A stretch of DNA of 57,509 nt from Kordia algicida OT-1 (GTDB taxonomy: Bacteria > Bacteroidota > Bacteroidia > Flavobacteriales > Flavobacteriaceae). Each line of letters begins with the position of its first letter. Position 1 is the first letter of the stretch. Both the position numbers and the translations under genes were made by a program. This document shows positions 1-57,509 of the stretch, piece after piece. The notes below the pieces were generated by a model. That model saw only the letters and a program-made list of their open reading frames with translations, was not told where the DNA came from and searched no databases. The stretch is from NCBI RefSeq assembly GCF_000154725.1, contig NZ_DS544873.1:853428-910936 (forward strand). Reading direction: 5' to 3'.

Positions 1-87
1 TACGAAGGTCGCACATTCACCGAAGATGATGAATACTTGCCATATCCGCAAGAACAATTAGACTTATTGCCGTTACAACAAAACTAA
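1..87 (+). CDS. SusD/RagB family lipoprotein, C-terminal end only
   Basis: An open frame runs in from the left edge and stops at 85-87. Its last 28 residues include YLPYPQEQLDLLPLQQN, which fits the usual SusD C-terminus (a 'P-x-P-x-x-E' stretch ending close to an N-rich tail). SusD proteins are outer-membrane lipoproteins that cap the SusC TonB-dependent transporter and bind glycan. The position immediately before a LamG lipoprotein and a run of glycoside hydrolases agrees with a PUL. Only the tail is visible, so the family call rests on a short stretch plus context. Confidence 0.6.
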   Translation, partial: YEGRTFTEDDEYLPYPQEQLDLLPLQQN

Positions 88-99
88 TACGAAAAGAAA

Positions 100-1833
100 A
101 TGAAAAAATTTTATAAATATAGCTTTGGGGTATTCTTATTGATATTCATGCTCTCTTGTGAAGATAATATCGACCCGATAACTCAAGTAGATCCAGGACC
201 GGACGCGGGAGCGCCAATTGTAACGATTGAAAAACCTGTAGACGGTTTCTCAATCCAAGTGCCAGAACCGGTAACTTCTACCGAAATCGAATTCAGAGTA
301 GAAGATGACATCGAAATAGGTTCGGTAAGCGTAAAGCTTGACGGACAAGAAATTGCCGCATACAATGAATTTATAGACTACAGAATATTTATTGAAGAAT
401 TTGTGTATGACAACATCACAACCGGAGAACACACTTTGGAAGTAGTTGCGACAGATTTGGCAGGAAATGTAACGTCATCACTCTCTAACTTCAGTAAAGA
501 ACCACCCTACACACCGTTGTATCCTGGCGAAACGTTCTACATGAACTTTGACGGAAGTTACAGTGAATTAGTGACTTCTACAGATGCAACTGAAGTAGGG
601 AATCCAGGGTTTGCTCCTGAAGCTCGTGTAGGTTCGGGTGCGTATGCTGGCGCTTCAGATTCATACTTAACATTTCCAACCGATGGACTCTTAGCAAATG
701 AATTCAGTGCTTCCTTTTGGTTAAAAGTAAATGCCTCTCCAGATAGAGCAGGCGTGTTGGTAATTGGTCCGCCAGATGAAAATAATCCAGATGCTCAAAA
801 CAACAGAACAAGCGGTTTCAGATTTTTCCGTGAAAACACGGGCGGAATGCAACGTTTCAAACTAAATGTTGGAACGGGAAGTGGAGAAGCTTGGTTTGAT
901 GGCGGTTCAGCTGCGGATGTAGACCCGAACACAGACGAATGGGTTCACTTTGCATTCACCATTTCACAAACAGAAGCAGTAGTGTATAAAAACGGAGAAA
1001 TTGTAAGTCAAAATACGTTCTCGGGTGTCGATTGGACAAACTGTGACATACTTTCAATCATGTCGGGAGCACCTAGATTTACAGGTTGGGGACACAATGC
1101 TGACCAAAGCTATATGGACGAATTGAGAATTTTCAACATGGCGTTAACGCAAAATGATGTCATCGAATTAATAGCGCAAGCAGATGAAATATTCAAAGTA
1201 AACTTTAACGGAAGTTATACAGAAAGTTACAGCGATCAAGATTGTACCGAAGTAGGAAGTCCGGGATTCACTACAGATGCTACCGAAGGTACAAGCGCGT
1301 ATGAAGGTGCGGCAGATTCATATCTAACGTTCCCTGCTGAAGAATTAGTATCAAATGAATTTTCTGCTGTATTTGATTACAAAGTCAATGCTTCTCCTGA
1401 CAGAGCGGGAATTTTAGTAATCGGTCCACCAGATGCAGACAATCCTGATTCACAAAACAACAGAACAAGCGGATTCAGATTCTTCCGTGAAAATGCGGGC
1501 GGTATGCAACGCTTCAAACTCAATGTAGGAACTGGAAGTGGAGAAGCATGGTTTGATGGCGGTTCTGCGGCAGATTTAGATCCGACAAATCCACAATGGG
1601 TACAAATGGCTTTCACAATTTCGCAAACAGAATGTGTAGTCTATATCGATGGGCAAATTGTAAGTCAAAATACATTCCCCGGAGTAGATTGGACCGATTG
1701 TGATATCCTTTCAATCATGTCAGGAGCGCCAAGATTCACAGGTTGGAATCACTTATCAGATCAAAGTGCCATGGATAATTTAAGAATTTACAAAAAAGCA
1801 CTCTCACAAGCAGAAATCCAATCCTTGCAGTAA
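100..1833 (+). CDS. Surface lipoprotein with Ig-like domain and two tandem LamG/concanavalin-like domains
   Basis: A 577-residue protein with a type II signal peptide (lipobox LLIFMLSC, Cys about 20), so a lipid-anchored surface protein. Residues about 35-135 look like a bacterial Ig-like domain (a VKLDGQEI / HTLEVVATDLAGN pattern). Residues about 145-355 and 363-577 are two copies of a LamG-like (LamG_3) jelly-roll; the copies share long identical stretches such as NNRTSGFRFFREN and DILSIMSGAPRFTGW, so this is a recent internal duplication. It starts 12 bp after the SusD stop, the place usually held by SusE/SusF-type glycan-binding proteins, and I infer a glycan-binding role. No catalytic motif is visible. 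A terminator follows. Confidence 0.8.
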   Translation: MKKFYKYSFGVFLLIFMLSCEDNIDPITQVDPGPDAGAPIVTIEKPVDGFSIQVPEPVTSTEIEFRVEDDIEIGSVSVKLDGQEIAAYNEFIDYRIFIEEFVYDNITTGEHTLEVVATDLAGNVTSSLSNFSKEPPYTPLYPGETFYMNFDGSYSELVTSTDATEVGNPGFAPEARVGSGAYAGASDSYLTFPTDGLLANEFSASFWLKVNASPDRAGVLVIGPPDENNPDAQNNRTSGFRFFRENTGGMQRFKLNVGTGSGEAWFDGGSAADVDPNTDEWVHFAFTISQTEAVVYKNGEIVSQNTFSGVDWTNCDILSIMSGAPRFTGWGHNADQSYMDELRIFNMALTQNDVIELIAQADEIFKVNFNGSYTESYSDQDCTEVGSPGFTTDATEGTSAYEGAADSYLTFPAEELVSNEFSAVFDYKVNASPDRAGILVIGPPDADNPDSQNNRTSGFRFFRENAGGMQRFKLNVGTGSGEAWFDGGSAADLDPTNPQWVQMAFTISQTECVVYIDGQIVSQNTFPGVDWTDCDILSIMSGAPRFTGWNHLSDQSAMDNLRIYKKALSQAEIQSLQ

Positions 1834-1892
1834 GACTTTCAAAAATCAAAACATAGTATAATAGTGTATTTAAACTTGAATTAGTCGCTATT

Positions 1893-1934
1893 ACTTTAGC
1901 TGGATTTTAAACAAATGCAGCTAAAGTTTTTTTT
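1893..1934 (+). terminator. Rho-independent terminator between LamG lipoprotein and GH144 genes
   Basis: A perfect 10-bp stem (ACTTTAGCTG at 1893-1902, CAGCTAAAGT at 1918-1927) is followed by a run of eight T (1927-1934). It lies inside a closely spaced co-directional gene set, so it may reduce read-through from the highly expressed susCD part into the enzyme genes. It also covers an upstream in-frame ATG at 1915, which argues for the GH144 start at 1951. Confidence 0.8.
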
Positions 1935-1950
1935 CAATAACATCATTTTA

Positions 1951-3336
1951 ATGAAAATAAGTAAGCATACATATACATTCATTTTCGCAATGACAATACT
2001 TTTTTGCATATACAGTTGTAAAAAAAATACGGATTCCAAAAAAAACATCGCAATAGCTTCAGTTAAAATATCTAAAGTTAATGTAAGCGATGAACAGCTT
2101 TTAGACACCATTCAATTTCAAACGTTTAACTACTTCTGGGAAGGTGCAGAACCGAACTCAGGATTGGCAAGAGAGCGTTTGCACATGGACAATATCTATC
2201 CGACATCACCCAAAAATACAGTGACTACGGGTGGAAGCGGTTTTGGACTCATGGCAATATTAATAGGCGTTGAGCGTGGTTGGATCACAAGAAATCAAGC
2301 GTTAGATCGATACATAAAAATCGTCAACTTTTTAGCAGAAGCATATCGTTTTCTCGGCGCTTGGCCACATTGGATCAACGGCGAAACAGGAAAAGTTCAT
2401 CCATTCAGTAAAAAAGATGATGGCGGTGATCTCGTCGAAACTGCTTTATTGGTACAAGGACTCTTAACAGTTTCAGAATATTTCAAAAACGGTACCGAAA
2501 AAGAAAAAGAACTCGTTGCAAAAATTGACAAACTTTGGAGGGAAGTAGAGTGGAATTGGTATACCAAAGAAGGCGAAGATGTACTCTATTGGCATTGGTC
2601 GCCAAAGTACGGTTGGGACATGAATTTCCCTGTCGGCGGTTACAACGAATGCTTAATCATGTACGTACTTGCTGCCGCATCGCCAACATACCCAATTTCC
2701 AAAAAGGTGTATGAAAAAGGTTGGGCGCGAAACGGTAAAATAGTTTCTGAGGAATCGTATTACGGAGAAGAATTGGTGCTTGATTATTTTGAACACGGAA
2801 AAGATCCTATCGGACCATTATTTTGGGCACATTATTCCTACTTGGGACTAAATCCGAAAGGACTTTCAGATCAATACGCAAATTATTGGAAACTGACGCA
2901 AAATCATGCGAAAATTCATTACAAATATGGTGTTGACAACCCAAAAAAGTTCAAAGGATACGGTGATAGTCTTTGGGGATTAACTTCCAGTTATTCCATT
3001 AAAGGATATCATGGTCACAGACCAGAAGATGATCTTGGTGTCATTGCTCCGACAGCAGCATTGTCTTCGTTTCCTTACACTCCAAAAGAAAGCATGAAGG
3101 TATTGAAAAATATATATCAAAATCACGATAGTTTGGTTGGGAAATACGGTCCTTACGATGCTTTTAGCTTTGAAAATAATTGGTATCTGCCAAGATACCT
3201 AGCGATCGATCAAGGACCGATTCCTGTAATGATCGAAAACTACCGAACAGGTTTATTTTGGAACCTATTTATGAAAAATAATGACGTGCAAAATGGTTTA
3301 GACAAACTAGGCTTTACGTACGAAAACAAAAATTAA
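1951..3336 (+). CDS. GH144-like (glycoamylase-domain) lipoprotein, probable endo-beta-glucanase
   Basis: From the ATG at 1951 the protein is 461 residues with a lipoprotein signal peptide (MKISKHTYTF..., lipobox CIYSC). An ATG 36 bp upstream lies within the terminator hairpin and would spoil the signal peptide, so I reject it. The body is one PF10091-type (alpha/alpha)6-barrel domain with recognisable signatures: TTGGSGFGLMAI, GGDLVETA, WHWSP, GPLFWAHYSYLGLNP, GLTSSY, LAIDQGP and IENYRTGL. The family includes GH144 endo-beta-1,2-glucanases from Bacteroidota. It is followed with no gap by a paralogue and then by a GH3, the pairing known for beta-1,2-glucan use. Exact linkage specificity cannot be read from the sequence. 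Confidence 0.8.
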   Translation: MKISKHTYTFIFAMTILFCIYSCKKNTDSKKNIAIASVKISKVNVSDEQLLDTIQFQTFNYFWEGAEPNSGLARERLHMDNIYPTSPKNTVTTGGSGFGLMAILIGVERGWITRNQALDRYIKIVNFLAEAYRFLGAWPHWINGETGKVHPFSKKDDGGDLVETALLVQGLLTVSEYFKNGTEKEKELVAKIDKLWREVEWNWYTKEGEDVLYWHWSPKYGWDMNFPVGGYNECLIMYVLAAASPTYPISKKVYEKGWARNGKIVSEESYYGEELVLDYFEHGKDPIGPLFWAHYSYLGLNPKGLSDQYANYWKLTQNHAKIHYKYGVDNPKKFKGYGDSLWGLTSSYSIKGYHGHRPEDDLGVIAPTAALSSFPYTPKESMKVLKNIYQNHDSLVGKYGPYDAFSFENNWYLPRYLAIDQGPIPVMIENYRTGLFWNLFMKNNDVQNGLDKLGFTYENKN

Positions 3337-4689
3337 ATGAAAAAACTCTGTTTCATATTTATAATTGCAATAGTAATGAGTTGCGGAGACGACGAAGGTC
3401 CTGGTTATCAAGAACCATACGATCCAAATGCTGAAGATCCAGTAGTGGTTGATCCGTTAACGGACGAAGAACTCATGGACATAACCCAAGAAGAAACCTT
3501 TAAATATTTTTGGGACTTTGCTGGAACAAATTCTGGTGGCGCGAAAGAACGTTACCATCCAAATGATCCATCCAACAGTCAAAATGTAATTACAACTGGC
3601 GGAAGTGGTTTCGGATTGATGGCAATTCTTGTCGGAATAGAACGCGGGTATGTTTCGCGATCGGAGGCGGTACAACGTCTAACACAAATATTAAACTTTT
3701 TCCAGAACGCAGATCGTTTTCACGGAGCTTGGTCGCATTGGATTGATGATACTAGCGGAGCTGTCATTCCGTTTAGCGCGCAAGATAACGGCGGCGATAT
3801 TGTAGAAACAGCATTTTTTGTACAAGGATTAATTTGTGTGAAAGAATATTTCAAAAACGGAACAACAGCAGAACAAAACTTGGCAAACCAAGCCGACACA
3901 CTTTGGAAAGGTGTTGAATGGAATTGGTACACAAACAATCAGAACAAATTAATATGGCATTGGAGTCCATCGGACGATTTTGCAATTAACTTAGAACTAA
4001 AAGGCTACAACGAAACACTGATTGCTTTTATTCTCGGTGCCGCTTCTCCCGACTATACAATTTCGGGAGATGTATATCACCAAGGTTGGGCGAGCAACGG
4101 CAATATTGTTTCAGCTTCAAGCCAATACGATATTCCGTTGATTTTAGATCATGCAGGTTCCGGTACAGGACCTTTATTTTGGGCGCATTATTCGTATTTG
4201 GGTTTAAATCCGACAAATCTATCCGATCAATACGCCAATTACTGGAATTTAAATGTAAATCATACAAATATCAACTACCAATACTGCGTCAACAATCCAA
4301 ACAATTACACAGATTATGGAAGTGATTGTTGGGGATTAACAGCGAGTTACACGCGTAACTCCGATGGTTCTGTGGGTTATGCGGCACACGAACCGGAAAA
4401 CGATAACGGTACAATTTCGCCTACGGCGGCAATAAGTTCCATACCGTACACACCGCAAAAATCATTGGCAGCCATGCATTATTTCTATGAAAACGATTTA
4501 ATGGGACCTGCAGGTTTTTACGATGCGTTTAGTCCTCATTATAATTGGATTACAGAACGTTATTTGGCAATCGATCAAGGACCGCAAATCATTATGATTG
4601 AAAACTATCGTTCAGGTTTATTGTGGAATTTATTCATGCAAAATGAAGACGTCCAAAATGGTTTGGATGTTCTAGGTTTTACATATTAA
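3337..4689 (+). CDS. Second GH144-like (glycoamylase-domain) lipoprotein
   Basis: A 450-residue protein whose ATG directly follows the stop codon of the preceding paralogue, so translation is probably coupled. The signal peptide ends in lipobox IVMSC, followed by acidic residues (GDDEG) that favour surface export of Bacteroidota lipoproteins, and a short D/P-rich linker. The catalytic domain repeats the features of its neighbour (TTGGSGFGLMAI, GGDIVETAFFVQG, IWHWSP, GPLFWAHYSYLGLNP, LAIDQGPQ, IENYRSGLLWN). The two arose by tandem duplication and have diverged widely, so they may differ in cell location (surface versus periplasm) or in chain-length preference. An endo-glucanase role is inferred from the family. 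Confidence 0.8.
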   Translation: MKKLCFIFIIAIVMSCGDDEGPGYQEPYDPNAEDPVVVDPLTDEELMDITQEETFKYFWDFAGTNSGGAKERYHPNDPSNSQNVITTGGSGFGLMAILVGIERGYVSRSEAVQRLTQILNFFQNADRFHGAWSHWIDDTSGAVIPFSAQDNGGDIVETAFFVQGLICVKEYFKNGTTAEQNLANQADTLWKGVEWNWYTNNQNKLIWHWSPSDDFAINLELKGYNETLIAFILGAASPDYTISGDVYHQGWASNGNIVSASSQYDIPLILDHAGSGTGPLFWAHYSYLGLNPTNLSDQYANYWNLNVNHTNINYQYCVNNPNNYTDYGSDCWGLTASYTRNSDGSVGYAAHEPENDNGTISPTAAISSIPYTPQKSLAAMHYFYENDLMGPAGFYDAFSPHYNWITERYLAIDQGPQIIMIENYRSGLLWNLFMQNEDVQNGLDVLGFTY

Positions 4690-4698
4690 AAGAATACT

Positions 4699-5484
4699 AT
4701 GAAACGAATAAAACAACTACTCAATTGGTGTCTACTCTTTTCTGCGATAGCAGTGACTGCGCAAGAAGATCTATACAAAGAAGAAATACACGTACAAGGA
4801 AAAGATACGCTACAATACCGAATTATGTATCCAGAAAATTTTTCCAAAACGCAACAATATCCTGTAGTACTATTTTTGCACGGCGCAGGCGAACGCGGAA
4901 ATGATAACAAAAAACAATTGGTTCACGGGAGTAAATTGTTTTCTGACAAAACCAACAGAGGTGCATTTCCCTCAATTGTAATCTTTCCGCAATGCCCAAA
5001 GAGCGATTATTGGTCAAAAGTTGAGGTAGACAGATCTACAAAACCGATAGGGCTCAATTTTACATACGAAAGCGGTCCGACAACTTCTATGAAAATGGTC
5101 ATGAATCTCATGGACGAATTCTCTGAAAAACCGTTTGTAAAGAAAGAAAAAATATACGTCGGAGGCTTATCGATGGGCGGAATGGGAACTTTTGAAATTC
5201 TTTACAGGCGACCAGAAATGTTTGCGGCAGCCTTCGCTATTTGTGGTGGTGGCAATCCAGCTTCCGCTAAAGTATATGCTGATAAAATTGATCTTTGGGT
5301 ATTTCACGGTGCGAAAGATGATGTGGTGGATCCTCAATTATCTGTTGCGATGGTGAGTGCCATCCTAAAACACGGCGGAAAACCAAACTTTACACTATAC
5401 TCGGATGCCAATCATAACAGTTGGGATCCTGCTTTTGCTGAACCTAAATTACTAACCTGGCTTTTCTCTAAATCAAAAAAATAA
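4699..5484 (+). CDS. Secreted alpha/beta hydrolase (esterase / 'predicted peptidase' family)
   Basis: A 261-residue protein with a Sec signal peptide (about residues 1-21, ending AVTAQE). The alpha/beta-hydrolase fold shows an oxyanion segment VVLFLHGAGERG, the nucleophile elbow GGLSMGG (Ser158), a later Asp in HGAKDDVVDP and His in DANHNSWD. This is the arrangement of the COG4099-type secreted carboxylesterases often found in PULs. It lies 9 bp after one hydrolase gene and 1 bp before the GH3. In this setting removal of ester substituents from a polysaccharide is plausible, but the substrate is unknown. Confidence 0.7.
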   Translation: MKRIKQLLNWCLLFSAIAVTAQEDLYKEEIHVQGKDTLQYRIMYPENFSKTQQYPVVLFLHGAGERGNDNKKQLVHGSKLFSDKTNRGAFPSIVIFPQCPKSDYWSKVEVDRSTKPIGLNFTYESGPTTSMKMVMNLMDEFSEKPFVKKEKIYVGGLSMGGMGTFEILYRRPEMFAAAFAICGGGNPASAKVYADKIDLWVFHGAKDDVVDPQLSVAMVSAILKHGGKPNFTLYSDANHNSWDPAFAEPKLLTWLFSKSKK

Positions 5485-5485
5485 A

Positions 5486-7843
5486 ATGACAACGTTTAGA
5501 CTTACGAACATAAAATCTATAATAATCAGTTTTGGATTACTAACTGTAATGGCTTGTAGTACCAATACAAATATCAATACTAACAACAAAACTACATCGT
5601 CTACAACTGACAATCCGTATCAGGCAAAAGTTGATTCCATCATCAGTTTAATGACGTTAGATGAAAAAATTGGTCAGCTAAATCTTCCTGCAACCGGACC
5701 CATTACGACAGGTGCTTCAAAAAGTACTGGAGTCATTAAAAAAATTGAAGAAGGAAAAATTGGCGGTCTTTTCAACATAAAAGATCCAAAAAACATATAT
5801 GAAATTCAGAAAATTGCAGTTGAGAAAAGTCGCTTGAAAATTCCGTTAATCTTCGGAATGGACGTCATTCACGGTTATAAAACTACTTTTCCGATTCCGT
5901 TAGGTCTTTCCGCGTCTTGGGATATGGAAATGATAGAAAAAACAGCGCAAATTGCTGCAATGGAAGCAAGCGCAAACGGCATTAACTGGACATTTTCGCC
6001 AATGGTAGATATTTCTCGCGATCCACGCTGGGGTAGAGTTTCCGAAGGGAATGGTGAAGATCCATACCTAGGAAGCCAAATTGCACGCGCAATGGTTAGA
6101 GGATATCAACAAAATGATTTAGCCGCAAACAATACCTTAATGTCTTGCGTAAAACATTTTGCCTTATATGGCGCGCCAGAAGCTGGTAGAGATTACAACA
6201 CGGTTGATATGAGTCGTATACGGATGTACAATGAATATTTGCAGCCTTACAAAGCTGCGGTGGATGAAGGCGTTGGTTCGGTAATGGCCTCATTCAACGA
6301 AATTGATGGCGTTCCAGCAACGGGAAACAAGTGGTTGTTGACAAAACTTTTGCGTGAGGATTGGGGATTTAACGGCTTTGTAGTTTCAGATTACACAGGT
6401 ATTTACGAAATGCGAGCACACGGAATGGGAGATGAATTCACCGTAACTTCTCTAGCACTGAAAGCAGGATTGGATATGGATATGGCTGGTGACTCACCGC
6501 ATATTTCCGCTTCGTTCACGAAAGATTTGAAAACTGCTTTAGAAAGAAACCTTATTTCAGTGGACGACATAAACAAAGCCGTATCAAGAATACTAACGGC
6601 AAAATATCAATTAGGACTTTTTGACGATCCATACAAATATTGCAATCTTGAAAGAGCTGAAAAAGAAACGTACACGCAAGAAAATAGAGATTATGCTCGC
6701 GTAGTTGGAGCAGAATCAACAGTATTACTCAAAAACGATAAGCAAATATTACCTCTAAAAAAATCAGGGACAATTGCGGTCATCGGACCTTTGGCAAAAG
6801 CAGGCAACAACATGCCGGGAACTTGGAGTGTTGCGACAGACCATCAAAACGCAATTTCAGTTTGGGACGGTTTGCAACAAACAGTTGGTACTAAAGTAAA
6901 TCTATTATACGCAAAAGGAAGCAATATCACAGCTGATCTCGCATTGGAAAAACGTGTTACCATGTTTGGGAAAGATATTCCGAGAGACGAGCGAACAGAC
7001 AAGCAACTTTTAGAAGAAGCCTTATCAATTGCGGCACAATCAGATGTAATTGTAGCTACCATTGGTGAAAGTTCAGAATATAGTGGCGAAAGTAGTAGCA
7101 GAACGGATTTAAAAATTCCTCAAATACAAAAAGACTTACTGCAAGCTTTACTAAAAACAGGAAAACCTGTTGTATTGGTATTATTTACTGGAAGACCGTT
7201 AAACTTAGTTGAAGAAAGCGAAACCGTTCCGGCGATTCTGAACGTTTGGTTTCCAGGGAGTGAAGCTGGGTTATCTATTTCAGATGTGTTATTTGGCGAT
7301 GTAAATCCGTCAGGTAAACTCACTGCGACGTTTCCAAGAAATGTCGGACAAGTTCCGTTATTCTACAATCATAAAAATACAGGACGACCATTAGGAAACA
7401 ATGAAGGAAAATTTGAGAAATTCAAAACGAATTATTTAGACGTTCGTAATGAACCATTATATCCTTTCGGTTATGGTTTGAGCTATACGACATTCGAATA
7501 TGGCGAACTAAAACTTGACAAAACTTCCCTATCTAAAAACGAAACGATCAAGGTATCGATAGATATTACAAACACAGGGAATTACGACGGAAAAGAAGTG
7601 GCGCAACTCTATATCAGAGATGTGGTTGGAAGTGTAACAAGACCTGTAAAAGAGCTCAAAGGCTTTCAAAAAATATTTATAAAAAAGGGAGAAACCAAAA
7701 CAGTACGTTTTACTATTTCTATAGAAGATTTAAAATTCTACAACTCAAACTTAGACTTTGTGGCAGAACCTGGAGAATTCCAAGTTGCCATAGGAACAAA
7801 CTCTGATGTTGTACTCACTAATTCATTTCAACTTTTAGACTAA
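5486..7843 (+). CDS. GH3 family beta-glucosidase, lipoprotein
   Basis: A 785-residue protein with a type II signal peptide (lipobox VMAC) and a T/N-rich linker. It has the normal three-part GH3 build: an N-terminal TIM barrel with KHFALYG and the nucleophile Asp302 in GFVVSDYTGIY; an alpha/beta sandwich with the acid/base Glu region GESSEYSGESSSR and LVLFTGRPL; and a C-terminal fibronectin-like domain with YPFGYGLSYTTFEYG. GH3 enzymes remove terminal beta-linked glucose, or xylose in some members, from the non-reducing end. Beside two GH144-like proteins it could split sophoro-oligosaccharides, which is an inference from analogous loci. The gene starts 1 bp after the esterase stop. Confidence 0.9.
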   Translation: MTTFRLTNIKSIIISFGLLTVMACSTNTNINTNNKTTSSTTDNPYQAKVDSIISLMTLDEKIGQLNLPATGPITTGASKSTGVIKKIEEGKIGGLFNIKDPKNIYEIQKIAVEKSRLKIPLIFGMDVIHGYKTTFPIPLGLSASWDMEMIEKTAQIAAMEASANGINWTFSPMVDISRDPRWGRVSEGNGEDPYLGSQIARAMVRGYQQNDLAANNTLMSCVKHFALYGAPEAGRDYNTVDMSRIRMYNEYLQPYKAAVDEGVGSVMASFNEIDGVPATGNKWLLTKLLREDWGFNGFVVSDYTGIYEMRAHGMGDEFTVTSLALKAGLDMDMAGDSPHISASFTKDLKTALERNLISVDDINKAVSRILTAKYQLGLFDDPYKYCNLERAEKETYTQENRDYARVVGAESTVLLKNDKQILPLKKSGTIAVIGPLAKAGNNMPGTWSVATDHQNAISVWDGLQQTVGTKVNLLYAKGSNITADLALEKRVTMFGKDIPRDERTDKQLLEEALSIAAQSDVIVATIGESSEYSGESSSRTDLKIPQIQKDLLQALLKTGKPVVLVLFTGRPLNLVEESETVPAILNVWFPGSEAGLSISDVLFGDVNPSGKLTATFPRNVGQVPLFYNHKNTGRPLGNNEGKFEKFKTNYLDVRNEPLYPFGYGLSYTTFEYGELKLDKTSLSKNETIKVSIDITNTGNYDGKEVAQLYIRDVVGSVTRPVKELKGFQKIFIKKGETKTVRFTISIEDLKFYNSNLDFVAEPGEFQVAIGTNSDVVLTNSFQLLD

Positions 7844-7853
7844 CAACTAAACT

Positions 7854-10454
7854 ATGCCACACATAAAATACAAGTCCTTTTTTCTATCTTTTATAATGTG
7901 TGTGGCTTTCTTTTTTTTAAGTCACGGACAATCCAAAACGATTAATTCGGGATGGCAATATTCAGAAGATAAAACGAATTGGCAAACAGTCAACATTCCG
8001 CATACATGGAATGTTAAAGATGCGTTTGATGACGTAGCTGGTTACCGTCGTGGATTGGGTTTTTACCAAAAACAACTCTTTGTTTCTTCAAAAGAAAAAG
8101 ACCAAATTTTCTATTTAAAATTTAATGCGGTCAATCAAGAAGCAACGGTTTTTGTGAACGGAAAAAAAGTCACCAATCACAAAGGTGGTTACACCGCTTT
8201 TACTACTGAAATTACATCACATATAAACTTTGATTCTTATAATATAATTGAAGTTGAGGTTGATAATTCACATAATGAAAACATTCCGCCGTTAGATGCT
8301 GATTTTACCTTTTACGGAGGTATATATCGTGATGTTGAATTAATCAAAGTTCCAAAACAACACTTTAGCTTGAAAGATTTTGCTTCAGATGGATTTTATG
8401 TAAACTATGACAACGTATCCAACGAAAAAGCAGGTGTGAATGTTACTGTATTGATTGATAATTTTGATGAAAAAACCAATACTAATGTAGACCTTACCAT
8501 CGTAGATGCTGAAAACAACCTCATTACAGAAAAACATCAAAAAGCAAAGCTGAACGCAAAGGAAAGCAAAACGATCAAAGTTACATTTCCAGAAATTAAA
8601 AATCCGAAATTATGGTCGCCAGACGATCCATATCTCTATAAATTACAACTGACGTTACGCGATACAAACGGAATCATTTTAGATCAAAAATACGCGAATA
8701 TAGGCTTCCGTTGGACAACAATTGATTCTGAAAATGGCTTTTTTCTCAACGGAAAACCTCTCAAATTAATTGGCATCAATCGTCATCAAGATTATAAAAA
8801 TTACGGAAATGCAGTGCCAATCGAATTGCAAAAACAAGACATTCATCTTATCAAAAACATGGGCGCAAATGTGATTCGCTTTGCACATTATCCGCATGCG
8901 CGGGAATTATACAAACTTTGCGACGAACTGGGAATTTTAGTTTGGACAGAAATTCCGATTGTTAACAAAGTAACGGATTCCGAAGCATTTTTTGAGGTGT
9001 CAACGACCATGCAAAAAGAACATATCAAACAATATTACAACTATCCGAGTGTGGTAATGTTTGGCTATATGAATGAAATCTTTCTGCGCTTGGCTTTCGA
9101 TCGAAAATCTACGAAAGAAGAAAAAGAAGCCCTCAAAAAAACAACTCTAAAACTCGCCAATCAACTTGAAGAACTTACCCGAAAACTAGCGCCGAATCAT
9201 ATCACCGTAATGGCAGGGCATTTAAACGAAGTCTATAACGAGACAGGAATTGCTGATGTGCCGATGCTCCTTGGTTGGAACCTGTATTTTGGTTGGTACG
9301 ATGCACAAATTGAAGATTTGGGAACTTTTCTTGACGACCAACATCAACGGTATCCAAATCGTTCGTTATTGCTTTCGGAATACGGTCCTGGCGCGGACGT
9401 GAGAATCTTTACTAAAACGCCAAAGAAGTTTGATTTCTCTACCAATTATCAGGCGAAACTGCATCAATCGTATTACAAACAAATTACTAACAGACCTTTT
9501 ATGACTGGAATGACTGCGTGGAATTTTGCTGATTTTGGTTCAGAATTTCGTGGTGATGCGATTCCGCATGTCAATCAAAAAGGCTTGGTACAATACGACC
9601 GAACGCCGAAAGACATCTATTATTGGTACAAATCGGTTTTGGATACGAAAGAACCGTTTATTCATATCGCAACTGATAATCTAAAGAAATTGACTTTGTT
9701 AGAAGATGAAACATTTCCGATTCAGATTTATTCAAATCAGCCGTCTATTTCGGTGTTTTTAAACGGTGAAAAATATCGTGAATATTCACTTGAAAATGGT
9801 TTTGTTTCAGTTGATTTACCATTGCAGAACGGACAAAATCGAATTGAAGTGATGACGCATGAAGTTTATGAAGAAAAATATGTACATATCAATCGAATTA
9901 AAACGTTCGATTTTGAAAATTTCAAGCGTTTCGGAATCAATATTGGTTCACATCTCTACTTTTATGACGAAGAACAAAACATCACGTTCGTTCCGGATCA
10001 AGTCTACAAAAAAGGTTGGTTTGGGTACAAAAACGGAACAGCTTACGGAATTACCAAAGACAAAAATCAAGGATTACCACACAACATTAAAAATACGGAT
10101 GCAGAACCATTATTTCAAACTTTGTTAGAAGGCTGTAACGAATATAAAATGGACGTTCCAGAAGGCAATTACAAAGTAATCTTATATTTTGTGGAACCAC
10201 AGATCAAACCAACAGAAAATATTTACAATCTCTCAAAAAACACTGCTACAATTGATAAAAAACAACGCATTTTTGATGTATATATCAACGAAAAATTGAT
10301 CGAAAAACAATTAAATTTAGCGCAAGCGTATCCGGAAAAATATGGTGTAACGCTTCAAACAAAAATTCAAACGAAAAAAGGACTTACGTTGAAACTCAAC
10401 GCTATCGAAGGTTTACCTGTTATCAGCGGAATTTTAATAGAAAAACTAGACTAA
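7854..10454 (+). CDS. GH2 family glycosidase with C-terminal malectin-like domain
   Basis: An 866-residue protein with a Sec signal peptide ending near FFFLSHGQ. The N-terminal sugar-binding sandwich contains NIPHTWN and GFYQKQLF, then the Ig-like domain and a TIM barrel with the motif IGINRHQDYKNYG. The likely acid/base is Glu408 (FGYMNEIF) and the nucleophile Glu509 (LLLSEYGPG); NFADF precedes the barrel end. Residues about 685-866 include an Ig-like segment and a malectin-like carbohydrate-binding region (KKGWFGYKNGT, YKVILYFVEPQ). Family members are beta-galactosidases, beta-mannosidases or beta-glucuronidases; I cannot choose between them. The stop overlaps the next ATG by one base. Confidence 0.85.
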   Translation: MPHIKYKSFFLSFIMCVAFFFLSHGQSKTINSGWQYSEDKTNWQTVNIPHTWNVKDAFDDVAGYRRGLGFYQKQLFVSSKEKDQIFYLKFNAVNQEATVFVNGKKVTNHKGGYTAFTTEITSHINFDSYNIIEVEVDNSHNENIPPLDADFTFYGGIYRDVELIKVPKQHFSLKDFASDGFYVNYDNVSNEKAGVNVTVLIDNFDEKTNTNVDLTIVDAENNLITEKHQKAKLNAKESKTIKVTFPEIKNPKLWSPDDPYLYKLQLTLRDTNGIILDQKYANIGFRWTTIDSENGFFLNGKPLKLIGINRHQDYKNYGNAVPIELQKQDIHLIKNMGANVIRFAHYPHARELYKLCDELGILVWTEIPIVNKVTDSEAFFEVSTTMQKEHIKQYYNYPSVVMFGYMNEIFLRLAFDRKSTKEEKEALKKTTLKLANQLEELTRKLAPNHITVMAGHLNEVYNETGIADVPMLLGWNLYFGWYDAQIEDLGTFLDDQHQRYPNRSLLLSEYGPGADVRIFTKTPKKFDFSTNYQAKLHQSYYKQITNRPFMTGMTAWNFADFGSEFRGDAIPHVNQKGLVQYDRTPKDIYYWYKSVLDTKEPFIHIATDNLKKLTLLEDETFPIQIYSNQPSISVFLNGEKYREYSLENGFVSVDLPLQNGQNRIEVMTHEVYEEKYVHINRIKTFDFENFKRFGINIGSHLYFYDEEQNITFVPDQVYKKGWFGYKNGTAYGITKDKNQGLPHNIKNTDAEPLFQTLLEGCNEYKMDVPEGNYKVILYFVEPQIKPTENIYNLSKNTATIDKKQRIFDVYINEKLIEKQLNLAQAYPEKYGVTLQTKIQTKKGLTLKLNAIEGLPVISGILIEKLD

Positions 10455-11341
10455 TGAAACTTACAATTAACATATACATCATACTTTTTGTGTTATCACT
10501 TTCAGCACAAAATAAAACAACATACACGTATTCCATCAAAGGAAAAGACACCTTAAAACTAGACGTGTATACACCAAAAAACATCAAAAAAACAGATAAG
10601 TTACCTGTGTTACTTTGGATGCACGGCGGCGGTTTCTCTGTAGGACACAGAGATTATATAGACGATGAAAATTTAGTAAAATACGCTGCCAAAGAGCAGA
10701 ATTACATTGGTATTTCGATTTCCTATCGTTTACTCAGAAAAGGTACCAAAACAGGTTTCGGTTGCGATTGCACGAAAGATGAAAAACTGGAAACTTTCAA
10801 GCAAGCAGTAATTGATTATATGGATGCTGCCAAATATATAGTAGAACACGCCAACGAACTGCAAATCGATACCACAAAAATCATTGCCGGCGGCAGTAGT
10901 GCGGGAGCAGAAGGTATTTTGAACGCAGTTTTCATGCGCGAATATTTTGTTGATAACGCCGAAGATTATTCCAAAGTGAAATTTGCAGGAGCTTTTTCCT
11001 GTGCCGGCGCGGTTGTAGACGCGAGTTACATCACACCAAACAATGCGGTTCCTGCAGTTTTATATCATGGAACAAAAGATCAATTAGTGCCTTTTGGAAA
11101 CGCACCGCATCATTATTGTGAACCCACGAAAGATGGCTACATCATGCTAGATGGCTCAAAAATTATTGCCGAAAAATTAGAAGATTTTGAAACGTCTTAT
11201 TATTTCAATATAGTAAAAGATGCACGTCACGAAATTTCCCGAATTCCTTTTGAAGAATTAGATATCGTGTTCAACTTTTTCAAACGAACTGTATTGAACG
11301 ATGAAGTGATTCAAACAAAAATTATAAAAACCAAAAAATAA
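10454..11341 (+). CDS. Secreted alpha/beta hydrolase (carboxylesterase, BD-FAE/lipase-like)
   Basis: A 295-residue protein with a Sec signal peptide (residues 1-18, LFVLSLSAQ). The HGGGF oxyanion motif (about residue 57) and GGSSAG nucleophile elbow (Ser149) mark the esterase/lipase (HSL/carboxylesterase) group. The acid is probably the Asp in YHGTKDQLVP, and the His lies in KDARHEIS. Both ends overlap neighbours by one base (TAATG), so it is translated in the same operon as GH2 and the sulfatase. I infer a carbohydrate deacetylase or feruloyl-esterase-like role in unmasking the substrate; this is not proven by motifs. Confidence 0.7.
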   Translation: MKLTINIYIILFVLSLSAQNKTTYTYSIKGKDTLKLDVYTPKNIKKTDKLPVLLWMHGGGFSVGHRDYIDDENLVKYAAKEQNYIGISISYRLLRKGTKTGFGCDCTKDEKLETFKQAVIDYMDAAKYIVEHANELQIDTTKIIAGGSSAGAEGILNAVFMREYFVDNAEDYSKVKFAGAFSCAGAVVDASYITPNNAVPAVLYHGTKDQLVPFGNAPHHYCEPTKDGYIMLDGSKIIAEKLEDFETSYYFNIVKDARHEISRIPFEELDIVFNFFKRTVLNDEVIQTKIIKTKK

Positions 11342-13065
11342 TGAAGAACATTTTTCTCATACTAATCACACTTGTAGCACTACAATCTTGCAAAAATGCA
11401 AAGTCGGAAGCCGCCGATTCGAGCGCAGTCGAAAACTCAAAACGACCTAACATTATCTATATCATGGCAGACGATCACGCGGCGCAAGCCATCAGTGCGT
11501 ATGGTCATCCAATCGGGAAACTGGCGCCGACACCAAACATTGATCGATTGGCAAAAAACGGTGCGATTTTCAAAAATAACTTTTGTACGAATTCTATTTG
11601 CGGACCAAGTCGCGCCGTGGTTTTAACAGGCAAACACAGTCATATCAACGGATTTCGAATGAACGGCGAACGTTTTGACGGTTCTCAACAAACACTTCCA
11701 AAATTATTGAAAAAAGCAGGATATAACACAGCAATCATTGGGAAATGGCACTTACACGGCTATCCTGAAGGTTTTGATTATTGGAATATTTTAAACGATC
11801 AAGGAAACTATTACAATCCGCAGTTTATCAAAATTCAGGACACCATTCACTTCAACAAAAAACATATTGATTCAACAGCACATTGGACTGCCAATTTGCC
11901 TGATACCACTACCGTAAAAGGATACGCAACCGATTTAATTACCGATTATGCAATCGATTATATTGATAAGAAGAAAAACAGCGACCAACCATTTTTTATC
12001 ATGATGCATCACAAAGCGCCACATCGCAATTGGATGCCTGCTTTGCGCCATCTAAATAAGTATGATTCGGTACAATTTCCACTTCCAGAAACTTATTTTA
12101 CAAATCACGAAAACTCTACTGCATCCAAAGAGCAATTGCAAACCATTTATCGCGATATGTACGAAGGACACGATTTGAAAATGACCAAAAAGAAAGGAAG
12201 TCCAGAATTAGCTTGGAATCCGTGGAAGACTGATTTTGAAAGAATGACGCCGGAACAACGCGCAGCTTGGGATAAAGCTTACCAGCCAAAAAATGACGCT
12301 TTTCACGATGCAAACTTAACCGGAAAAGCGTTGGCAGAATGGAAAGGACAACGTTATTTGCAAGAATATCTTTCCACAATTGCATCTGTGGACGAAGGCG
12401 TCGGGAAAATTTTAGACTATTTGGAAGCCAACGGATTGGCAGAAAATACGATTGTAGTATACACTTCAGATCAAGGATTTTATTTAGGTGAAAAAGGCTG
12501 GTTTGACAAGCGTTTTATGTATGAAGAATCCTTAAAAATGCCCTTATTGATTCAGTATCCGGAAAAAATCAAATCGGGAACTGTAGTTGAAGGTTTGACA
12601 CAAAACTTAGATTTTGCCGAAACGTTTTTAGATTTTGCAAACGTTGACATTCCTGAAGACATGCAAGGAAAATCATTTGTTGGTTTATTAGACGGTTCTG
12701 AAAGTGATGAAGATTTCAGAGATGCGGTGTATTATCACTATTACGATTATCCTGCATTTCACATGGTGAAAAAAATGTATGGCATTCGTACGAAACGTTA
12801 TAAATTAATTCATGTGTACGATGATATTGACGAATGGGAATTGTATGATTTACAAACTGATCCGCAAGAATTAACAAATTTAATCAATGATGAAAATTAT
12901 GACGAAATCGAAACGAAACTTAGAAAACGTTTAGTAGAATTACAACAGCAATATAACGTCACTGAAAAAGAATTTGAAAAAGCTCCGAAACAAAAGGTTG
13001 ACAAAGCGTACAAGCAATTCGACAGATTAAGAGGTCATACAGGTTCAAGAAAACACCATCACTAA
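11341..13065 (+). CDS. S1 family (formylglycine) sulfatase lipoprotein
   Basis: A 574-residue protein with a lipoprotein signal peptide (lipobox LQSC). The sulfatase signature is intact: metal-binding Asp pair in RPNIIYIMADDHA and the modification motif C-G-P-S-R at Cys87 (NSICGPSRAVVLTG), in which Cys becomes formylglycine. Further landmarks are GKWHLHG, MHHKAPHRNW and YTSDQGFYLGEKGWFDKRF. A maturase is needed; none is encoded here. Its presence means that the target glycan is probably sulfated, typical of marine algae. The C-terminus is rich in Lys and His. It sits between an esterase (1-bp overlap) and a GH43 gene (no gap). Confidence 0.9.
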   Translation: MKNIFLILITLVALQSCKNAKSEAADSSAVENSKRPNIIYIMADDHAAQAISAYGHPIGKLAPTPNIDRLAKNGAIFKNNFCTNSICGPSRAVVLTGKHSHINGFRMNGERFDGSQQTLPKLLKKAGYNTAIIGKWHLHGYPEGFDYWNILNDQGNYYNPQFIKIQDTIHFNKKHIDSTAHWTANLPDTTTVKGYATDLITDYAIDYIDKKKNSDQPFFIMMHHKAPHRNWMPALRHLNKYDSVQFPLPETYFTNHENSTASKEQLQTIYRDMYEGHDLKMTKKKGSPELAWNPWKTDFERMTPEQRAAWDKAYQPKNDAFHDANLTGKALAEWKGQRYLQEYLSTIASVDEGVGKILDYLEANGLAENTIVVYTSDQGFYLGEKGWFDKRFMYEESLKMPLLIQYPEKIKSGTVVEGLTQNLDFAETFLDFANVDIPEDMQGKSFVGLLDGSESDEDFRDAVYYHYYDYPAFHMVKKMYGIRTKRYKLIHVYDDIDEWELYDLQTDPQELTNLINDENYDEIETKLRKRLVELQQQYNVTEKEFEKAPKQKVDKAYKQFDRLRGHTGSRKHHH

Positions 13066-14919
13066 ATGAAAATACAACACATCACATTATTGGCAATAAC
13101 GCTCACGGCATTGATTTCTTGTGAAAACACTCAAGAAAAAAATGTTGTGACTAGCGACCATTCCACCGAAAATAAAACCATCAATTCCACGCAAACGTAC
13201 ATCAATCCGCTTGATATTGATTACACGTATATGGTGTACAATTCCAGCAGAAACAAATCCTATCGTTCTGGTGCAGATCCTGCGGTAATTGAGTTTAAAG
13301 GAGAATACTATATGTTCGTCACGCGTTCGTTTGGCTATTGGCATTCTACAGATTTGGTGAATTGGAAATTTATCAAACCGCAACAATGGTTTTTTGAAGG
13401 CAGCAACGCACCGACTGCATTTAACTACAAAGATTCATTAGTCTATTTTGCGGGCGATCCCGCAGGATACGGTAGTATTTTATATACCGACGATCCCAAA
13501 AAAGGCTTGTGGACACCAACGGCTTCTATTTCAAACAACATTCAAGACTCCGAATTATTTATTGACGATGATGGCAAATCATATCTCTATTGGGGATCAT
13601 CGAATCTGCATCCGATTCGTGTAAAAATGTTAAACAAAGACGATCGTTTTCTGGAAACCGGCGTTCGAAAAGAACTCATCAATTTAGTAGAAGAAAAACA
13701 CGGCTGGGAACGTTTTGGCGAAAACAACTTTCATCTGACGTTGAAAGAAGGCTATATGGAAGGTGCTTCGATGACGAAACACAAAGCAAAATATTATTTG
13801 CAGTACGCAGCACCGGGAACGCAATTTAACGTATATGCCGATGGAGTGTATATTGGTGATTCGCCACTCGGACCATTTACATACATGAAAAACAATCCGA
13901 TGAGTTTTAAACCAGGTGGATTTACCAATGGCGCAGGACACGGAATTACGGTGAAGCAAACCAACGGTCAGTACTGGCATTTTGCGACGATGGCATTAGC
14001 GTCAAACGCACAATGGGAACGTCGTTTATGTATGTTTCCAACGTATTTTGATGAAGATGGATTGATGTACAGCAACACTTCATACGGAGATTATCCGCGA
14101 TTTGGACCCAATCATCCGACGAAAGCTGGCGAACATAACGGTTGGATGTTACTATCATACAAAGGAAAAGTAACGGTTTCTTCTTCTTTAAAGCAAATTA
14201 TGAAATTTACCTCAAATGATGATGAAGTAAAAGTGGAAGAACTTCCGAAGAAAATAAATGCGGAAGGACAATTAACGGCAAATGTTTTAACCGATGAAAA
14301 TCCAAAAACTTTTTGGGTAGCTGAAGCGAATGATGATAAACAATGGATTACCATCGAATTACTGAACGAAGGAACGGTTCATGCGCTTCAACTGAATTAT
14401 CACGATCATGAATCGGGAATTTACACGCGTGTAGAAGGTTTACAGCATCAATTTACGATTGAAACTTCCGAAGATGGGACGAATTGGAAAACTGTTGTGG
14501 ATAGAAGCCAAAGTACTATTGATGCACCAAATGCGTATCTTGTGTTAGACAAACCTGTTAAGGCAAAGTTTGTGCGTTACAATAATATCAAAGTGCCGGG
14601 AAATAACTTTGCGATGTCTGAAATTAGAGTATTCGGACTTGGTTTGGGAGAAGTGCCAAGTGAAGTAGCCAACTTTAAAATCAATCGTGAAAAAGATCGC
14701 AGAGATGCATCGTTTTCTTGGGATGCAGTAGAAGGCGCGCAAGGATATAACATTCGTTGGGGAATTGCGCCAGACAAATTGTATCAATCTTGGCAAGTAT
14801 ATGATACGAATACACATTTTATGCGTTGTTTAGACAGCGATACGCCGTATTATTTTACGATTGAAGCGTATAATGAAAACGGAATATCTGATCAAACTGA
14901 AATAATTTTTGTAGAATAA
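13066..14919 (+). CDS. GH43-like glycosidase with F5/8-type C and Fn3-like domains
   Basis: A 617-residue lipoprotein (lipobox ALISC). The five-bladed propeller of GH43 is recognised by the catalytic base Asp71 (SGADPAVIEF), the pKa-modulating Asp161 (DSELFIDDDGKSYLYWG) and the acid Glu232 (YMEGASMTKHKAKYYLQY). Residues about 395-530 form an F5/8-type C (CBM32-like) domain, and about 535-617 a fibronectin III domain. GH43 enzymes act on alpha-L-arabinosides, beta-xylosides or galactosides; specificity is not readable. The start codon directly follows the sulfatase stop and its stop overlaps the next gene by one base. Confidence 0.8.
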   Translation: MKIQHITLLAITLTALISCENTQEKNVVTSDHSTENKTINSTQTYINPLDIDYTYMVYNSSRNKSYRSGADPAVIEFKGEYYMFVTRSFGYWHSTDLVNWKFIKPQQWFFEGSNAPTAFNYKDSLVYFAGDPAGYGSILYTDDPKKGLWTPTASISNNIQDSELFIDDDGKSYLYWGSSNLHPIRVKMLNKDDRFLETGVRKELINLVEEKHGWERFGENNFHLTLKEGYMEGASMTKHKAKYYLQYAAPGTQFNVYADGVYIGDSPLGPFTYMKNNPMSFKPGGFTNGAGHGITVKQTNGQYWHFATMALASNAQWERRLCMFPTYFDEDGLMYSNTSYGDYPRFGPNHPTKAGEHNGWMLLSYKGKVTVSSSLKQIMKFTSNDDEVKVEELPKKINAEGQLTANVLTDENPKTFWVAEANDDKQWITIELLNEGTVHALQLNYHDHESGIYTRVEGLQHQFTIETSEDGTNWKTVVDRSQSTIDAPNAYLVLDKPVKAKFVRYNNIKVPGNNFAMSEIRVFGLGLGEVPSEVANFKINREKDRRDASFSWDAVEGAQGYNIRWGIAPDKLYQSWQVYDTNTHFMRCLDSDTPYYFTIEAYNENGISDQTEIIFVE

Positions 14920-15752
14920 TGATGAAATACTTATTAACCTTATTAGTTGTATTCATATCATTTTCAGTCACATCACAAGAACTGAAAATAATGAGCTACA
15001 ACATCAAATTGGATTATCCGAAAGAAGGAAAAAACAGTTGGATGAATCGGAAGCCTTTTATGGTGAATCAAATCAAGTTTTATGAGCCAACTGTTTTAGG
15101 TGTGCAAGAAGCTTTGCCCAATCAAATGAAAGATCTAGATAGTTTGTTGACTGATTATAGCTTTGTTGGTGTTGGGAGAGATGACGGCAAAAACAAAGGC
15201 GAATATTCAGCTATATTTTACAAAAAGGACGAATTGGAAGTCGTACAATCTTCTACATTTTGGTTGTCAGAAACACCTGAAAAAGTAAGTATGGGTTGGG
15301 ACGCTGTGTGCAATCGCATGTGTACGTATGCGTTGTTTCAACATACGAAAACAAAACAAAAATTTTGGGTATTTAACACACATTTTGATCATGTAGGAAA
15401 AGAAGCCAGAAAAAATAGTGCTGTGTTAATTCTAAATAAAATAAAAAGCGCAAACACAGAAAATTATCCTGTGTTTTTAACGGGCGATTTCAATATGGAA
15501 CCGAATCATGAAAGTATCGACCATATTACACAATCGTTGAAGGATTCTAAAAAGATAGCTGCATTAGATTTTGGTCCTGAAGGAACATTTAACGGTTTTC
15601 ATTTTGACAAACCTGTCACTCGTCGTATCGATTATATTTTCGTTTCAAAACATGTTAAGGTGCACAAATACGCAGTGTTAAGTGACCATTGGAACATGCA
15701 ATATCCATCAGATCATTTACCTGTATTGATAGAAACTACACTAACAAACTAA
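14919..15752 (+). CDS. Secreted endonuclease/exonuclease/phosphatase-fold protein
   Basis: A 277-residue protein with a Sec signal peptide (about residues 1-19, FSVTSQ). The start is a double ATG (14919/14922); the first overlaps the previous stop. Motifs of the EEP superfamily are present: LKIMSYNIK, GVQEALPNQ, NTHFDHVG, TGDFNMEP and the terminal SDHLPV. The fold performs metal-dependent phosphodiester or phosphate-ester hydrolysis. Such proteins recur at the ends of PULs; the substrate is unknown, and a role in removing phosphate groups from glycans is only a guess. Confidence 0.75.
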   Translation: MMKYLLTLLVVFISFSVTSQELKIMSYNIKLDYPKEGKNSWMNRKPFMVNQIKFYEPTVLGVQEALPNQMKDLDSLLTDYSFVGVGRDDGKNKGEYSAIFYKKDELEVVQSSTFWLSETPEKVSMGWDAVCNRMCTYALFQHTKTKQKFWVFNTHFDHVGKEARKNSAVLILNKIKSANTENYPVFLTGDFNMEPNHESIDHITQSLKDSKKIAALDFGPEGTFNGFHFDKPVTRRIDYIFVSKHVKVHKYAVLSDHWNMQYPSDHLPVLIETTLTN

Positions 15753-15766
15753 CTAATTATAAAACA

Positions 15767-17143
15767 ATGAACAAAAAAGCATTTTTATTACTGATTACCG
15801 CCATTTCTGCATTAGGTGGATTATTATTTGGCTATGATACGGGCGTTATCAATGGCGCACAATTTTTTCTTAGTAAATACTTTGAGCTTGATGCTACTTT
15901 AAAAGGTTGGGTAGTTGGAAGTGCATTAGTAGGTTGTTTTACAGGTGCCATTATAGCAGGACCTTTGAGTATAAAAATTGGTAGAAAATGGTCGCTGATC
16001 GTTTCTGCAGTACTTTTCTCAGTATCAGCTTGGGGATCAGGATTACCTGAAATGTTCCCTGAAACCGTAACCATGTTAGTAATATTTAGAATCATTGGAG
16101 GAGTTGGAATTGGAATTGCTTCTATGAACGCACCGATGTATATTGCGGAAATAGCGCCGAGCAACATACGAGGTAAAATGGTCACCTACTATCAATTAGC
16201 GATTGTCGTTGGGTTCTTTGTCGTATTTTTAGCCACCTATTTTATAGGAAACGGTTTAACGGAAGCTGAAAATATACAATTCGGTTGGAGACGTATGTTT
16301 TGGTCAGAATTGGTGCCAAGTTTATTGTTTTTAGTGCTGTTATTTTTCGTACCAAAAAGTCCAAGATGGTTGGCTATCAAAGGCGAAGACGAAGAAGCTT
16401 TACATATTTTGAATAAAGTACACGGAAAAGAACAAGCGCAACATGAAATCAAAGAAATCAAAGCTTCATTAGAACAAAAAGAGCAAAAAGAAAAAGTAAA
16501 TTACTACTCTAAAGCTATTTTAGTCATCATAATTATCGGAACTGCTTTGTCTGTTTTACAACAGTTTACGGGAATCAATGCAGTCTTATACTATGGCGCA
16601 GATATTTTTGAAAAAGCACTTGGTTTTGGTAAAGAAGACGTTTTGGCACAACAAATCCTATTAGCATTTGTCAATTTGGTATTTACCTTCGTAGCTATGT
16701 ATACTGTCGATAAGTATGGAAGAAAGCCATTACTATATGTTGGTTCTATTGGTATGATCGTAGGTTTTTTACTTTTAGGAGTATCATTACAACAAAATGC
16801 AGTAGGCTTGGTTTCGCTAATTGGAGTTTTGATATTTATTGGTTCTTTTGCTTTATCAATGGGACCTGTTGTTTGGGTAATTTTATCTGAGATGTTTCCT
16901 AACAAAATACGAAGTGTAGCAATGTCGGTAGCAGTAGCGGCACAATGGGCAGCAAATTATCTTGTGTCACAAACATTCCCAATAGTTATGGAGAGTGAAG
17001 CCAACAATAGTACACCTTGGAATGGTTCTATGCCGTATTTTATATTTATAGGGTTTATTCTAATCATTATCTTTTTAACCTATAAATTCATCCCAGAAAC
17101 CAAAGGAAAAACCCTTGAAGAGATCGAAGGGTTTTGGGAATAA
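15767..17143 (+). CDS. Sugar:H+ symporter, MFS sugar porter family (XylE/GalP-like)
   Basis: From the ATG at 15767 the protein has 458 residues and about 12 transmembrane segments. Upstream in-frame ATG codons inside the previous gene would add a hydrophilic leader and are rejected. Sugar-porter signatures are GGLLFGYDTGVINGA in TM1, a QQFTGINAVLYYG segment in TM7, DKYGRKPLL and the C-terminal PETKGKTLEEIE. It imports a monosaccharide through the inner membrane by proton symport, and would take up the end product of the PUL (glucose, galactose or xylose). It is the last gene before a terminator. Confidence 0.85.
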   Translation: MNKKAFLLLITAISALGGLLFGYDTGVINGAQFFLSKYFELDATLKGWVVGSALVGCFTGAIIAGPLSIKIGRKWSLIVSAVLFSVSAWGSGLPEMFPETVTMLVIFRIIGGVGIGIASMNAPMYIAEIAPSNIRGKMVTYYQLAIVVGFFVVFLATYFIGNGLTEAENIQFGWRRMFWSELVPSLLFLVLLFFVPKSPRWLAIKGEDEEALHILNKVHGKEQAQHEIKEIKASLEQKEQKEKVNYYSKAILVIIIIGTALSVLQQFTGINAVLYYGADIFEKALGFGKEDVLAQQILLAFVNLVFTFVAMYTVDKYGRKPLLYVGSIGMIVGFLLLGVSLQQNAVGLVSLIGVLIFIGSFALSMGPVVWVILSEMFPNKIRSVAMSVAVAAQWAANYLVSQTFPIVMESEANNSTPWNGSMPYFIFIGFILIIIFLTYKFIPETKGKTLEEIEGFWE

Positions 17144-17190
17144 ATTTTAACGATAAAACTAAATTCAAAGTCGTTTTTTTACCTGTGATA

Positions 17191-17218
17191 AGTCTTTCAG
17201 AAATGAAGGACTTTTTTT
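17191..17218 (+). terminator. Rho-independent terminator at the end of the first PUL
   Basis: An 8-bp stem with one G.U pair (AGTCTTTC at 17191-17198, GAAGGACT at 17205-17212) around a 6-nt loop is followed by a T run (17213-17218). It lies 48 bp after the sugar porter stop and closes the operon that begins upstream of the window. Confidence 0.75.
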
Positions 17219-17526
17219 ATTTTTTCATGACAATATTATTCTTCTGGAAAAATGCTAAAAATTGTACTCCAAGAATCATGCTTTTTCTTTTTATGAAGTT
17301 TAAAAATTTGATATTTAGATATTTGTGTTTTTTAACCTCTAAAAGAAAAGTTAAGTGTACAAAAAAATGATTTGAATAGATCTTAGGTTTAATTTATATT
17401 CTCTACTATTTCTGCTTTTTGTCTCCAAAACTAACTATACAAATTTTAATTCCATTTATACAAATGCTTCACTGTAAAGCTTGTGAATCCAATATATTTG
17501 AATTACTTTGTTAGTTTCTTTACATA
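17219..17526 (+). promoter_or_regulatory. Intergenic region with probable promoter of the kinase/response-regulator pair
   Basis: This AT-rich stretch holds no convincing gene. A perfect Bacteroidota -7 box TATATTTG lies at 17493-17500, 26 bp before the kinase ATG, but there is no TTG at the right distance upstream. A TTCACTGTAAA sequence at 17468-17478 weakly resembles one half of the repeats described before the two downstream exported proteins. Nothing else recognisable was found. Confidence 0.45.
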
Positions 17527-19230
17527 ATGAAATTTAGAAGTATACTCATCATATTTGCGCTATTCTTGTTTCTTTCTTTAAACGCACAGAAGAAAACAGA
17601 TTCTACAGCAATATCCTTATCTAATAAAGCTTGGAGTTTGTATTACAAGCAAAACGATAGTGCATTATATTACGCAGATAAAGGACTTGAATACGCTCAA
17701 AAAAACAACTCTACTATCGGTAAAATATTAAACCTCGAGATTAAAGGTGTTTATTACGAAGAAGTGAAAAACGATTTTAAAACAGCTTCTGAATTGTATT
17801 TTCAAGCCATTGAAATTGCCGAAAAAAATCATTTGAATAAGCTAAGTTCTTTATATAATAATTTGTGTATCATGTACATGGTAAACGATTATGAAAAGAG
17901 CGAGTTTTATGGTAAAAAAGCTGTAGAAACAAGTGAGTATAGTAGCAAAACTACTGATGCTAAAAGTGCGCTTGTTAATTTGGGAATTGCACAAAGTTTG
18001 TTAAAAAAATATGAGGAAGCACAAGAGAATTTTGATAAATATTTTCAATACAAAGATGAATCTGATTATCACAAAAATATTGTGTATTTACGAATTGCAA
18101 AAAATTTAAAAGAACAAGGACTCTATCAAAAGGCGCAGCCACTATTTTTAAAAATTATTGCGCTAGATTCGATGAAAGGACAACGAGAATATGCACAAGA
18201 TTATATTCAATTGATAGAAAATACGCTTCAACTTCAACAGAAAGACACCTTACAAAAATATGTTCCTGTACTTTCAAAGAGTATGGAAAGCGAAAAAAAT
18301 CTGCAAGTAAAAGAAGGCTATTATGATATCATGGTAAGAGTTTATGCCTTTTTTGATGAAACTGAGAAAATTCTCGAATACCAATCAAAATTACTCAATA
18401 TAAAAGATTCTATCAGTTCAAATTTTTATGATAAAAGTGTGGCTGAACTAGAAACAAAATACCAAACGAAAAAGAAAGAGGAACAAATTCTAGCAGAAAA
18501 AAGTAAAAGACAACTCTGGATTTTCATTTCTACAATTGCATTTATCATTGCAATATTGATTTTAGTTTTACTCATTAAGAATCAAAAGAAGCGAAAACTA
18601 TTAAACCAAAATAAAATAGAACTCGAAAAGTTACTCAACCAACGAAATATGCTTTTGAAAGAAACACATCATCGTGTCAAAAATAGTTTTCAAATGGTGA
18701 GTAGTTTGTTGCAATTACAAGCGAGTGGAAGCAAAGCAGAAACCGCAGTCAGTGCTTTAAATAATGCAGTACAACGTGTAAATTCAATGATTGTACTACA
18801 CCAACAATTGTATGCAAGAGATAATCTATTAGGAGTAGATCTTAAGTTATATATTGAAGAATTAATCAACGAGATTCTAAGATCGTATACCTCGCAAGAT
18901 ATTCAAGTTCAATCTTCTATTGAATCTTATGTGTTAGATGTAAATACAGCTACTTCCATTGGACTTTTGGTAAACGAGTTGGCAACAAATTCTATAAAAT
19001 ATGCTTGGAATGATGAAGTTTTAGAAAAAATAATTCATCTAAAAATTATTGCACAAGATGAAAAGCTTTATTTTGAAATGTACGACAATGGAAAATCAAA
19101 AGTAGAAACACCGATTCAAAAGAATTATGGAAGTCAATTAATAGAAATTTTAATAGATCGCCTCAGAGCAAAAAAACATTCCATTAATCAAAATAGTTTT
19201 GCAGTAGCGATTTCTTTTAATCCAAAATAA
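17527..19230 (+). CDS. TPR-containing sensor histidine kinase (HisKA_2 type)
   Basis: A 567-residue membrane protein with an N-terminal signal peptide (FLSLNAQ). A periplasmic region of tetratricopeptide-like helices spans about residues 25-300, followed by a transmembrane segment at about 327-350 (WIFISTIAFIIAILILVLLI), a coiled region, the HisKA_2 dimerisation helix with ETHHRVKNSFQMVSSLLQLQ (phospho-acceptor His382) and a HATPase domain with N-box GLLVNELATNSIKYAW. It overlaps the response-regulator gene by one base (TAATG), so the two form a cognate pair. The signal is unknown; TPR sensors often detect peptides or proteins. Confidence 0.85.
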   Translation: MKFRSILIIFALFLFLSLNAQKKTDSTAISLSNKAWSLYYKQNDSALYYADKGLEYAQKNNSTIGKILNLEIKGVYYEEVKNDFKTASELYFQAIEIAEKNHLNKLSSLYNNLCIMYMVNDYEKSEFYGKKAVETSEYSSKTTDAKSALVNLGIAQSLLKKYEEAQENFDKYFQYKDESDYHKNIVYLRIAKNLKEQGLYQKAQPLFLKIIALDSMKGQREYAQDYIQLIENTLQLQQKDTLQKYVPVLSKSMESEKNLQVKEGYYDIMVRVYAFFDETEKILEYQSKLLNIKDSISSNFYDKSVAELETKYQTKKKEEQILAEKSKRQLWIFISTIAFIIAILILVLLIKNQKKRKLLNQNKIELEKLLNQRNMLLKETHHRVKNSFQMVSSLLQLQASGSKAETAVSALNNAVQRVNSMIVLHQQLYARDNLLGVDLKLYIEELINEILRSYTSQDIQVQSSIESYVLDVNTATSIGLLVNELATNSIKYAWNDEVLEKIIHLKIIAQDEKLYFEMYDNGKSKVETPIQKNYGSQLIEILIDRLRAKKHSINQNSFAVAISFNPK

Positions 19231-19916
19231 TGAAACATAAATTTCTTATCATAGAAGACGATCCTTTTATTGCTATCAACATAAAAAATGTGTTGGAAAT
19301 GAATGCCGTGGAAGTTGTTGGAATGGCTAAAACCATAGAAGAAGCAAGGGATTTATTAAAAGAGACAAAGCCAGATGTTTGTTTGATCGACATTCAACTT
19401 CAAGGAGATTTTGATGGTGTATTATTTGCAAAAGAATTGGATAAAATTCAACTACCATACTTTTACTTAACTGCACAAACAGATCCATTAACCTTAGCAG
19501 AAGTAGAGCATACAAGACCTTTAGGATATTTGGTAAAACCCTTTACAAATTCAGGATTGTGGAGTAGTATCAGTGTCGTTTGGAATAAATATCTCTCAGA
19601 AAAAGGGAACACCTTAATTGTAAAATCGGATGGATATATTTATAAAATTCCTGAAACGGACATTCTTTATCTAGAAGCTTTTGACAATTATTGCTATATA
19701 CATCTTACAGAGAAAAAACTCTTAGTGCCTCATACCTTAAAAAAAATCAGGGAACAGTTAAAAGGAAATCATTTCTTTACACCACACAGATCGTATTACA
19801 TCAATACAAATAAAATTACAAATGTGGGTAAAAAAGCTGTCTTTATTAACACGAACGAAATTACACTCAGTGAAGCTAGACGTGCTGAACTCTTGCAAAT
19901 TGTCAGGAATTCTTAA
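19230..19916 (+). CDS. LytTR-family response regulator
   Basis: A 228-residue protein with an N-terminal receiver domain (acidic pair IIEDD near the start, phospho-acceptor Asp54 in CLIDIQL, Lys in GYLVKPF) and a C-terminal LytTR DNA-binding domain (about 130-228; IYKIPETDILYLEAFDNYC, HTLKKI, FFTPHRSYYINTNKI). LytTR regulators usually bind two direct repeats about two helical turns apart. Exactly such an element lies just downstream before the next gene and again at 23066, which makes those two genes its likely targets. Confidence 0.9.
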   Translation: MKHKFLIIEDDPFIAINIKNVLEMNAVEVVGMAKTIEEARDLLKETKPDVCLIDIQLQGDFDGVLFAKELDKIQLPYFYLTAQTDPLTLAEVEHTRPLGYLVKPFTNSGLWSSISVVWNKYLSEKGNTLIVKSDGYIYKIPETDILYLEAFDNYCYIHLTEKKLLVPHTLKKIREQLKGNHFFTPHRSYYINTNKITNVGKKAVFINTNEITLSEARRAELLQIVRNS

Positions 19917-19926
19917 TCAGAAATAA

Positions 19927-19957
19927 TTTCACTAAAAAAACACCCGATTTCACTAAA
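19927..19957 (+). promoter_or_regulatory. Direct-repeat element, proposed LytTR operator, upstream of the YDG-repeat gene
   Basis: Two identical TTTCACTAAA repeats (19927-19936 and 19948-19957) start exactly 21 bp apart, two helical turns, with AAAACACCCGA between them. Thirty-nine bases after the start of the second repeat is TAAGTTTG (19987-19994), a match to the -7 box TAnnTTTG; no good -33 box is present, as expected for an activator-dependent promoter. A nearly identical element precedes the LRR gene at 23066. An inverted repeat AAAGGTT/AACCTTT follows at 19955-19977, and an 8-bp hairpin (TTGTTTGT/ACAAACAA) at 19992-20016 overlaps the -7 box. Regulator assignment is inferred. Confidence 0.65.
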
Positions 19958-20024
19958 GGTTTTACAAGGAACCTTTGTAACTCGCATAAGTTTGTTTGTC
20001 TAATAACCACAAACAATCATTATA

Positions 20025-22865
20025 ATGAAAAAAAAAATACTATTACTTTTTTTAGGATGTACATCCTTTGTACTTGCACAACAACCGTATAAAATAAAAA
20101 CAAAAGATTCTGGAGCAAATCTTATGTTTCAATACACCAAAGGAACGGTGTTTAACAATCAATTTTACTTTAATGCCAACTCAGATGAAACTCCCGTATA
20201 TACATTACTGCAATATGATGGCATTAGCAGGGCGAAGACTTTAGGACTCGTTCCATTAACAAATCAACCTGTTGTAGGACAAACGACAACTCCTGTTGAG
20301 TTTAATAATAAATTATACTTTGGAGCAAATATTGGCAACTTTGGAAATGAACTATGCGTGTACGATGGTGTAAATCCACCAACTTTGGTTGCTGACATTT
20401 ATACAGGATTTATAGGAGGTGTGCCACGTTCGTCTAATCCTGATAATTTCTTTGTATTTAATGGAAAATTACTCTTTGCTGCCAATGGAGAATCGGGAGG
20501 CGTAGAATTGCATGAATATGATGGAGTAAATCCTCCTGTAAAATATGAAGTAAACCCTTTTAATTCTAGTAATCCGAACTATTTTACGGAGTTTAATTCG
20601 AAACTATATTTTGCGGCAGACGGAGCAGATGGTAATGAATTATATGAATACGATGGTGTAAATGCGCCAACGCTTGTTGCAGATATCAATCCTATAGGAA
20701 ACGGTCTTGATGATGCATATCCTGCGTATTTAACGGTTTTCAATGGTAAATTACACTTTGCTGCCCAAGGAGATACCGGAGGAACAGAACTTTGGGAATA
20801 TGATGGTGTAAATGCACCAAGTTTAGTAGCTGATTTGAATGCAAGTGGCGGTTCGGAACCACAGAATTTAATTGTCTTTAATGGAAATTTATATTTTACT
20901 GCAGATGATGGTACAAATGGTAGAGAACTCTGGATGTACGACGGAACCAATACACCGAGCATGGTAGCTGATATCAACCTTTTTGGAGATGGGTTTAGAC
21001 TTGCCAATCAAGGAGATCCTTTAGATTTTGTTATTTTGGATAACACCTTGTACTTTGCTGGTGATGATGGATCTAACGGAAATGAATTGATGCAATACGA
21101 TGGTATAAATCCACCTTCGCAAGTAGCAGATATAAACCTCGGATTGATGGATTCAAACCCTAGAGCATTTACAGTATATAATGGAGCAATTTATTTTAGT
21201 GCAGAAGAATTTGGACAATATCATTTATACAAATATCATCCCAATGAAACACGCTTTTTAGATATTCCGCCAAGTGGACAAACATGGTTTGCTGCAGATA
21301 ACTGGAGCAATGGCGTTCCTACGGCATCAATGGAAGTGTATTTGCCTGAAACAGCAGATATTGCGCTCCCCGTAGATGCAGAAGCTAAAAAACTTACGCT
21401 AGAAGATGGTGCGCAACTGGAAGTGAAAAAAGGAATCAATCTAGATATAGATGGTGATTTAGGGATTGCAACTACTGCAACGCTAGAGTTAGAAGCCGAT
21501 AACGATCAAAGTGCTACCTTATTTGTAGCTGGAACTTCTACAGGAGATATCGTCTATAAAAGACAAGAACTTTCAAATAACCAACCTTATTTATTTTCGC
21601 CTCCTGTAGCTATGTCCTTAAAAGATTTTGTAGATTATCCTAATCAAAATGTGGCAACCAATATCGCTAATGATAAGTATTTAATTGGTGTATATAATGA
21701 TGCCAATACAGAAGGAAACAAATGGGAGTATGTAGATAAAGCCTCAGTAGATGCTGATATGGAAGGAAGCTTTGTGCCAGCAAAAGGCTATCAGATAGAA
21801 TTTTCATTAGGTGGACCTAATTATTATTTTACAGGTGAACAACAAGCAAATGCTACAACAGGAGTGCCTCTTGTAATGGGCGAGTGGAACTCAGTAGGAA
21901 ATCCATACCTGAGTTTTTATGCAGCAAACGGAGATGCAAACAGCGCATTGGCAGATAATGCTAGTTCATTGGATGATGCTTATAAAGCCTTGTATTTTTG
22001 GAGTCAATCGCAAGGAAAATACATTCCAGTTACGGAAGAAGCTATCAATACACGATATATTCATCCAGGACAAGGATTTCTTGTAAAAGCAAAACCTGCG
22101 CAAGCCAATAGTTTTGTGTTTCTAGCGAATAGAAGAAGCGAACAACCAGCGACAAGTACCGTTTCTTTCAATGGAATATTCAATTCTTTTAATGGTCAAG
22201 AAACTGCTTCTTCGTTAGAATTATCTATCAACAATTTGGTGAGTACGTTAATCAACCTACAAAGTGGAACGACAAACGGTTTAGACATCGGTGAAGATAT
22301 TGGGAATTTTGATGCAGAAAGTTTAGACATTTATACCAAATTGGTCGATCCAACGTTGTCAACAGCAAATTTTAGTATCCAAAGTATTGGAGATACTGCC
22401 GAAGAAAGCATTCCGCTTGGAATCAAAGCAAATGCAGGAACTTATACAATACGCGCTACCTTTCATAATAATATTTCTGGAAATGTGTATTTACAAGACA
22501 CACAAGAAAATACCTTGACAGAAATTGCAGATAATACGTTTGAATACACATTTACATTAGCACAAAATACCAATGGAACAGGTCGTTTCTTTATCGTAAC
22601 TAGCAATCAAGTATTAAGTACTGAAGAAAGTAAACTATCAGAAACAATTCTTTACAGTGCCAACAAAACAATTCATGTAAAAAATATAACCACTGAAATC
22701 AAAACCATTAGCATTTATGATTTGTCTGGGAAGTTAATTACAGTTGTAGATACTCAAAATGAGAATCAAGTAGCTATCAATATGTCCAATGCCTCTAGTG
22801 GAATATATTTAGTCACACTTAAAGGGAATAACAGTGTAAGTCACAAAAAAGTGATGTTACAATGA
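20025..22865 (+). CDS. T9SS-exported protein with YDG-type surface repeats
   Basis: A 946-residue protein with a Sec signal peptide (FVLAQQ). Residues about 60-420 hold about eight repeats of roughly 50 residues with the pattern 'ELWEYDGVNAPSLVADIN ... FNGKLYFAADG', a propeller-like surface repeat common in Bacteroidota. A beta-rich middle region follows (WFAADNWSNGVP), then a region of unknown fold. The C-terminus (about 875-946: TISIYDLSGKLI, ASSGIYLVTL, HKKVML) is a type A T9SS sorting domain, so the protein is carried across the outer membrane and attached to the surface or released. Adhesion or recognition is likely but unproven. Adjacent kinase/LytTR genes probably control it. Confidence 0.8.
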   Translation: MKKKILLLFLGCTSFVLAQQPYKIKTKDSGANLMFQYTKGTVFNNQFYFNANSDETPVYTLLQYDGISRAKTLGLVPLTNQPVVGQTTTPVEFNNKLYFGANIGNFGNELCVYDGVNPPTLVADIYTGFIGGVPRSSNPDNFFVFNGKLLFAANGESGGVELHEYDGVNPPVKYEVNPFNSSNPNYFTEFNSKLYFAADGADGNELYEYDGVNAPTLVADINPIGNGLDDAYPAYLTVFNGKLHFAAQGDTGGTELWEYDGVNAPSLVADLNASGGSEPQNLIVFNGNLYFTADDGTNGRELWMYDGTNTPSMVADINLFGDGFRLANQGDPLDFVILDNTLYFAGDDGSNGNELMQYDGINPPSQVADINLGLMDSNPRAFTVYNGAIYFSAEEFGQYHLYKYHPNETRFLDIPPSGQTWFAADNWSNGVPTASMEVYLPETADIALPVDAEAKKLTLEDGAQLEVKKGINLDIDGDLGIATTATLELEADNDQSATLFVAGTSTGDIVYKRQELSNNQPYLFSPPVAMSLKDFVDYPNQNVATNIANDKYLIGVYNDANTEGNKWEYVDKASVDADMEGSFVPAKGYQIEFSLGGPNYYFTGEQQANATTGVPLVMGEWNSVGNPYLSFYAANGDANSALADNASSLDDAYKALYFWSQSQGKYIPVTEEAINTRYIHPGQGFLVKAKPAQANSFVFLANRRSEQPATSTVSFNGIFNSFNGQETASSLELSINNLVSTLINLQSGTTNGLDIGEDIGNFDAESLDIYTKLVDPTLSTANFSIQSIGDTAEESIPLGIKANAGTYTIRATFHNNISGNVYLQDTQENTLTEIADNTFEYTFTLAQNTNGTGRFFIVTSNQVLSTEESKLSETILYSANKTIHVKNITTEIKTISIYDLSGKLITVVDTQNENQVAINMSNASSGIYLVTLKGNNSVSHKKVMLQ

Positions 22866-22869
22866 TGCT

Positions 22870-22921
22870 TTTTACATTTCAAGGAATACACTTAGTATTT
22901 TGTGTAGGTTTCAAATGTAAA
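22870..22921. repeat. Long imperfect inverted repeat after the YDG-repeat gene
   Basis: TTTACATTT at 22871-22879 pairs with AAATGTAAA at 22913-22921, and inside it TACAC (22887-22891) pairs with GTGTA (22902-22906). It starts 6 bp after the stop codon. It may be a 3' stabilising structure; there is no T run, so it is not a classic terminator. Confidence 0.4.
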
Positions 22922-22980
22922 TCTTGGCACTCCATAATACTTGGTTATTAGCACAAATTATGGAAGATTTAAGTGTAAGT

Positions 22981-23022
22981 CAGCAGTCATTCTTATCCTA
23001 AAGAATGGCTGTTGTTATTTTA
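22981..23022 (+). terminator. Probable terminator in the 22866-23277 gap
   Basis: A 14-bp stem with two G.U pairs (22981-22994 with 23001-23014, 6-nt loop) is followed by TTATTTTA. It would end the transcript of the YDG-repeat gene. The rest of this 412-bp gap holds the inverted repeat at 22870, the direct-repeat operator at 23066, a -7-like box and an AT-rich leader with a small hairpin (ATTCAA/TTGAAT) just before the next gene; no gene was seen. Confidence 0.65.
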
Positions 23023-23065
23023 TGCAATAATGAAGATTTAATTACTCGTAATCTTACGCAATAGA

Positions 23066-23096
23066 ATTCACTAAAAAAACACCCTATTTCACTAAA
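23066..23096 (+). promoter_or_regulatory. Direct-repeat element, proposed LytTR operator, upstream of the LRR gene
   Basis: ATTCACTAAA (23066-23075) and TTTCACTAAA (23087-23096) start 21 bp apart with AAAACACCCTA between. This 31-bp block differs from the one at 19927 at only two positions. A -7-like box TATTTTCG is at 23125-23132, 38 bases after the second repeat begins, against 39 in the other copy. The likely transcript start leaves a leader of about 140 nt before the ATG. The shared sequence, spacing and promoter geometry argue for one regulator, most simply the LytTR protein encoded at 19230. Confidence 0.65.
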
Positions 23097-23277
23097 TGAT
23101 TTTTGTCTTCGCTACAGCGGAAAATATTTTCGCGTCATAACTAACACATGAATCATTATAAAACGAACATGAGTTTTTATTATTTCAAAAATTTATACAA
23201 AGGAATAATTAAAATTTATGTGAGTTACTGATTGTATTCAATTTTTTTGAATCATCAGAAACCAAAAAAATAAACAG

Positions 23278-26200
23278 ATGAAAAATGTTCTATTTACGGT
23301 TATTTGCCTTTTTGTTCTTAGTATACTAAATGCGCAAACTACAGCAATTCCAGATGCAAACTTTGAACAAGCACTAATTGATTTCGGCTATGATATTGTC
23401 CTTGACGGAGAAGTCTTTACGGATCAAATTAATGATGTTACCGAATTGTATGTCAGTAATAGAAATATTTCTGATTTGACAGGAATTGAAGACTTTGATA
23501 GTTTGGTCGTTTTAGATGCATCTCAAAATAATCTTACAAGTTTAAATATCAATGGTTTAACGGCACTTCAAGTATTGGTTGTGTATCAAAATAATTTAAC
23601 AAGCATCAACACGGCGAATTTGTTACAATTGAGGCAAGTAGATATCAGTAACAATAATTTTTCTACGATTAGTTTTTTAAATAACGTATCGCTTCTCACG
23701 TTGGATTGTCATAACAATAATGCGACTTCAATTACACTCAATAACAACAGTAACTTAGAAGAATTATACGCATTCAATAATAATTTTTCAACTATAAATT
23801 TAAGCAACAATCAAAACTTATTCGTTGTAGATCTTGCCAATAATAATCTTACGGAACTAGATGTTTTAATCAATTCACAATTAGAATATTTATCTGTGTA
23901 TAGTAATCAATTAACGTCTTTAAACTTAGTAAATCAGAGTAATTTGCAAGAATTGGTGTGTTATAACAATCAATTGACCTCTTTAGACTTAAGTGCAAAT
24001 ACAGCGTTGGCAGCATTATATTGTCAAACCAATCAATTGGAAAGTTTAAGTATTAAGAATGGCAACAATATCAACATGTCAAATGCCAATTTTAATGCCT
24101 TAAACAATCCAAATTTAGGCTGTATTCAAGTTGATGATGCAGCAAATACGTATACAAACGTGGATGAAAACGCTATTTTTCTAGAAGATTGCAGTCTTTT
24201 TGGGCAAGATATTTATGTGCCAGATGATAATTTTGAACAAGCTTTGATCGATTTAGGAATTGACACTTCAGGCGTTTTAGACGATTATGTAGCTTTTGCA
24301 GATGTTATCAATGTGATGAATTTAGACGTTTCTTCAAAAAACATTGCAGATCTTACAGGAATTGAAGCTTTCTTCAACCTGAAAACTTTAGACGTAACCA
24401 ATAATAATCTAACAGCACTTAACATCAACGCGAGTACAAATTTAGAAGAACTTTATTGCGCAACAAATCAGCTGACAAACTTGGATGTAACTTCAAATGT
24501 GCAGCTACAAAAACTTATCTGTACAGAAAATCAACTCACAAGTATCAATACCAATAATAATGTATGGTTGGAAGAATTGAATTTTAGAGACAATCAAGTA
24601 GCTTCAATAGATTTGAGCAACAATGTATTGCTTAAAAACTTGTACATAACTAGCAACCAACTAACGACATTAGATTTAAATAACAATACACAACTGGAAA
24701 TTATTTGGTGTGGCGATAATTTATTGACCGATTTAAGTTTTCCAAATCATCCAATGCTACGCGATTGCTTTGTAACTTATGGGCAATTGGAAACTATTGA
24801 TGTAGCAAGTTGTGCTGCTTTGGAAGATTTACGATGTTTTTCAAACAATTTAACCGAGTTGGATGTAAGCAACAATACGCAACTTACATTTTTACGTGCC
24901 AATACCAATAATATTTCTTGTATTGCTGTGGCGGATGTTGCTTATGCGGAAGCCAATTGGATTGGTATGGTAGACAATGACGTCGTATTTAGAAACAATT
25001 GCGGACCTGTATATGTGCCAAATGATAATTTTGAGCAGGCATTGATCGATTTAGGATATGATAATGTATTGGATGATTATGTAGATAGAATGACTGCTGA
25101 AAGTGTAACTACGTTAAATTTAAGTTCTAAATCGATATCAGATTTGACAGGAATTGAAGCATTCTTAGGACTTCAATTTTTAAATGTAACTAATAACAAT
25201 CTTTCAACAATTGATATCAGTGCCAATACAGAATTAAAACGATTTTACGGTACTTTAAATCAACTTACAAGTTTAGATGTAAGTCAAAATGCAGCATTAG
25301 AACACTTATATTGCGCTCAAAATCAACTGTCAAGCATCGATGTTTCTACCAATACATTGTTAGAAGAATTGGGAGTTGCTGGAAATCAAATCGCTACTAT
25401 AAACATTAGTAACAATACAGCTTTGGAATTATTTACTTGTGCAAACAATCAACTTACAAGTTTAGATGTAAGCTCAAATACTGCACTTGATTTTTTAAAT
25501 TTCCGAAATAACCAATTAACTAATATTGATCTCAGTACAAATGTATTGTTGACAGAATTACTCTGTTCTGATAATCAACTAACTGCTTTGGATGTTAGTT
25601 CAAACAACTTATTAGAAAGAGTAGAATGTCAAACGAATCAACTCACAAGTTTAGATTTTAACAATCATCCTTTTTTGGAAGATTTAAATTGTAGAGAAAA
25701 CCTATTAACGACAATCAATATTAATAGTGCTTCTGCTTTAAAGCAGGTGAGAATAGATAATAATAACCTTTCTCAATTAAACGTAGAACTCAATACGTTG
25801 TTAGAAAATCTAAGTTGTTCAAACAACAATATAAACTCTTTAGACTTAAGCAATCAAACAGCATTGATTACATTAGAATGCTCTGACAATAATATCACTT
25901 CATTAGATGTAACAAATTCAAACGCCTTACAAACACTAAATTGTTCCAATAACAATCTTGCTGTTTTAGATGTAGCAAACCTTAACATACTCGATCTCAA
26001 TTGTTCCAATAACCAAATTAATACTATTTTCTTTGGGAATATGAGTTCGCTCACAAATTTTGACTGTAGTGCAAATCAACTTTCTGAACTGGATATTAGC
26101 CAACAAGCACAACTTGTAAACTTAGAAGCATTTAATAACTTATTAAGCTGTATTCAAGTTAGTGATGAGTCGTACGCAAATCTCAATTGGACAACTAATG

Positions 26201-27051
26201 TGGATACGAATGTGACTTTTAGTTTAGATTGTATAGATGTATTATACATAAATACAGACGACTTCACTACAATGGCTTTACTAGCTTTAGGAACTATAGA
26301 TACTAATTTTGATGGCTTTATTAGTTTTGAAGAAGCTGCTGCAGTCACAGGAACATTGGATTTAAACAACAGAGGAATCACAAGTGTAGAAGGATTAAAT
26401 GCTTTTATAAACATTACAACGTTAGATATTTCTGGGAACAGCATCGATGATTTAAGTCCCTTAACAGGCTTGTCTATTGATATCGTAAGTAGAAACTCTG
26501 GCGCAAGCAGTGAAATGTCAGTAACACCAATGGCTTTAGAACATTTATTTGCAGATGGAAATACATTTAGCACTGCAAACTTAGATGATTTAACTAACTT
26601 AAAAACTGTAGATTTAGGAAACAATCTCAATCTAATCACGGTAAGTATTCGTAATGGAAACAATGCTGCGATTACAAGTTTCAATACAATCGGTTCAACA
26701 CAACTGACCTGTATTTTGGTTGATGATGAAAACGCAGGATATTTAATGACTTGGTCTGTGGAAGGAACGAGTAATTTTACCAATACTGAAGCTGCATGTT
26801 TGGCGATACTATCTACACCAGAAACGACTCTTGAAGAAGCTTTTAGCATATATCCAAATCCTGTTAGTGACAATCTTACAATTAAAACATCTACAACATT
26901 AGATACCATAGAAATTTACAATGCCAGTGGTCAACGAATTATCAAAACTAACCACACTATCATCAATATGGCTAACTACCCAACAGGACTCTATTTTGTC
27001 AAATTGTACAGTGAAAAGAAAGTCATTATCAAAAAAGTGGTAAAGCGATAG
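23278..27051 (+). CDS. T9SS-exported leucine-rich-repeat protein with EF-hand-like loop
   Basis: A 1257-residue protein with a Sec signal peptide (SILNAQ). Three modules begin with a near-identical segment ('VPDDNFEQALIDLGID...DDYV', near residues 23, 311 and 581) and continue into short leucine-rich repeats of about 21 residues with the pattern 'LTSLDVSSNTALxxLxCxxNQ'. A fourth, shorter module has DTNFDGFISFEEA (about residue 1013), which fits a calcium-binding EF-hand loop. The C-terminus (about 1185-1257: FSIYPNPVSDNLTI, PTGLYFVKL, KKVVKR) is a type A T9SS sorting domain. Likely a surface adhesin or recognition protein; no enzyme motif is present. Confidence 0.85.
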   Translation: MKNVLFTVICLFVLSILNAQTTAIPDANFEQALIDFGYDIVLDGEVFTDQINDVTELYVSNRNISDLTGIEDFDSLVVLDASQNNLTSLNINGLTALQVLVVYQNNLTSINTANLLQLRQVDISNNNFSTISFLNNVSLLTLDCHNNNATSITLNNNSNLEELYAFNNNFSTINLSNNQNLFVVDLANNNLTELDVLINSQLEYLSVYSNQLTSLNLVNQSNLQELVCYNNQLTSLDLSANTALAALYCQTNQLESLSIKNGNNINMSNANFNALNNPNLGCIQVDDAANTYTNVDENAIFLEDCSLFGQDIYVPDDNFEQALIDLGIDTSGVLDDYVAFADVINVMNLDVSSKNIADLTGIEAFFNLKTLDVTNNNLTALNINASTNLEELYCATNQLTNLDVTSNVQLQKLICTENQLTSINTNNNVWLEELNFRDNQVASIDLSNNVLLKNLYITSNQLTTLDLNNNTQLEIIWCGDNLLTDLSFPNHPMLRDCFVTYGQLETIDVASCAALEDLRCFSNNLTELDVSNNTQLTFLRANTNNISCIAVADVAYAEANWIGMVDNDVVFRNNCGPVYVPNDNFEQALIDLGYDNVLDDYVDRMTAESVTTLNLSSKSISDLTGIEAFLGLQFLNVTNNNLSTIDISANTELKRFYGTLNQLTSLDVSQNAALEHLYCAQNQLSSIDVSTNTLLEELGVAGNQIATINISNNTALELFTCANNQLTSLDVSSNTALDFLNFRNNQLTNIDLSTNVLLTELLCSDNQLTALDVSSNNLLERVECQTNQLTSLDFNNHPFLEDLNCRENLLTTININSASALKQVRIDNNNLSQLNVELNTLLENLSCSNNNINSLDLSNQTALITLECSDNNITSLDVTNSNALQTLNCSNNNLAVLDVANLNILDLNCSNNQINTIFFGNMSSLTNFDCSANQLSELDISQQAQLVNLEAFNNLLSCIQVSDESYANLNWTTNVDTNVTFSLDCIDVLYINTDDFTTMALLALGTIDTNFDGFISFEEAAAVTGTLDLNNRGITSVEGLNAFINITTLDISGNSIDDLSPLTGLSIDIVSRNSGASSEMSVTPMALEHLFADGNTFSTANLDDLTNLKTVDLGNNLNLITVSIRNGNNAAITSFNTIGSTQLTCILVDDENAGYLMTWSVEGTSNFTNTEAACLAILSTPETTLEEAFSIYPNPVSDNLTIKTSTTLDTIEIYNASGQRIIKTNHTIINMANYPTGLYFVKLYSEKKVIIKKVVKR

Positions 27052-27197
27052 TATGAATAAACGTCATTTCAATATATAATCAAGTCTGAATTTGTTTTTT
27101 CTTTATAAATGCGAAAAAATTATAGTCCTAATCTGCAAAGTTTATAAAAATCATAGCCACTATTTGAGATAACGATTAAAGAAAAATACGAATATTA

Positions 27198-27228
27198 TTT
27201 GTTCACTTCATAAATATCTATATATTTG
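27198..27228 (+). promoter_or_regulatory. Bacteroidota promoter of the first alginate lyase gene
   Basis: TTTG (27198-27201), exactly 19 bases, then TATATTTG (27221-27228): a perfect match to the TTTG-N19-TAnnTTTG promoter of Bacteroidota primary sigma factor. Transcription would begin near 27235, leaving a leader of about 22 nt. The operator described next overlaps the -7 box. Confidence 0.8.
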
Positions 27229-27250
27229 GTAAACCAATCTGGTTAACCAA
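27226..27250 (+). promoter_or_regulatory. Double palindromic operator on the PL7 promoter, proposed GntR/FadR-type site
   Basis: Two palindromes lie side by side: TTGGTAAACCAA (27226-27237) and TGGTTAACCA (27240-27249), centres 13 bp apart. The first covers the end of the -7 box and the second the expected transcription start, the place for a repressor. The same double site with identical sequence lies before susC (31161), and the second palindrome lies just before the gntR gene (37787). GntR FCD regulators bind short palindromes of this kind, so the regulator encoded at 37814 is the natural candidate. Confidence 0.75.
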
Positions 27251-27256
27251 TTTAAA

Positions 27257-28210
27257 ATGAAGTCAAAACACATATTCATAAGTACCATTGTAAAAAGGCT
27301 TTGTGTATTATTAGGTGGATTCACACTCTGTGTAAGCTGTTCAAATAATGATGAATTGGACAAGCCAACGCCAACAACGAGTACACCAACAACTCCTACA
27401 ACGCCATCAGAACCTGAGCCAATATCAGTAAATTATGCAGATATTAACTTTTCAAATTGGAAAGTTACACTTCCGGTAGATGAAAATAATAATGGAAAAC
27501 CTGACGAATATCAACCCGACGAATTAGTGAATTTTGGATACCAAACACTCGCGCCTGTACAACCATTTATGTATGATGATACAGAAGACGAGTCATTGGT
27601 TTTTTACACATACCCTGAAAGTTCTACGACAAATAGCTCGTATTCTCGTACAGAATTACGGGAATTAATCAATCCTTTAAACTCAAGAGAAAATTGGACA
27701 TTACTTGAAGGTGGAACGCTCAAAGGACGCTTAAAAGTTACAGACGTTTCAGAAAACACCAATTCAAGCGACACTTACCACAAAGTTATTGTAATGCAAA
27801 TTCACGGAATCATTTCCGAAGAAGACATGAATACCTTCAATTTCTCATCTAATAACGGACCACCATTAATTAAAATTTACTGGAAAGATGGTTACATCTG
27901 GTCACACAAAAAATCTCTAGTTGATGAAAGTACAAACGGCGACGATTTACTAGATACGTCGAGCAATACTTGGTATGACATCAAACAAAATCTTGGGTAT
28001 GTTGGTTATGAAGCATTTGACTTCAAAATAGAAGCTTCTGATGCAAAAATCGTCGTGACACTTAACAATGAATCCTCACACACATATGAAGACATTAGCT
28101 TAGAAAAATGGCCTTTTGAAAACTATTTCAAAGCAGGAAACTATCTAACAGCCACAGATGCCAACGCATATTCTTATGTAAAATATTACAACTTATACAT
28201 AACTCATTAA
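27257..28210 (+). CDS. PL7 family alginate lyase, lipoprotein
   Basis: A 317-residue lipoprotein (lipobox CVSC) with a T/P-rich linker at about residues 36-56. The PL7 beta-jelly-roll signatures are all present: SRTELREL (about 130), QIHG (Gln181-His183) and YFKAGNY (about 290). The catalytic His/Tyr and Arg/Gln positions are therefore intact. A QIH rather than QVH signature is associated in the family with polyguluronate or mixed-block cleavage. It cuts alginate by beta-elimination, giving unsaturated oligosaccharides, at the cell surface or in the periplasm. It has its own promoter with the palindromic operators and opens the alginate PUL. Confidence 0.9.
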   Translation: MKSKHIFISTIVKRLCVLLGGFTLCVSCSNNDELDKPTPTTSTPTTPTTPSEPEPISVNYADINFSNWKVTLPVDENNNGKPDEYQPDELVNFGYQTLAPVQPFMYDDTEDESLVFYTYPESSTTNSSYSRTELRELINPLNSRENWTLLEGGTLKGRLKVTDVSENTNSSDTYHKVIVMQIHGIISEEDMNTFNFSSNNGPPLIKIYWKDGYIWSHKKSLVDESTNGDDLLDTSSNTWYDIKQNLGYVGYEAFDFKIEASDAKIVVTLNNESSHTYEDISLEKWPFENYFKAGNYLTATDANAYSYVKYYNLYITH

Positions 28211-28220
28211 AAGCTACTAC

Positions 28221-28462
28221 ATGAAAATAGAATTACTTTTAATAATAGTACTTATTGTAAGTTTTGCAGAAACGCAAACAACACTTGCCATAAGTACAGG
28301 AACGAGAAAACCTTTTCAACGTTTGGATAGCAAATCGAGTTCAGTATATTCTCGTACTAATATGTTAGTCACAATAGCATTAATATTTCTAATCTTAATG
28401 GAATGTATATCGCTCAAATAGCGATAAATAATATGAGTGTAGCAAAAAAAATCAAAGAATAA
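28221..28462 (+). pseudogene. Remnant of a secreted protein: signal peptide joined to a frameshifted T9SS sorting domain
   Basis: The frame opened at 28221 encodes 66 residues: a hydrophobic signal-peptide-like start (MKIELLLIIVLIVSFAETQ) and then VYSRTNMLV, which resembles the 'VxVYxxxGxLV' part of a T9SS sorting domain, before it runs out of homology. In another + frame the following bases encode INISNLNGMYIAQIAINN and end SVAKKIKE with stop at 28460-28462, which is the expected second half of such a domain. So a frameshift falls near 28350-28375 and nearly all of the original passenger is missing. It lies 10 bp after the PL7 gene; the lost passenger could have been an exported lyase. The family call is from pattern only. 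Confidence 0.5.
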
Positions 28463-28567
28463 TTTCAAACAGTACTAGCAGCTTCTGTTTTCATGAAAAT
28501 ATCTGCAGAAGCTTTTTATAATTTTAATTTCACAACCGAAAAAAGTCATTATCAAACAAAATATCAT

Positions 28568-29119
28568 ATGAGATTCAAAATATCCACATCAGTTTTCCCT
28601 TTTTACTTAGTAATGATAAGCTTCCTTTTACTATGTAATTCATGTGCTGATACTAAAAAACAAAACACAGAAAATAAAACAGAAAAAATAGCAGAAAATG
28701 GTAATGCCAATGATGTCATACCAATCTTTCAACACTGGAATTTAATCTTGGGTGATGGTTCTAACGTAGGAAAAGCTACAGATTATGAAAACAAAGATTT
28801 CTTTTATACTGAAAATGACGAAAAAGGAGATTGGGTAGTATTCAAATCACCAAATGCGGGAAACACACACGGAACTTCCAACAATACCAGAACCGAATTG
28901 GCACAACTAAAAAAATGGTCGCCAACAACAGATGCAAAAATGAACGCCACGTTAAAAGTGATGAATGTCTCAACAACAGGTGATGCGCGTGTGGCAGCAA
29001 CATATTCAGTAGTAGTTGGTCAAATTCATAGTGCAGACGGACATGAAAATGAACCACTTAAAAAATATTTTACAAAAATTCCCAGGTCATACCAAAGGTT
29101 CAGTTTTTTGGAATTATGA
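28568..29119 (+). CDS. Tandem PL7 alginate lyase lipoprotein, 5' part (frame broken near 29060-29078)
   Basis: From the ATG at 28568 the protein starts with a lipoprotein signal peptide (lipobox LLLCNSC) and a K/E/N-rich linker, then a PL7 domain with NTRTEL and VGQIHS. A start 75 bp upstream would put hydrophilic residues before the signal peptide and is rejected. After ENEPLK the frame leaves homology and stops at 29119. The PL7 sequence continues in the frame that ends at 30632. Compared with the second PL7 copy of the same protein, the A runs at 29060-29065 and 29074-29078 differ in length (6 and 5, against 5 and 6 counted in the copy), giving the net shift. Repaired, the gene would encode about 688 residues. 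Confidence 0.75.
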   Translation: MRFKISTSVFPFYLVMISFLLLCNSCADTKKQNTENKTEKIAENGNANDVIPIFQHWNLILGDGSNVGKATDYENKDFFYTENDEKGDWVVFKSPNAGNTHGTSNNTRTELAQLKKWSPTTDAKMNATLKVMNVSTTGDARVAATYSVVVGQIHSADGHENEPLKKYFTKIPRSYQRFSFLEL

Positions 29120-30632
29120 AATCAATACCGCAGGAGACGACAATTCAAAAAGATGGGATTATTCTTATCCAATTTGGGGTTATGACTTTTCTGTAGTCGG
29201 AACAGATAAAAATACATATCCACCTGAACCAGAAGACGGAATTGCTTTAGGGGAAGAATTCAGTTATGAAGTTAAAGTAAAAGATGGTATTATGCACCTT
29301 ACATTTTCAAGTGAAGGACACGAAACCAAAACCTTTACTAAAAATCTGATCGCTTCCGAATATACCAAAGATTCAGACATTCCGAAACAGGTTCAAAATT
29401 TATTTGTGCCCATAGGTCAAGATGGTGTTGAACGAGTAAAAGCGTATGCAGGTGAGGGACTTTTCTTCAAATTAGGTTGTTACAATCAAACAAACGGGAA
29501 AGATCCTAAAGTAAACAAAGTTTGGTGTTCTGGAGCAGAAACCTATGGTGGAGACATTACCAAACAGTATGCTGATGGAAATTATGCTGAAGTTTGGTTT
29601 AAATCTGCAAGTATTGAAATCAGCGATGATGCAATCTCTAATGAAGGATATTTCAAAGCAAACGATGGTTTAAGCAAAAAAATAGTATATCCAAATGAGG
29701 TTATTCCTTTTATGGATAAATTCAAAATCTTAATGGGTGATGGAACTAATGAAGATAATCTTATCAACTTTCAAGATGAAAACTTTTTTTACACTGTAAT
29801 TGATGGAACCAGACGTTGGGTAGTTTACAAAACACCAAACTCAGGAGTTACCTCAAAAAATTCAAGCAATACAAGAACAGAATTACATGAAAAACGTGAA
29901 TGGACACCAGAAGAAGGTGGAAAACTCACGGGTACTTGTAAAGTAATGCAAGTTTCAGTCTCTGGTGATGCTAGAGTTGCAGCTTCTTACGCTACAGTAG
30001 TAGGACAAATTCATAGTGGAGAAGGACATGAAAACGAACCACTAAAAATATTTTACAAAAAATTCCCAGGACATACCAAAGGTTCTGTCTTTTGGAACTA
30101 CGAAATAAACACTGCGGGTGATGACAACTCAGGACGTTGGGATTATTCCACTGCCGTTTGGGGAAATGACATGTCAGTCATCGGAAAAACCAAAGATGAT
30201 TACCCTGCAGAACCTAAAGATGGAATCGAACTAGGAGAAGAATTCAGTTATGAGGTAAACGTGTATAAAGGTATCATGTATCTCACGTTTAAGAGTGAAG
30301 GTCACGAAACCAAAACATTCACTAAAAACCTTATCAAATCTGAATATGTAAATAAATCAGACATACCAACACAAGTACAAAAACTATTTGTACCCATTGG
30401 ACAAGATGGAACCGAGCGTGCTACTGCCTACAGTGGAGAACTAGGGTATTTTAAGCAAGGAGCATACAATCAAACTAACGGGAAAAGTCCTGAAAAAAAT
30501 ATGGTTTGGTGTGCAGGAGCAGAAACCTATGGAGGCGATATTGCTAAGCAATACGAAAATGGTTGTTACACAGAAGTATGGTTTAGAGAAGCAACGGTAG
30601 GACTTGGAACGCCACCAGCAACTCATAAGTAA
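29016..30632 (+). CDS. Tandem PL7 alginate lyase, 3' part: rest of domain 1 and complete domain 2
   Basis: This open frame holds real homology from about 29068 (KFPGHTKGSVFWNYEINTAG) to the stop at 30632. It contains the C-terminal half of the first PL7 domain, ending with an NQTNGKDPKVNKVWCSGAETYG segment, then a full second PL7 domain (residues about 235-535: SSNTRTELHE, VGQIHSGEGHENEP, YFKQGAYNQTNGKSP). The two domains are close paralogues. The ATG at 29016 is only the first in the frame, not a likely natural start, since it lacks a signal peptide. As written, a functional protein would need the frameshift repaired. Two catalytic domains may raise processivity or widen specificity on alginate. 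Confidence 0.75.
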   Translation: MVKFIVQTDMKMNHLKNILQKFPGHTKGSVFWNYEINTAGDDNSKRWDYSYPIWGYDFSVVGTDKNTYPPEPEDGIALGEEFSYEVKVKDGIMHLTFSSEGHETKTFTKNLIASEYTKDSDIPKQVQNLFVPIGQDGVERVKAYAGEGLFFKLGCYNQTNGKDPKVNKVWCSGAETYGGDITKQYADGNYAEVWFKSASIEISDDAISNEGYFKANDGLSKKIVYPNEVIPFMDKFKILMGDGTNEDNLINFQDENFFYTVIDGTRRWVVYKTPNSGVTSKNSSNTRTELHEKREWTPEEGGKLTGTCKVMQVSVSGDARVAASYATVVGQIHSGEGHENEPLKIFYKKFPGHTKGSVFWNYEINTAGDDNSGRWDYSTAVWGNDMSVIGKTKDDYPAEPKDGIELGEEFSYEVNVYKGIMYLTFKSEGHETKTFTKNLIKSEYVNKSDIPTQVQKLFVPIGQDGTERATAYSGELGYFKQGAYNQTNGKSPEKNMVWCAGAETYGGDIAKQYENGCYTEVWFREATVGLGTPPATHK

Positions 30633-30740
30633 TAATGAATGAGTTAAGAGTTAAAAAGTGATGAGTTTCATTAACCAACAACTAATAAGCGACAACGGAG
30701 CAAAGCAAACAATCAACAAACAACAAAAAACAATACAGAA

Positions 30741-31088
30741 ATGAAAACATTTGGAGCAAGCAAAGAATTTATACTAGACAAAGACCTTGAATGGGAAGTT
30801 GTAGGCGAAGGTATAAAACGCAAAATTATGGGATATGATGATAAAATCATGCTCGTTAAAGTGCATTTTGACAAAGGAGGAATAGGGTACAAGCACGAAC
30901 ACTACCACAGTCAGGTTACCTATGTTGAAAGTGGAACATTCGAATTTTCAATAGGAGAAGAAACACGTGTTGTAAAAGGAGGTGATACTGTGTACATTCC
31001 GCCACACGTATTACACGGAGCTATCTGCACAGAAGAAGGCATTTTAATAGACGTTTTTAGTCCAATACGAGAAGATTTTATGGAATAA
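30741..31088 (+). CDS. kdgF: KdgF-like cupin, converts unsaturated uronate to linear keto sugar
   Basis: A 115-residue single-domain cupin. Metal ligands are visible in HEHYHSQ (first cupin motif) and in PPHVLHG (second motif), with GGDTVYIPP between. KdgF proteins speed the ring opening of 4,5-unsaturated monouronates, made by alginate or pectate lyases, to 4-deoxy-L-erythro-5-hexoseulose uronate (DEH). Location between PL7 lyases and SusC supports alginate. No signal peptide, so cytoplasmic. The 108-bp gap before it contains only low-complexity CAACAA-like sequence. Confidence 0.85.
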   Translation: MKTFGASKEFILDKDLEWEVVGEGIKRKIMGYDDKIMLVKVHFDKGGIGYKHEHYHSQVTYVESGTFEFSIGEETRVVKGGDTVYIPPHVLHGAICTEEGILIDVFSPIREDFME

Positions 31089-31133
31089 AAAGTAAAAAAA
31101 ATTAACAATTATTTAATAAAATTTACGAAAACG

Positions 31134-31185
31134 TTGTAAATCTCAAAAAAATACATATATTTGGTAAACCAATCTGGTTAACCAA
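31134..31185 (+). promoter_or_regulatory. susC promoter with double palindromic operator
   Basis: TTG (31134-31136), 19 bases, TATATTTG (31156-31163) forms a canonical Bacteroidota promoter. The operator palindromes TTGGTAAACCAA (31161-31172) and TGGTTAACCA (31175-31184) overlap the -7 box and start region exactly as at 27226. The transcript would start near 31170, giving an unusually long leader of about 200 nt before the susC ATG. This leader contains the hairpin and conserved element listed next. Confidence 0.8.
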
Positions 31186-31198
31186 TTTTTTAGCCACA

Positions 31199-31290
31199 AA
31201 AAAAGGACAGGTGCACGCCTATCCTTTTTGGAATATTACTTCTTTGGAGGGAAGTAAAATTATACATAATTACTTGTAGTAACATGCATA
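31199..31290 (+). promoter_or_regulatory. Structured susC leader with conserved GGAGGGAAGTAA element
   Basis: A terminator-like hairpin (A-rich/GGA-c-AGG at 31200-31211, loop TGCACG, CCT-a-TCC/T5 at 31218-31229) is followed by a second possible stem (TTACTTC 31236-31242 with GAAGTAA 31251-31257) whose loop and right arm hold TGGAGGGAAGTAA (31245-31257), then CATGCA at 31283. The same 13-mer, the following TTATACA, a TGCACG hairpin loop and CATGCA reappear in order in the leader of the uronate transporter at 38526-38605. Two import genes of one pathway sharing a leader element suggests a post-transcriptional control site or an attenuator. Function unknown; a known Rfam family has not been excluded. 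Confidence 0.5.
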
Positions 31291-31372
31291 TTGCAAAAAT
31301 ACAAAAAAAATGGCAGTAGCAGTAAAGCTTTAAGTAATTAGTAGAATATTAACTAATTAAAAAAACCTAATT

Positions 31373-32350
31373 ATGAATTTAAAAACAAAGCTTACCTGTA
31401 TTGTAATGCTTCTCTTGTGCATTTCAATGTACGCACAGGAGTCCTATCTCCTTAAGGGAAAAGTAGTTGACAAAGCAGACAACCAACCTATTCCTGGTGC
31501 AAACGTTCAGGTGGTTAAAACATCAAAAGGTACTACTACAGATTTTGATGGTAATTATCAAATTTCAGTAACAAAAGGTGATGTATTACAATTCTCTTAT
31601 GTTGGTTATGCTTCACAAACAGTTATTATTGATGCTCAAAAAACGATAAACATTACGTTAGTTGAAGATGCAAGTGCTTTAGATGAAGTAGTTGTAATTG
31701 GATATGGAACACAAAAGAAAAGCAACCTTACTGGTGCAATGTCTACATTAAGTGTAGAAAAGAAAGGATTAGATAAGATAGCTGTTTCCAGATTAGACGA
31801 TGCGCTTGTTGGGCAAGTAGCAGGTTTAAATGTTGCAGCTACAGAAGGTGAAGCAGGTTCAGATCCAACCATTCGTATTCGTGGTGTCGGTTCCTTAAAT
31901 GGAGATTCTGCTCCATTAATTGTAATTGACGGATTGGTAGTAGATAGCGATTTTCTTGGAAACTTAGATATGAACGAAGTACAAACGTTTGACATTCTCA
32001 AAGACGCGGCTTCTACATCAATATATGGTTCTCGTGGTGCAAATGGTGTAATCCAAATCACAACAAAACAAGGTAAAGAAGGTAAAACATCATTTTCTTA
32101 CAACTCTTTCTTTGGTTTTAAAGAAGCAAGACAAAGTGACGATTACTACTTCACAGTAGCAGAAACTGTTGCTGCAGAACGTGCTGCAACAGGAACACTT
32201 TCCAACAGAACAGCTTACAAGCAATTACTTACACAAACAACTGGTATTGACAGAGACTGGCAAGACGTAATCTTTGACGTGGAACTATTACAACGCATTC
32301 ATTTAATGCTCGTGGAGGAAACAAAAACACAAAATTTAGCGCTTCCTTAG
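31373..32350 (+). CDS. susC: SusC/RagA TonB-dependent transporter, N-terminal part (frame broken)
   Basis: The 325 residues contain a Sec signal peptide (MYAQE), a carboxypeptidase-regulatory-like domain (LLKGKVVDKADNQPIPGANV, FSYVGY), the SusC signature VVVIGYGTQKKSNLTGA and the TonB plug (RIRGVGSLNGD, GSRGANGVIQI). Homology is lost after WQDVIF: the correct continuation (GTITTHSFNARGGN) lies in another frame starting at 32281. The product imports alginate oligosaccharides through the outer membrane with SusD. The gene has the operator-controlled promoter about 200 bp upstream. Symbol used in the generic sense. Confidence 0.85.
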   Translation: MNLKTKLTCIVMLLLCISMYAQESYLLKGKVVDKADNQPIPGANVQVVKTSKGTTTDFDGNYQISVTKGDVLQFSYVGYASQTVIIDAQKTINITLVEDASALDEVVVIGYGTQKKSNLTGAMSTLSVEKKGLDKIAVSRLDDALVGQVAGLNVAATEGEAGSDPTIRIRGVGSLNGDSAPLIVIDGLVVDSDFLGNLDMNEVQTFDILKDAASTSIYGSRGANGVIQITTKQGKEGKTSFSYNSFFGFKEARQSDDYYFTVAETVAAERAATGTLSNRTAYKQLLTQTTGIDRDWQDVIFDVELLQRIHLMLVEETKTQNLALP

Positions 32351-32476
32351 ATACAATCATGATGAAGTGTTTTACTTACAGACGATTACAAACGTTACAA
32401 TGCGAGATAAATAGATACAAACTAAGTGACAAAATAAATTAGGGTAACTTGCGCCATCTACACAAGAAGAAGACGT

Positions 32477-34420
32477 TTGATGGTCTACACACGATATTTA
32501 AGACAAACGCCGTGGTTGCCTTTATACCACGATGCCAATTCAATTCAGTTTGTGGATACCGCAACGTATCCAAACGTTCAAATTGGAGATTATGCCATTC
32601 AAAGACACTTCGATAATTATGATTTATTTGGTGATGGTTCTGTTTTACAAGACATCAGTAACACATCTAACACAAACCCAGCGGCAAAAGTACTAGAGCG
32701 CGATCGTAACGATTACAAATTTAAACTAGCAGGACTTTTTTATGGTGAGTATAAAATCATTGATGGTTTACGATTCAGAGCTACCTTAGGAGGTGATTAC
32801 CAAAACACATTTAGAAATAGATGGCAAGGTGTTCGATCTAACAGAAATGGTGCTTCGGCAGCAAGTTATTTTGAATCTAACGAAAACAGAATTCACACAC
32901 TATCAGAAGGATATTTTACATACGATAAAGCTTTTGGTGAGCATACGTTCAATGTAGTTCTTGGAGCATCAGCTGAAAAGTGGGAATGGCAAGGAGACAG
33001 CGCACTCGGATCTGGTTATACATCAGATTTAGTTCAAACGCTAAGTGCAGCTACTGTTTTAAATGAAATTACCTCATACAAATACGAAGAAGGATTCTCC
33101 TCTTTCTTTGCAAGAGTAAACTATTCTTACGAAGACAAATACTTAGCATCTTTAAGCTTTAGACGCGATGGTAGTTCAATCTTCGGTGTAGATAATAAAT
33201 ATGGTAATTTCCCTTCTGCTTCGGTAGGTTGGGTAGTATCGCAAGAAGATTTCTTGAGTGAAAGCGAATTATTAAGCTCATTGAAACTAAGAGCAAGTTT
33301 CGGAGTTACTGGTAACAAAGATATTGACACAGGAAGCAATCTTACAGATTTATATCCTTCAATATCATTACTTGGAACAGACAATTACAACTCACAAGCA
33401 GCTTTTGTAGCGTTAAACATTGCAAATCCTGAATTACAGTGGGAAAGATTAATAGAATTTAACCCAGGAATCGATTTCGGATTTTTTAACAACAAAATTA
33501 CAGGTTCTGTAGATTACTACACAAGAACGAGTGACCAACTCTTACTATTCAATCCAGTTGCATCTTCAACAGGTTTTTCTGCAGCATTAGAAAACTTAGG
33601 AGAAGTGAGAAACTCAGGAATTGAATTAGAAGTTACTTCAAGAAACGTTTCTACAGAAGATTTCAGATGGGGAACAACATTAATTGCTTCTCACAATAAA
33701 AATGAATTATTAGACTTTGCAGACTCTAACGGACAAATTCAAAATGTAGACAGTAAAAGAGCTGCAGAATGGATCAACCTCGTAGGAAACCCTATTTCAT
33801 CATACTACGGTTGGGTTGTAGATCGTGACATTCCTTTAGAATTTATCAATGATCCATACCATCCAGCTGGTGGACAAGCACAAGACGTATATGTAAAAGA
33901 TTTAAATGGTGACGGACTTATTGATGATGATGACAAAACGATTCTTGGGAATCCTTATCCAGACTTAGTATGGAGTATCACAAACAATTTCAGATACAAA
34001 GATTTCGATCTAAGCTTCATGTTTCAAGGAAGTCATGGTGCTGAAATACGTAACATGGGAGACCAATACTTGTTCAACCACTTTAACAGTGGGCAAGATT
34101 TTAATACGGCTACAACGCCAGACCAAGGTTTCATCAAAGAAAAAATCTTTACAGATGCCATCATTCAGGATGCAAGTTACATTGCACTCCGTAACCTAAC
34201 AATTGGTTACAATCTTCCTGAAGACATCGCTAACAGATTTGGAGCATCATCATTCAGGCTCTATGCAACAGGTCAAAATCTGCTCTATTTTACGGCGAGT
34301 GATTACACAGGTTTCAATCCAGAATCTATCAACGATACAAGTGCAACAACATATGGTTATCAGCGTGCTGGTTCACCAATATTTAGCACAATATCATTAG
34401 GGTTAAACTTACAATTTTAA
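32477..34420 (+). CDS. susC: SusC/RagA TonB-dependent transporter, C-terminal beta-barrel part
   Basis: This 647-residue frame carries the rest of the 22-strand barrel (YLRQTPWLPLYHDAN, RRDGSSIFGVDNKYGNFPSASVGW, SFGVTGN, SVDYYTRTSDQLL) and ends in a typical barrel terminus (ISLGLNLQF). The ATG at 32477 is just the first in frame, not a natural start. Between 32281 and about 32515 the expected SusC protein can be followed in pieces in three frames, with about ten apparent single-base losses, mostly beside homopolymers. If repaired, one gene of about 1015 residues results. Treated here as part two of the same transporter. Confidence 0.85.
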   Translation: MMVYTRYLRQTPWLPLYHDANSIQFVDTATYPNVQIGDYAIQRHFDNYDLFGDGSVLQDISNTSNTNPAAKVLERDRNDYKFKLAGLFYGEYKIIDGLRFRATLGGDYQNTFRNRWQGVRSNRNGASAASYFESNENRIHTLSEGYFTYDKAFGEHTFNVVLGASAEKWEWQGDSALGSGYTSDLVQTLSAATVLNEITSYKYEEGFSSFFARVNYSYEDKYLASLSFRRDGSSIFGVDNKYGNFPSASVGWVVSQEDFLSESELLSSLKLRASFGVTGNKDIDTGSNLTDLYPSISLLGTDNYNSQAAFVALNIANPELQWERLIEFNPGIDFGFFNNKITGSVDYYTRTSDQLLLFNPVASSTGFSAALENLGEVRNSGIELEVTSRNVSTEDFRWGTTLIASHNKNELLDFADSNGQIQNVDSKRAAEWINLVGNPISSYYGWVVDRDIPLEFINDPYHPAGGQAQDVYVKDLNGDGLIDDDDKTILGNPYPDLVWSITNNFRYKDFDLSFMFQGSHGAEIRNMGDQYLFNHFNSGQDFNTATTPDQGFIKEKIFTDAIIQDASYIALRNLTIGYNLPEDIANRFGASSFRLYATGQNLLYFTASDYTGFNPESINDTSATTYGYQRAGSPIFSTISLGLNLQF

Positions 34421-34446
34421 TACACCATTACTAAAAACATTTAATT

Positions 34447-35871
34447 ATGAAACAATTAAAATATATAGGTTTTTTGATGTTAGCAGTGATAAGTCTTCAA
34501 TCTTGTCACAAAGACCTCTTAGAACCAATTCCAGAAGCAGCCGTAAGTAGTGAAAACTACTTTCTAAACGATCAACAAATTGAAACTGGTGTTATTGCTA
34601 TTTACGATGCAATACAAGGAGTAAATTCTACAAATTTAAATGACAATCGTGGTATACAACACGAATATTACGTAACTGAAATGCGTAGTGACAATACCAG
34701 AACTAAAAATCAAGAAGGTGAAGCAGCTCAATTTGAAAGCTATGCAATTACACCAAATAACGGTATTGTAGAAAACTATTACAGAAGCTGTTACAGTACG
34801 ATCTTTAGATCTAATTTAGTATTAGAAAACCTCGCAAATGCCTCTGAAACAATGGCGCCTATCTTTGAAGGTGAAGCAAAATTTGCAAGAGCTTACAGTT
34901 ATTTTAACTTAGTACGCCTTTTTGGAGATGTTCCTTTAATAGATAGAACAATCACGCCACAAGACGACGAAATTGCCTTCACAAGAGTGGCTACAGCTAC
35001 CATTTACGATTTAATTGTGAGTGACTTAGAAACTGCCGCTGCAAATCTTAGTAATGGTGAGTACACAAGAGCTTCAAAAGCTGCTGCAGAAGCACTATTA
35101 GCAAAAGTACATCTAACATTAGGAAATTATCTTGAAGCACAAATTCTTTGCGAAAATGTAATGGGATATGGGTATACCTTGGAGCCAAACTTCAACGACA
35201 TCTTTTACAATGAAGGAAACAACGAAGTTATTTTTGTAATTGCATACACACAAGGTATAGAGGCTGATAGTCAAGATTTCTCTGCAGAATTTATGAATGG
35301 TGTAGGGCGTACAGTAGGTGTAAACTACGTAACAGAAGATGCTGCTGCATTCTTAGATGCTAACGGAGGAAACAGAACAGAATTCTCATACCGAATCGAT
35401 CCATTACAACCAACACAAAGACAAGTTGTAAAATATTTACCAAATGGTGAAGATGGCGGAGCCAATGGAAACGTATTTGCATCAGATGCTACTTTATCAG
35501 GTAATGACTGGGTTGTAATCAGATATGCAGATGTATTATTAATGCATGTAGAAGCGATCTTGGCTGGCGGTCAAGAAACGACAAACATGGCTGCAATAAC
35601 ATCTTTCCAAACAGTAAGAGACAGAGCAGGCTTAACAGACGCAGTAACTTCTATTACAAAACAAGAATTGTTAAATGAAAGACGCGCAGAATTAGCCTTT
35701 GAAAATCAACGTTTATTTGATCTAATCCGTTTTGGAGAAGCACAAAATGTATTGTCAGACCTCTCAACAGCAAACAATTACTCGTTTACGGCAACAGATT
35801 TATTATTACCAATTCCACAACGTGAAATAAATCTTAGTAATGGTATAATGACTCAAAATCCTGGTTACTAA
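34447..35871 (+). CDS. susD: SusD/RagB family alginate-binding lipoprotein
   Basis: A 474-residue lipoprotein (lipobox SLQSC) with the SusD fold: early EPIPEAAVSSENYF, the TPR-like helices including AKFARAYSYFNLVRLFGDVPL, the C-terminal ELLNERRAELAFENQRLFDLIRFG (long conserved region) and the final LPIPQREINLSNGIMTQNPGY. It follows the SusC gene by 26 bp and forms the lid of the transporter, delivering oligosaccharides. Substrate alginate is inferred from the surrounding PL7 and DEH-pathway genes. The sequence appears complete and undisturbed, unlike susC. Confidence 0.9.
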   Translation: MKQLKYIGFLMLAVISLQSCHKDLLEPIPEAAVSSENYFLNDQQIETGVIAIYDAIQGVNSTNLNDNRGIQHEYYVTEMRSDNTRTKNQEGEAAQFESYAITPNNGIVENYYRSCYSTIFRSNLVLENLANASETMAPIFEGEAKFARAYSYFNLVRLFGDVPLIDRTITPQDDEIAFTRVATATIYDLIVSDLETAAANLSNGEYTRASKAAAEALLAKVHLTLGNYLEAQILCENVMGYGYTLEPNFNDIFYNEGNNEVIFVIAYTQGIEADSQDFSAEFMNGVGRTVGVNYVTEDAAAFLDANGGNRTEFSYRIDPLQPTQRQVVKYLPNGEDGGANGNVFASDATLSGNDWVVIRYADVLLMHVEAILAGGQETTNMAAITSFQTVRDRAGLTDAVTSITKQELLNERRAELAFENQRLFDLIRFGEAQNVLSDLSTANNYSFTATDLLLPIPQREINLSNGIMTQNPGY

Positions 35872-35889
35872 AACTAAAAAAGATACATT

Positions 35890-36744
35890 ATGAAAAAAAC
35901 AATAAAAATACTTGGTATCGCATTTCTACTCGTAGGAGCGCTTATATATCAATCATGTGACATTGACAAATTTGAACCGCTAGGGGAAAACTCAATTGCA
36001 GATGCAACTCCACCACAAGCAGATTTTTCATTTACCCAAGGACAAGGGCCAAATGAGGAATGGAAAGATTATACGTTCGCTAACTTGTCTACTAGTGCCA
36101 CAACATATACGTGGGATTATGGAGATGGAAATACATCTTCAGAAGTAGACGGTGCAAATACGTATCCAGGAGAAGGAACGTACACCGTAACACTAACCGC
36201 ATCTGATGCATTAGGCGTTATAAGTACATTTTCGCAAACAATAGAAATTATTGAACCTGAGGCTCCTATGGCGGTTGTGCCAGATATTTTAGAATCAGAT
36301 TTTGAAGACAATAGTCTGCCAGATGGTTCTGGAGATGGTAGAGATTCATGGAGAAACTCAGATCTTGGTGGAGTAATTCAAATTACATCAAGCCCAGTAC
36401 AAAGTGGCTCGCAAGCAGCTAAATTTCCGTCCGGAGGTGACCGAATAGCATATCAAGAACTTACAGTATCACCAAATTCCGATTACACGCTCACATTTCA
36501 TTATACGCTAAAAGATAATAATCCAGGTTCAATAACCGTGTCTGTATTAGCAGGAGGTGGAATTACAGATGCTTCTACAGCTACAGTAATTGAATCTTTT
36601 AATGGAACTGATCAATCGAGTCCATCTACATATGTAATGTCCTCAATTCCTTTCAATACAGGAGCTAATGAGACAATTTCAATATATGTTTCAAATGAAG
36701 GAGTAGAGGCGAGATTAGATAATTTTTCAATCGTAGCAAATTAA
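35890..36744 (+). CDS. PKD-domain surface lipoprotein, probable glycan-binding (SusE position)
   Basis: A 284-residue lipoprotein (lipobox YQSC). Residues about 38-120 form a PKD domain (YTWDYGDGNTSSEV, GTYTVTLTASD). Residues about 135-284 form a beta-sandwich of carbohydrate-binding type (ESDFEDNSLPDGSGDGRDSW, YQELTVSPNSDYTLTFHY, ARLDNFSIVAN), similar in layout to CBM16/CBM4-like modules. It starts 18 bp after susD and precedes a PL7 gene by 7 bp, so it holds the SusE/F slot. A non-catalytic alginate-binding role on the cell surface is inferred. Confidence 0.75.
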   Translation: MKKTIKILGIAFLLVGALIYQSCDIDKFEPLGENSIADATPPQADFSFTQGQGPNEEWKDYTFANLSTSATTYTWDYGDGNTSSEVDGANTYPGEGTYTVTLTASDALGVISTFSQTIEIIEPEAPMAVVPDILESDFEDNSLPDGSGDGRDSWRNSDLGGVIQITSSPVQSGSQAAKFPSGGDRIAYQELTVSPNSDYTLTFHYTLKDNNPGSITVSVLAGGGITDASTATVIESFNGTDQSSPSTYVMSSIPFNTGANETISIYVSNEGVEARLDNFSIVAN

Positions 36745-36751
36745 TAGTGTC

Positions 36752-37645
36752 TTGAAAAAATTAGGTATCATCATATTATCTTTTTTCTTATTTGGGATTG
36801 GTATTTGTTATTGTCAAACTAATGATAATACAGTTACGGTAAATTCAAAAACTGAAAAAAAGCGTAAAAAGAAATACAAATTACCAAAAATAGATTTATC
36901 ACATTGGAAAGTGACAACACCAGCGGGAACAGGTAAAAAACCGCTGGAGGTGTTACCGCCAGAAATATTTGATTACGCAACAAATGAAGACTTAAAACCG
37001 TATATGTACAACGATTCTGTACGTGGTGCCATCGTTTTCTATGCATATCCAAGTAAAGCCACTACGGCAAATACCAAATACTCACGCTCAGAATTGAGAG
37101 AGCAAATGGAACCTGGTAGTAACAATGTCAATTGGACATTCAAGCAAGGTGGAATAATGAAAGGTAAATTGGCAATTGATGAGGTTTCTCGTGATGATGA
37201 AGGTAAATATCATAAAATTATCATCATGCAGATTCACGGTCGTTTAACCAATGAACAACGAGATTTAATTGGTCAAAAGGACAACAATGCGCCACCAGTA
37301 CTAAAAATTTACTGGCAAAATGGTAAAATTCGTGTCAAAACTAAAGTCTTAAAAAATCTGAATGCAACTGAAACAGAATTACTGCATGAAGATGCTTGGG
37401 AAGATGACAAAGGATACACATTCAAAGAAAAAGTAGGCTTTAAAAAATTTAGACTCGAAGTAAGAGTCAGTGAAGGAAAAATGACTGTAGTATTAAACAA
37501 TAACGAATTCAAAACCTATGAAAACATTCACATGAGAAAATGGGGAATCTTTGAAAATTATTTCAAAGCAGGAAACTACTTTCAGTCACGTGATGAAGGT
37601 TCATATGCAAAAGTTCGATACTACACGTTAGAAGTAACGCATTAA
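36752..37645 (+). CDS. PL7 family alginate lyase with TTG start
   Basis: A 297-residue protein. The start must be TTG at 36752: it gives a clean signal peptide (MKKLGIIILSFFLFGIGI) directly behind the previous gene, and the first ATG in frame lies far inside the mature domain. A K-rich linker follows, then a PL7 domain with SRSELREQ (about 111), QIHG (Gln160) and YFKAGNYF (about 270). The active-site set is complete. The cleavage region ICYCQ could be type I or II, so periplasmic or lipid-anchored location is open. It is less similar to the tandem PL7 than to the lyase at 27257. Confidence 0.88.
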   Translation: MKKLGIIILSFFLFGIGICYCQTNDNTVTVNSKTEKKRKKKYKLPKIDLSHWKVTTPAGTGKKPLEVLPPEIFDYATNEDLKPYMYNDSVRGAIVFYAYPSKATTANTKYSRSELREQMEPGSNNVNWTFKQGGIMKGKLAIDEVSRDDEGKYHKIIIMQIHGRLTNEQRDLIGQKDNNAPPVLKIYWQNGKIRVKTKVLKNLNATETELLHEDAWEDDKGYTFKEKVGFKKFRLEVRVSEGKMTVVLNNNEFKTYENIHMRKWGIFENYFKAGNYFQSRDEGSYAKVRYYTLEVTH

Positions 37646-37688
37646 TAACGAAGTTAATTTATATTTGAATAGAAGCTTTTTAATTGGA

Positions 37689-37717
37689 TTTTACTGATCT
37701 ATAGCAGATCAGTAAAA
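37689..37717. terminator. Perfect stem-loop after the PL7 gene
   Basis: TTTTACTGATCT (37689-37700) and AGATCAGTAAAA (37706-37717) form a perfect 12-bp stem with the loop ATAGC. The T/A-rich ends could allow termination in either direction, although the T run after the stem is poor (TTC). It separates the susCD-lyase unit from the regulator gene. Confidence 0.6.
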
Positions 37718-37783
37718 TTCATGTAAAGATTTCACAAATTGTTAACGTATATTCACTATTAATTTTTAAATTTAACATACAAA

Positions 37784-37799
37784 ATCTGGTTAACCAATT
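37784..37799 (+). promoter_or_regulatory. Operator palindrome before the gntR gene (autoregulation)
   Basis: ATCTGGTTAACCAATT contains the perfect palindrome TGGTTAACCA (37787-37796), 17 bp before the ATG. This block is identical to the second half of the double operators at 27226 and 31161; the first half-operator is missing. It supports control of the regulator by itself and links the three sites to this gene. Confidence 0.7.
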
Positions 37800-37813
37800 A
37801 CAGCTACTTACGT

Positions 37814-38515
37814 ATGAAATTAGATATCTTAACAAAAACAGAAACACTTGACATCCAAAAAACGATTATCTCAAAAATCAGAGACTTAATCAATGCCAAA
37901 AATTTGGAGCCAGGTGACAAACTTCCCTCAGAACGTATGTTATCTGAAAAGTTTGAAGTAACACGTAGCAATGTAAGAGAAGCAATTCAAAAACTTGAAT
38001 TCTATGGTTTATTAAAATCTATTCCACAAAGCGGAACCTTTGTAGCAAACATTGGAGTCACCGCAATGAATGGAATGATAGAAGATATCTTACGTTTAGA
38101 AGAACCAGATTTTAAATCGTTGGTAGAAACTAGAATTTTGTTAGAATTAAAAACAGCACGACTAGCAGCTTTGCGAAGAACTGACGACGATCTTTTAAAA
38201 ATGAAAGAAGCCTTAGATGCTTATACAGAAAAAGTACTCAATGGTGAAGATGCAGTGCAAGAAGATTTACTATTTCATTTGGCTATTGCCAAAGCTAGTG
38301 GAAACAGTACGATGAATACATTCATGCTAATCATTACACCAGAAATAATTACAAACTTTGAAAAATATCACGTGTGTGATAAAGGCTTAGCTCAGTCTGG
38401 AATTATTGAACATCAAAGTATCTTTGATGCAATAAAAGATCAAAAACCACAATTGGCAAAACAAAAAATGAAAGAACACTTTAGTGTATTGTATCAGTAC
38501 TGTTACAATATCTAA
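37814..38515 (+). CDS. GntR family regulator, FadR/FCD type, alginate PUL repressor candidate
   Basis: A 233-residue cytoplasmic protein with an N-terminal winged helix (residues about 10-80: GDKLPSERMLSEKFEVTRSN, VREAIQKLEFYGLL, QSGTFVA) and a C-terminal FCD ligand-binding domain (about 95-225; EDLLFHLAIAKASGN, ITNFEKYH, HQSIFDAI) with the usual metal-binding Asp/His residues. FCD regulators of uronate pathways respond to KDG or related acids. Palindromes before this gene and on the promoters of the PL7 gene and susC make it the likely repressor of the alginate genes. Ligand not determinable from sequence. Confidence 0.88.
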   Translation: MKLDILTKTETLDIQKTIISKIRDLINAKNLEPGDKLPSERMLSEKFEVTRSNVREAIQKLEFYGLLKSIPQSGTFVANIGVTAMNGMIEDILRLEEPDFKSLVETRILLELKTARLAALRRTDDDLLKMKEALDAYTEKVLNGEDAVQEDLLFHLAIAKASGNSTMNTFMLIITPEIITNFEKYHVCDKGLAQSGIIEHQSIFDAIKDQKPQLAKQKMKEHFSVLYQYCYNI

Positions 38516-38525
38516 AAAAAATACC

Positions 38526-38605
38526 CAGTTTTGAAAATGCACGAATTCAAAACTGAAAAAAATATGGAGGGAAGTAATTTTATACAGAAAAATGTCATGC
38601 ACATT
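38526..38605 (+). promoter_or_regulatory. Structured leader of the uronate transporter with conserved GGAGGGAAGTAA element
   Basis: A perfect 10-bp stem (CAGTTTTGAA 38526-38535, TTCAAAACTG 38546-38555) carries TGCACG in its loop. Nine bases after the stem comes TGGAGGGAAGTAA (38565-38577) followed by TTTTATACA and, 31 bases from its start, CATGCA (38596-38601). The same parts in the same order are in the susC leader (31199-31290). Over 26 bases from the base preceding TGGAGGG the two agree at 22. The rest of the gap up to the ATG (141 nt from the element) has two palindromes, AGCAAATTTGCT (38634-38645) and ATACAAG-CA-CTTGTAT (38657-38672). Function unknown. Confidence 0.5.
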
Positions 38606-38705
38606 TCTTCTCGTTAAATTACACACAACATCGAGCAAATTTGCTTAAAAATCTACATACAAGCACTTGTATCTTCAAGGAGTTTGTATCTATGAATCAT
38701 AAAAT

Positions 38706-39977
38706 ATGAAAATAAAAGGTCTCAGATGGTGGATAATAGGCTTAGTATGTCTTGCTACCATTATTAACTATATTGATAGATCTGCATTAGGAATAATGTG
38801 GCCAGAAATGAGTAAAGACTTAGGGCTTACAAAACAAGACTACTCCTGGATAATCAACATCTTTACCGTCACGTATGCGGCGGGTAAATTTATCTCAGGA
38901 AAAGTATATGACAAAGTAGGTACAAAAATTGGTTTTGTACTATCTATCTTTTTCTGGTCGTTGGCTTCTGTATTACACTTCTTTGCAAAAGGAGCTGCAT
39001 CACTTGGAATTTTTAGAGGATTACTAGGTGTTGCCGAAGCAGGAAATTGGCCAGGAGCAGTAAAAAACAATGCAGAATGGTTTCCAATAAAAGAACGTGG
39101 CTTAGCACAAGGAATTTTTAATTCTGGAGCAGCAATAGGATCCATTGTAGCTGCGCCAACGGTATCTGAACTATTTGGAGCTTACGGCTGGCGAGTAACA
39201 TTTATCATTATTGGTGTATTAGGTTTTCTATGGATAATTCCATGGGTAATCTTCAATAAAACTCAACCAAAAAATCATCCTTGGATTACCGAAGAAGAAA
39301 AAGTACATATAGAATCTGGACGATTGGAAAGTCGTAAAAATGTAGAAGATGATAAAAGCCTAACAGTCATAGAAATTCTATCCAAAAAAGAATCTTGGGG
39401 CGTAATTGCAGCGCGATTCTTTATCGAACCTATTTGGTGGCTATTTGTATTTTGGATGCCTATATATCTATTTGATGAATTCGGATTCGATGTTAAGAAA
39501 ATTGGACTATACGCATGGTTTCCATATGTAGGAGCTATGATTGGTAGTCTAGCTGGTGGTTGGTATGTAAAACAATTAATGAACAAAACGACACTTGACA
39601 AAGCTCGAAAAAAAGTGATTGCCATCGGCGGAATCATTATTTTCTTAGGAATCATTGCAGCGATACTCTTTGCAGATACACCAGAAAAATTTGTCTCCTT
39701 TGTATTTATTGTATTATTTGGATTCCAATTTTCAATCAGTAATATCCAAACAATTCCGAGCGACTTGCTAAATGGAAAATCAGTAGGGACTCTAGCTGGT
39801 TTGGGCGGAAGTATTGGTGCTGTTTCAGTAATAATAATGAACTGGTTAATTCCAATTATTACCAAAGAATCTTATACGCCAGCATTTATCATACTAGCAA
39901 TACTAGCGCCATTAGCAGTATTGTCAATTTACCTTTTAATTAAAGAAATAAAACCTGTAGAAAACAACATAAACTAA
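38706..39977 (+). CDS. MFS transporter, hexuronate (ExuT/ACS) family, probable DEH/uronate importer
   Basis: A 423-residue protein with 12 predicted transmembrane segments. ACS-family marks are INYIDRSALGIMWP in TM1, GKVYDKVGTK, FRGLLGVAEAGNWPGAVKNN and FNSGAAIGSIVAAP. Members import hexuronates or aldonates with H+ or Na+. Between the alginate regulator and a DEH-reductase-like gene, the likely cargo is DEH or unsaturated uronate. It shares a leader element with susC and may be cotranscribed with the SDR gene 18 bp downstream. Confidence 0.82.
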   Translation: MKIKGLRWWIIGLVCLATIINYIDRSALGIMWPEMSKDLGLTKQDYSWIINIFTVTYAAGKFISGKVYDKVGTKIGFVLSIFFWSLASVLHFFAKGAASLGIFRGLLGVAEAGNWPGAVKNNAEWFPIKERGLAQGIFNSGAAIGSIVAAPTVSELFGAYGWRVTFIIIGVLGFLWIIPWVIFNKTQPKNHPWITEEEKVHIESGRLESRKNVEDDKSLTVIEILSKKESWGVIAARFFIEPIWWLFVFWMPIYLFDEFGFDVKKIGLYAWFPYVGAMIGSLAGGWYVKQLMNKTTLDKARKKVIAIGGIIIFLGIIAAILFADTPEKFVSFVFIVLFGFQFSISNIQTIPSDLLNGKSVGTLAGLGGSIGAVSVIIMNWLIPIITKESYTPAFIILAILAPLAVLSIYLLIKEIKPVENNIN

Positions 39978-39995
39978 ACAAAAAAACATTTTAAT

Positions 39996-40760
39996 ATGAA
40001 TAACAATAAAGGAAAAGTTGCCATCGTTACTGGCGCCACTGGTGGAATTGGTTTCGAAGTAGCAAAAAGATTAGGTAACGACGGATATACCGTAATTTTA
40101 AATGGAATAGACGATGAAGCAGGTGCTGAAAAACTTAAAGAATTAACAGACGCAGGAATAACTGCAGAGTATTATAGTTTTGATGTAACGCAAGAAGATC
40201 AAGTAACAGAAAACATTACCAAAATCGGAGAAAAATATGGTAAAATAGATGTGCTTGTCAACAACGCTGGTGGATTAGGTGGAAGGTCTCGATTTGAAGA
40301 AATGACAACAGAATTCTACCGTTTTGTCATGGCATTAAATCTTGATTCAGTATTTTTTGCTTCCAGAGCAGCAATACCATTTCTGAAAAAAGGAGAACAT
40401 CCTTCTATCATAAACTATACATCAAATGCAGGATGGACAGCAGGTGGACCAGGTGCAGGAATCTACGGAACATCAAAAGCAGGTGTTCACGCAATTACAA
40501 GAGCATTGGCTAAAGATTTAGCTGAGTACGGAATTCGTTCTAATGCAGTATCGCCAGGTACGATTGATACACCATTTCACGCACAAATAAAATCAACAAA
40601 ACCAGAAGTTTTCGCTTCTTGGGCAAACAATATTATGTTAGGACGATTAGGGCAACCAGAAGATGTAGCTGGTGTTATTTCATTCCTAGCAAGCAAAGAT
40701 GCTTCTTTCATAACTGCAGAAACGATCCAAATTGGTGGAGGACAAGCGTTAGGAATCTAG
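39996..40760 (+). CDS. SDR oxidoreductase, probable DEH reductase
   Basis: A 254-residue classical short-chain dehydrogenase with the cofactor motif TGATGGIG (about residues 12-19), NNAGG (about 89), and the catalytic Tyr157/Lys161 in YGTSK; the usual active-site Ser is in NYTSNAG. The C-terminal IQIGGGQALGI is typical of the FabG-like subgroup. In alginate loci SDRs of this type reduce DEH to 2-keto-3-deoxygluconate (KDG) with NAD(P)H, which feeds KdgK encoded nearby. Cofactor preference cannot be judged. The gene ends before a shared convergent terminator. Confidence 0.82.
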   Translation: MNNNKGKVAIVTGATGGIGFEVAKRLGNDGYTVILNGIDDEAGAEKLKELTDAGITAEYYSFDVTQEDQVTENITKIGEKYGKIDVLVNNAGGLGGRSRFEEMTTEFYRFVMALNLDSVFFASRAAIPFLKKGEHPSIINYTSNAGWTAGGPGAGIYGTSKAGVHAITRALAKDLAEYGIRSNAVSPGTIDTPFHAQIKSTKPEVFASWANNIMLGRLGQPEDVAGVISFLASKDASFITAETIQIGGGQALGI

Positions 40761-40789
40761 CATACAATACAAATTTTATTTTCAAAATG

Positions 40790-40831
40790 AATAGGCGTTA
40801 TTGTTTTTATACAATAGCGCTTATTTTTTTT
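40790..40831. terminator. Terminator between the convergent SDR and lacI genes
   Basis: A 14-bp stem with two G.U pairs (40790-40803 with 40812-40825) and a following T run (40824-40831) ends the + strand SDR transcript. The structure overlaps the lacI stop codon (40821-40823), and its upstream side is less A-rich, so it may serve the minus strand only weakly. Confidence 0.75.
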
Positions 40832-41843
40832 GAGAAGAATCACGCTCAATCAACTCAGCATCCAAAATAATTTTATTCAATGTCTGTTTTACCGTTTCCA
40901 TCTTCACACGTTCCAAAAAAGTTTTGGCAGCCAACTGACCTATTTGTGCACTATGCTGATTAATACTTGTAATAGTAGGTGTAACAAGTGAAGTAAAAGG
41001 TTCATTCCCAAAGCCAACCAAACATATATCATTAGGAACACGTATATTTTTTTCTTTCAACAATTGCAGTGCACCCAAAGCAGCATAATCACCCGCAATA
41101 TACACGGCATCAGGAGGATTTTCTAATGCTAATAACTCTTGCATTTTTTGCTTTCCGTTTTCTAAAGTCAAACTACTTTCAATCAATAAATCATCATCAT
41201 GTGGTAAATTATGCGCGTGTATAGCATCAATATAACCTCTAATTCTATTATTAAAAATGCGCGTATGTCTAAAACCGCCAATATGCGCAATACGTTTGCA
41301 TCCTTTAGAAATAAGGTGTTCAACAATCATAAAACTACTATCATAATCATTAATTCCTATATAATCAACATTCAAATCATTCTCACCTCTGTCAAACAAT
41401 ATCAAAGGAATTCCCTTAGATTTTATTTTTTCATAATATGACAAATCAACAGTTTCATTCGCCATAGAAGCGATAATTCCGTCAACTTGTGTAAAAAGTA
41501 GTGTGTCAATATTATTGCATTCTTTTTGAAACGATTCGTTGGATTGTGTTATAATAATATTATAGCCTTCCTTATTCAGTACTTCCTCAATATTCTGAAT
41601 AACGGATGAAAAAAAGTTACTACTCGTTCTAGGAACAATTACACCAACTAAATTACTTTTGCCTTTTCGCAATGCACTCGCTAAATGATTTGGCTGATAA
41701 TTTAGTTCCTTGGCAACACGTTTTACCGCAGTTTTCGTTTTTTCACTTATTCTAGAATCATTATGAAGTGCTTTGGAGACTGCTGCGGGCGAAATATTCA
41801 AAACATTAGCAATGTCTTTTATCGTAGTTCTTTTTTTTTTCAC
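40821..41843 (-). CDS. LacI family transcriptional regulator of the KDG kinase/aldolase genes
   Basis: A 340-residue protein from the GTG at 41843. A TTG at 41879 would add 12 residues but lies inside the operator and upstream of the expected transcript start, so it is less likely. The N-terminal LacI helix-turn-helix is clear (TTIKDIANVLNISPAAVSKAL, HLASALRKGKSNLVGVIVP), followed by a periplasmic-binding-type effector domain (DGIIASMANE, PLILFDRGE, PPDAVYIAGDYAALGAL). It is divergent from kdgK, with twin palindromic operators in the gap, and is the only clear minus-strand gene. The effector may be KDG or KDPG. Confidence 0.85.
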   Translation of the reverse strand: MKKKRTTIKDIANVLNISPAAVSKALHNDSRISEKTKTAVKRVAKELNYQPNHLASALRKGKSNLVGVIVPRTSSNFFSSVIQNIEEVLNKEGYNIIITQSNESFQKECNNIDTLLFTQVDGIIASMANETVDLSYYEKIKSKGIPLILFDRGENDLNVDYIGINDYDSSFMIVEHLISKGCKRIAHIGGFRHTRIFNNRIRGYIDAIHAHNLPHDDDLLIESSLTLENGKQKMQELLALENPPDAVYIAGDYAALGALQLLKEKNIRVPNDICLVGFGNEPFTSLVTPTITSINQHSAQIGQLAAKTFLERVKMETVKQTLNKIILDAELIERDSSQKK

Positions 41844-41858
41844 GTAGTTTTTTATATA

Positions 41859-41880
41859 TTTGCTTAAACGTTTAAGCAAA
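41859..41880. promoter_or_regulatory. LacI-type operator O1 on the lacI promoter
   Basis: A perfect 22-bp palindrome, half-site TTTGCTTAAAC followed by its mirror image, with central CpG as usual for LacI-family operators. On the minus strand a -7 box TACTTTTG (41877-41884) overlaps it, with a TTTG (41905-41908) 20 bases further upstream as -33. The regulator therefore probably represses its own gene. A + strand TATATTTG (41855-41862) also touches the site but has no -33 partner. Confidence 0.75.
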
Positions 41881-41937
41881 AGTAGCTTTTTTATAGTAAA
41901 TAATCAAAACAAACCAGTTTTGATTTATTTTTTAAAC

Positions 41938-41959
41938 TTTGGTTAAACGTTTAAGCAAA
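41938..41959. promoter_or_regulatory. LacI-type operator O2 upstream of kdgK
   Basis: The same 22-bp palindrome with one mismatch (TTTGGTTAAAC in the left half), 33 bp before the kdgK start. The centres of O1 and O2 are 79 bp apart, so looping is possible. Between them lies another symmetrical element, AATCAAAAC-aaacca-GTTTTGATT (41902-41925). Confidence 0.75.
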
Positions 41960-41992
41960 AAAAGAATTTTAACAACTTAAGACCATAAAATC

Positions 41993-43033
41993 ATGAGTAA
42001 AGTAGTCACTTTTGGAGAAATTATGCTTCGTTTAGCACCTCCAGGATTTTTAAGATTTTCTCAAACAAATAGCTTCGACGTCGTATACGGTGGAGGAGAA
42101 TCTAACGTAGCTGTATCACTTGCCAATTATGGAGTAGATGTAGACTTTGTAACGCGTTTGCCTGACAATGATATTGGACATTGTGCCATGATGGAAATGA
42201 GAAAACGCGGCGTTGGTGTCAATAAAATTGTTTGGGGAGGAGATCGTTTAGGAATCTATTTCTTAGAAACTGGAGCCGTAAGTAGAGGAAGCAAAGTTGT
42301 CTATGACAGAGCACATTCTGCTATAGCTGAAATAAAATCAGGAATGATTGATTGGGACGCTGTATTTGAAGGTGTAGAATGGTTTCACTGGACAGGAATT
42401 ACGCCAGCAATATCACAAGGAGCAGCAGATGTTTGCCTAGAAGCAGTAAAAGCAGCAAGTGCCAAAGGAATTACCATTTCTACAGACTTAAACTATAGAG
42501 CAAAACTTTGGAAATATGGTGGAGATCGTGAAGCAATCATGACAGAATTAACGTCGTACTGTGACATCATCTTAGGAAATGAAGAAGACGCAGAAAAACA
42601 CTTCGGAATTCATCCAGAAGGATTAGATGTACACAAACATGGGCATGATGTAAAAGCAGAAGCATTTCTTTCAGTATGTAAGCAAATGATGGAAAAATTC
42701 CCAAGAGCCAAAAAAGTAATTACAACTCTAAGAGGTTCTATATCAGCTTCCCATAACACTTGGGCAGGTGTTTTATATGATGGTTCAACAATGTATGAAA
42801 CACGACAATATCAAATTACAGATATCGTAGACAGAGTAGGTGGTGGAGATTCGTTTATGGGCGGATTAATCTACGGATTGCTAAAATATCCTGAGGATGA
42901 CCAAAATGCGTTAGACTTTGCAGTAGCAGCTTCCTGTTTAAAACATACAATCAAAGGAGATGCAAACCTATCAACTATTGCAGAAGTAGAAAAATTAATG
43001 GGCGGAGATGCCTCAGGAAGAGTCGCTAGATAA
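41993..43033 (+). CDS. kdgK: 2-keto-3-deoxygluconate kinase
   Basis: A 346-residue PfkB-family sugar kinase. The N-terminal GGGESNVAVSLANYG and the PfkB signature DRVGGGDSFMGG with catalytic Asp286 are intact, and STDLNYRAKLW is typical of KDG kinases. It phosphorylates KDG to KDPG with ATP in the cytoplasm. It is followed after 23 bp by the KDPG aldolase gene, so the pair completes the path from alginate to pyruvate and glyceraldehyde-3-phosphate. Operator O2 lies upstream. Confidence 0.9.
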   Translation: MSKVVTFGEIMLRLAPPGFLRFSQTNSFDVVYGGGESNVAVSLANYGVDVDFVTRLPDNDIGHCAMMEMRKRGVGVNKIVWGGDRLGIYFLETGAVSRGSKVVYDRAHSAIAEIKSGMIDWDAVFEGVEWFHWTGITPAISQGAADVCLEAVKAASAKGITISTDLNYRAKLWKYGGDREAIMTELTSYCDIILGNEEDAEKHFGIHPEGLDVHKHGHDVKAEAFLSVCKQMMEKFPRAKKVITTLRGSISASHNTWAGVLYDGSTMYETRQYQITDIVDRVGGGDSFMGGLIYGLLKYPEDDQNALDFAVAASCLKHTIKGDANLSTIAEVEKLMGGDASGRVAR

Positions 43034-43056
43034 AAAGCACAAAATAAAATACACAA

Positions 43057-43725
43057 ATGGCACAATTTTCAAGAATAGAAGTAGCACAAGTAATGAAAGA
43101 AACCGGATTAGTTCCGCTATTTTTCAATGACAATATAGAAATAAGCAAAAAAGTTCTCAAAGCCTGTTACGATGGTGGCGCTCGATTGTTAGAATTTACA
43201 GCACGTGGCGATTTCGCTCACGAAGTTTTTGGTGAATTGACAAAATATGCGGTTGCAGAACTTCCCGGAATGATTATGGGAGTTGGCTCTGTAACAGACG
43301 CCGCCGCTGCTTCAATATATATGTCACTTGGTGCTAATTTTATTGTAACACCAGTATTGCGAGAAGATATTGCGGTTGTGTGTAATAGAAGAAAAGTACT
43401 ATGGTCACCAGGTTGCGGTTCGTTAACAGAAATTACAAAAGCAGAAGAACTAGGTTGTGAAATTGTAAAACTATTCCCAGGCGGAATTTACGGACCTAAT
43501 TTTATCAAAGCTATTAAAGGTCCGCAACCTTGGACAAGTATTATGCCAACAGGTGGAGTTGCTCCAACACAAGAAAACTTAGAAGGTTGGTTTAATGCTG
43601 GTGCCACATGCGTCGGAATGGGCTCAAAACTCATTAAAAAAGAGGCAAATGGCGAATATGACCTAGAAAAAATAAAAAACACAACACAAAATGCACTTCA
43701 GATAATAAAAGCAGTACGATCATGA
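43057..43725 (+). CDS. eda: KDPG aldolase (2-keto-3-deoxy-6-phosphogluconate aldolase)
   Basis: A 222-residue TIM-barrel class I aldolase. The Schiff-base Lys138 is in CEIVKLFPGG; the catalytic Glu is probably that in LLEFTARG, and the phosphate-binding segment is IMPTGGVAPT. It splits KDPG into pyruvate and glyceraldehyde-3-phosphate. It follows kdgK and overlaps the next gene by four bases (ATGA), suggesting translational coupling with a regulator-like protein. Confidence 0.9.
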   Translation: MAQFSRIEVAQVMKETGLVPLFFNDNIEISKKVLKACYDGGARLLEFTARGDFAHEVFGELTKYAVAELPGMIMGVGSVTDAAAASIYMSLGANFIVTPVLREDIAVVCNRRKVLWSPGCGSLTEITKAEELGCEIVKLFPGGIYGPNFIKAIKGPQPWTSIMPTGGVAPTQENLEGWFNAGATCVGMGSKLIKKEANGEYDLEKIKNTTQNALQIIKAVRS

Positions 43726-44258
43726 ATACCCCAGAATCTGCCATCACACTAAAAGAATTATCACAACTCTCAGGATTTTCAATCTCTACGGTGTCAAAAG
43801 CGTTAAATGATAAATTTGACATCAGTCCTACGACACGCAAAATGATAAAAAAAATAGCTGTAAAGTATAATTACGTACCTAATAATTATGCAGTTGCTTT
43901 ACGAAAAAAACAAACCAAAGCCATTGCGATTATCATTCCACGAATCAATACCACATTTTACAGCTGTTTTTTGCATAATATAGAAAAAGTAGCTTCAAAA
44001 TACGGATACCGTATAGTGTTGTTTCAATCGTTTGCAGAAACAAAACGAGAAAAAGAATGTTTAAAAAACATCAATGATGGCAGTGTTGATGGTGTAATTA
44101 TGCTCTCTACTAATGCATACAAAGAAACGATCAGTGTAAAAGAAAATATACTTCCTGTAGAGCACATTGAAGTATCTGAAACGCTACAAAATGACAAATT
44201 CTTCAAAGAAAAATCAATTTCAGGGTTTAAAAATTTATTACAAAGAATAAGTGCTTAA
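43722..44258 (+). CDS. Short LacI-family protein lacking most of the effector domain
   Basis: A 178-residue protein overlapping the eda stop by four bases. Residues about 8-60 are a good LacI helix-turn-helix (LKELSQLSGFSISTVSKALN, YNYVPNNYAVALRKKQTKAI), and about 60-150 the first part of the periplasmic-binding-like domain (IAIIIPRINTTFYS, DGVIMLSTNAY). Then the homology ends, about 160 residues short of the usual 335-345. The last 30 residues (DKFFKEKSISGFKNLLQRIS) are not LacI-like. No continuation was noticed downstream. It could be a decayed repressor or a deliberate short DNA-binding protein, perhaps dimerising through the remaining subdomain. Confidence 0.75.
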   Translation: MNTPESAITLKELSQLSGFSISTVSKALNDKFDISPTTRKMIKKIAVKYNYVPNNYAVALRKKQTKAIAIIIPRINTTFYSCFLHNIEKVASKYGYRIVLFQSFAETKREKECLKNINDGSVDGVIMLSTNAYKETISVKENILPVEHIEVSETLQNDKFFKEKSISGFKNLLQRISA

Positions 44259-44799
44259 ATTTTAAAAACAATAAAAGTACAATTTTACAAATCATAGGTG
44301 ATTGATTGTCTGAAAACTACAAAAATACATTCAGATTAAAATTGAATGTATAATTTTTAAGAAAACTAACAAAAACTGTTATTTTCTTCCAAAATTTCCA
44401 CAAATTTATCTCAAATAGTTACAAATAATTCACGTAAGAAAAAGCTGTTTTTTTTGAAAAATTACAGAATATTCTCCCGTGTATTCATCCTGTGTATTGT
44501 GGGATTTTTCTAGTGTTTACGCAGTCTCATCTGCGAATTTGATATCTGTAGGGTAAAAGCTTACTTATTTTATGGCTTACCCATATTTAGTATCTACTAT
44601 ATTTCATATTTTTGTTACAAATGTAATTCTTAAAAAAATGTTAATTAGAAGCGCTAGTTGCTAATTGACCAAGCGAAGCTGTATAAAAAAAGCATATACA
44701 ATCTAAAATATTTTCGCTTATCTTACCCTTATACCCCCAGTTAATATTTAGTTAGATCATTGAGTAAATCAAATAAACGAATCTAAATACTAAAACACA
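44259..44799 (+). promoter_or_regulatory. Intergenic region before the antiterminator gene: terminator, hairpins, promoter candidate
   Basis: No gene is seen in these 541 bp. A perfect 9-bp stem ATACATTCA/TGAATGTAT (44325-44333, 44343-44351) followed by AATTTTT is a probable terminator for the eda transcript. Further hairpins: CGCAG/CTGCG (44520-44535) and GGGTA-AGC/GCT-TACCC (44551-44582). A -7 box TATTTTTG is at 44607-44614 without a good -33. If used, the leader of about 180 nt contains TTACAAATGTAA (44615-44626) and a 9-bp stem GTTAATTAG/CTAATTGAC (44640-44669). Leaders of NusG-paralogue operons often carry their recognition sequence; whether this one does is unknown. Confidence 0.45.
44325..44358 (+). 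terminator. Probable terminator after kdgK-eda-short lacI
   Basis: Perfect 9-bp stem (44325-44333 with 44343-44351) and 9-nt loop, followed by AATTTTT. It lies 67 bp after the short LacI stop and separates the alginate catabolic operon from the biosynthetic locus. Confidence 0.65.
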
Positions 44800-45366
44800 A
44801 TGTCTTTTTCGCAAAATGACGGAATAAAAGTAGCGACCCAACCAGTCAAAAGAAAATTAACTGTACCTTCCAAAAATCGTAATTGGTTTGTTCTCTATAC
44901 AGCTCCTAGAGCAGAAAAGAAAGCAAAGCTGGAACTCGAATATCGAGGATATGAGGTATTTCTTCCAATGACTAAATCATTAAGAATATGGAAAAATCGT
45001 CAAAAAAAGCTTATTGATTCCGTACTCTTTCCAAGCTACATTTTTGTTAAAACTGACGAACGGTATCTTGCTGAAATATGCAGGATTAATAAAATTGCAA
45101 CTTATATACATTGCGGAGGCAAACCCTGTAAGGTTTCTCCTGAATGTATTGAAGCAATTAAATGTATGCTAAGTATGGATCAAGAAATTTCCGTTGGAAA
45201 TGATTTCATAGAAGGTGAATCAGTCCGGATCGTAGAAGGTCCACTTGCGGGTTACAATGGCGTACTTGTTCAGCAAAAGTCAAAAACAAAATTCGGGATA
45301 CATCTGAAAGAGATAAATCAGGTGGCTTCCATAGAAATATGCACGAGTGCATTAGAAAAATTCTAA
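44800..45366 (+). CDS. NusG-paralogue transcription antiterminator (UpxY/RfaH/LoaP-like)
   Basis: A 188-residue protein. Residues about 25-130 form the NGN domain (NWFVLYTAPRAEKKAKLELE, GYEVFLPMTKSLRIWKNRQK, LFPSYIFVKTD) and about 140-185 the KOW domain (GESVRIVEGPLAGYNGVLV). It has the shape of specialised NusG paralogues that bind RNA polymerase and prevent early termination over long surface-polysaccharide or polyketide operons (UpxY in Bacteroides, RfaH, LoaP). It is the first gene of the locus, 164 bp before a 10.6-kb synthase gene, exactly the length of transcript for which processive antitermination helps. Role inferred from family and position. Confidence 0.85.
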   Translation: MSFSQNDGIKVATQPVKRKLTVPSKNRNWFVLYTAPRAEKKAKLELEYRGYEVFLPMTKSLRIWKNRQKKLIDSVLFPSYIFVKTDERYLAEICRINKIATYIHCGGKPCKVSPECIEAIKCMLSMDQEISVGNDFIEGESVRIVEGPLAGYNGVLVQQKSKTKFGIHLKEINQVASIEICTSALEKF

Positions 45367-45370
45367 AAAA

Positions 45371-45464
45371 AACTTCCACAACCCATCTAATCAAATTTTT
45401 AATTTTTTCGTAACACTATACCTAATTGAGCGTAAAAACCGCTCATGCAATGGTTGTAGAAGTT
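45371..45464 (+). promoter_or_regulatory. Structured intergenic element between antiterminator and polyketide synthase
   Basis: AACTTCCACAACCCAT (45371-45386) can pair with ATGGTTGTAGAAGTT (45450-45464), about 14 of 15 pairs with one bulge. Inside this outer stem is a second hairpin, TGAGCG-taaaaac-CGCTCA (45427-45445), and a T-rich stretch (45396-45408). The long-range stem is unlikely by chance in such a short gap. It could be a loading or pausing signal for the antiterminator, an attenuator, or an mRNA processing site. No riboswitch family was recognised. Confidence 0.5.
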
Positions 45465-45530
45465 GATTATATGCGAATTAATATTAGGGTACAATAAAAA
45501 AACAAATCATTTATTCACAATTTGAAAAGA

Positions 45531-48500
45531 ATGAATCAAAAAGAAAAATTACTAGAAACTACAGAATCGTATTTGTGTTCACTAATTTCTGATGTAGCAG
45601 ATTTGCCAATCACAACTAATGATGCATCAACTCCTTTTTTAGAACTGGGGATTGACTCATTTCGTGTATTGCAAATCATAAAGAAGCTAGAAGAAGACTT
45701 TGGAACACTACCAAAAACACTGTTGTTTGAAAACTTTAATATTAGTGACCTTAGCAACTACTTTGTGGAAACCTATGCATCTATATTGACCGCTAAATTT
45801 TCCAATACAGGAAACGCCAAAAAAATAGTTGTGAAAAAAGCGAAATCTCCAGAAGTAAAAAAACAAACTAAAACACCACAAAAACCAGTAAGGGTTCAAG
45901 AGGAGAAAAAAATAAGCGCACCGCAAAAAGTAGTGGAAGCTACACCAACAAAAAAAATTGTAAAAAAGCAAACACTCATTCGAAGACCAATCATCATCTC
46001 AGAAAAAGAGTTGATGACACACAAAGACTTAAAAGACTGGTATTTATCCATCTTTGAAGAACACAAAAATGAAAGTTCTACCTCAAGAGGAACACGAAAT
46101 ATAGCACCATTACTATTCATTGGAAGCGAACGAAAAGGATATCTAAACTACAGCAAAAGTGGAAACATCATATTAGTATACGCGTATACAGGACCACGAT
46201 CGTACCTAACTACAATTGCCGAAGAAATCACACAATACTGTGAAGACAATGGTTTTGAAATCACCATCTTATCCGATCATGCAATCGAATCCATCAACGA
46301 CACAGCATTCTACGCAACACCTTTTGGTGTCATTTCTAGGGTTGAAAACATGCAAAAATTTTCGCTAAGCGGAAGTAAAATGCGTCGTTTGCGTTATCAA
46401 GTTTCAAAATTTGAAAAAACGGGTGACTGTAAAACGGTTGAATACACCAACGGAACCGACAAAAAAACAGACAAAGAAATTGTTCGATTGATCGATGAAT
46501 GGTCTGCCGCAAGAACCATGGTAAATCCGTTGATTCATATCGTAAGAGAAGAAATCCTCAAAGGAAAACTAAACAAAGAACACCGATTATTTCTAACATA
46601 TTTAGATGACAAGCTCCAAAACGCAATTCTAATCTCAAAACTATCAGACGAACTAAATGGCTATCTGATGGATTTAGAATTCTATCCAACAGACATGCCA
46701 CTTGGCGGATTGGAATACGGAATCGTGAAAATGATGGAAGCCTTGGCGAGCGAAGGTTCAAACATGCTCAGTCTTGGAGGAACCTACGGTTGTAAAATAG
46801 AAGAATCTCAAAATGCAGATCCTGAACTAGAAAAAACACTCGATTTCCTTCGCGAAAGCAAAATCTTTAATGATGAAGGAAACCTGCAATTCAAAAACAA
46901 ATTCCGACCAAAACATCAAACAATATTTATCTGTAGACCACAAGCAATCAGTAATGCCGACAATGTAACCGACATTATCATGATGATTGCCGATCCTTCA
47001 AAAGCAGATGCTGAAGCTACAACAAAAAGCACCTACGAACAACTTACGATCAAGATGTCAGTATCGGCAGAGAAGGACACAAAAGAAGAAAAAACTACAG
47101 AAAACAACCTGCAAAACGAACCTACAACAACAGTTCAAGTCACTACAGACGAAACTGTAATGATTGAAGGCAATGAATACTCGCAACTATTGGCAGCACA
47201 CGGATACAATCCGTTAAACATTCCAAATGCCGACGTAACACACGATCTTAAAACAGATTCTTGGGCACAATTGGACTCAAAAGCCATTGACGCGCAACTC
47301 AATTTTCTATACTCACAAATATACAAGGCAACCGACATTTCAAAAAGTCTGCAAACGGTTTTTCCGTTTACAAATGTTGCGCTCACTACTTCTGGACGAG
47401 ATGCCGAAAAAGTATTCTTCCAATCGTGGGACAACAAAGGAATTGTATTGCAAAACCTACTATTTCCAACAGCGATATACAGTGAAATTCAAAATGGTTT
47501 CACACCAAGAGAAATTCCAAGTAACGAAGTATTTGATCTCAACTCAGAAGTGCGTTTCAAAGCAAATCTTCACTGGGAACAATTAGTCTCTTTAGTTGAA
47601 AAAGAACACGAATCGCTCGCTTTTGTAGCTATCGAAATTTCTAACAATGCCGCTGGCGGCGCTCCAATATCCATTGCACATCTTACAAAAGTCAAAGAAC
47701 TACTCAAAAATTACAACATTCCATTAATAATGGATGGTACGCGTGTATTAGAAAACGCCAAATTTGTCATTGAAAATGAAAAAGAATATGCAGGCAAAAC
47801 CATTTGGGAAGTTGCTCAAAAAATCTATTCATTTGCAGATGCAGTTTGGGCAAGCTTACCAAAAGATTTTTGCGTAAACAAAGGTGGAATCGTTGCTACA
47901 AATGACGAAAACCTATTTCATAAAGTACAAGATGCCATTGAAGATGAAGGTGTAGGACTAGACATCATCGACAAAAAACTCATCGCGACTTCTTTCGAAA
48001 ACAAACAAGTCATTGAAAAACGCATTACCAACCGAATGGAATGTGTACAAATCATTCACAAAGCATTAAAAAATCAGGGAATTCCTGTAATCAATCCAGT
48101 AGGAACACATTGCGTACTCATAGACGTAAAACAAATTCCTCAATTCAAAAACTTCAAAAATCCAGCAATATCTTTCACGGCTTGGTTATACGTAAATACG
48201 GGAATTCGCGGAAGTGTACACAATGCAGGAATGCAAAGCAATTCGGCAATCAACGAAGTCGTACGCTTGGCAATTCACGTTGGAATGGAAACGAACGAAG
48301 CTACTGAAATCAGTCAAAAATTAGTACAACTGTTTCAACAAATGGAAAACATTCCTGAGCTTGAAACAAAAGGAACTCCAGAAACATTTGGAACCATAAA
48401 TGCCAAATATCAACTAAAACAATTCCACAACCCAACTAATACAATTGTTGCTGTTAATGACGTTGAAGTGTCGGAAGACGTTACTGAGTTTGCTTCTACC

Positions 48501-51500
48501 GCTTCCGCAGAAAGTACAAACGAAGCAACCATTTCAGCATCACAACAACAGCCAGCAAAAAATACAAACTACAAACATCAAGACATTGCCATCGTGGGAA
48601 TGTCGGGAAGATATCCAAAAGCAAAAAACCTAGACAAACTTTGGGAAAACCTTCTAGCAGGAAAAGACTGTGTCGAAGTGATTCCAGAAGAACGATTAGC
48701 ACAACGAAAAAATACCAAATTCACAAAAAAATACCGTGGAGGTTTTCTTGAAGACGTAGACAAATTTGATTCTATGTTCTTCAACATTCCGCCAGCAGTA
48801 GCAGAAATGTTTGATCCGCAAGAGCGATTACTGCTAGAAACGGCTTGGGAATCAATAGAAGATGCAGGTTACTATCCTGAAATCCTCACACCAGAAAACA
48901 CACCAAAAAACATTGGAGTCTTTGTAGGTGCCGTTTGGACAATGTATCAAATGATTGGCGCCGAAGAAAAATTAGTTGGTCACGATACCAATCCAAACTC
49001 ATTCCTGTGGAGTGTTGCCAACCGAATTTCATACTGTCTCAACCTTTCAGGACCAAGTATGTCGGTTGATACAGCGTGTTCATCAAGTATGACAGCTTTA
49101 TACTTGGCATGCGAATCTATCTACAATGGAGAATGCTCAGGTGCAATTGTTGGTGGTGTAAACTTAGACTTACATCAAAGTAAATTTGACATCAATTCCT
49201 TTGGAGGTGCACTCTCACCAGATGGCGTTTGTCGTACATTCGGGAAAGGAGCCAACGGATATGTTGCTGGAGAAGGTGTAGGAACCATCTTCATCAAACC
49301 ATTAGCACAAGCAGAAAAAGATGGCGACAACATCCACGGAATCATCAAAAGTGTATCGGTAAATCATGGTGGTCGTACAAGTGGTTACATGGTGCCAGAT
49401 CCAAAAGCACAAGCTAATTTGGTAGTAACAGCTTTAGAAAAAGCAGACATTGATGCAAGAAGTGTTGGTTACATAGAAGCTCATGGAACAGGAACAGAAT
49501 TAGGAGATCCAATAGAAATCTCAGGACTCAAAAGAGCCTTTGACAAATATGATGTTGCCAACCAAACCGTAGCAGTTGGTTCGGTAAAAACAAACATTGG
49601 TCACTTAGAAGCTGCGGCTGGAGTTGTAGGAATTCACAAAGTACTCTTGCAAATGAAGCACAAAAAACTCGTGCCTTCATTGCACTCCACAGAACTCAAT
49701 GAATTCATTGACTTTGAAAATTCTCCATTCTACGTAGAACAACAAGTAGAAGAATGGAAACCAAAAATAATAGATGGTGAAGAATTTCCGCTTCGTGCGG
49801 GAATCAGCTCGTTTGGAGCAGGTGGCGCAAATGCACACGTTATCATCGAATCATACGAACGAAAAGAAACTACTGTAGCAGAAGAAGGATATCAAATATT
49901 TCCACTATCTGCGGTAAAAAAGGACAGACTCAACGCTGCTGCAGAACGTTTACTAAACTTCTTAAAAGATGATGGAAACAAAGAAATAAGTCTTGTAAAC
50001 ATTGGACATACGCTTCGAGTTGGAAAAAAATCCTTTGAGCACAGACTCATCATCATTGCAGAAACCAAAGAAGAACTCATTGAAAAACTCACACTTTTCA
50101 TTGAAGATAAAAAAGATCAAAATATCCTTACTGGAGTTGTTGAAAAAGTAGGAAACATTGCCAAACTACTCAACAAAAACGAAAAGAAAGCCTTCATAGA
50201 ACTCATTGCAGAAAGTGGCGATCTTCACAAAGTAGGTCAGCTTTGGATTGAAGGAATCATCAACGATTGGCAAGCAATTGCAAGCGACAGTGATGCCAAA
50301 AGAGTTTCCTTGCCAACCTATCCATTTGCAGACAAACGCCATTGGGTTGAAAGAACGGACAACGAAGCTGTTGTTGGAGTTTCAAGCATCAATCATCCAA
50401 TGATTGACGCCAACGAATCTACTTTTGAGCGTCAACTATTCAAAAAGACATTTCACGATCAAGAATTCTTCATTTATGACCATTTAGTATCAGACATTCC
50501 TACATTGCCAGGAGTTGCTTACTTAGACTTTGCTCGAAAAGCAGGAGAATTGGCGGCAGGAAGAAAAGTAAAAGCCATCAAAAATATCATTTGGCTAAAT
50601 CCGATTACGGTAAACGATTCCCAACCAACAGATGTTTGGATTGAATTACTTCCGCAAGCAGGACAAATTGTAAAATTTGAAGTATTTAGTAAAAACGAAG
50701 CAGGCGACAAGCAATTACACTCGCAAGGAAAACTAACCTACGTTGAAGCAGAGGAAGTAGAAGCTGCAACTGAATTTATAGACGTAAAAGGAATTCAAGA
50801 ACGTTGTGCAAAAGTAGCAAATGGCGACCAAGCTTATCCAGAATTCCACAAACTAGGTTTAGGATTAGGACCAAGTTTCCAAGTATTGCAAGAAGTCTAC
50901 AAAAATGATGACGAAATGCTGGGAATCATGAAAGTACCAGACGTTTGTGAAAATGAATTCAAAGATTACCTATTGCATCCTTCGTTACTTGATGGCGCAG
51001 GACAAACGGTAATGGCAGCACACTTACTTTCGGCAAGTGAAGAATCATCCGAAGGATTATTTGTACCATATTCGTTTGGAGAAGTTGAAATATTTCATCC
51101 GTTAGTAGAAAACTGTTACAGTTACATTCAAAAAGTAGACGAACCAAATTCAAATCTATCAAAAGCCAATCTGACGATCACAGATGAAAATGGTAAAGTA
51201 TTGGTGAAAATCAAAGATTCTGTTGGAATTCCATTAACAGATATCCATGAAAAACCAGCAGACATACCAACAACAGGAGAAGCAACTGAAGTAGACGAAT
51301 TTACAGACTTATATTACACACATATTTGGGAAGCATCTTCTGTAACGAAAAATGCAAAAGAACTAGATACAAGCAAAAGTATTGTTGTATTTGATACGGA
51401 TGAAAAACTATTCAATAGTTACAAAAAGGATACAAAAACACCTGTCATATTAGTACAACAAGGAAAAGCGTTCCAAAAAGTTTCTGACAATCAATTCACG

Positions 51501-54500
51501 ATCAATCCAGAAAACAAAGAAGACTTTAACCAACTATTCACATCCTTACAAGAACAAGGAATTGGTTTGGATAAAATCTGTTACGGTTGGTCAAAAGATA
51601 CCTTCAAAGAAGATGAAAAATCATTAGATAACGCATTAAAAACTGGAGTATACGCGTTTTTATATGTGTGTCAGGCAGTAATGCAGTTAAAATCTGAGAA
51701 CAACATTTCAATTGCTTATTTCTATCACGGAGCTGAAAATGATGCACAACCACACAACGCAGCGATCAACGGTTTTGCAAAAAGTTTACACTTAGAACAA
51801 TCGAGCATTAGTTGTAAAACAATTGAAATACTAGAAGTAGAAGACAGCTCAAAAATTGCAGAACTTGTCATTGCAGAACTACAAGAAGACACTGTAGAAG
51901 AATTGGCAGTTCGGTACGAAGGCGAAGAACGTTTCGTTAGAAAACTACAAAATATCGCAAATTGGCGTAAAAATAATACTTCCAACAACAAACAAGGTAT
52001 CAAAGAAAAAGGAGTCTATCTCATTACAGGTGGCGCTGGCGGCTTAGGATTTATCTTTGCAGAATATCTTGCAAAAGAATGCAAAGCACGATTGGTATTG
52101 ACAGGAAGATCAAAACTTTCAGAAGAAAAATCAGCCAAAATAGCAATACTAGAAGAATTGGGAGCAGAAGTATTATATGTAGCTTCTGATGTTTCCAAAC
52201 TAAAAGATGTCAAAAAAGTCATCGCAGCAACCAAAAAGAAATTTGGTGCGATCAATGGAATTCTACACAGTGCAGGAGTCTTGCGCGATTCCAACATTCG
52301 CAACAAAACCATAGAAGAAATGCAAGCGGTATTTGCGCCAAAAATATACGGAGCTTATTACCTTGATACGTTAACAAAAGATACAGAACTAGACTTTTTC
52401 GTAACATTCTCCTCAATGGCAGCCGTTGGAGGAAACATGGGACAAAGTGATTACTCGTACGCCAACCACTTCATGGATACGTATGTTAAACGTAGAGAAG
52501 CATTGCAAGAAAAAGGACTACGATCAGGAAAATCACTCAGTTTAAACTGGTCAATTTGGGCAAATGGTGGAATGAAGCTAGATGCACAAATGGAAGCTTT
52601 CTTCAAAAATAGCTTAGGAATTCGTCCATTAAAATCTGAAATAGGAATTGGCACATTCACTCGCGGATTATTTGCAGAAGAAACACAAGTAGTTGTGGTG
52701 GAAGGTATGCAAGAGCGAATGGAAATTGCTTGGGGAATTCGTGAAAAAGAAGAAGAACCACAAACAGCAACAGGAAATGAAGCATCAACAAACGTTGCTA
52801 CAACAGATGAAGCTAGTGGGGAAATTACAGGATTAGTCCGCCAAGATTTGATACAAATTGTAATGGACTTCCTAAAATTAGAAGAAGAAGATGTTGCGGT
52901 AGACAAAATACTACTTGACATTGGTTTTGACTCTATCGGACTCGCTTCGTATGCCAATGCGCTAAATGAAAAATACGGTTTAGACGTCATTACACCTGTA
53001 TTATTCTTTGAATATCCATCTATCAACGAAATCACTAAATATTTAGTAAAAGACCATAGCGGAGCCGTTGCAAACACTTACAACTTGGCAGGCGGAAGCG
53101 CACCAGCTCAGGCAACTACTACAGCCCAAACTACTCCTGTAAAAGAAACAAAAGCGGAAACACCAGCATTTGCAGGAATCAACAAAGGTTGGAATGTAGA
53201 TACTTCACAACCGCAAGCCGTGAATAACGCAACAGGCACAGGACTTTCTGTAGATTCTCGCTTTATTGACTGTCCGATTGCGATTGTTGGAATTGGTGGT
53301 GTGATGCCGAAATCGAAAAACATGCAGGAATACTGGGAAAATCTGAAAAATGAAGAAAATATGATTTCAGTAGTTCCAAGAGATCGTTGGATTTGGGAAG
53401 ATTACGATGGTGATCCAATCACAGAAAAAAATAAAACAAACTCTAAATACGGTGGATTCATTGATGATGCCGATAAATTTGACCCTCTATTTTTTGGAAT
53501 CTCTCCAAGGGAAGCCGAAATGATGGATCCGCAACAGCGCGTATTCCTAGAAACTGTTTGGAATACTATTGAAGATTCTGGCTATAAGGTATCTGACCTA
53601 TCTGGAACAAAAACAGGACTCTTTGTCGGTGTTGCGGTTCATGATTATAGTGATTTGATGAATACGCTCAATGTAGAACTTGATGGCTATACAGCTTCAG
53701 GAAATTCACACTGTATCTTAGCAAATCGTATCTCATTCTTACTCAACTTACGAGGACCAAGCGCACCAATTGATACGGCATGTTCAAGTTCATTAATTGC
53801 GATTCACCGTGCAATAGAATCTATCCATACGGGAAGTAGCGACATGGCAATTGTTGGTGGAGTACAATTAATGATGACACCAGCCGCACATATTTCTTTC
53901 GGAATGGCAGGAATGTTAAGTAGCGATGGAAAATGTAAAACCTTTGACAAAGATGCCAACGGATATGTGCGTGGAGAAGGTTCGGGAGCAATATTCTTAA
54001 AACCACTAGCGCAAGCGGAAGCTGACAACGATCAAATTTATGCAGTTATCAAATCTACTTCAGAAAATCACGGTGGAAAAGCAACCATGCTAACGGCACC
54101 AAATCCGCATGCACAAGCAGAATTATTAGTGGAAGCGTATGAAAAAGGAAATATCGATCCAGCATCAGTTGGGTACATAGAATGTCACGGAACAGGAACA
54201 AGTTTAGGTGATCCGATTGAAATCAGAGCCTTAGCAAAATGCTTCAAAGAACTATACGGTAAGCACAATAAGCCAATTCCAGAAACACCACACATTGGAC
54301 TAAGTTCTGTAAAAACCAATATTGGTCACTTAGAAACGGCTGCGGGAATCTCAAGTTTCTTAAAAGCAGTATTGGCAATAAAACACAAGCAAATTCCAGC
54401 GTGTTTACACTTTAATGAACTCAATCCCCATATCAGTTTTGCAGGAACGCCTTTCTACGTAGTTGATGAAACCAAACCTTGGGAAAGAATAAAAGGAGCA

Positions 54501-56099
54501 GATGGAAAAGAATATCCACGCAGAGCAGGAATCAGTTCTTTCGGATTTGGAGGATCAAACGCGCATGTCGTGATTGAAGAATACATTCCTAAAAAAGAAG
54601 AAAAACCAGTAGAATTTAAAAAGCCATTCCTATTTGTGCTTTCTGCTAAAAATGAAGACAGACTCAAAGCGTATGCAAGCAATATGCTGCAATTTGTAGA
54701 AAACAATGAAATCAGTCTGCTCAACCTAACATACACAACACAAGTCGGTAGAGACGAAATGAAACAACGTCTTGGAATCGCTGTAAATACAGTTGATGAA
54801 CTCAAACAATTATTGACAGATTACATCAACGACAAAGACGTAGAAAATCTTTACACGGGGAAAGTCAACAAGAAAAATAAGGAAATAGTCATTCCAACAA
54901 GCGCAGAAGTTGATGCATTTATTTCAGCATATAACCATGAAGAACTCTTAAAAGCTTGGGTCGTTGGAGCTGAGGTAACTTGGAATAAAATTTACGGAAC
55001 TCAAAAGCCAAAAAGAGAAAACATTCCAACCTATCCTTTTGCCAGAGAAAGTTATTGGTTTGACTTTGATGAGTCAAATACAAGCGGACAAGCTACAGCA
55101 AAACTGATGCATCCGTTATTGCACACAAATACTTCGGTATTAAAGCAGCAAGCGTACAGTTCAGTTTTTAATAAAAATGAATTTTTCTTATCCGAAGATG
55201 AAAATTCTACAGAAAAAGTTCTATCAATTGGGGCATTCTTAGAAATGGCAAATACCGCAGTAACACATGCAACCACAAATTCCCTTGATTTTAAAGCAGT
55301 AGCATTTAGAAACCTTCAATGGTTTAGTGCTTTCAACATTGCAGATGAAAAATCAATCTCTTTAGCACTGCGAGAAGAAAACGAAAATACTGTCGGTTTT
55401 GAAGCATTCAGCAAGGAAGACGATCAAGAAAATGTACACTTTGAGGGAATGGCACGACTTGATGTGATGACAAAATCCAAACAAATTGATATTGAGGTGC
55501 TTCAAAAGCAATTGGAAGATACTACAGCAACAAGCGAAGATTTTTTCAACACATTCAGACAACAAGGATTAAATGGATATACATATCCAAAAATTCAGCA
55601 AATTCATACGGGACACAAACAAATGTTGCTCAAAGTTGTCTTATCGGATGATCTGAAAAAAGATGCTTCAAAATACACCATTCATCCAGCAATGATCGAA
55701 GTAGCCTTGCATGCATCTGGTTTTATGATTGAACCAGATTATTACACAGAAAGTGCTCCACAACCAATAAAGTTAGAGCAACTCACGGTATTAGCACCAT
55801 GCGAAGATGAAATGTCTATTTGGGTTCGTCATGCGAGAAACAGCAAACATAACGATGAAGAAATCGTATTAGATATTTATTTGCTAAACAGCAATGGTCA
55901 AATATGTATCTCGCTCAAATCATTGGTGTTTATGAATGAAGAATACAAACTGTACAACACACCAGAATCAATAGAATTTGAACAATATCTTGAATCCTTT
56001 TACAACATTACCTCCAATGGTTCCACAAAAAAATCATCGGATGATATTGCAGAAGAATTCAAAAAACTATTAGGGAAAGACTTCGATAAGCTTTCGTAA
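45531..56099 (+). CDS. AT-less (trans-AT) polyketide synthase with GNAT-like and PLP-lyase domains
   Basis: A 3522-residue megasynthase from ATG 45531 (a TTG nine bases earlier is possible). Domains: ACP1 about 1-85 (Ser43 in GIDSF); K/P-rich linker; DUF2156/GNAT-like about 160-475 (MDLEFYP, LSLGGTYG); PLP-dependent beta-eliminating-lyase domain about 545-945 resembling tryptophanase (NNAAGGAP; Asp735; PLP Lys778 in SLPKDFCVNKGG; carboxylate-binding Arg893 in NTGIRG); KS1 about 1015-1447 (Cys1183, His1318, His1358); DH about 1625-1915 (His1651, Asp1821, LGLGPSF); KR to about 2390 (LITGGAGGLG, Ser2295, Tyr2308); ACP2 (Ser2468); KS2 about 2575-3020 (Cys2751, His2886, His2933); C-terminal DH-like domain without catalytic His and with Glu3390 for Asp. 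No AT domain or GHSxG motif was found, so acyl units must be loaded in trans. The last module has no ACP and must continue on another protein. Product unknown; sulfur insertion is a hypothesis. Confidence 0.88.
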   Translation: MNQKEKLLETTESYLCSLISDVADLPITTNDASTPFLELGIDSFRVLQIIKKLEEDFGTLPKTLLFENFNISDLSNYFVETYASILTAKFSNTGNAKKIVVKKAKSPEVKKQTKTPQKPVRVQEEKKISAPQKVVEATPTKKIVKKQTLIRRPIIISEKELMTHKDLKDWYLSIFEEHKNESSTSRGTRNIAPLLFIGSERKGYLNYSKSGNIILVYAYTGPRSYLTTIAEEITQYCEDNGFEITILSDHAIESINDTAFYATPFGVISRVENMQKFSLSGSKMRRLRYQVSKFEKTGDCKTVEYTNGTDKKTDKEIVRLIDEWSAARTMVNPLIHIVREEILKGKLNKEHRLFLTYLDDKLQNAILISKLSDELNGYLMDLEFYPTDMPLGGLEYGIVKMMEALASEGSNMLSLGGTYGCKIEESQNADPELEKTLDFLRESKIFNDEGNLQFKNKFRPKHQTIFICRPQAISNADNVTDIIMMIADPSKADAEATTKSTYEQLTIKMSVSAEKDTKEEKTTENNLQNEPTTTVQVTTDETVMIEGNEYSQLLAAHGYNPLNIPNADVTHDLKTDSWAQLDSKAIDAQLNFLYSQIYKATDISKSLQTVFPFTNVALTTSGRDAEKVFFQSWDNKGIVLQNLLFPTAIYSEIQNGFTPREIPSNEVFDLNSEVRFKANLHWEQLVSLVEKEHESLAFVAIEISNNAAGGAPISIAHLTKVKELLKNYNIPLIMDGTRVLENAKFVIENEKEYAGKTIWEVAQKIYSFADAVWASLPKDFCVNKGGIVATNDENLFHKVQDAIEDEGVGLDIIDKKLIATSFENKQVIEKRITNRMECVQIIHKALKNQGIPVINPVGTHCVLIDVKQIPQFKNFKNPAISFTAWLYVNTGIRGSVHNAGMQSNSAINEVVRLAIHVGMETNEATEISQKLVQLFQQMENIPELETKGTPETFGTINAKYQLKQFHNPTNTIVAVNDVEVSEDVTEFASTASAESTNEATISASQQQPAKNTNYKHQDIAIVGMSGRYPKAKNLDKLWENLLAGKDCVEVIPEERLAQRKNTKFTKKYRGGFLEDVDKFDSMFFNIPPAVAEMFDPQERLLLETAWESIEDAGYYPEILTPENTPKNIGVFVGAVWTMYQMIGAEEKLVGHDTNPNSFLWSVANRISYCLNLSGPSMSVDTACSSSMTALYLACESIYNGECSGAIVGGVNLDLHQSKFDINSFGGALSPDGVCRTFGKGANGYVAGEGVGTIFIKPLAQAEKDGDNIHGIIKSVSVNHGGRTSGYMVPDPKAQANLVVTALEKADIDARSVGYIEAHGTGTELGDPIEISGLKRAFDKYDVANQTVAVGSVKTNIGHLEAAAGVVGIHKVLLQMKHKKLVPSLHSTELNEFIDFENSPFYVEQQVEEWKPKIIDGEEFPLRAGISSFGAGGANAHVIIESYERKETTVAEEGYQIFPLSAVKKDRLNAAAERLLNFLKDDGNKEISLVNIGHTLRVGKKSFEHRLIIIAETKEELIEKLTLFIEDKKDQNILTGVVEKVGNIAKLLNKNEKKAFIELIAESGDLHKVGQLWIEGIINDWQAIASDSDAKRVSLPTYPFADKRHWVERTDNEAVVGVSSINHPMIDANESTFERQLFKKTFHDQEFFIYDHLVSDIPTLPGVAYLDFARKAGELAAGRKVKAIKNIIWLNPITVNDSQPTDVWIELLPQAGQIVKFEVFSKNEAGDKQLHSQGKLTYVEAEEVEAATEFIDVKGIQERCAKVANGDQAYPEFHKLGLGLGPSFQVLQEVYKNDDEMLGIMKVPDVCENEFKDYLLHPSLLDGAGQTVMAAHLLSASEESSEGLFVPYSFGEVEIFHPLVENCYSYIQKVDEPNSNLSKANLTITDENGKVLVKIKDSVGIPLTDIHEKPADIPTTGEATEVDEFTDLYYTHIWEASSVTKNAKELDTSKSIVVFDTDEKLFNSYKKDTKTPVILVQQGKAFQKVSDNQFTINPENKEDFNQLFTSLQEQGIGLDKICYGWSKDTFKEDEKSLDNALKTGVYAFLYVCQAVMQLKSENNISIAYFYHGAENDAQPHNAAINGFAKSLHLEQSSISCKTIEILEVEDSSKIAELVIAELQEDTVEELAVRYEGEERFVRKLQNIANWRKNNTSNNKQGIKEKGVYLITGGAGGLGFIFAEYLAKECKARLVLTGRSKLSEEKSAKIAILEELGAEVLYVASDVSKLKDVKKVIAATKKKFGAINGILHSAGVLRDSNIRNKTIEEMQAVFAPKIYGAYYLDTLTKDTELDFFVTFSSMAAVGGNMGQSDYSYANHFMDTYVKRREALQEKGLRSGKSLSLNWSIWANGGMKLDAQMEAFFKNSLGIRPLKSEIGIGTFTRGLFAEETQVVVVEGMQERMEIAWGIREKEEEPQTATGNEASTNVATTDEASGEITGLVRQDLIQIVMDFLKLEEEDVAVDKILLDIGFDSIGLASYANALNEKYGLDVITPVLFFEYPSINEITKYLVKDHSGAVANTYNLAGGSAPAQATTTAQTTPVKETKAETPAFAGINKGWNVDTSQPQAVNNATGTGLSVDSRFIDCPIAIVGIGGVMPKSKNMQEYWENLKNEENMISVVPRDRWIWEDYDGDPITEKNKTNSKYGGFIDDADKFDPLFFGISPREAEMMDPQQRVFLETVWNTIEDSGYKVSDLSGTKTGLFVGVAVHDYSDLMNTLNVELDGYTASGNSHCILANRISFLLNLRGPSAPIDTACSSSLIAIHRAIESIHTGSSDMAIVGGVQLMMTPAAHISFGMAGMLSSDGKCKTFDKDANGYVRGEGSGAIFLKPLAQAEADNDQIYAVIKSTSENHGGKATMLTAPNPHAQAELLVEAYEKGNIDPASVGYIECHGTGTSLGDPIEIRALAKCFKELYGKHNKPIPETPHIGLSSVKTNIGHLETAAGISSFLKAVLAIKHKQIPACLHFNELNPHISFAGTPFYVVDETKPWERIKGADGKEYPRRAGISSFGFGGSNAHVVIEEYIPKKEEKPVEFKKPFLFVLSAKNEDRLKAYASNMLQFVENNEISLLNLTYTTQVGRDEMKQRLGIAVNTVDELKQLLTDYINDKDVENLYTGKVNKKNKEIVIPTSAEVDAFISAYNHEELLKAWVVGAEVTWNKIYGTQKPKRENIPTYPFARESYWFDFDESNTSGQATAKLMHPLLHTNTSVLKQQAYSSVFNKNEFFLSEDENSTEKVLSIGAFLEMANTAVTHATTNSLDFKAVAFRNLQWFSAFNIADEKSISLALREENENTVGFEAFSKEDDQENVHFEGMARLDVMTKSKQIDIEVLQKQLEDTTATSEDFFNTFRQQGLNGYTYPKIQQIHTGHKQMLLKVVLSDDLKKDASKYTIHPAMIEVALHASGFMIEPDYYTESAPQPIKLEQLTVLAPCEDEMSIWVRHARNSKHNDEEIVLDIYLLNSNGQICISLKSLVFMNEEYKLYNTPESIEFEQYLESFYNITSNGSTKKSSDDIAEEFKKLLGKDFDKLS

Positions 56100-56139
56100 G
56101 AATCACAAAAAAGATTAAAAAATCACAAAAGAGTATACA

Positions 56140-57509
56140 ATGATAAAATCATTTTTCTCCATAACCGTGTGTTTCTTACTATTTGCACACGTAAGTTTTA
56201 GTCAAACGCCAATACCTGAAAAGAAAAAGGATACGATTAAAAAACAACAAGGCGGAATCAATTTAGACATGTTGGATGGCGATATGTTCGATACAGGAAC
56301 AGAAGAAGTTACGGTTGTAGAGAACAATCTTGACGAAGTAGAAACCAAAAAATCATTCTGGAAAGAATACGTATTCAGTCCATCACGATTAGGCGCAAGT
56401 TATGAATTCACCTATAACTTTACAGATCCAACGGAAGTCATCAAAAACAGATTTGCCTTTCGGATAGAATACTCAAAATTTCTATTCAACAATCTATTTG
56501 TTCAATTAGATACAAAATCGTTCATTTTTATGGATGGCGACAGTCGAAGTAGAGAATTGACCTATTTCAACAATGATGATTTTGAACGCGCAAATGTAGG
56601 ATTTGGATCAATTACACGAAACGCATTCATACAGTACAGTTACAAACAAAGTAGCTTCAAAGTTGGTATACAAACCTTAGCTTGGGGAGAATCTGATTTT
56701 GCTGCGGTAACTGATGAAATCAATCCGTTTGACTTTCGAGATCCGTTAAACCTAAATATTGACGAATTGCGCGTTGGACAATTTATGGTTGGACTCAACT
56801 TTTACACATCCATCGGAAACTTTAGTAGTTTCTTTGTGCCAAACGCAAAATTCAACCTATTTCCTAAAGAAGGAACACGATTTTTTGAAGATCCTTTTGC
56901 AGGAACCGACATTGTAACACAAGAAGTTGATGATGGCAAAAACTCCATCGAATACGGATTTCGTTGGAAAAAAGCCTTCGAAAAAAGTGATGTAAGCTTA
57001 ATAGTAACGAGTTTAATAGATAACAATCTCGCACAAGAACAAGTAAATCCAAACCTAGTATTGCTCAGAGAAAAACGATTTACTACGGTTGGAATGAGTT
57101 TTAACTATGCAATCGGGAATCTATTAATTAGAGGAGAAAATGCCATAAAATTTCCACGAACGTTTAACACAGCTTCTTTAGAACTTATAGAACGCAATGC
57201 ATTTGATACTTCTTTAGGTTTTGAATACGGATTAAATAGTACAACAACCTTTACGCTCGAACTCGTAAACAATCACGTGATCGATTGGACAGAAGACATC
57301 GTTGGAGTTCCTAGAAACAACTTTACAGCATTCTTTGTCGTCGTAAAAGAACTGATGAAAAATAACTTGTCGCTGAATTACATTACCATGTACAACGGAC
57401 CAAATACGACATTTTTTAATTTGCTCTCAGGCGCGTACAAACTCAACGATAACATGACGCTTTCGCTAGATGCAATCATACCCATAACAAATGACGAGCA
57501 AAGTGCTTT
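56140..57509 (+). CDS. Outer-membrane beta-barrel protein (DUF1302-like), 3' end outside window
   Basis: An open frame from ATG 56140 reaches the window end without a stop (456 residues seen). It has a Sec signal peptide (LFAHVSFSQ), a K-rich and acidic stretch, then alternating beta-strand sequence from about residue 80. The segments QTLAWGESDF, ITRNAFIQYSYKQ and NPFDFRDPLNLNIDELRVGQ resemble DUF1302-type barrel proteins, which are often encoded beside RND/MMPL exporters. It is 40 bp after the synthase stop, so it is probably in the same operon and might take part in export or surface display of the product. The family call is from memory of the motif and is moderate. Confidence 0.65.
   Translation, partial: MIKSFFSITVCFLLFAHVSFSQTPIPEKKKDTIKKQQGGINLDMLDGDMFDTGTEEVTVVENNLDEVETKKSFWKEYVFSPSRLGASYEFTYNFTDPTEVIKNRFAFRIEYSKFLFNNLFVQLDTKSFIFMDGDSRSRELTYFNNDDFERANVGFGSITRNAFIQYSYKQSSFKVGIQTLAWGESDFAAVTDEINPFDFRDPLNLNIDELRVGQFMVGLNFYTSIGNFSSFFVPNAKFNLFPKEGTRFFEDPFAGTDIVTQEVDDGKNSIEYGFRWKKAFEKSDVSLIVTSLIDNNLAQEQVNPNLVLLREKRFTTVGMSFNYAIGNLLIRGENAIKFPRTFNTASLELIERNAFDTSLGFEYGLNSTTTFTLELVNNHVIDWTEDIVGVPRNNFTAFFVVVKELMKNNLSLNYITMYNGPNTTFFNLLSGAYKLNDNMTLSLDAIIPITNDEQSA

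Follow-up and report, generated by a model that had tools for sequence, protein, structure and literature searches.

The window, i.e. the whole stretch of 57,509 nucleotides from Kordia algicida OT-1 that was analysed, contains an open reading frame whose translation is a trans-AT PKS protein of 3522 aa, here named PKS_G (Table 1). The N-terminus of this protein (window positions 45531-48404) comprises an ACP, a DUF2156 domain and a PLP lyase, and the Pfam matches of all three are far above chance: PP-binding when residues 1-95 were searched alone (2.3e-12), LPG_synthase_C at residues 194-468 (1e-15) and Beta_elim_lyase at residues 601-868 (3e-25). The ACP-DUF2156-PLP lyase block claimed in an earlier sequence-only reading of this DNA is thus present. 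Matches to the DUF1302 protein encoded after PKS_G were also observed in other clusters with such a DUF-SH region, SH being the lyase domain.

Table 1. Features of PKS_G and of the adjoining genes, given as positions of the window.
Feature	Position	Strand	Description	Basis
UpxY-family NusG-like antiterminator	44800..45366	+	directly upstream of PKS_G	NCBIfam NF033644, 130.4 bits, cut-off 100
PKS_G	45531..56099	+	ACP-DUF-SH-KS-DH-KR-ACP-KS-DH-like end	ORF list, translation, Pfam, own HMMs
ACP, residues about 9-85	45555..45785	+	LGIDS serine, without Trp flag	PP-binding, motif, ACP tree
DUF domain, residues 190-478	46098..46964	+	LPG_synthase_C/DUF2156; predicted tandem-GNAT fold of aminoacyl-tRNA-dependent transferases	
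SH domain, residues 541-958	47151..48404	+	putative PLP-dependent (thio)cysteine lyase	Pfam, NCBIfam, tree, AF2 model, Foldseek
Asp735	47733..47735	+	pyridine-N aspartate	alignment
Lys778	47862..47864	+	PLP Schiff-base lysine; Pro777 just before	alignment
Arg912	48264..48266	+	aligns with substrate-carboxylate Arg404 of tyrosine phenol-lyase	
KS1, residues 1036-1470	48636..49940	+	would take chain from ACP-DUF-SH; exclusive post-SH KS clade	own HMMs, KS trees
DH-KR-ACP	50373..53060	+	next module	Pfam, own HMMs
KS2 and C-terminal DH-like domain	53274..55937	+	without ACP; ACP is N-terminus of PKS_H, outside window	Pfam, own HMMs
DUF1302 protein	56140..57509	+	first gene after PKS_G, cut by window end	Pfam

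The lyase domain was matched by the tryptophanase model PRK13238 over residues 544-952 (2.8e-60), with 204 bits under a cut-off of 285, and reached 161 bits with TIGR02618 against a cut-off of 721 (both NCBIfam). A tree including TnaA and tyrosine phenol-lyase (TPL), as had been proposed, was calculated. Here, 82 SH rows were split from 29 TnaA/TPL rows by one branch with a support of 100, and the SH domain of PKS_G grouped with the leinamycin-type SH domains and the guangnanmycin SH domain. The tree is unrooted, since the intended outgroup, a threonine aldolase of the K. algicida genome (L181), gave no match to the SH model and was dropped; short rows were left out (L095, L125, L126 and L131 for SH; L026, L033, L034 and L039 for TnaA). 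The best PDB sequence match was 9cen_A, the guangnanmycin SH domain (3.9e-50), and the AF2 model of the domain (pLDDT 93.6) had 9cen, titled thiocysteine lyase (SH) domain, as top Foldseek match (TM 0.87); a literature search on 9CEN found no structure paper among its 17 titles. Moreover, a collinear alignment of DUF and SH to leinamycin-type didomains showed 35-39% identity. Judged by these comparisons, the PKS_G lyase is a member of the leinamycin SH (thiocysteine lyase) group and not a tryptophanase or TPL, membership of which was rejected on the tree split, Pro777, His897 and the scores under both cut-offs. The leinamycin-type order of ACP, DUF and PLP lyase that had been suspected was recovered, the question of a shared subfamily of the PLP domains was answered positively, and from the tryptophanase/TPL resemblance the match was retained but not the membership.

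In the alignment, Lys778 was K in 82/82 SH rows and 29/29 TnaA/TPL rows, and Asp735 was D in 82/82 and 28/29 rows, respectively. The residue before the PLP lysine, Pro777 as read earlier, is K in 29/29 TnaA/TPL rows and in 0/82 SH rows, so that the loss of this Lys is a mark of the whole SH group and not an oddity of PKS_G. It is A in 34, S in 26, T in 12, P in 6, G in 2 and C in 2 SH rows, with A 34, T 10 and P 6 in the Kordia-type clade (n=54) and S in 26/28 LNM-type rows. Arg404 of TPL, the substrate-carboxylate residue, falls on Arg912 (R in 82/82 SH rows) and Arg381 of TPL on His897 (H in 82/82). Thus, the catalytic Lys778 and Asp735 named in the sequence-only reading hold, but Arg893, kept in 80/82 SH rows, is replaced by Arg912 as the carboxylate residue. 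The PLP lysine, pyridine Asp and carboxylate Arg of the DUF-SH family are all kept in PKS_G (K778, D735, R912).

LPG_synthase_C is the family formerly named DUF2156, a name that appears in the title of PDB 5vrv. The predicted model of the DUF domain has a tandem-GNAT fold and matches aminoacyl-tRNA-dependent transferases, with MprF (15-18% identity), Sbb17 and FemX as nearest folds, and the motif FKxKFxP is common to DUF and the MprF/FemX-type transferases. This match of a predicted fold is new here; from the C-terminal domain of MprF/LPG synthase and from FemX the PKS_G DUF differs by its ACP-linked context. Conceivably, DUF could be a tRNA-dependent sulfur loader that, as its nearest folds do with aminoacyl-tRNA, binds a cysteinyl- or cysteine-persulfide-charged tRNA and presents the sulfur to the ACP-bound chain before the C-S cut by SH; the polyketide synthase would then take sulfur from the translation pool. 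We consider this improbable: SH needs a free carboxylate, so that the tRNA ester would have to come off first. A tRNA dependence of the DUF is not known to us. What DUF does is an unsolved question that becomes testable through the predicted fold, which points towards aminoacyl-tRNA transferases. Among 395 genomes of the order, DUF matches were found in 7, namely K. algicida and six others, whose open frames of 860-896 aa (21-25% identity) were read as MprF.

The rest of this giant assembly line was located within 75 kb downstream of the block. PKS_A, which lies in that region, carries a loading-type start made up of an AprA MT2-like domain, a GNAT match below threshold (18.7 bits, cut-off 20.7) and an ACP, and PKS_H has a thioesterase at its end. 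According to the domain order, the protein order A-B-C-D-E-F-G-H closes all split modules, with PKS_F ending C-terminally in a KS without ACP and PKS_G starting with an ACP. Since PKS_F ends in this manner and the loading start is elsewhere, the block supplies the missing part of a split internal module; the chain would be handed over from PKS_F to PKS_G, as suggested by colinearity, and sulfur appears to be added mid-chain, neither at the start nor at the end of synthesis. The block had been described as the start of a PKS, which applies to the gene PKS_G but not to the assembly line, and of the two alternatives offered at that time, delivery of the chain by an upstream synthase stands and a novel loading module does not.

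The KSs following DUF-SH form one clade, with 25/25 used, from 57 such rows extracted, in the FastTree analysis and 13/13 in a second tree (IQ-TREE, SH-aLRT 100). A specific sister relationship of the KS of PKS_F (KS_F) with the leinamycin module-8 KS (FastTree fork support 82) was not upheld by IQ-TREE, in which its Lysobacteraceae counterpart and the KS2 type were nearest and module 8 came next. The block is a split internal module in 52/84 DUF-SH loci (four phyla), and the leinamycin arrangement was found in 29; the PKS_G-type clade occurs in Bacteroidota, Pseudomonadota, Acidobacteriota and Fibrobacterota. On plasmids, 4/80 matching records carry a full-length collinear DUF-SH, and LnmK-family genes are annotated in 3/3 annotated records of these four. 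In the family sample, matches were obtained in 29/299 genomes; except for K. algicida they begin at query residues of at least 382, which is in the SH part, and the open frames that hold them, 361-496 aa long, were read as free-standing tryptophanase-type proteins.

With regard to the sulfur source, a SufS-like cysteine desulfurase gene was detected in 11/25 DUF-SH genomes searched (11/17 Bacteroidota, 0/8 Pseudomonadota); in the 10 genomes with both places known, it lies 1.5-3.3 kb away from the HMGS match. Such genes beside the cluster HMGS gene in Bacteroidota are new here, and the cluster-encoded desulfurases (Aquimarina, Fulvivirga, Chitinophaga) suggest a possible sulfur source. In the K. 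algicida cluster the desulfurase set was not found, and the sulfur donor must therefore come from elsewhere. An MBL-fold gene was rejected as persulfide enzyme, its best model being the PKS-cluster hydrolase SolJ (257 bits, under the cut-off of 350).

Probably, a trans-AT PKS module inside the assembly line is split between two proteins, with ACP-DUF-SH as its second half, and sulfur is put on the chain there before the chain continues from KS1 onward. In this module, the C-terminal KS of PKS_F would extend the chain, which would come to sit on the ACP that opens PKS_G. DUF would hold the ACP-bound chain together with a donor of the cysteine type, for which L-thiocysteine (CysSSH) is the most likely candidate, and catalyse the conjugate addition of this donor to the chain. 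SH would then take up the adduct by its amino-acid end, as a PLP aldimine, and cut the cysteine Cbeta-S bond, so that pyruvate and ammonia leave and -SSH (or -SH) stays on the chain, and KS1 would pass the sulfur-bearing chain on to PKS_H by way of two or more further modules. Domain identity, subfamily, the retained catalytic residues, the series of split modules and the clade of KS1 were established here. We infer the hand-over along the protein order, the DUF role, the donor and the origin of the Michael acceptor; C-S cleavage and persulfide are proposed by analogy with the SH domains of GnmT, LnmJ and WsmR, for which conversion of thiocysteine adducts to hydropersulfides is reported (PMC8479088). 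The earlier C-S lyase interpretation is in this way carried on in part, backed by subfamily, collinearity and the 9cen match, with upstream delivery kept and the loading module dropped.

SH could also be a plain cysteine lyase, with DUF adding free cysteine and SH leaving a thiol instead of a persulfide. Some room for this is left by the position preceding the lysine, at which most Kordia-type rows depart from the LNM type; however, no residue that would tell cysteine use from thiocysteine use in SH domains is known to us. For the Kordia-type DUF-SH clade, no published test of thiol versus persulfide was found. LNM-type SH domains are reported to cleave the cysteine adduct in vitro as well, with 50- to 106-fold lower efficiency, but all three assayed ones (GnmT, LnmJ, WsmR-SH) favour the thiocysteine adduct (PMC8479088), and a plain cysteine lyase is regarded as unlikely. 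Very improbable is a relic, or a domain with another PLP reaction such as transamination or decarboxylation: the residues assisting protonation in TPL are altered (His897 in place of Arg381, Pro in place of the Lys that precedes the PLP lysine), but the LNM-type rows, including guangnanmycin SH, also have His at 897 and are also without that Lys, and Lys778, Asp735 and Arg912 are invariant over the 82 SH rows. The position of the block at the N-terminus, ahead of the first KS, would fit a loading module starting the chain. This was rejected as almost certainly wrong on the basis of the domain order, the MT2/GNAT-type start with its own ACP on PKS_A (GNAT match sub-threshold) and PKS_F, which would be left ending in a KS without ACP; in the leinamycin family, too, DUF-SH is reported from the last module (PMC7618002).

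A variant compatible with the split internal module is leinamycin-like, in that an HMGS cassette builds a beta-branch first and sulfur adds to the branched carbon. Domain annotation gave no KR and no DH between the C-terminal KS of PKS_F and the N-terminal ACP of PKS_G, which leaves the electrophile unexplained and resembles leinamycin module 8. HMGS (PF08540) was found in 50/50 DUF-SH genomes searched, on the DUF-SH contig in 28/50 (1.1-118 kb away), versus 15/199 in the family background, in which K. algicida is counted and which is not made up of trans-AT PKS genomes. This co-occurrence was not accepted as proof of beta-branching in the SH module, since the K. algicida cluster has three other ACP sets with Trp flag for its HMGS to serve. 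Furthermore, the ACP before DUF is single with Trp at the flag position in 0/48 loci (although LNM ACPs are also without flag), that of PKS_G is nearer to the second leinamycin ACP (29%) than to the branching first one (22%), the KS after SH lies outside the post-ECH clade in both KS trees, and a search without positive control gave no LnmK match in the K. algicida genome. Overall, the beta-branch is doubtful.

Like PKS_G, the DUF-SH regions of LnmJ, GnmT and WsmR have the ACP-DUF2156-SH order, collinear sequence, placement in the SH clade, the PLP residues and a residue other than Lys just ahead of the PLP lysine. In contrast to the leinamycin type with its tandem ACP in a terminal module with TE (KS-ACP-ACP-DUF-SH-TE), PKS_G has a single ACP in an internal split module, no second, HMGS-branching ACP and no TE after SH, where a KS of the exclusive clade follows. 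The architecture is not new: Kordia algicida A9ECY5, which may be PKS_G or an orthologue, was tabulated as CP-DUF2156-PLP3-KS-KR-CP-KS beside LnmJ by Milano et al. 2013 (PMC3870968), where Lysobacter sp. ATCC 53042 F8TUA6 is also listed, the two entries giving neither assembly-line position nor C-S chemistry. Non-LNM DUF-SH families with other PKS architectures and predicted -SSH installation were described in a 109-protein network by Meng et al. 2021 (PMC8479088). Cuniculene is reported for Aquimarina strains with this type of cluster, and the same DUF-SH protein is encoded in the genomes of Aquimarina Aq78, of A. muelleri and of strain RHTr2, where the only close match to the cluster trans-AT (47-50%) adjoins HMGS. 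In these three draft genomes the trans-AT/HMGS contig is not the DUF-SH contig, whereas both share one contig in A. atlantica, by analogy with which the cuniculene cluster may be linked to DUF-SH. Cuniculene-type Aquimarina clusters contain desulfurase and SAM methyltransferase genes, both absent from the PKS_G cluster. The published demonstrations found of sulfur installation by PKS domains come from the leinamycin family only, at the last module. The family of the PKS_G block is known, but its chemistry is unexplored, and its mid-chain step, with a single ACP followed by a KS from a separate clade, would represent a simpler, possibly portable sulfur module.

Profile searches against Pfam and NCBIfam showed that PKS_G begins with an ACP, followed by an LPG_synthase_C domain (former DUF2156, here DUF; residues 194-468) and a Beta_elim_lyase/tryptophanase-like PLP domain (residues 544-952), after which the protein continues as KS-DH-KR-ACP-KS with a DH-like end. 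The landmarks that the sequence-only reading had named in the PLP domain were recovered; its substrate-carboxylate arginine was mislabelled, as Arg912 aligns with Arg404 of tyrosine phenol-lyase (TPL), and His897 is the aligned counterpart of TPL Arg381. In a PDB sequence search the best solved relative of the PLP domain was 9cen_A (3.9e-50), ahead of the best TPL (6.5e-44) and the best tryptophanase (TnaA; 1.9e-32). The entry 9cen, entitled 'thiocysteine lyase (SH) domain from guangnanmycin A biosynthetic pathway', was also the top Foldseek match (TM 0.87) of the AF2 model (pLDDT 93.6), with TPL chains close behind (TM 0.84-0.87).

The proposed kinship with the leinamycin-type lyase was borne out by an unrooted tree of 111 rows, from which eight short rows had been left out beforehand: 82 SH rows stood apart from the 29 TnaA/TPL rows (support 100), and the Kordia SH lay inside the SH group together with leinamycin-type rows. 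It belongs to a group of 54 rows (support 88; 52 rows and support 98 without the odd loci L109 and L119), beside which stand 28 leinamycin-type rows, 9cen among them and the locus L139 loosely placed. All 29 TnaA/TPL rows have a lysine before the PLP lysine, and none of the 82 SH rows does; Leu593, Pro646, Glu702, Phe780, Cys861, His897 and Gly918 reach at least 95% conservation among SH rows and are seldom seen in TnaA/TPL. The block is real, well conserved and predicted to insert sulfur. A weak Beta_elim_lyase match elsewhere in the genome (L184), within a 1250-aa open frame, is possibly another embedded PLP domain.

A scan of GTDB genomes yielded 174 pattern stretches and 100 relatives, of which 80 were kept; four plasmid loci brought the set to 84, which was annotated by HMMs made from the Kordia cluster, and arrangements were counted by script. 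The Kordia arrangement, DUF-SH followed by KS on one protein, was found at 52 loci, with the ACP on a separate frame in five and cut off in one. ACP-ACP-DUF-SH occurred at 30 loci, 29 of them leinamycin-type and one (L109) continuing with ACP-ACP; L119 and L139 are otherwise arranged or cut. L109 and L119 show a third arrangement, KS-DH-DH-KR-ACP(-ACP)-DUF-SH-ACP-ACP, with reducing domains within the DUF-SH module, and their genomes (G709, G710) each hold two strong DUF copies, both in one 17,277-aa open frame in G709. The block is present in 4/11 genomes of the genus, K. algicida included, and no DUF-SH match besides its own was found in 299 family genomes.

The window covers 853,428-910,936 of a single 5.03-Mb contig, and the cluster extends to about 983 kb. 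PKS_H (ACP-KS-ACP-TE, its KS without the HGTG motif) lies between PKS_G and PKS_A, and PKS_A to PKS_F all lie downstream of PKS_G. Ahead of its modules PKS_A carries an AprA MT2-like domain, a match to GNAT that misses the Pfam cut-off (0.0022), and an ACP. The last domain of PKS_F is a KS with no ACP after it, and PKS_G, which starts with an ACP, ends in KS-DH without ACP, while PKS_H again starts with an ACP; in the order A-B-C-D-E-F-G-H each split module is completed, so that DUF-SH would act mid-chain. In Aquimarina atlantica, Fulvivirga, Lysobacter enzymogenes and Massilia, where the same cluster part was read, the PKS closest to HMGS (the likely donor) has KS-DH at its end instead of KS; in Lysobacteraceae 2PB it has KS. 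Genes for HMGS, two ECH, two AT, an ACP, a free-standing KS and an MBL hydrolase lie 3' of PKS_F. A class III aminotransferase gene between PKS_G and the TE protein is shared with A. atlantica, Aq78 and Lysobacteraceae 2PB; none was found in the read stretches of L. enzymogenes, Massilia, Marinicella and Fulvivirga.

Location of features in the window, the K. algicida genome and related clusters
Feature	Location	Length	Basis or remark
Polysaccharide-type genes	window 5486-43725
GH3, GH2, GH43	window 5486-14919
Alginate lyase	window 27257-28210
SusC-like receptor ORFs	window 31373-34420 (31373-32350, 32477-34420)
KDG kinase-like, KDPG aldolase	window 41993-43725
LacI-type regulator	window 43722-44258	178 aa
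UpxY-family NusG paralogue	window 44800-45366
PKS_G ORF	window 45531-56099	3522 aa	ORF call and translation
Class III aminotransferase	genome 911168-912877 (L060:3058-4764)
PKS_H start	genome 912,896		GTG
L184 match	genome 1083758-1084621
Desulfurase/SAM methyltransferase/C_GCAxxG_C_C set	A. atlantica L176-L177 and L193, G668:C10 about 78.8-83.7 kb; Aq78 G670:C21

The UpxY-family paralogue immediately 5' of the PKS_G gene is likely an operon-specific antiterminator. The first SusC-like ORF carries carboxypeptidase-regulatory and plug domains and may be one half of a receptor split in two, with SusD next. The LacI-type regulator has a DNA-binding part and an incomplete ligand-binding domain.

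Extraction gave 256 KS rows, 57 of them after SH; in a tree of 117 of the 256, the 25 KSs that follow DUF-SH formed one clade (support 100), separate from KSs after ECH branching modules. An IQ-TREE analysis of 86 KSs recovered the clade again (13/13, SH-aLRT 100) and also grouped 10 leinamycin module-8 KSs (support 100). Since trans-AT KS clades usually follow the end structure of the incoming chain, the single clade fits one shared chemistry passed on by DUF-SH; the tree would look no different if the protein as a whole were of common descent.

The single ACPs that precede DUF (50 rows, three clusters being counted twice) grouped together with support 99. Over 83 columns only, their mean identity was highest to the L109/L119 ACPs (37%), followed by the second leinamycin ACP (29%), other ACPs of the clusters read (24%), the first leinamycin ACP (22%) and Trp-flagged ACPs (19%). 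Trp at the flag position of the single ACP was found at 0/48 loci (once per locus; L119 and L139 included), and the Kordia-type module probably works without beta-branching. HMGS (PF08540) was present in 50/50 DUF-SH genomes searched versus 15/199 family genomes (K. algicida included), the latter being ordinary family members and not trans-AT PKS genomes, and lay on the DUF-SH contig in 28/50, 1.1-118 kb off; this co-occurrence shows the cluster type and is no proof of branching on the DUF-SH module.

As for sulfur supply, A. atlantica and Aq78 carry SufS-like and NifS-like cysteine desulfurase genes (both under NCBIfam cut-offs) between the PKS genes and HMGS, together with genes for a SAM methyltransferase and a C_GCAxxG_C_C protein; among the paper titles listed by a literature search, none was on such a set. 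The SufS-like protein occurred in 11/25 DUF-SH genomes searched (Bacteroidota 11/17, Pseudomonadota 0/8), with its gene and HMGS starting 1.5-3.3 kb apart in 10/10 genomes with both places known. No match was found in the Kordia cluster or in the read stretches of K. zhangzhouensis, Fulvivirga imtechensis, Marinicella, Massilia and two Lysobacteraceae. In Streptomyces, cystathionine gamma-lyase has been proposed as thiocysteine source (PMC8479088). A tRNA-dependent reading of DUF is unlikely, and is kept open because cysteine persulfide on tRNA was reported in vitro with E. coli CARS (PMC5660078).

A cuniculene trans-AT cluster has been reported for Aquimarina strains, including Aq78 and A. 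muelleri, and for strain RHTr2 (PMC9323603, PMC9860996). In these three strains the trans-AT of the cluster has its only close match on the contig with HMGS, separate from the DUF-SH contig, and in A. atlantica all three share one contig; cuniculene is thus probably, though not with certainty, the product of a DUF-SH line. Kordia algicida A9ECY5 was tabulated beside LnmJ as CP-DUF2156-PLP3-KS-KR-CP-KS (Milano et al. 2013, PMC3870968), and an SH profile is included in antiSMASH 7 (PMC10320115). Meng et al. (2021, PMC8479088) demonstrated that three leinamycin-type SH domains act as thiocysteine lyases and counted 109 DUF-SH clusters, with three further families. No description of the mid-chain position was found among the papers listed by literature searches, though Fig. 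1c of that paper may show it. The chemistry of the mid-chain arrangement was found nowhere described in the literature searched, the DUF-SH itself being of a known kind.
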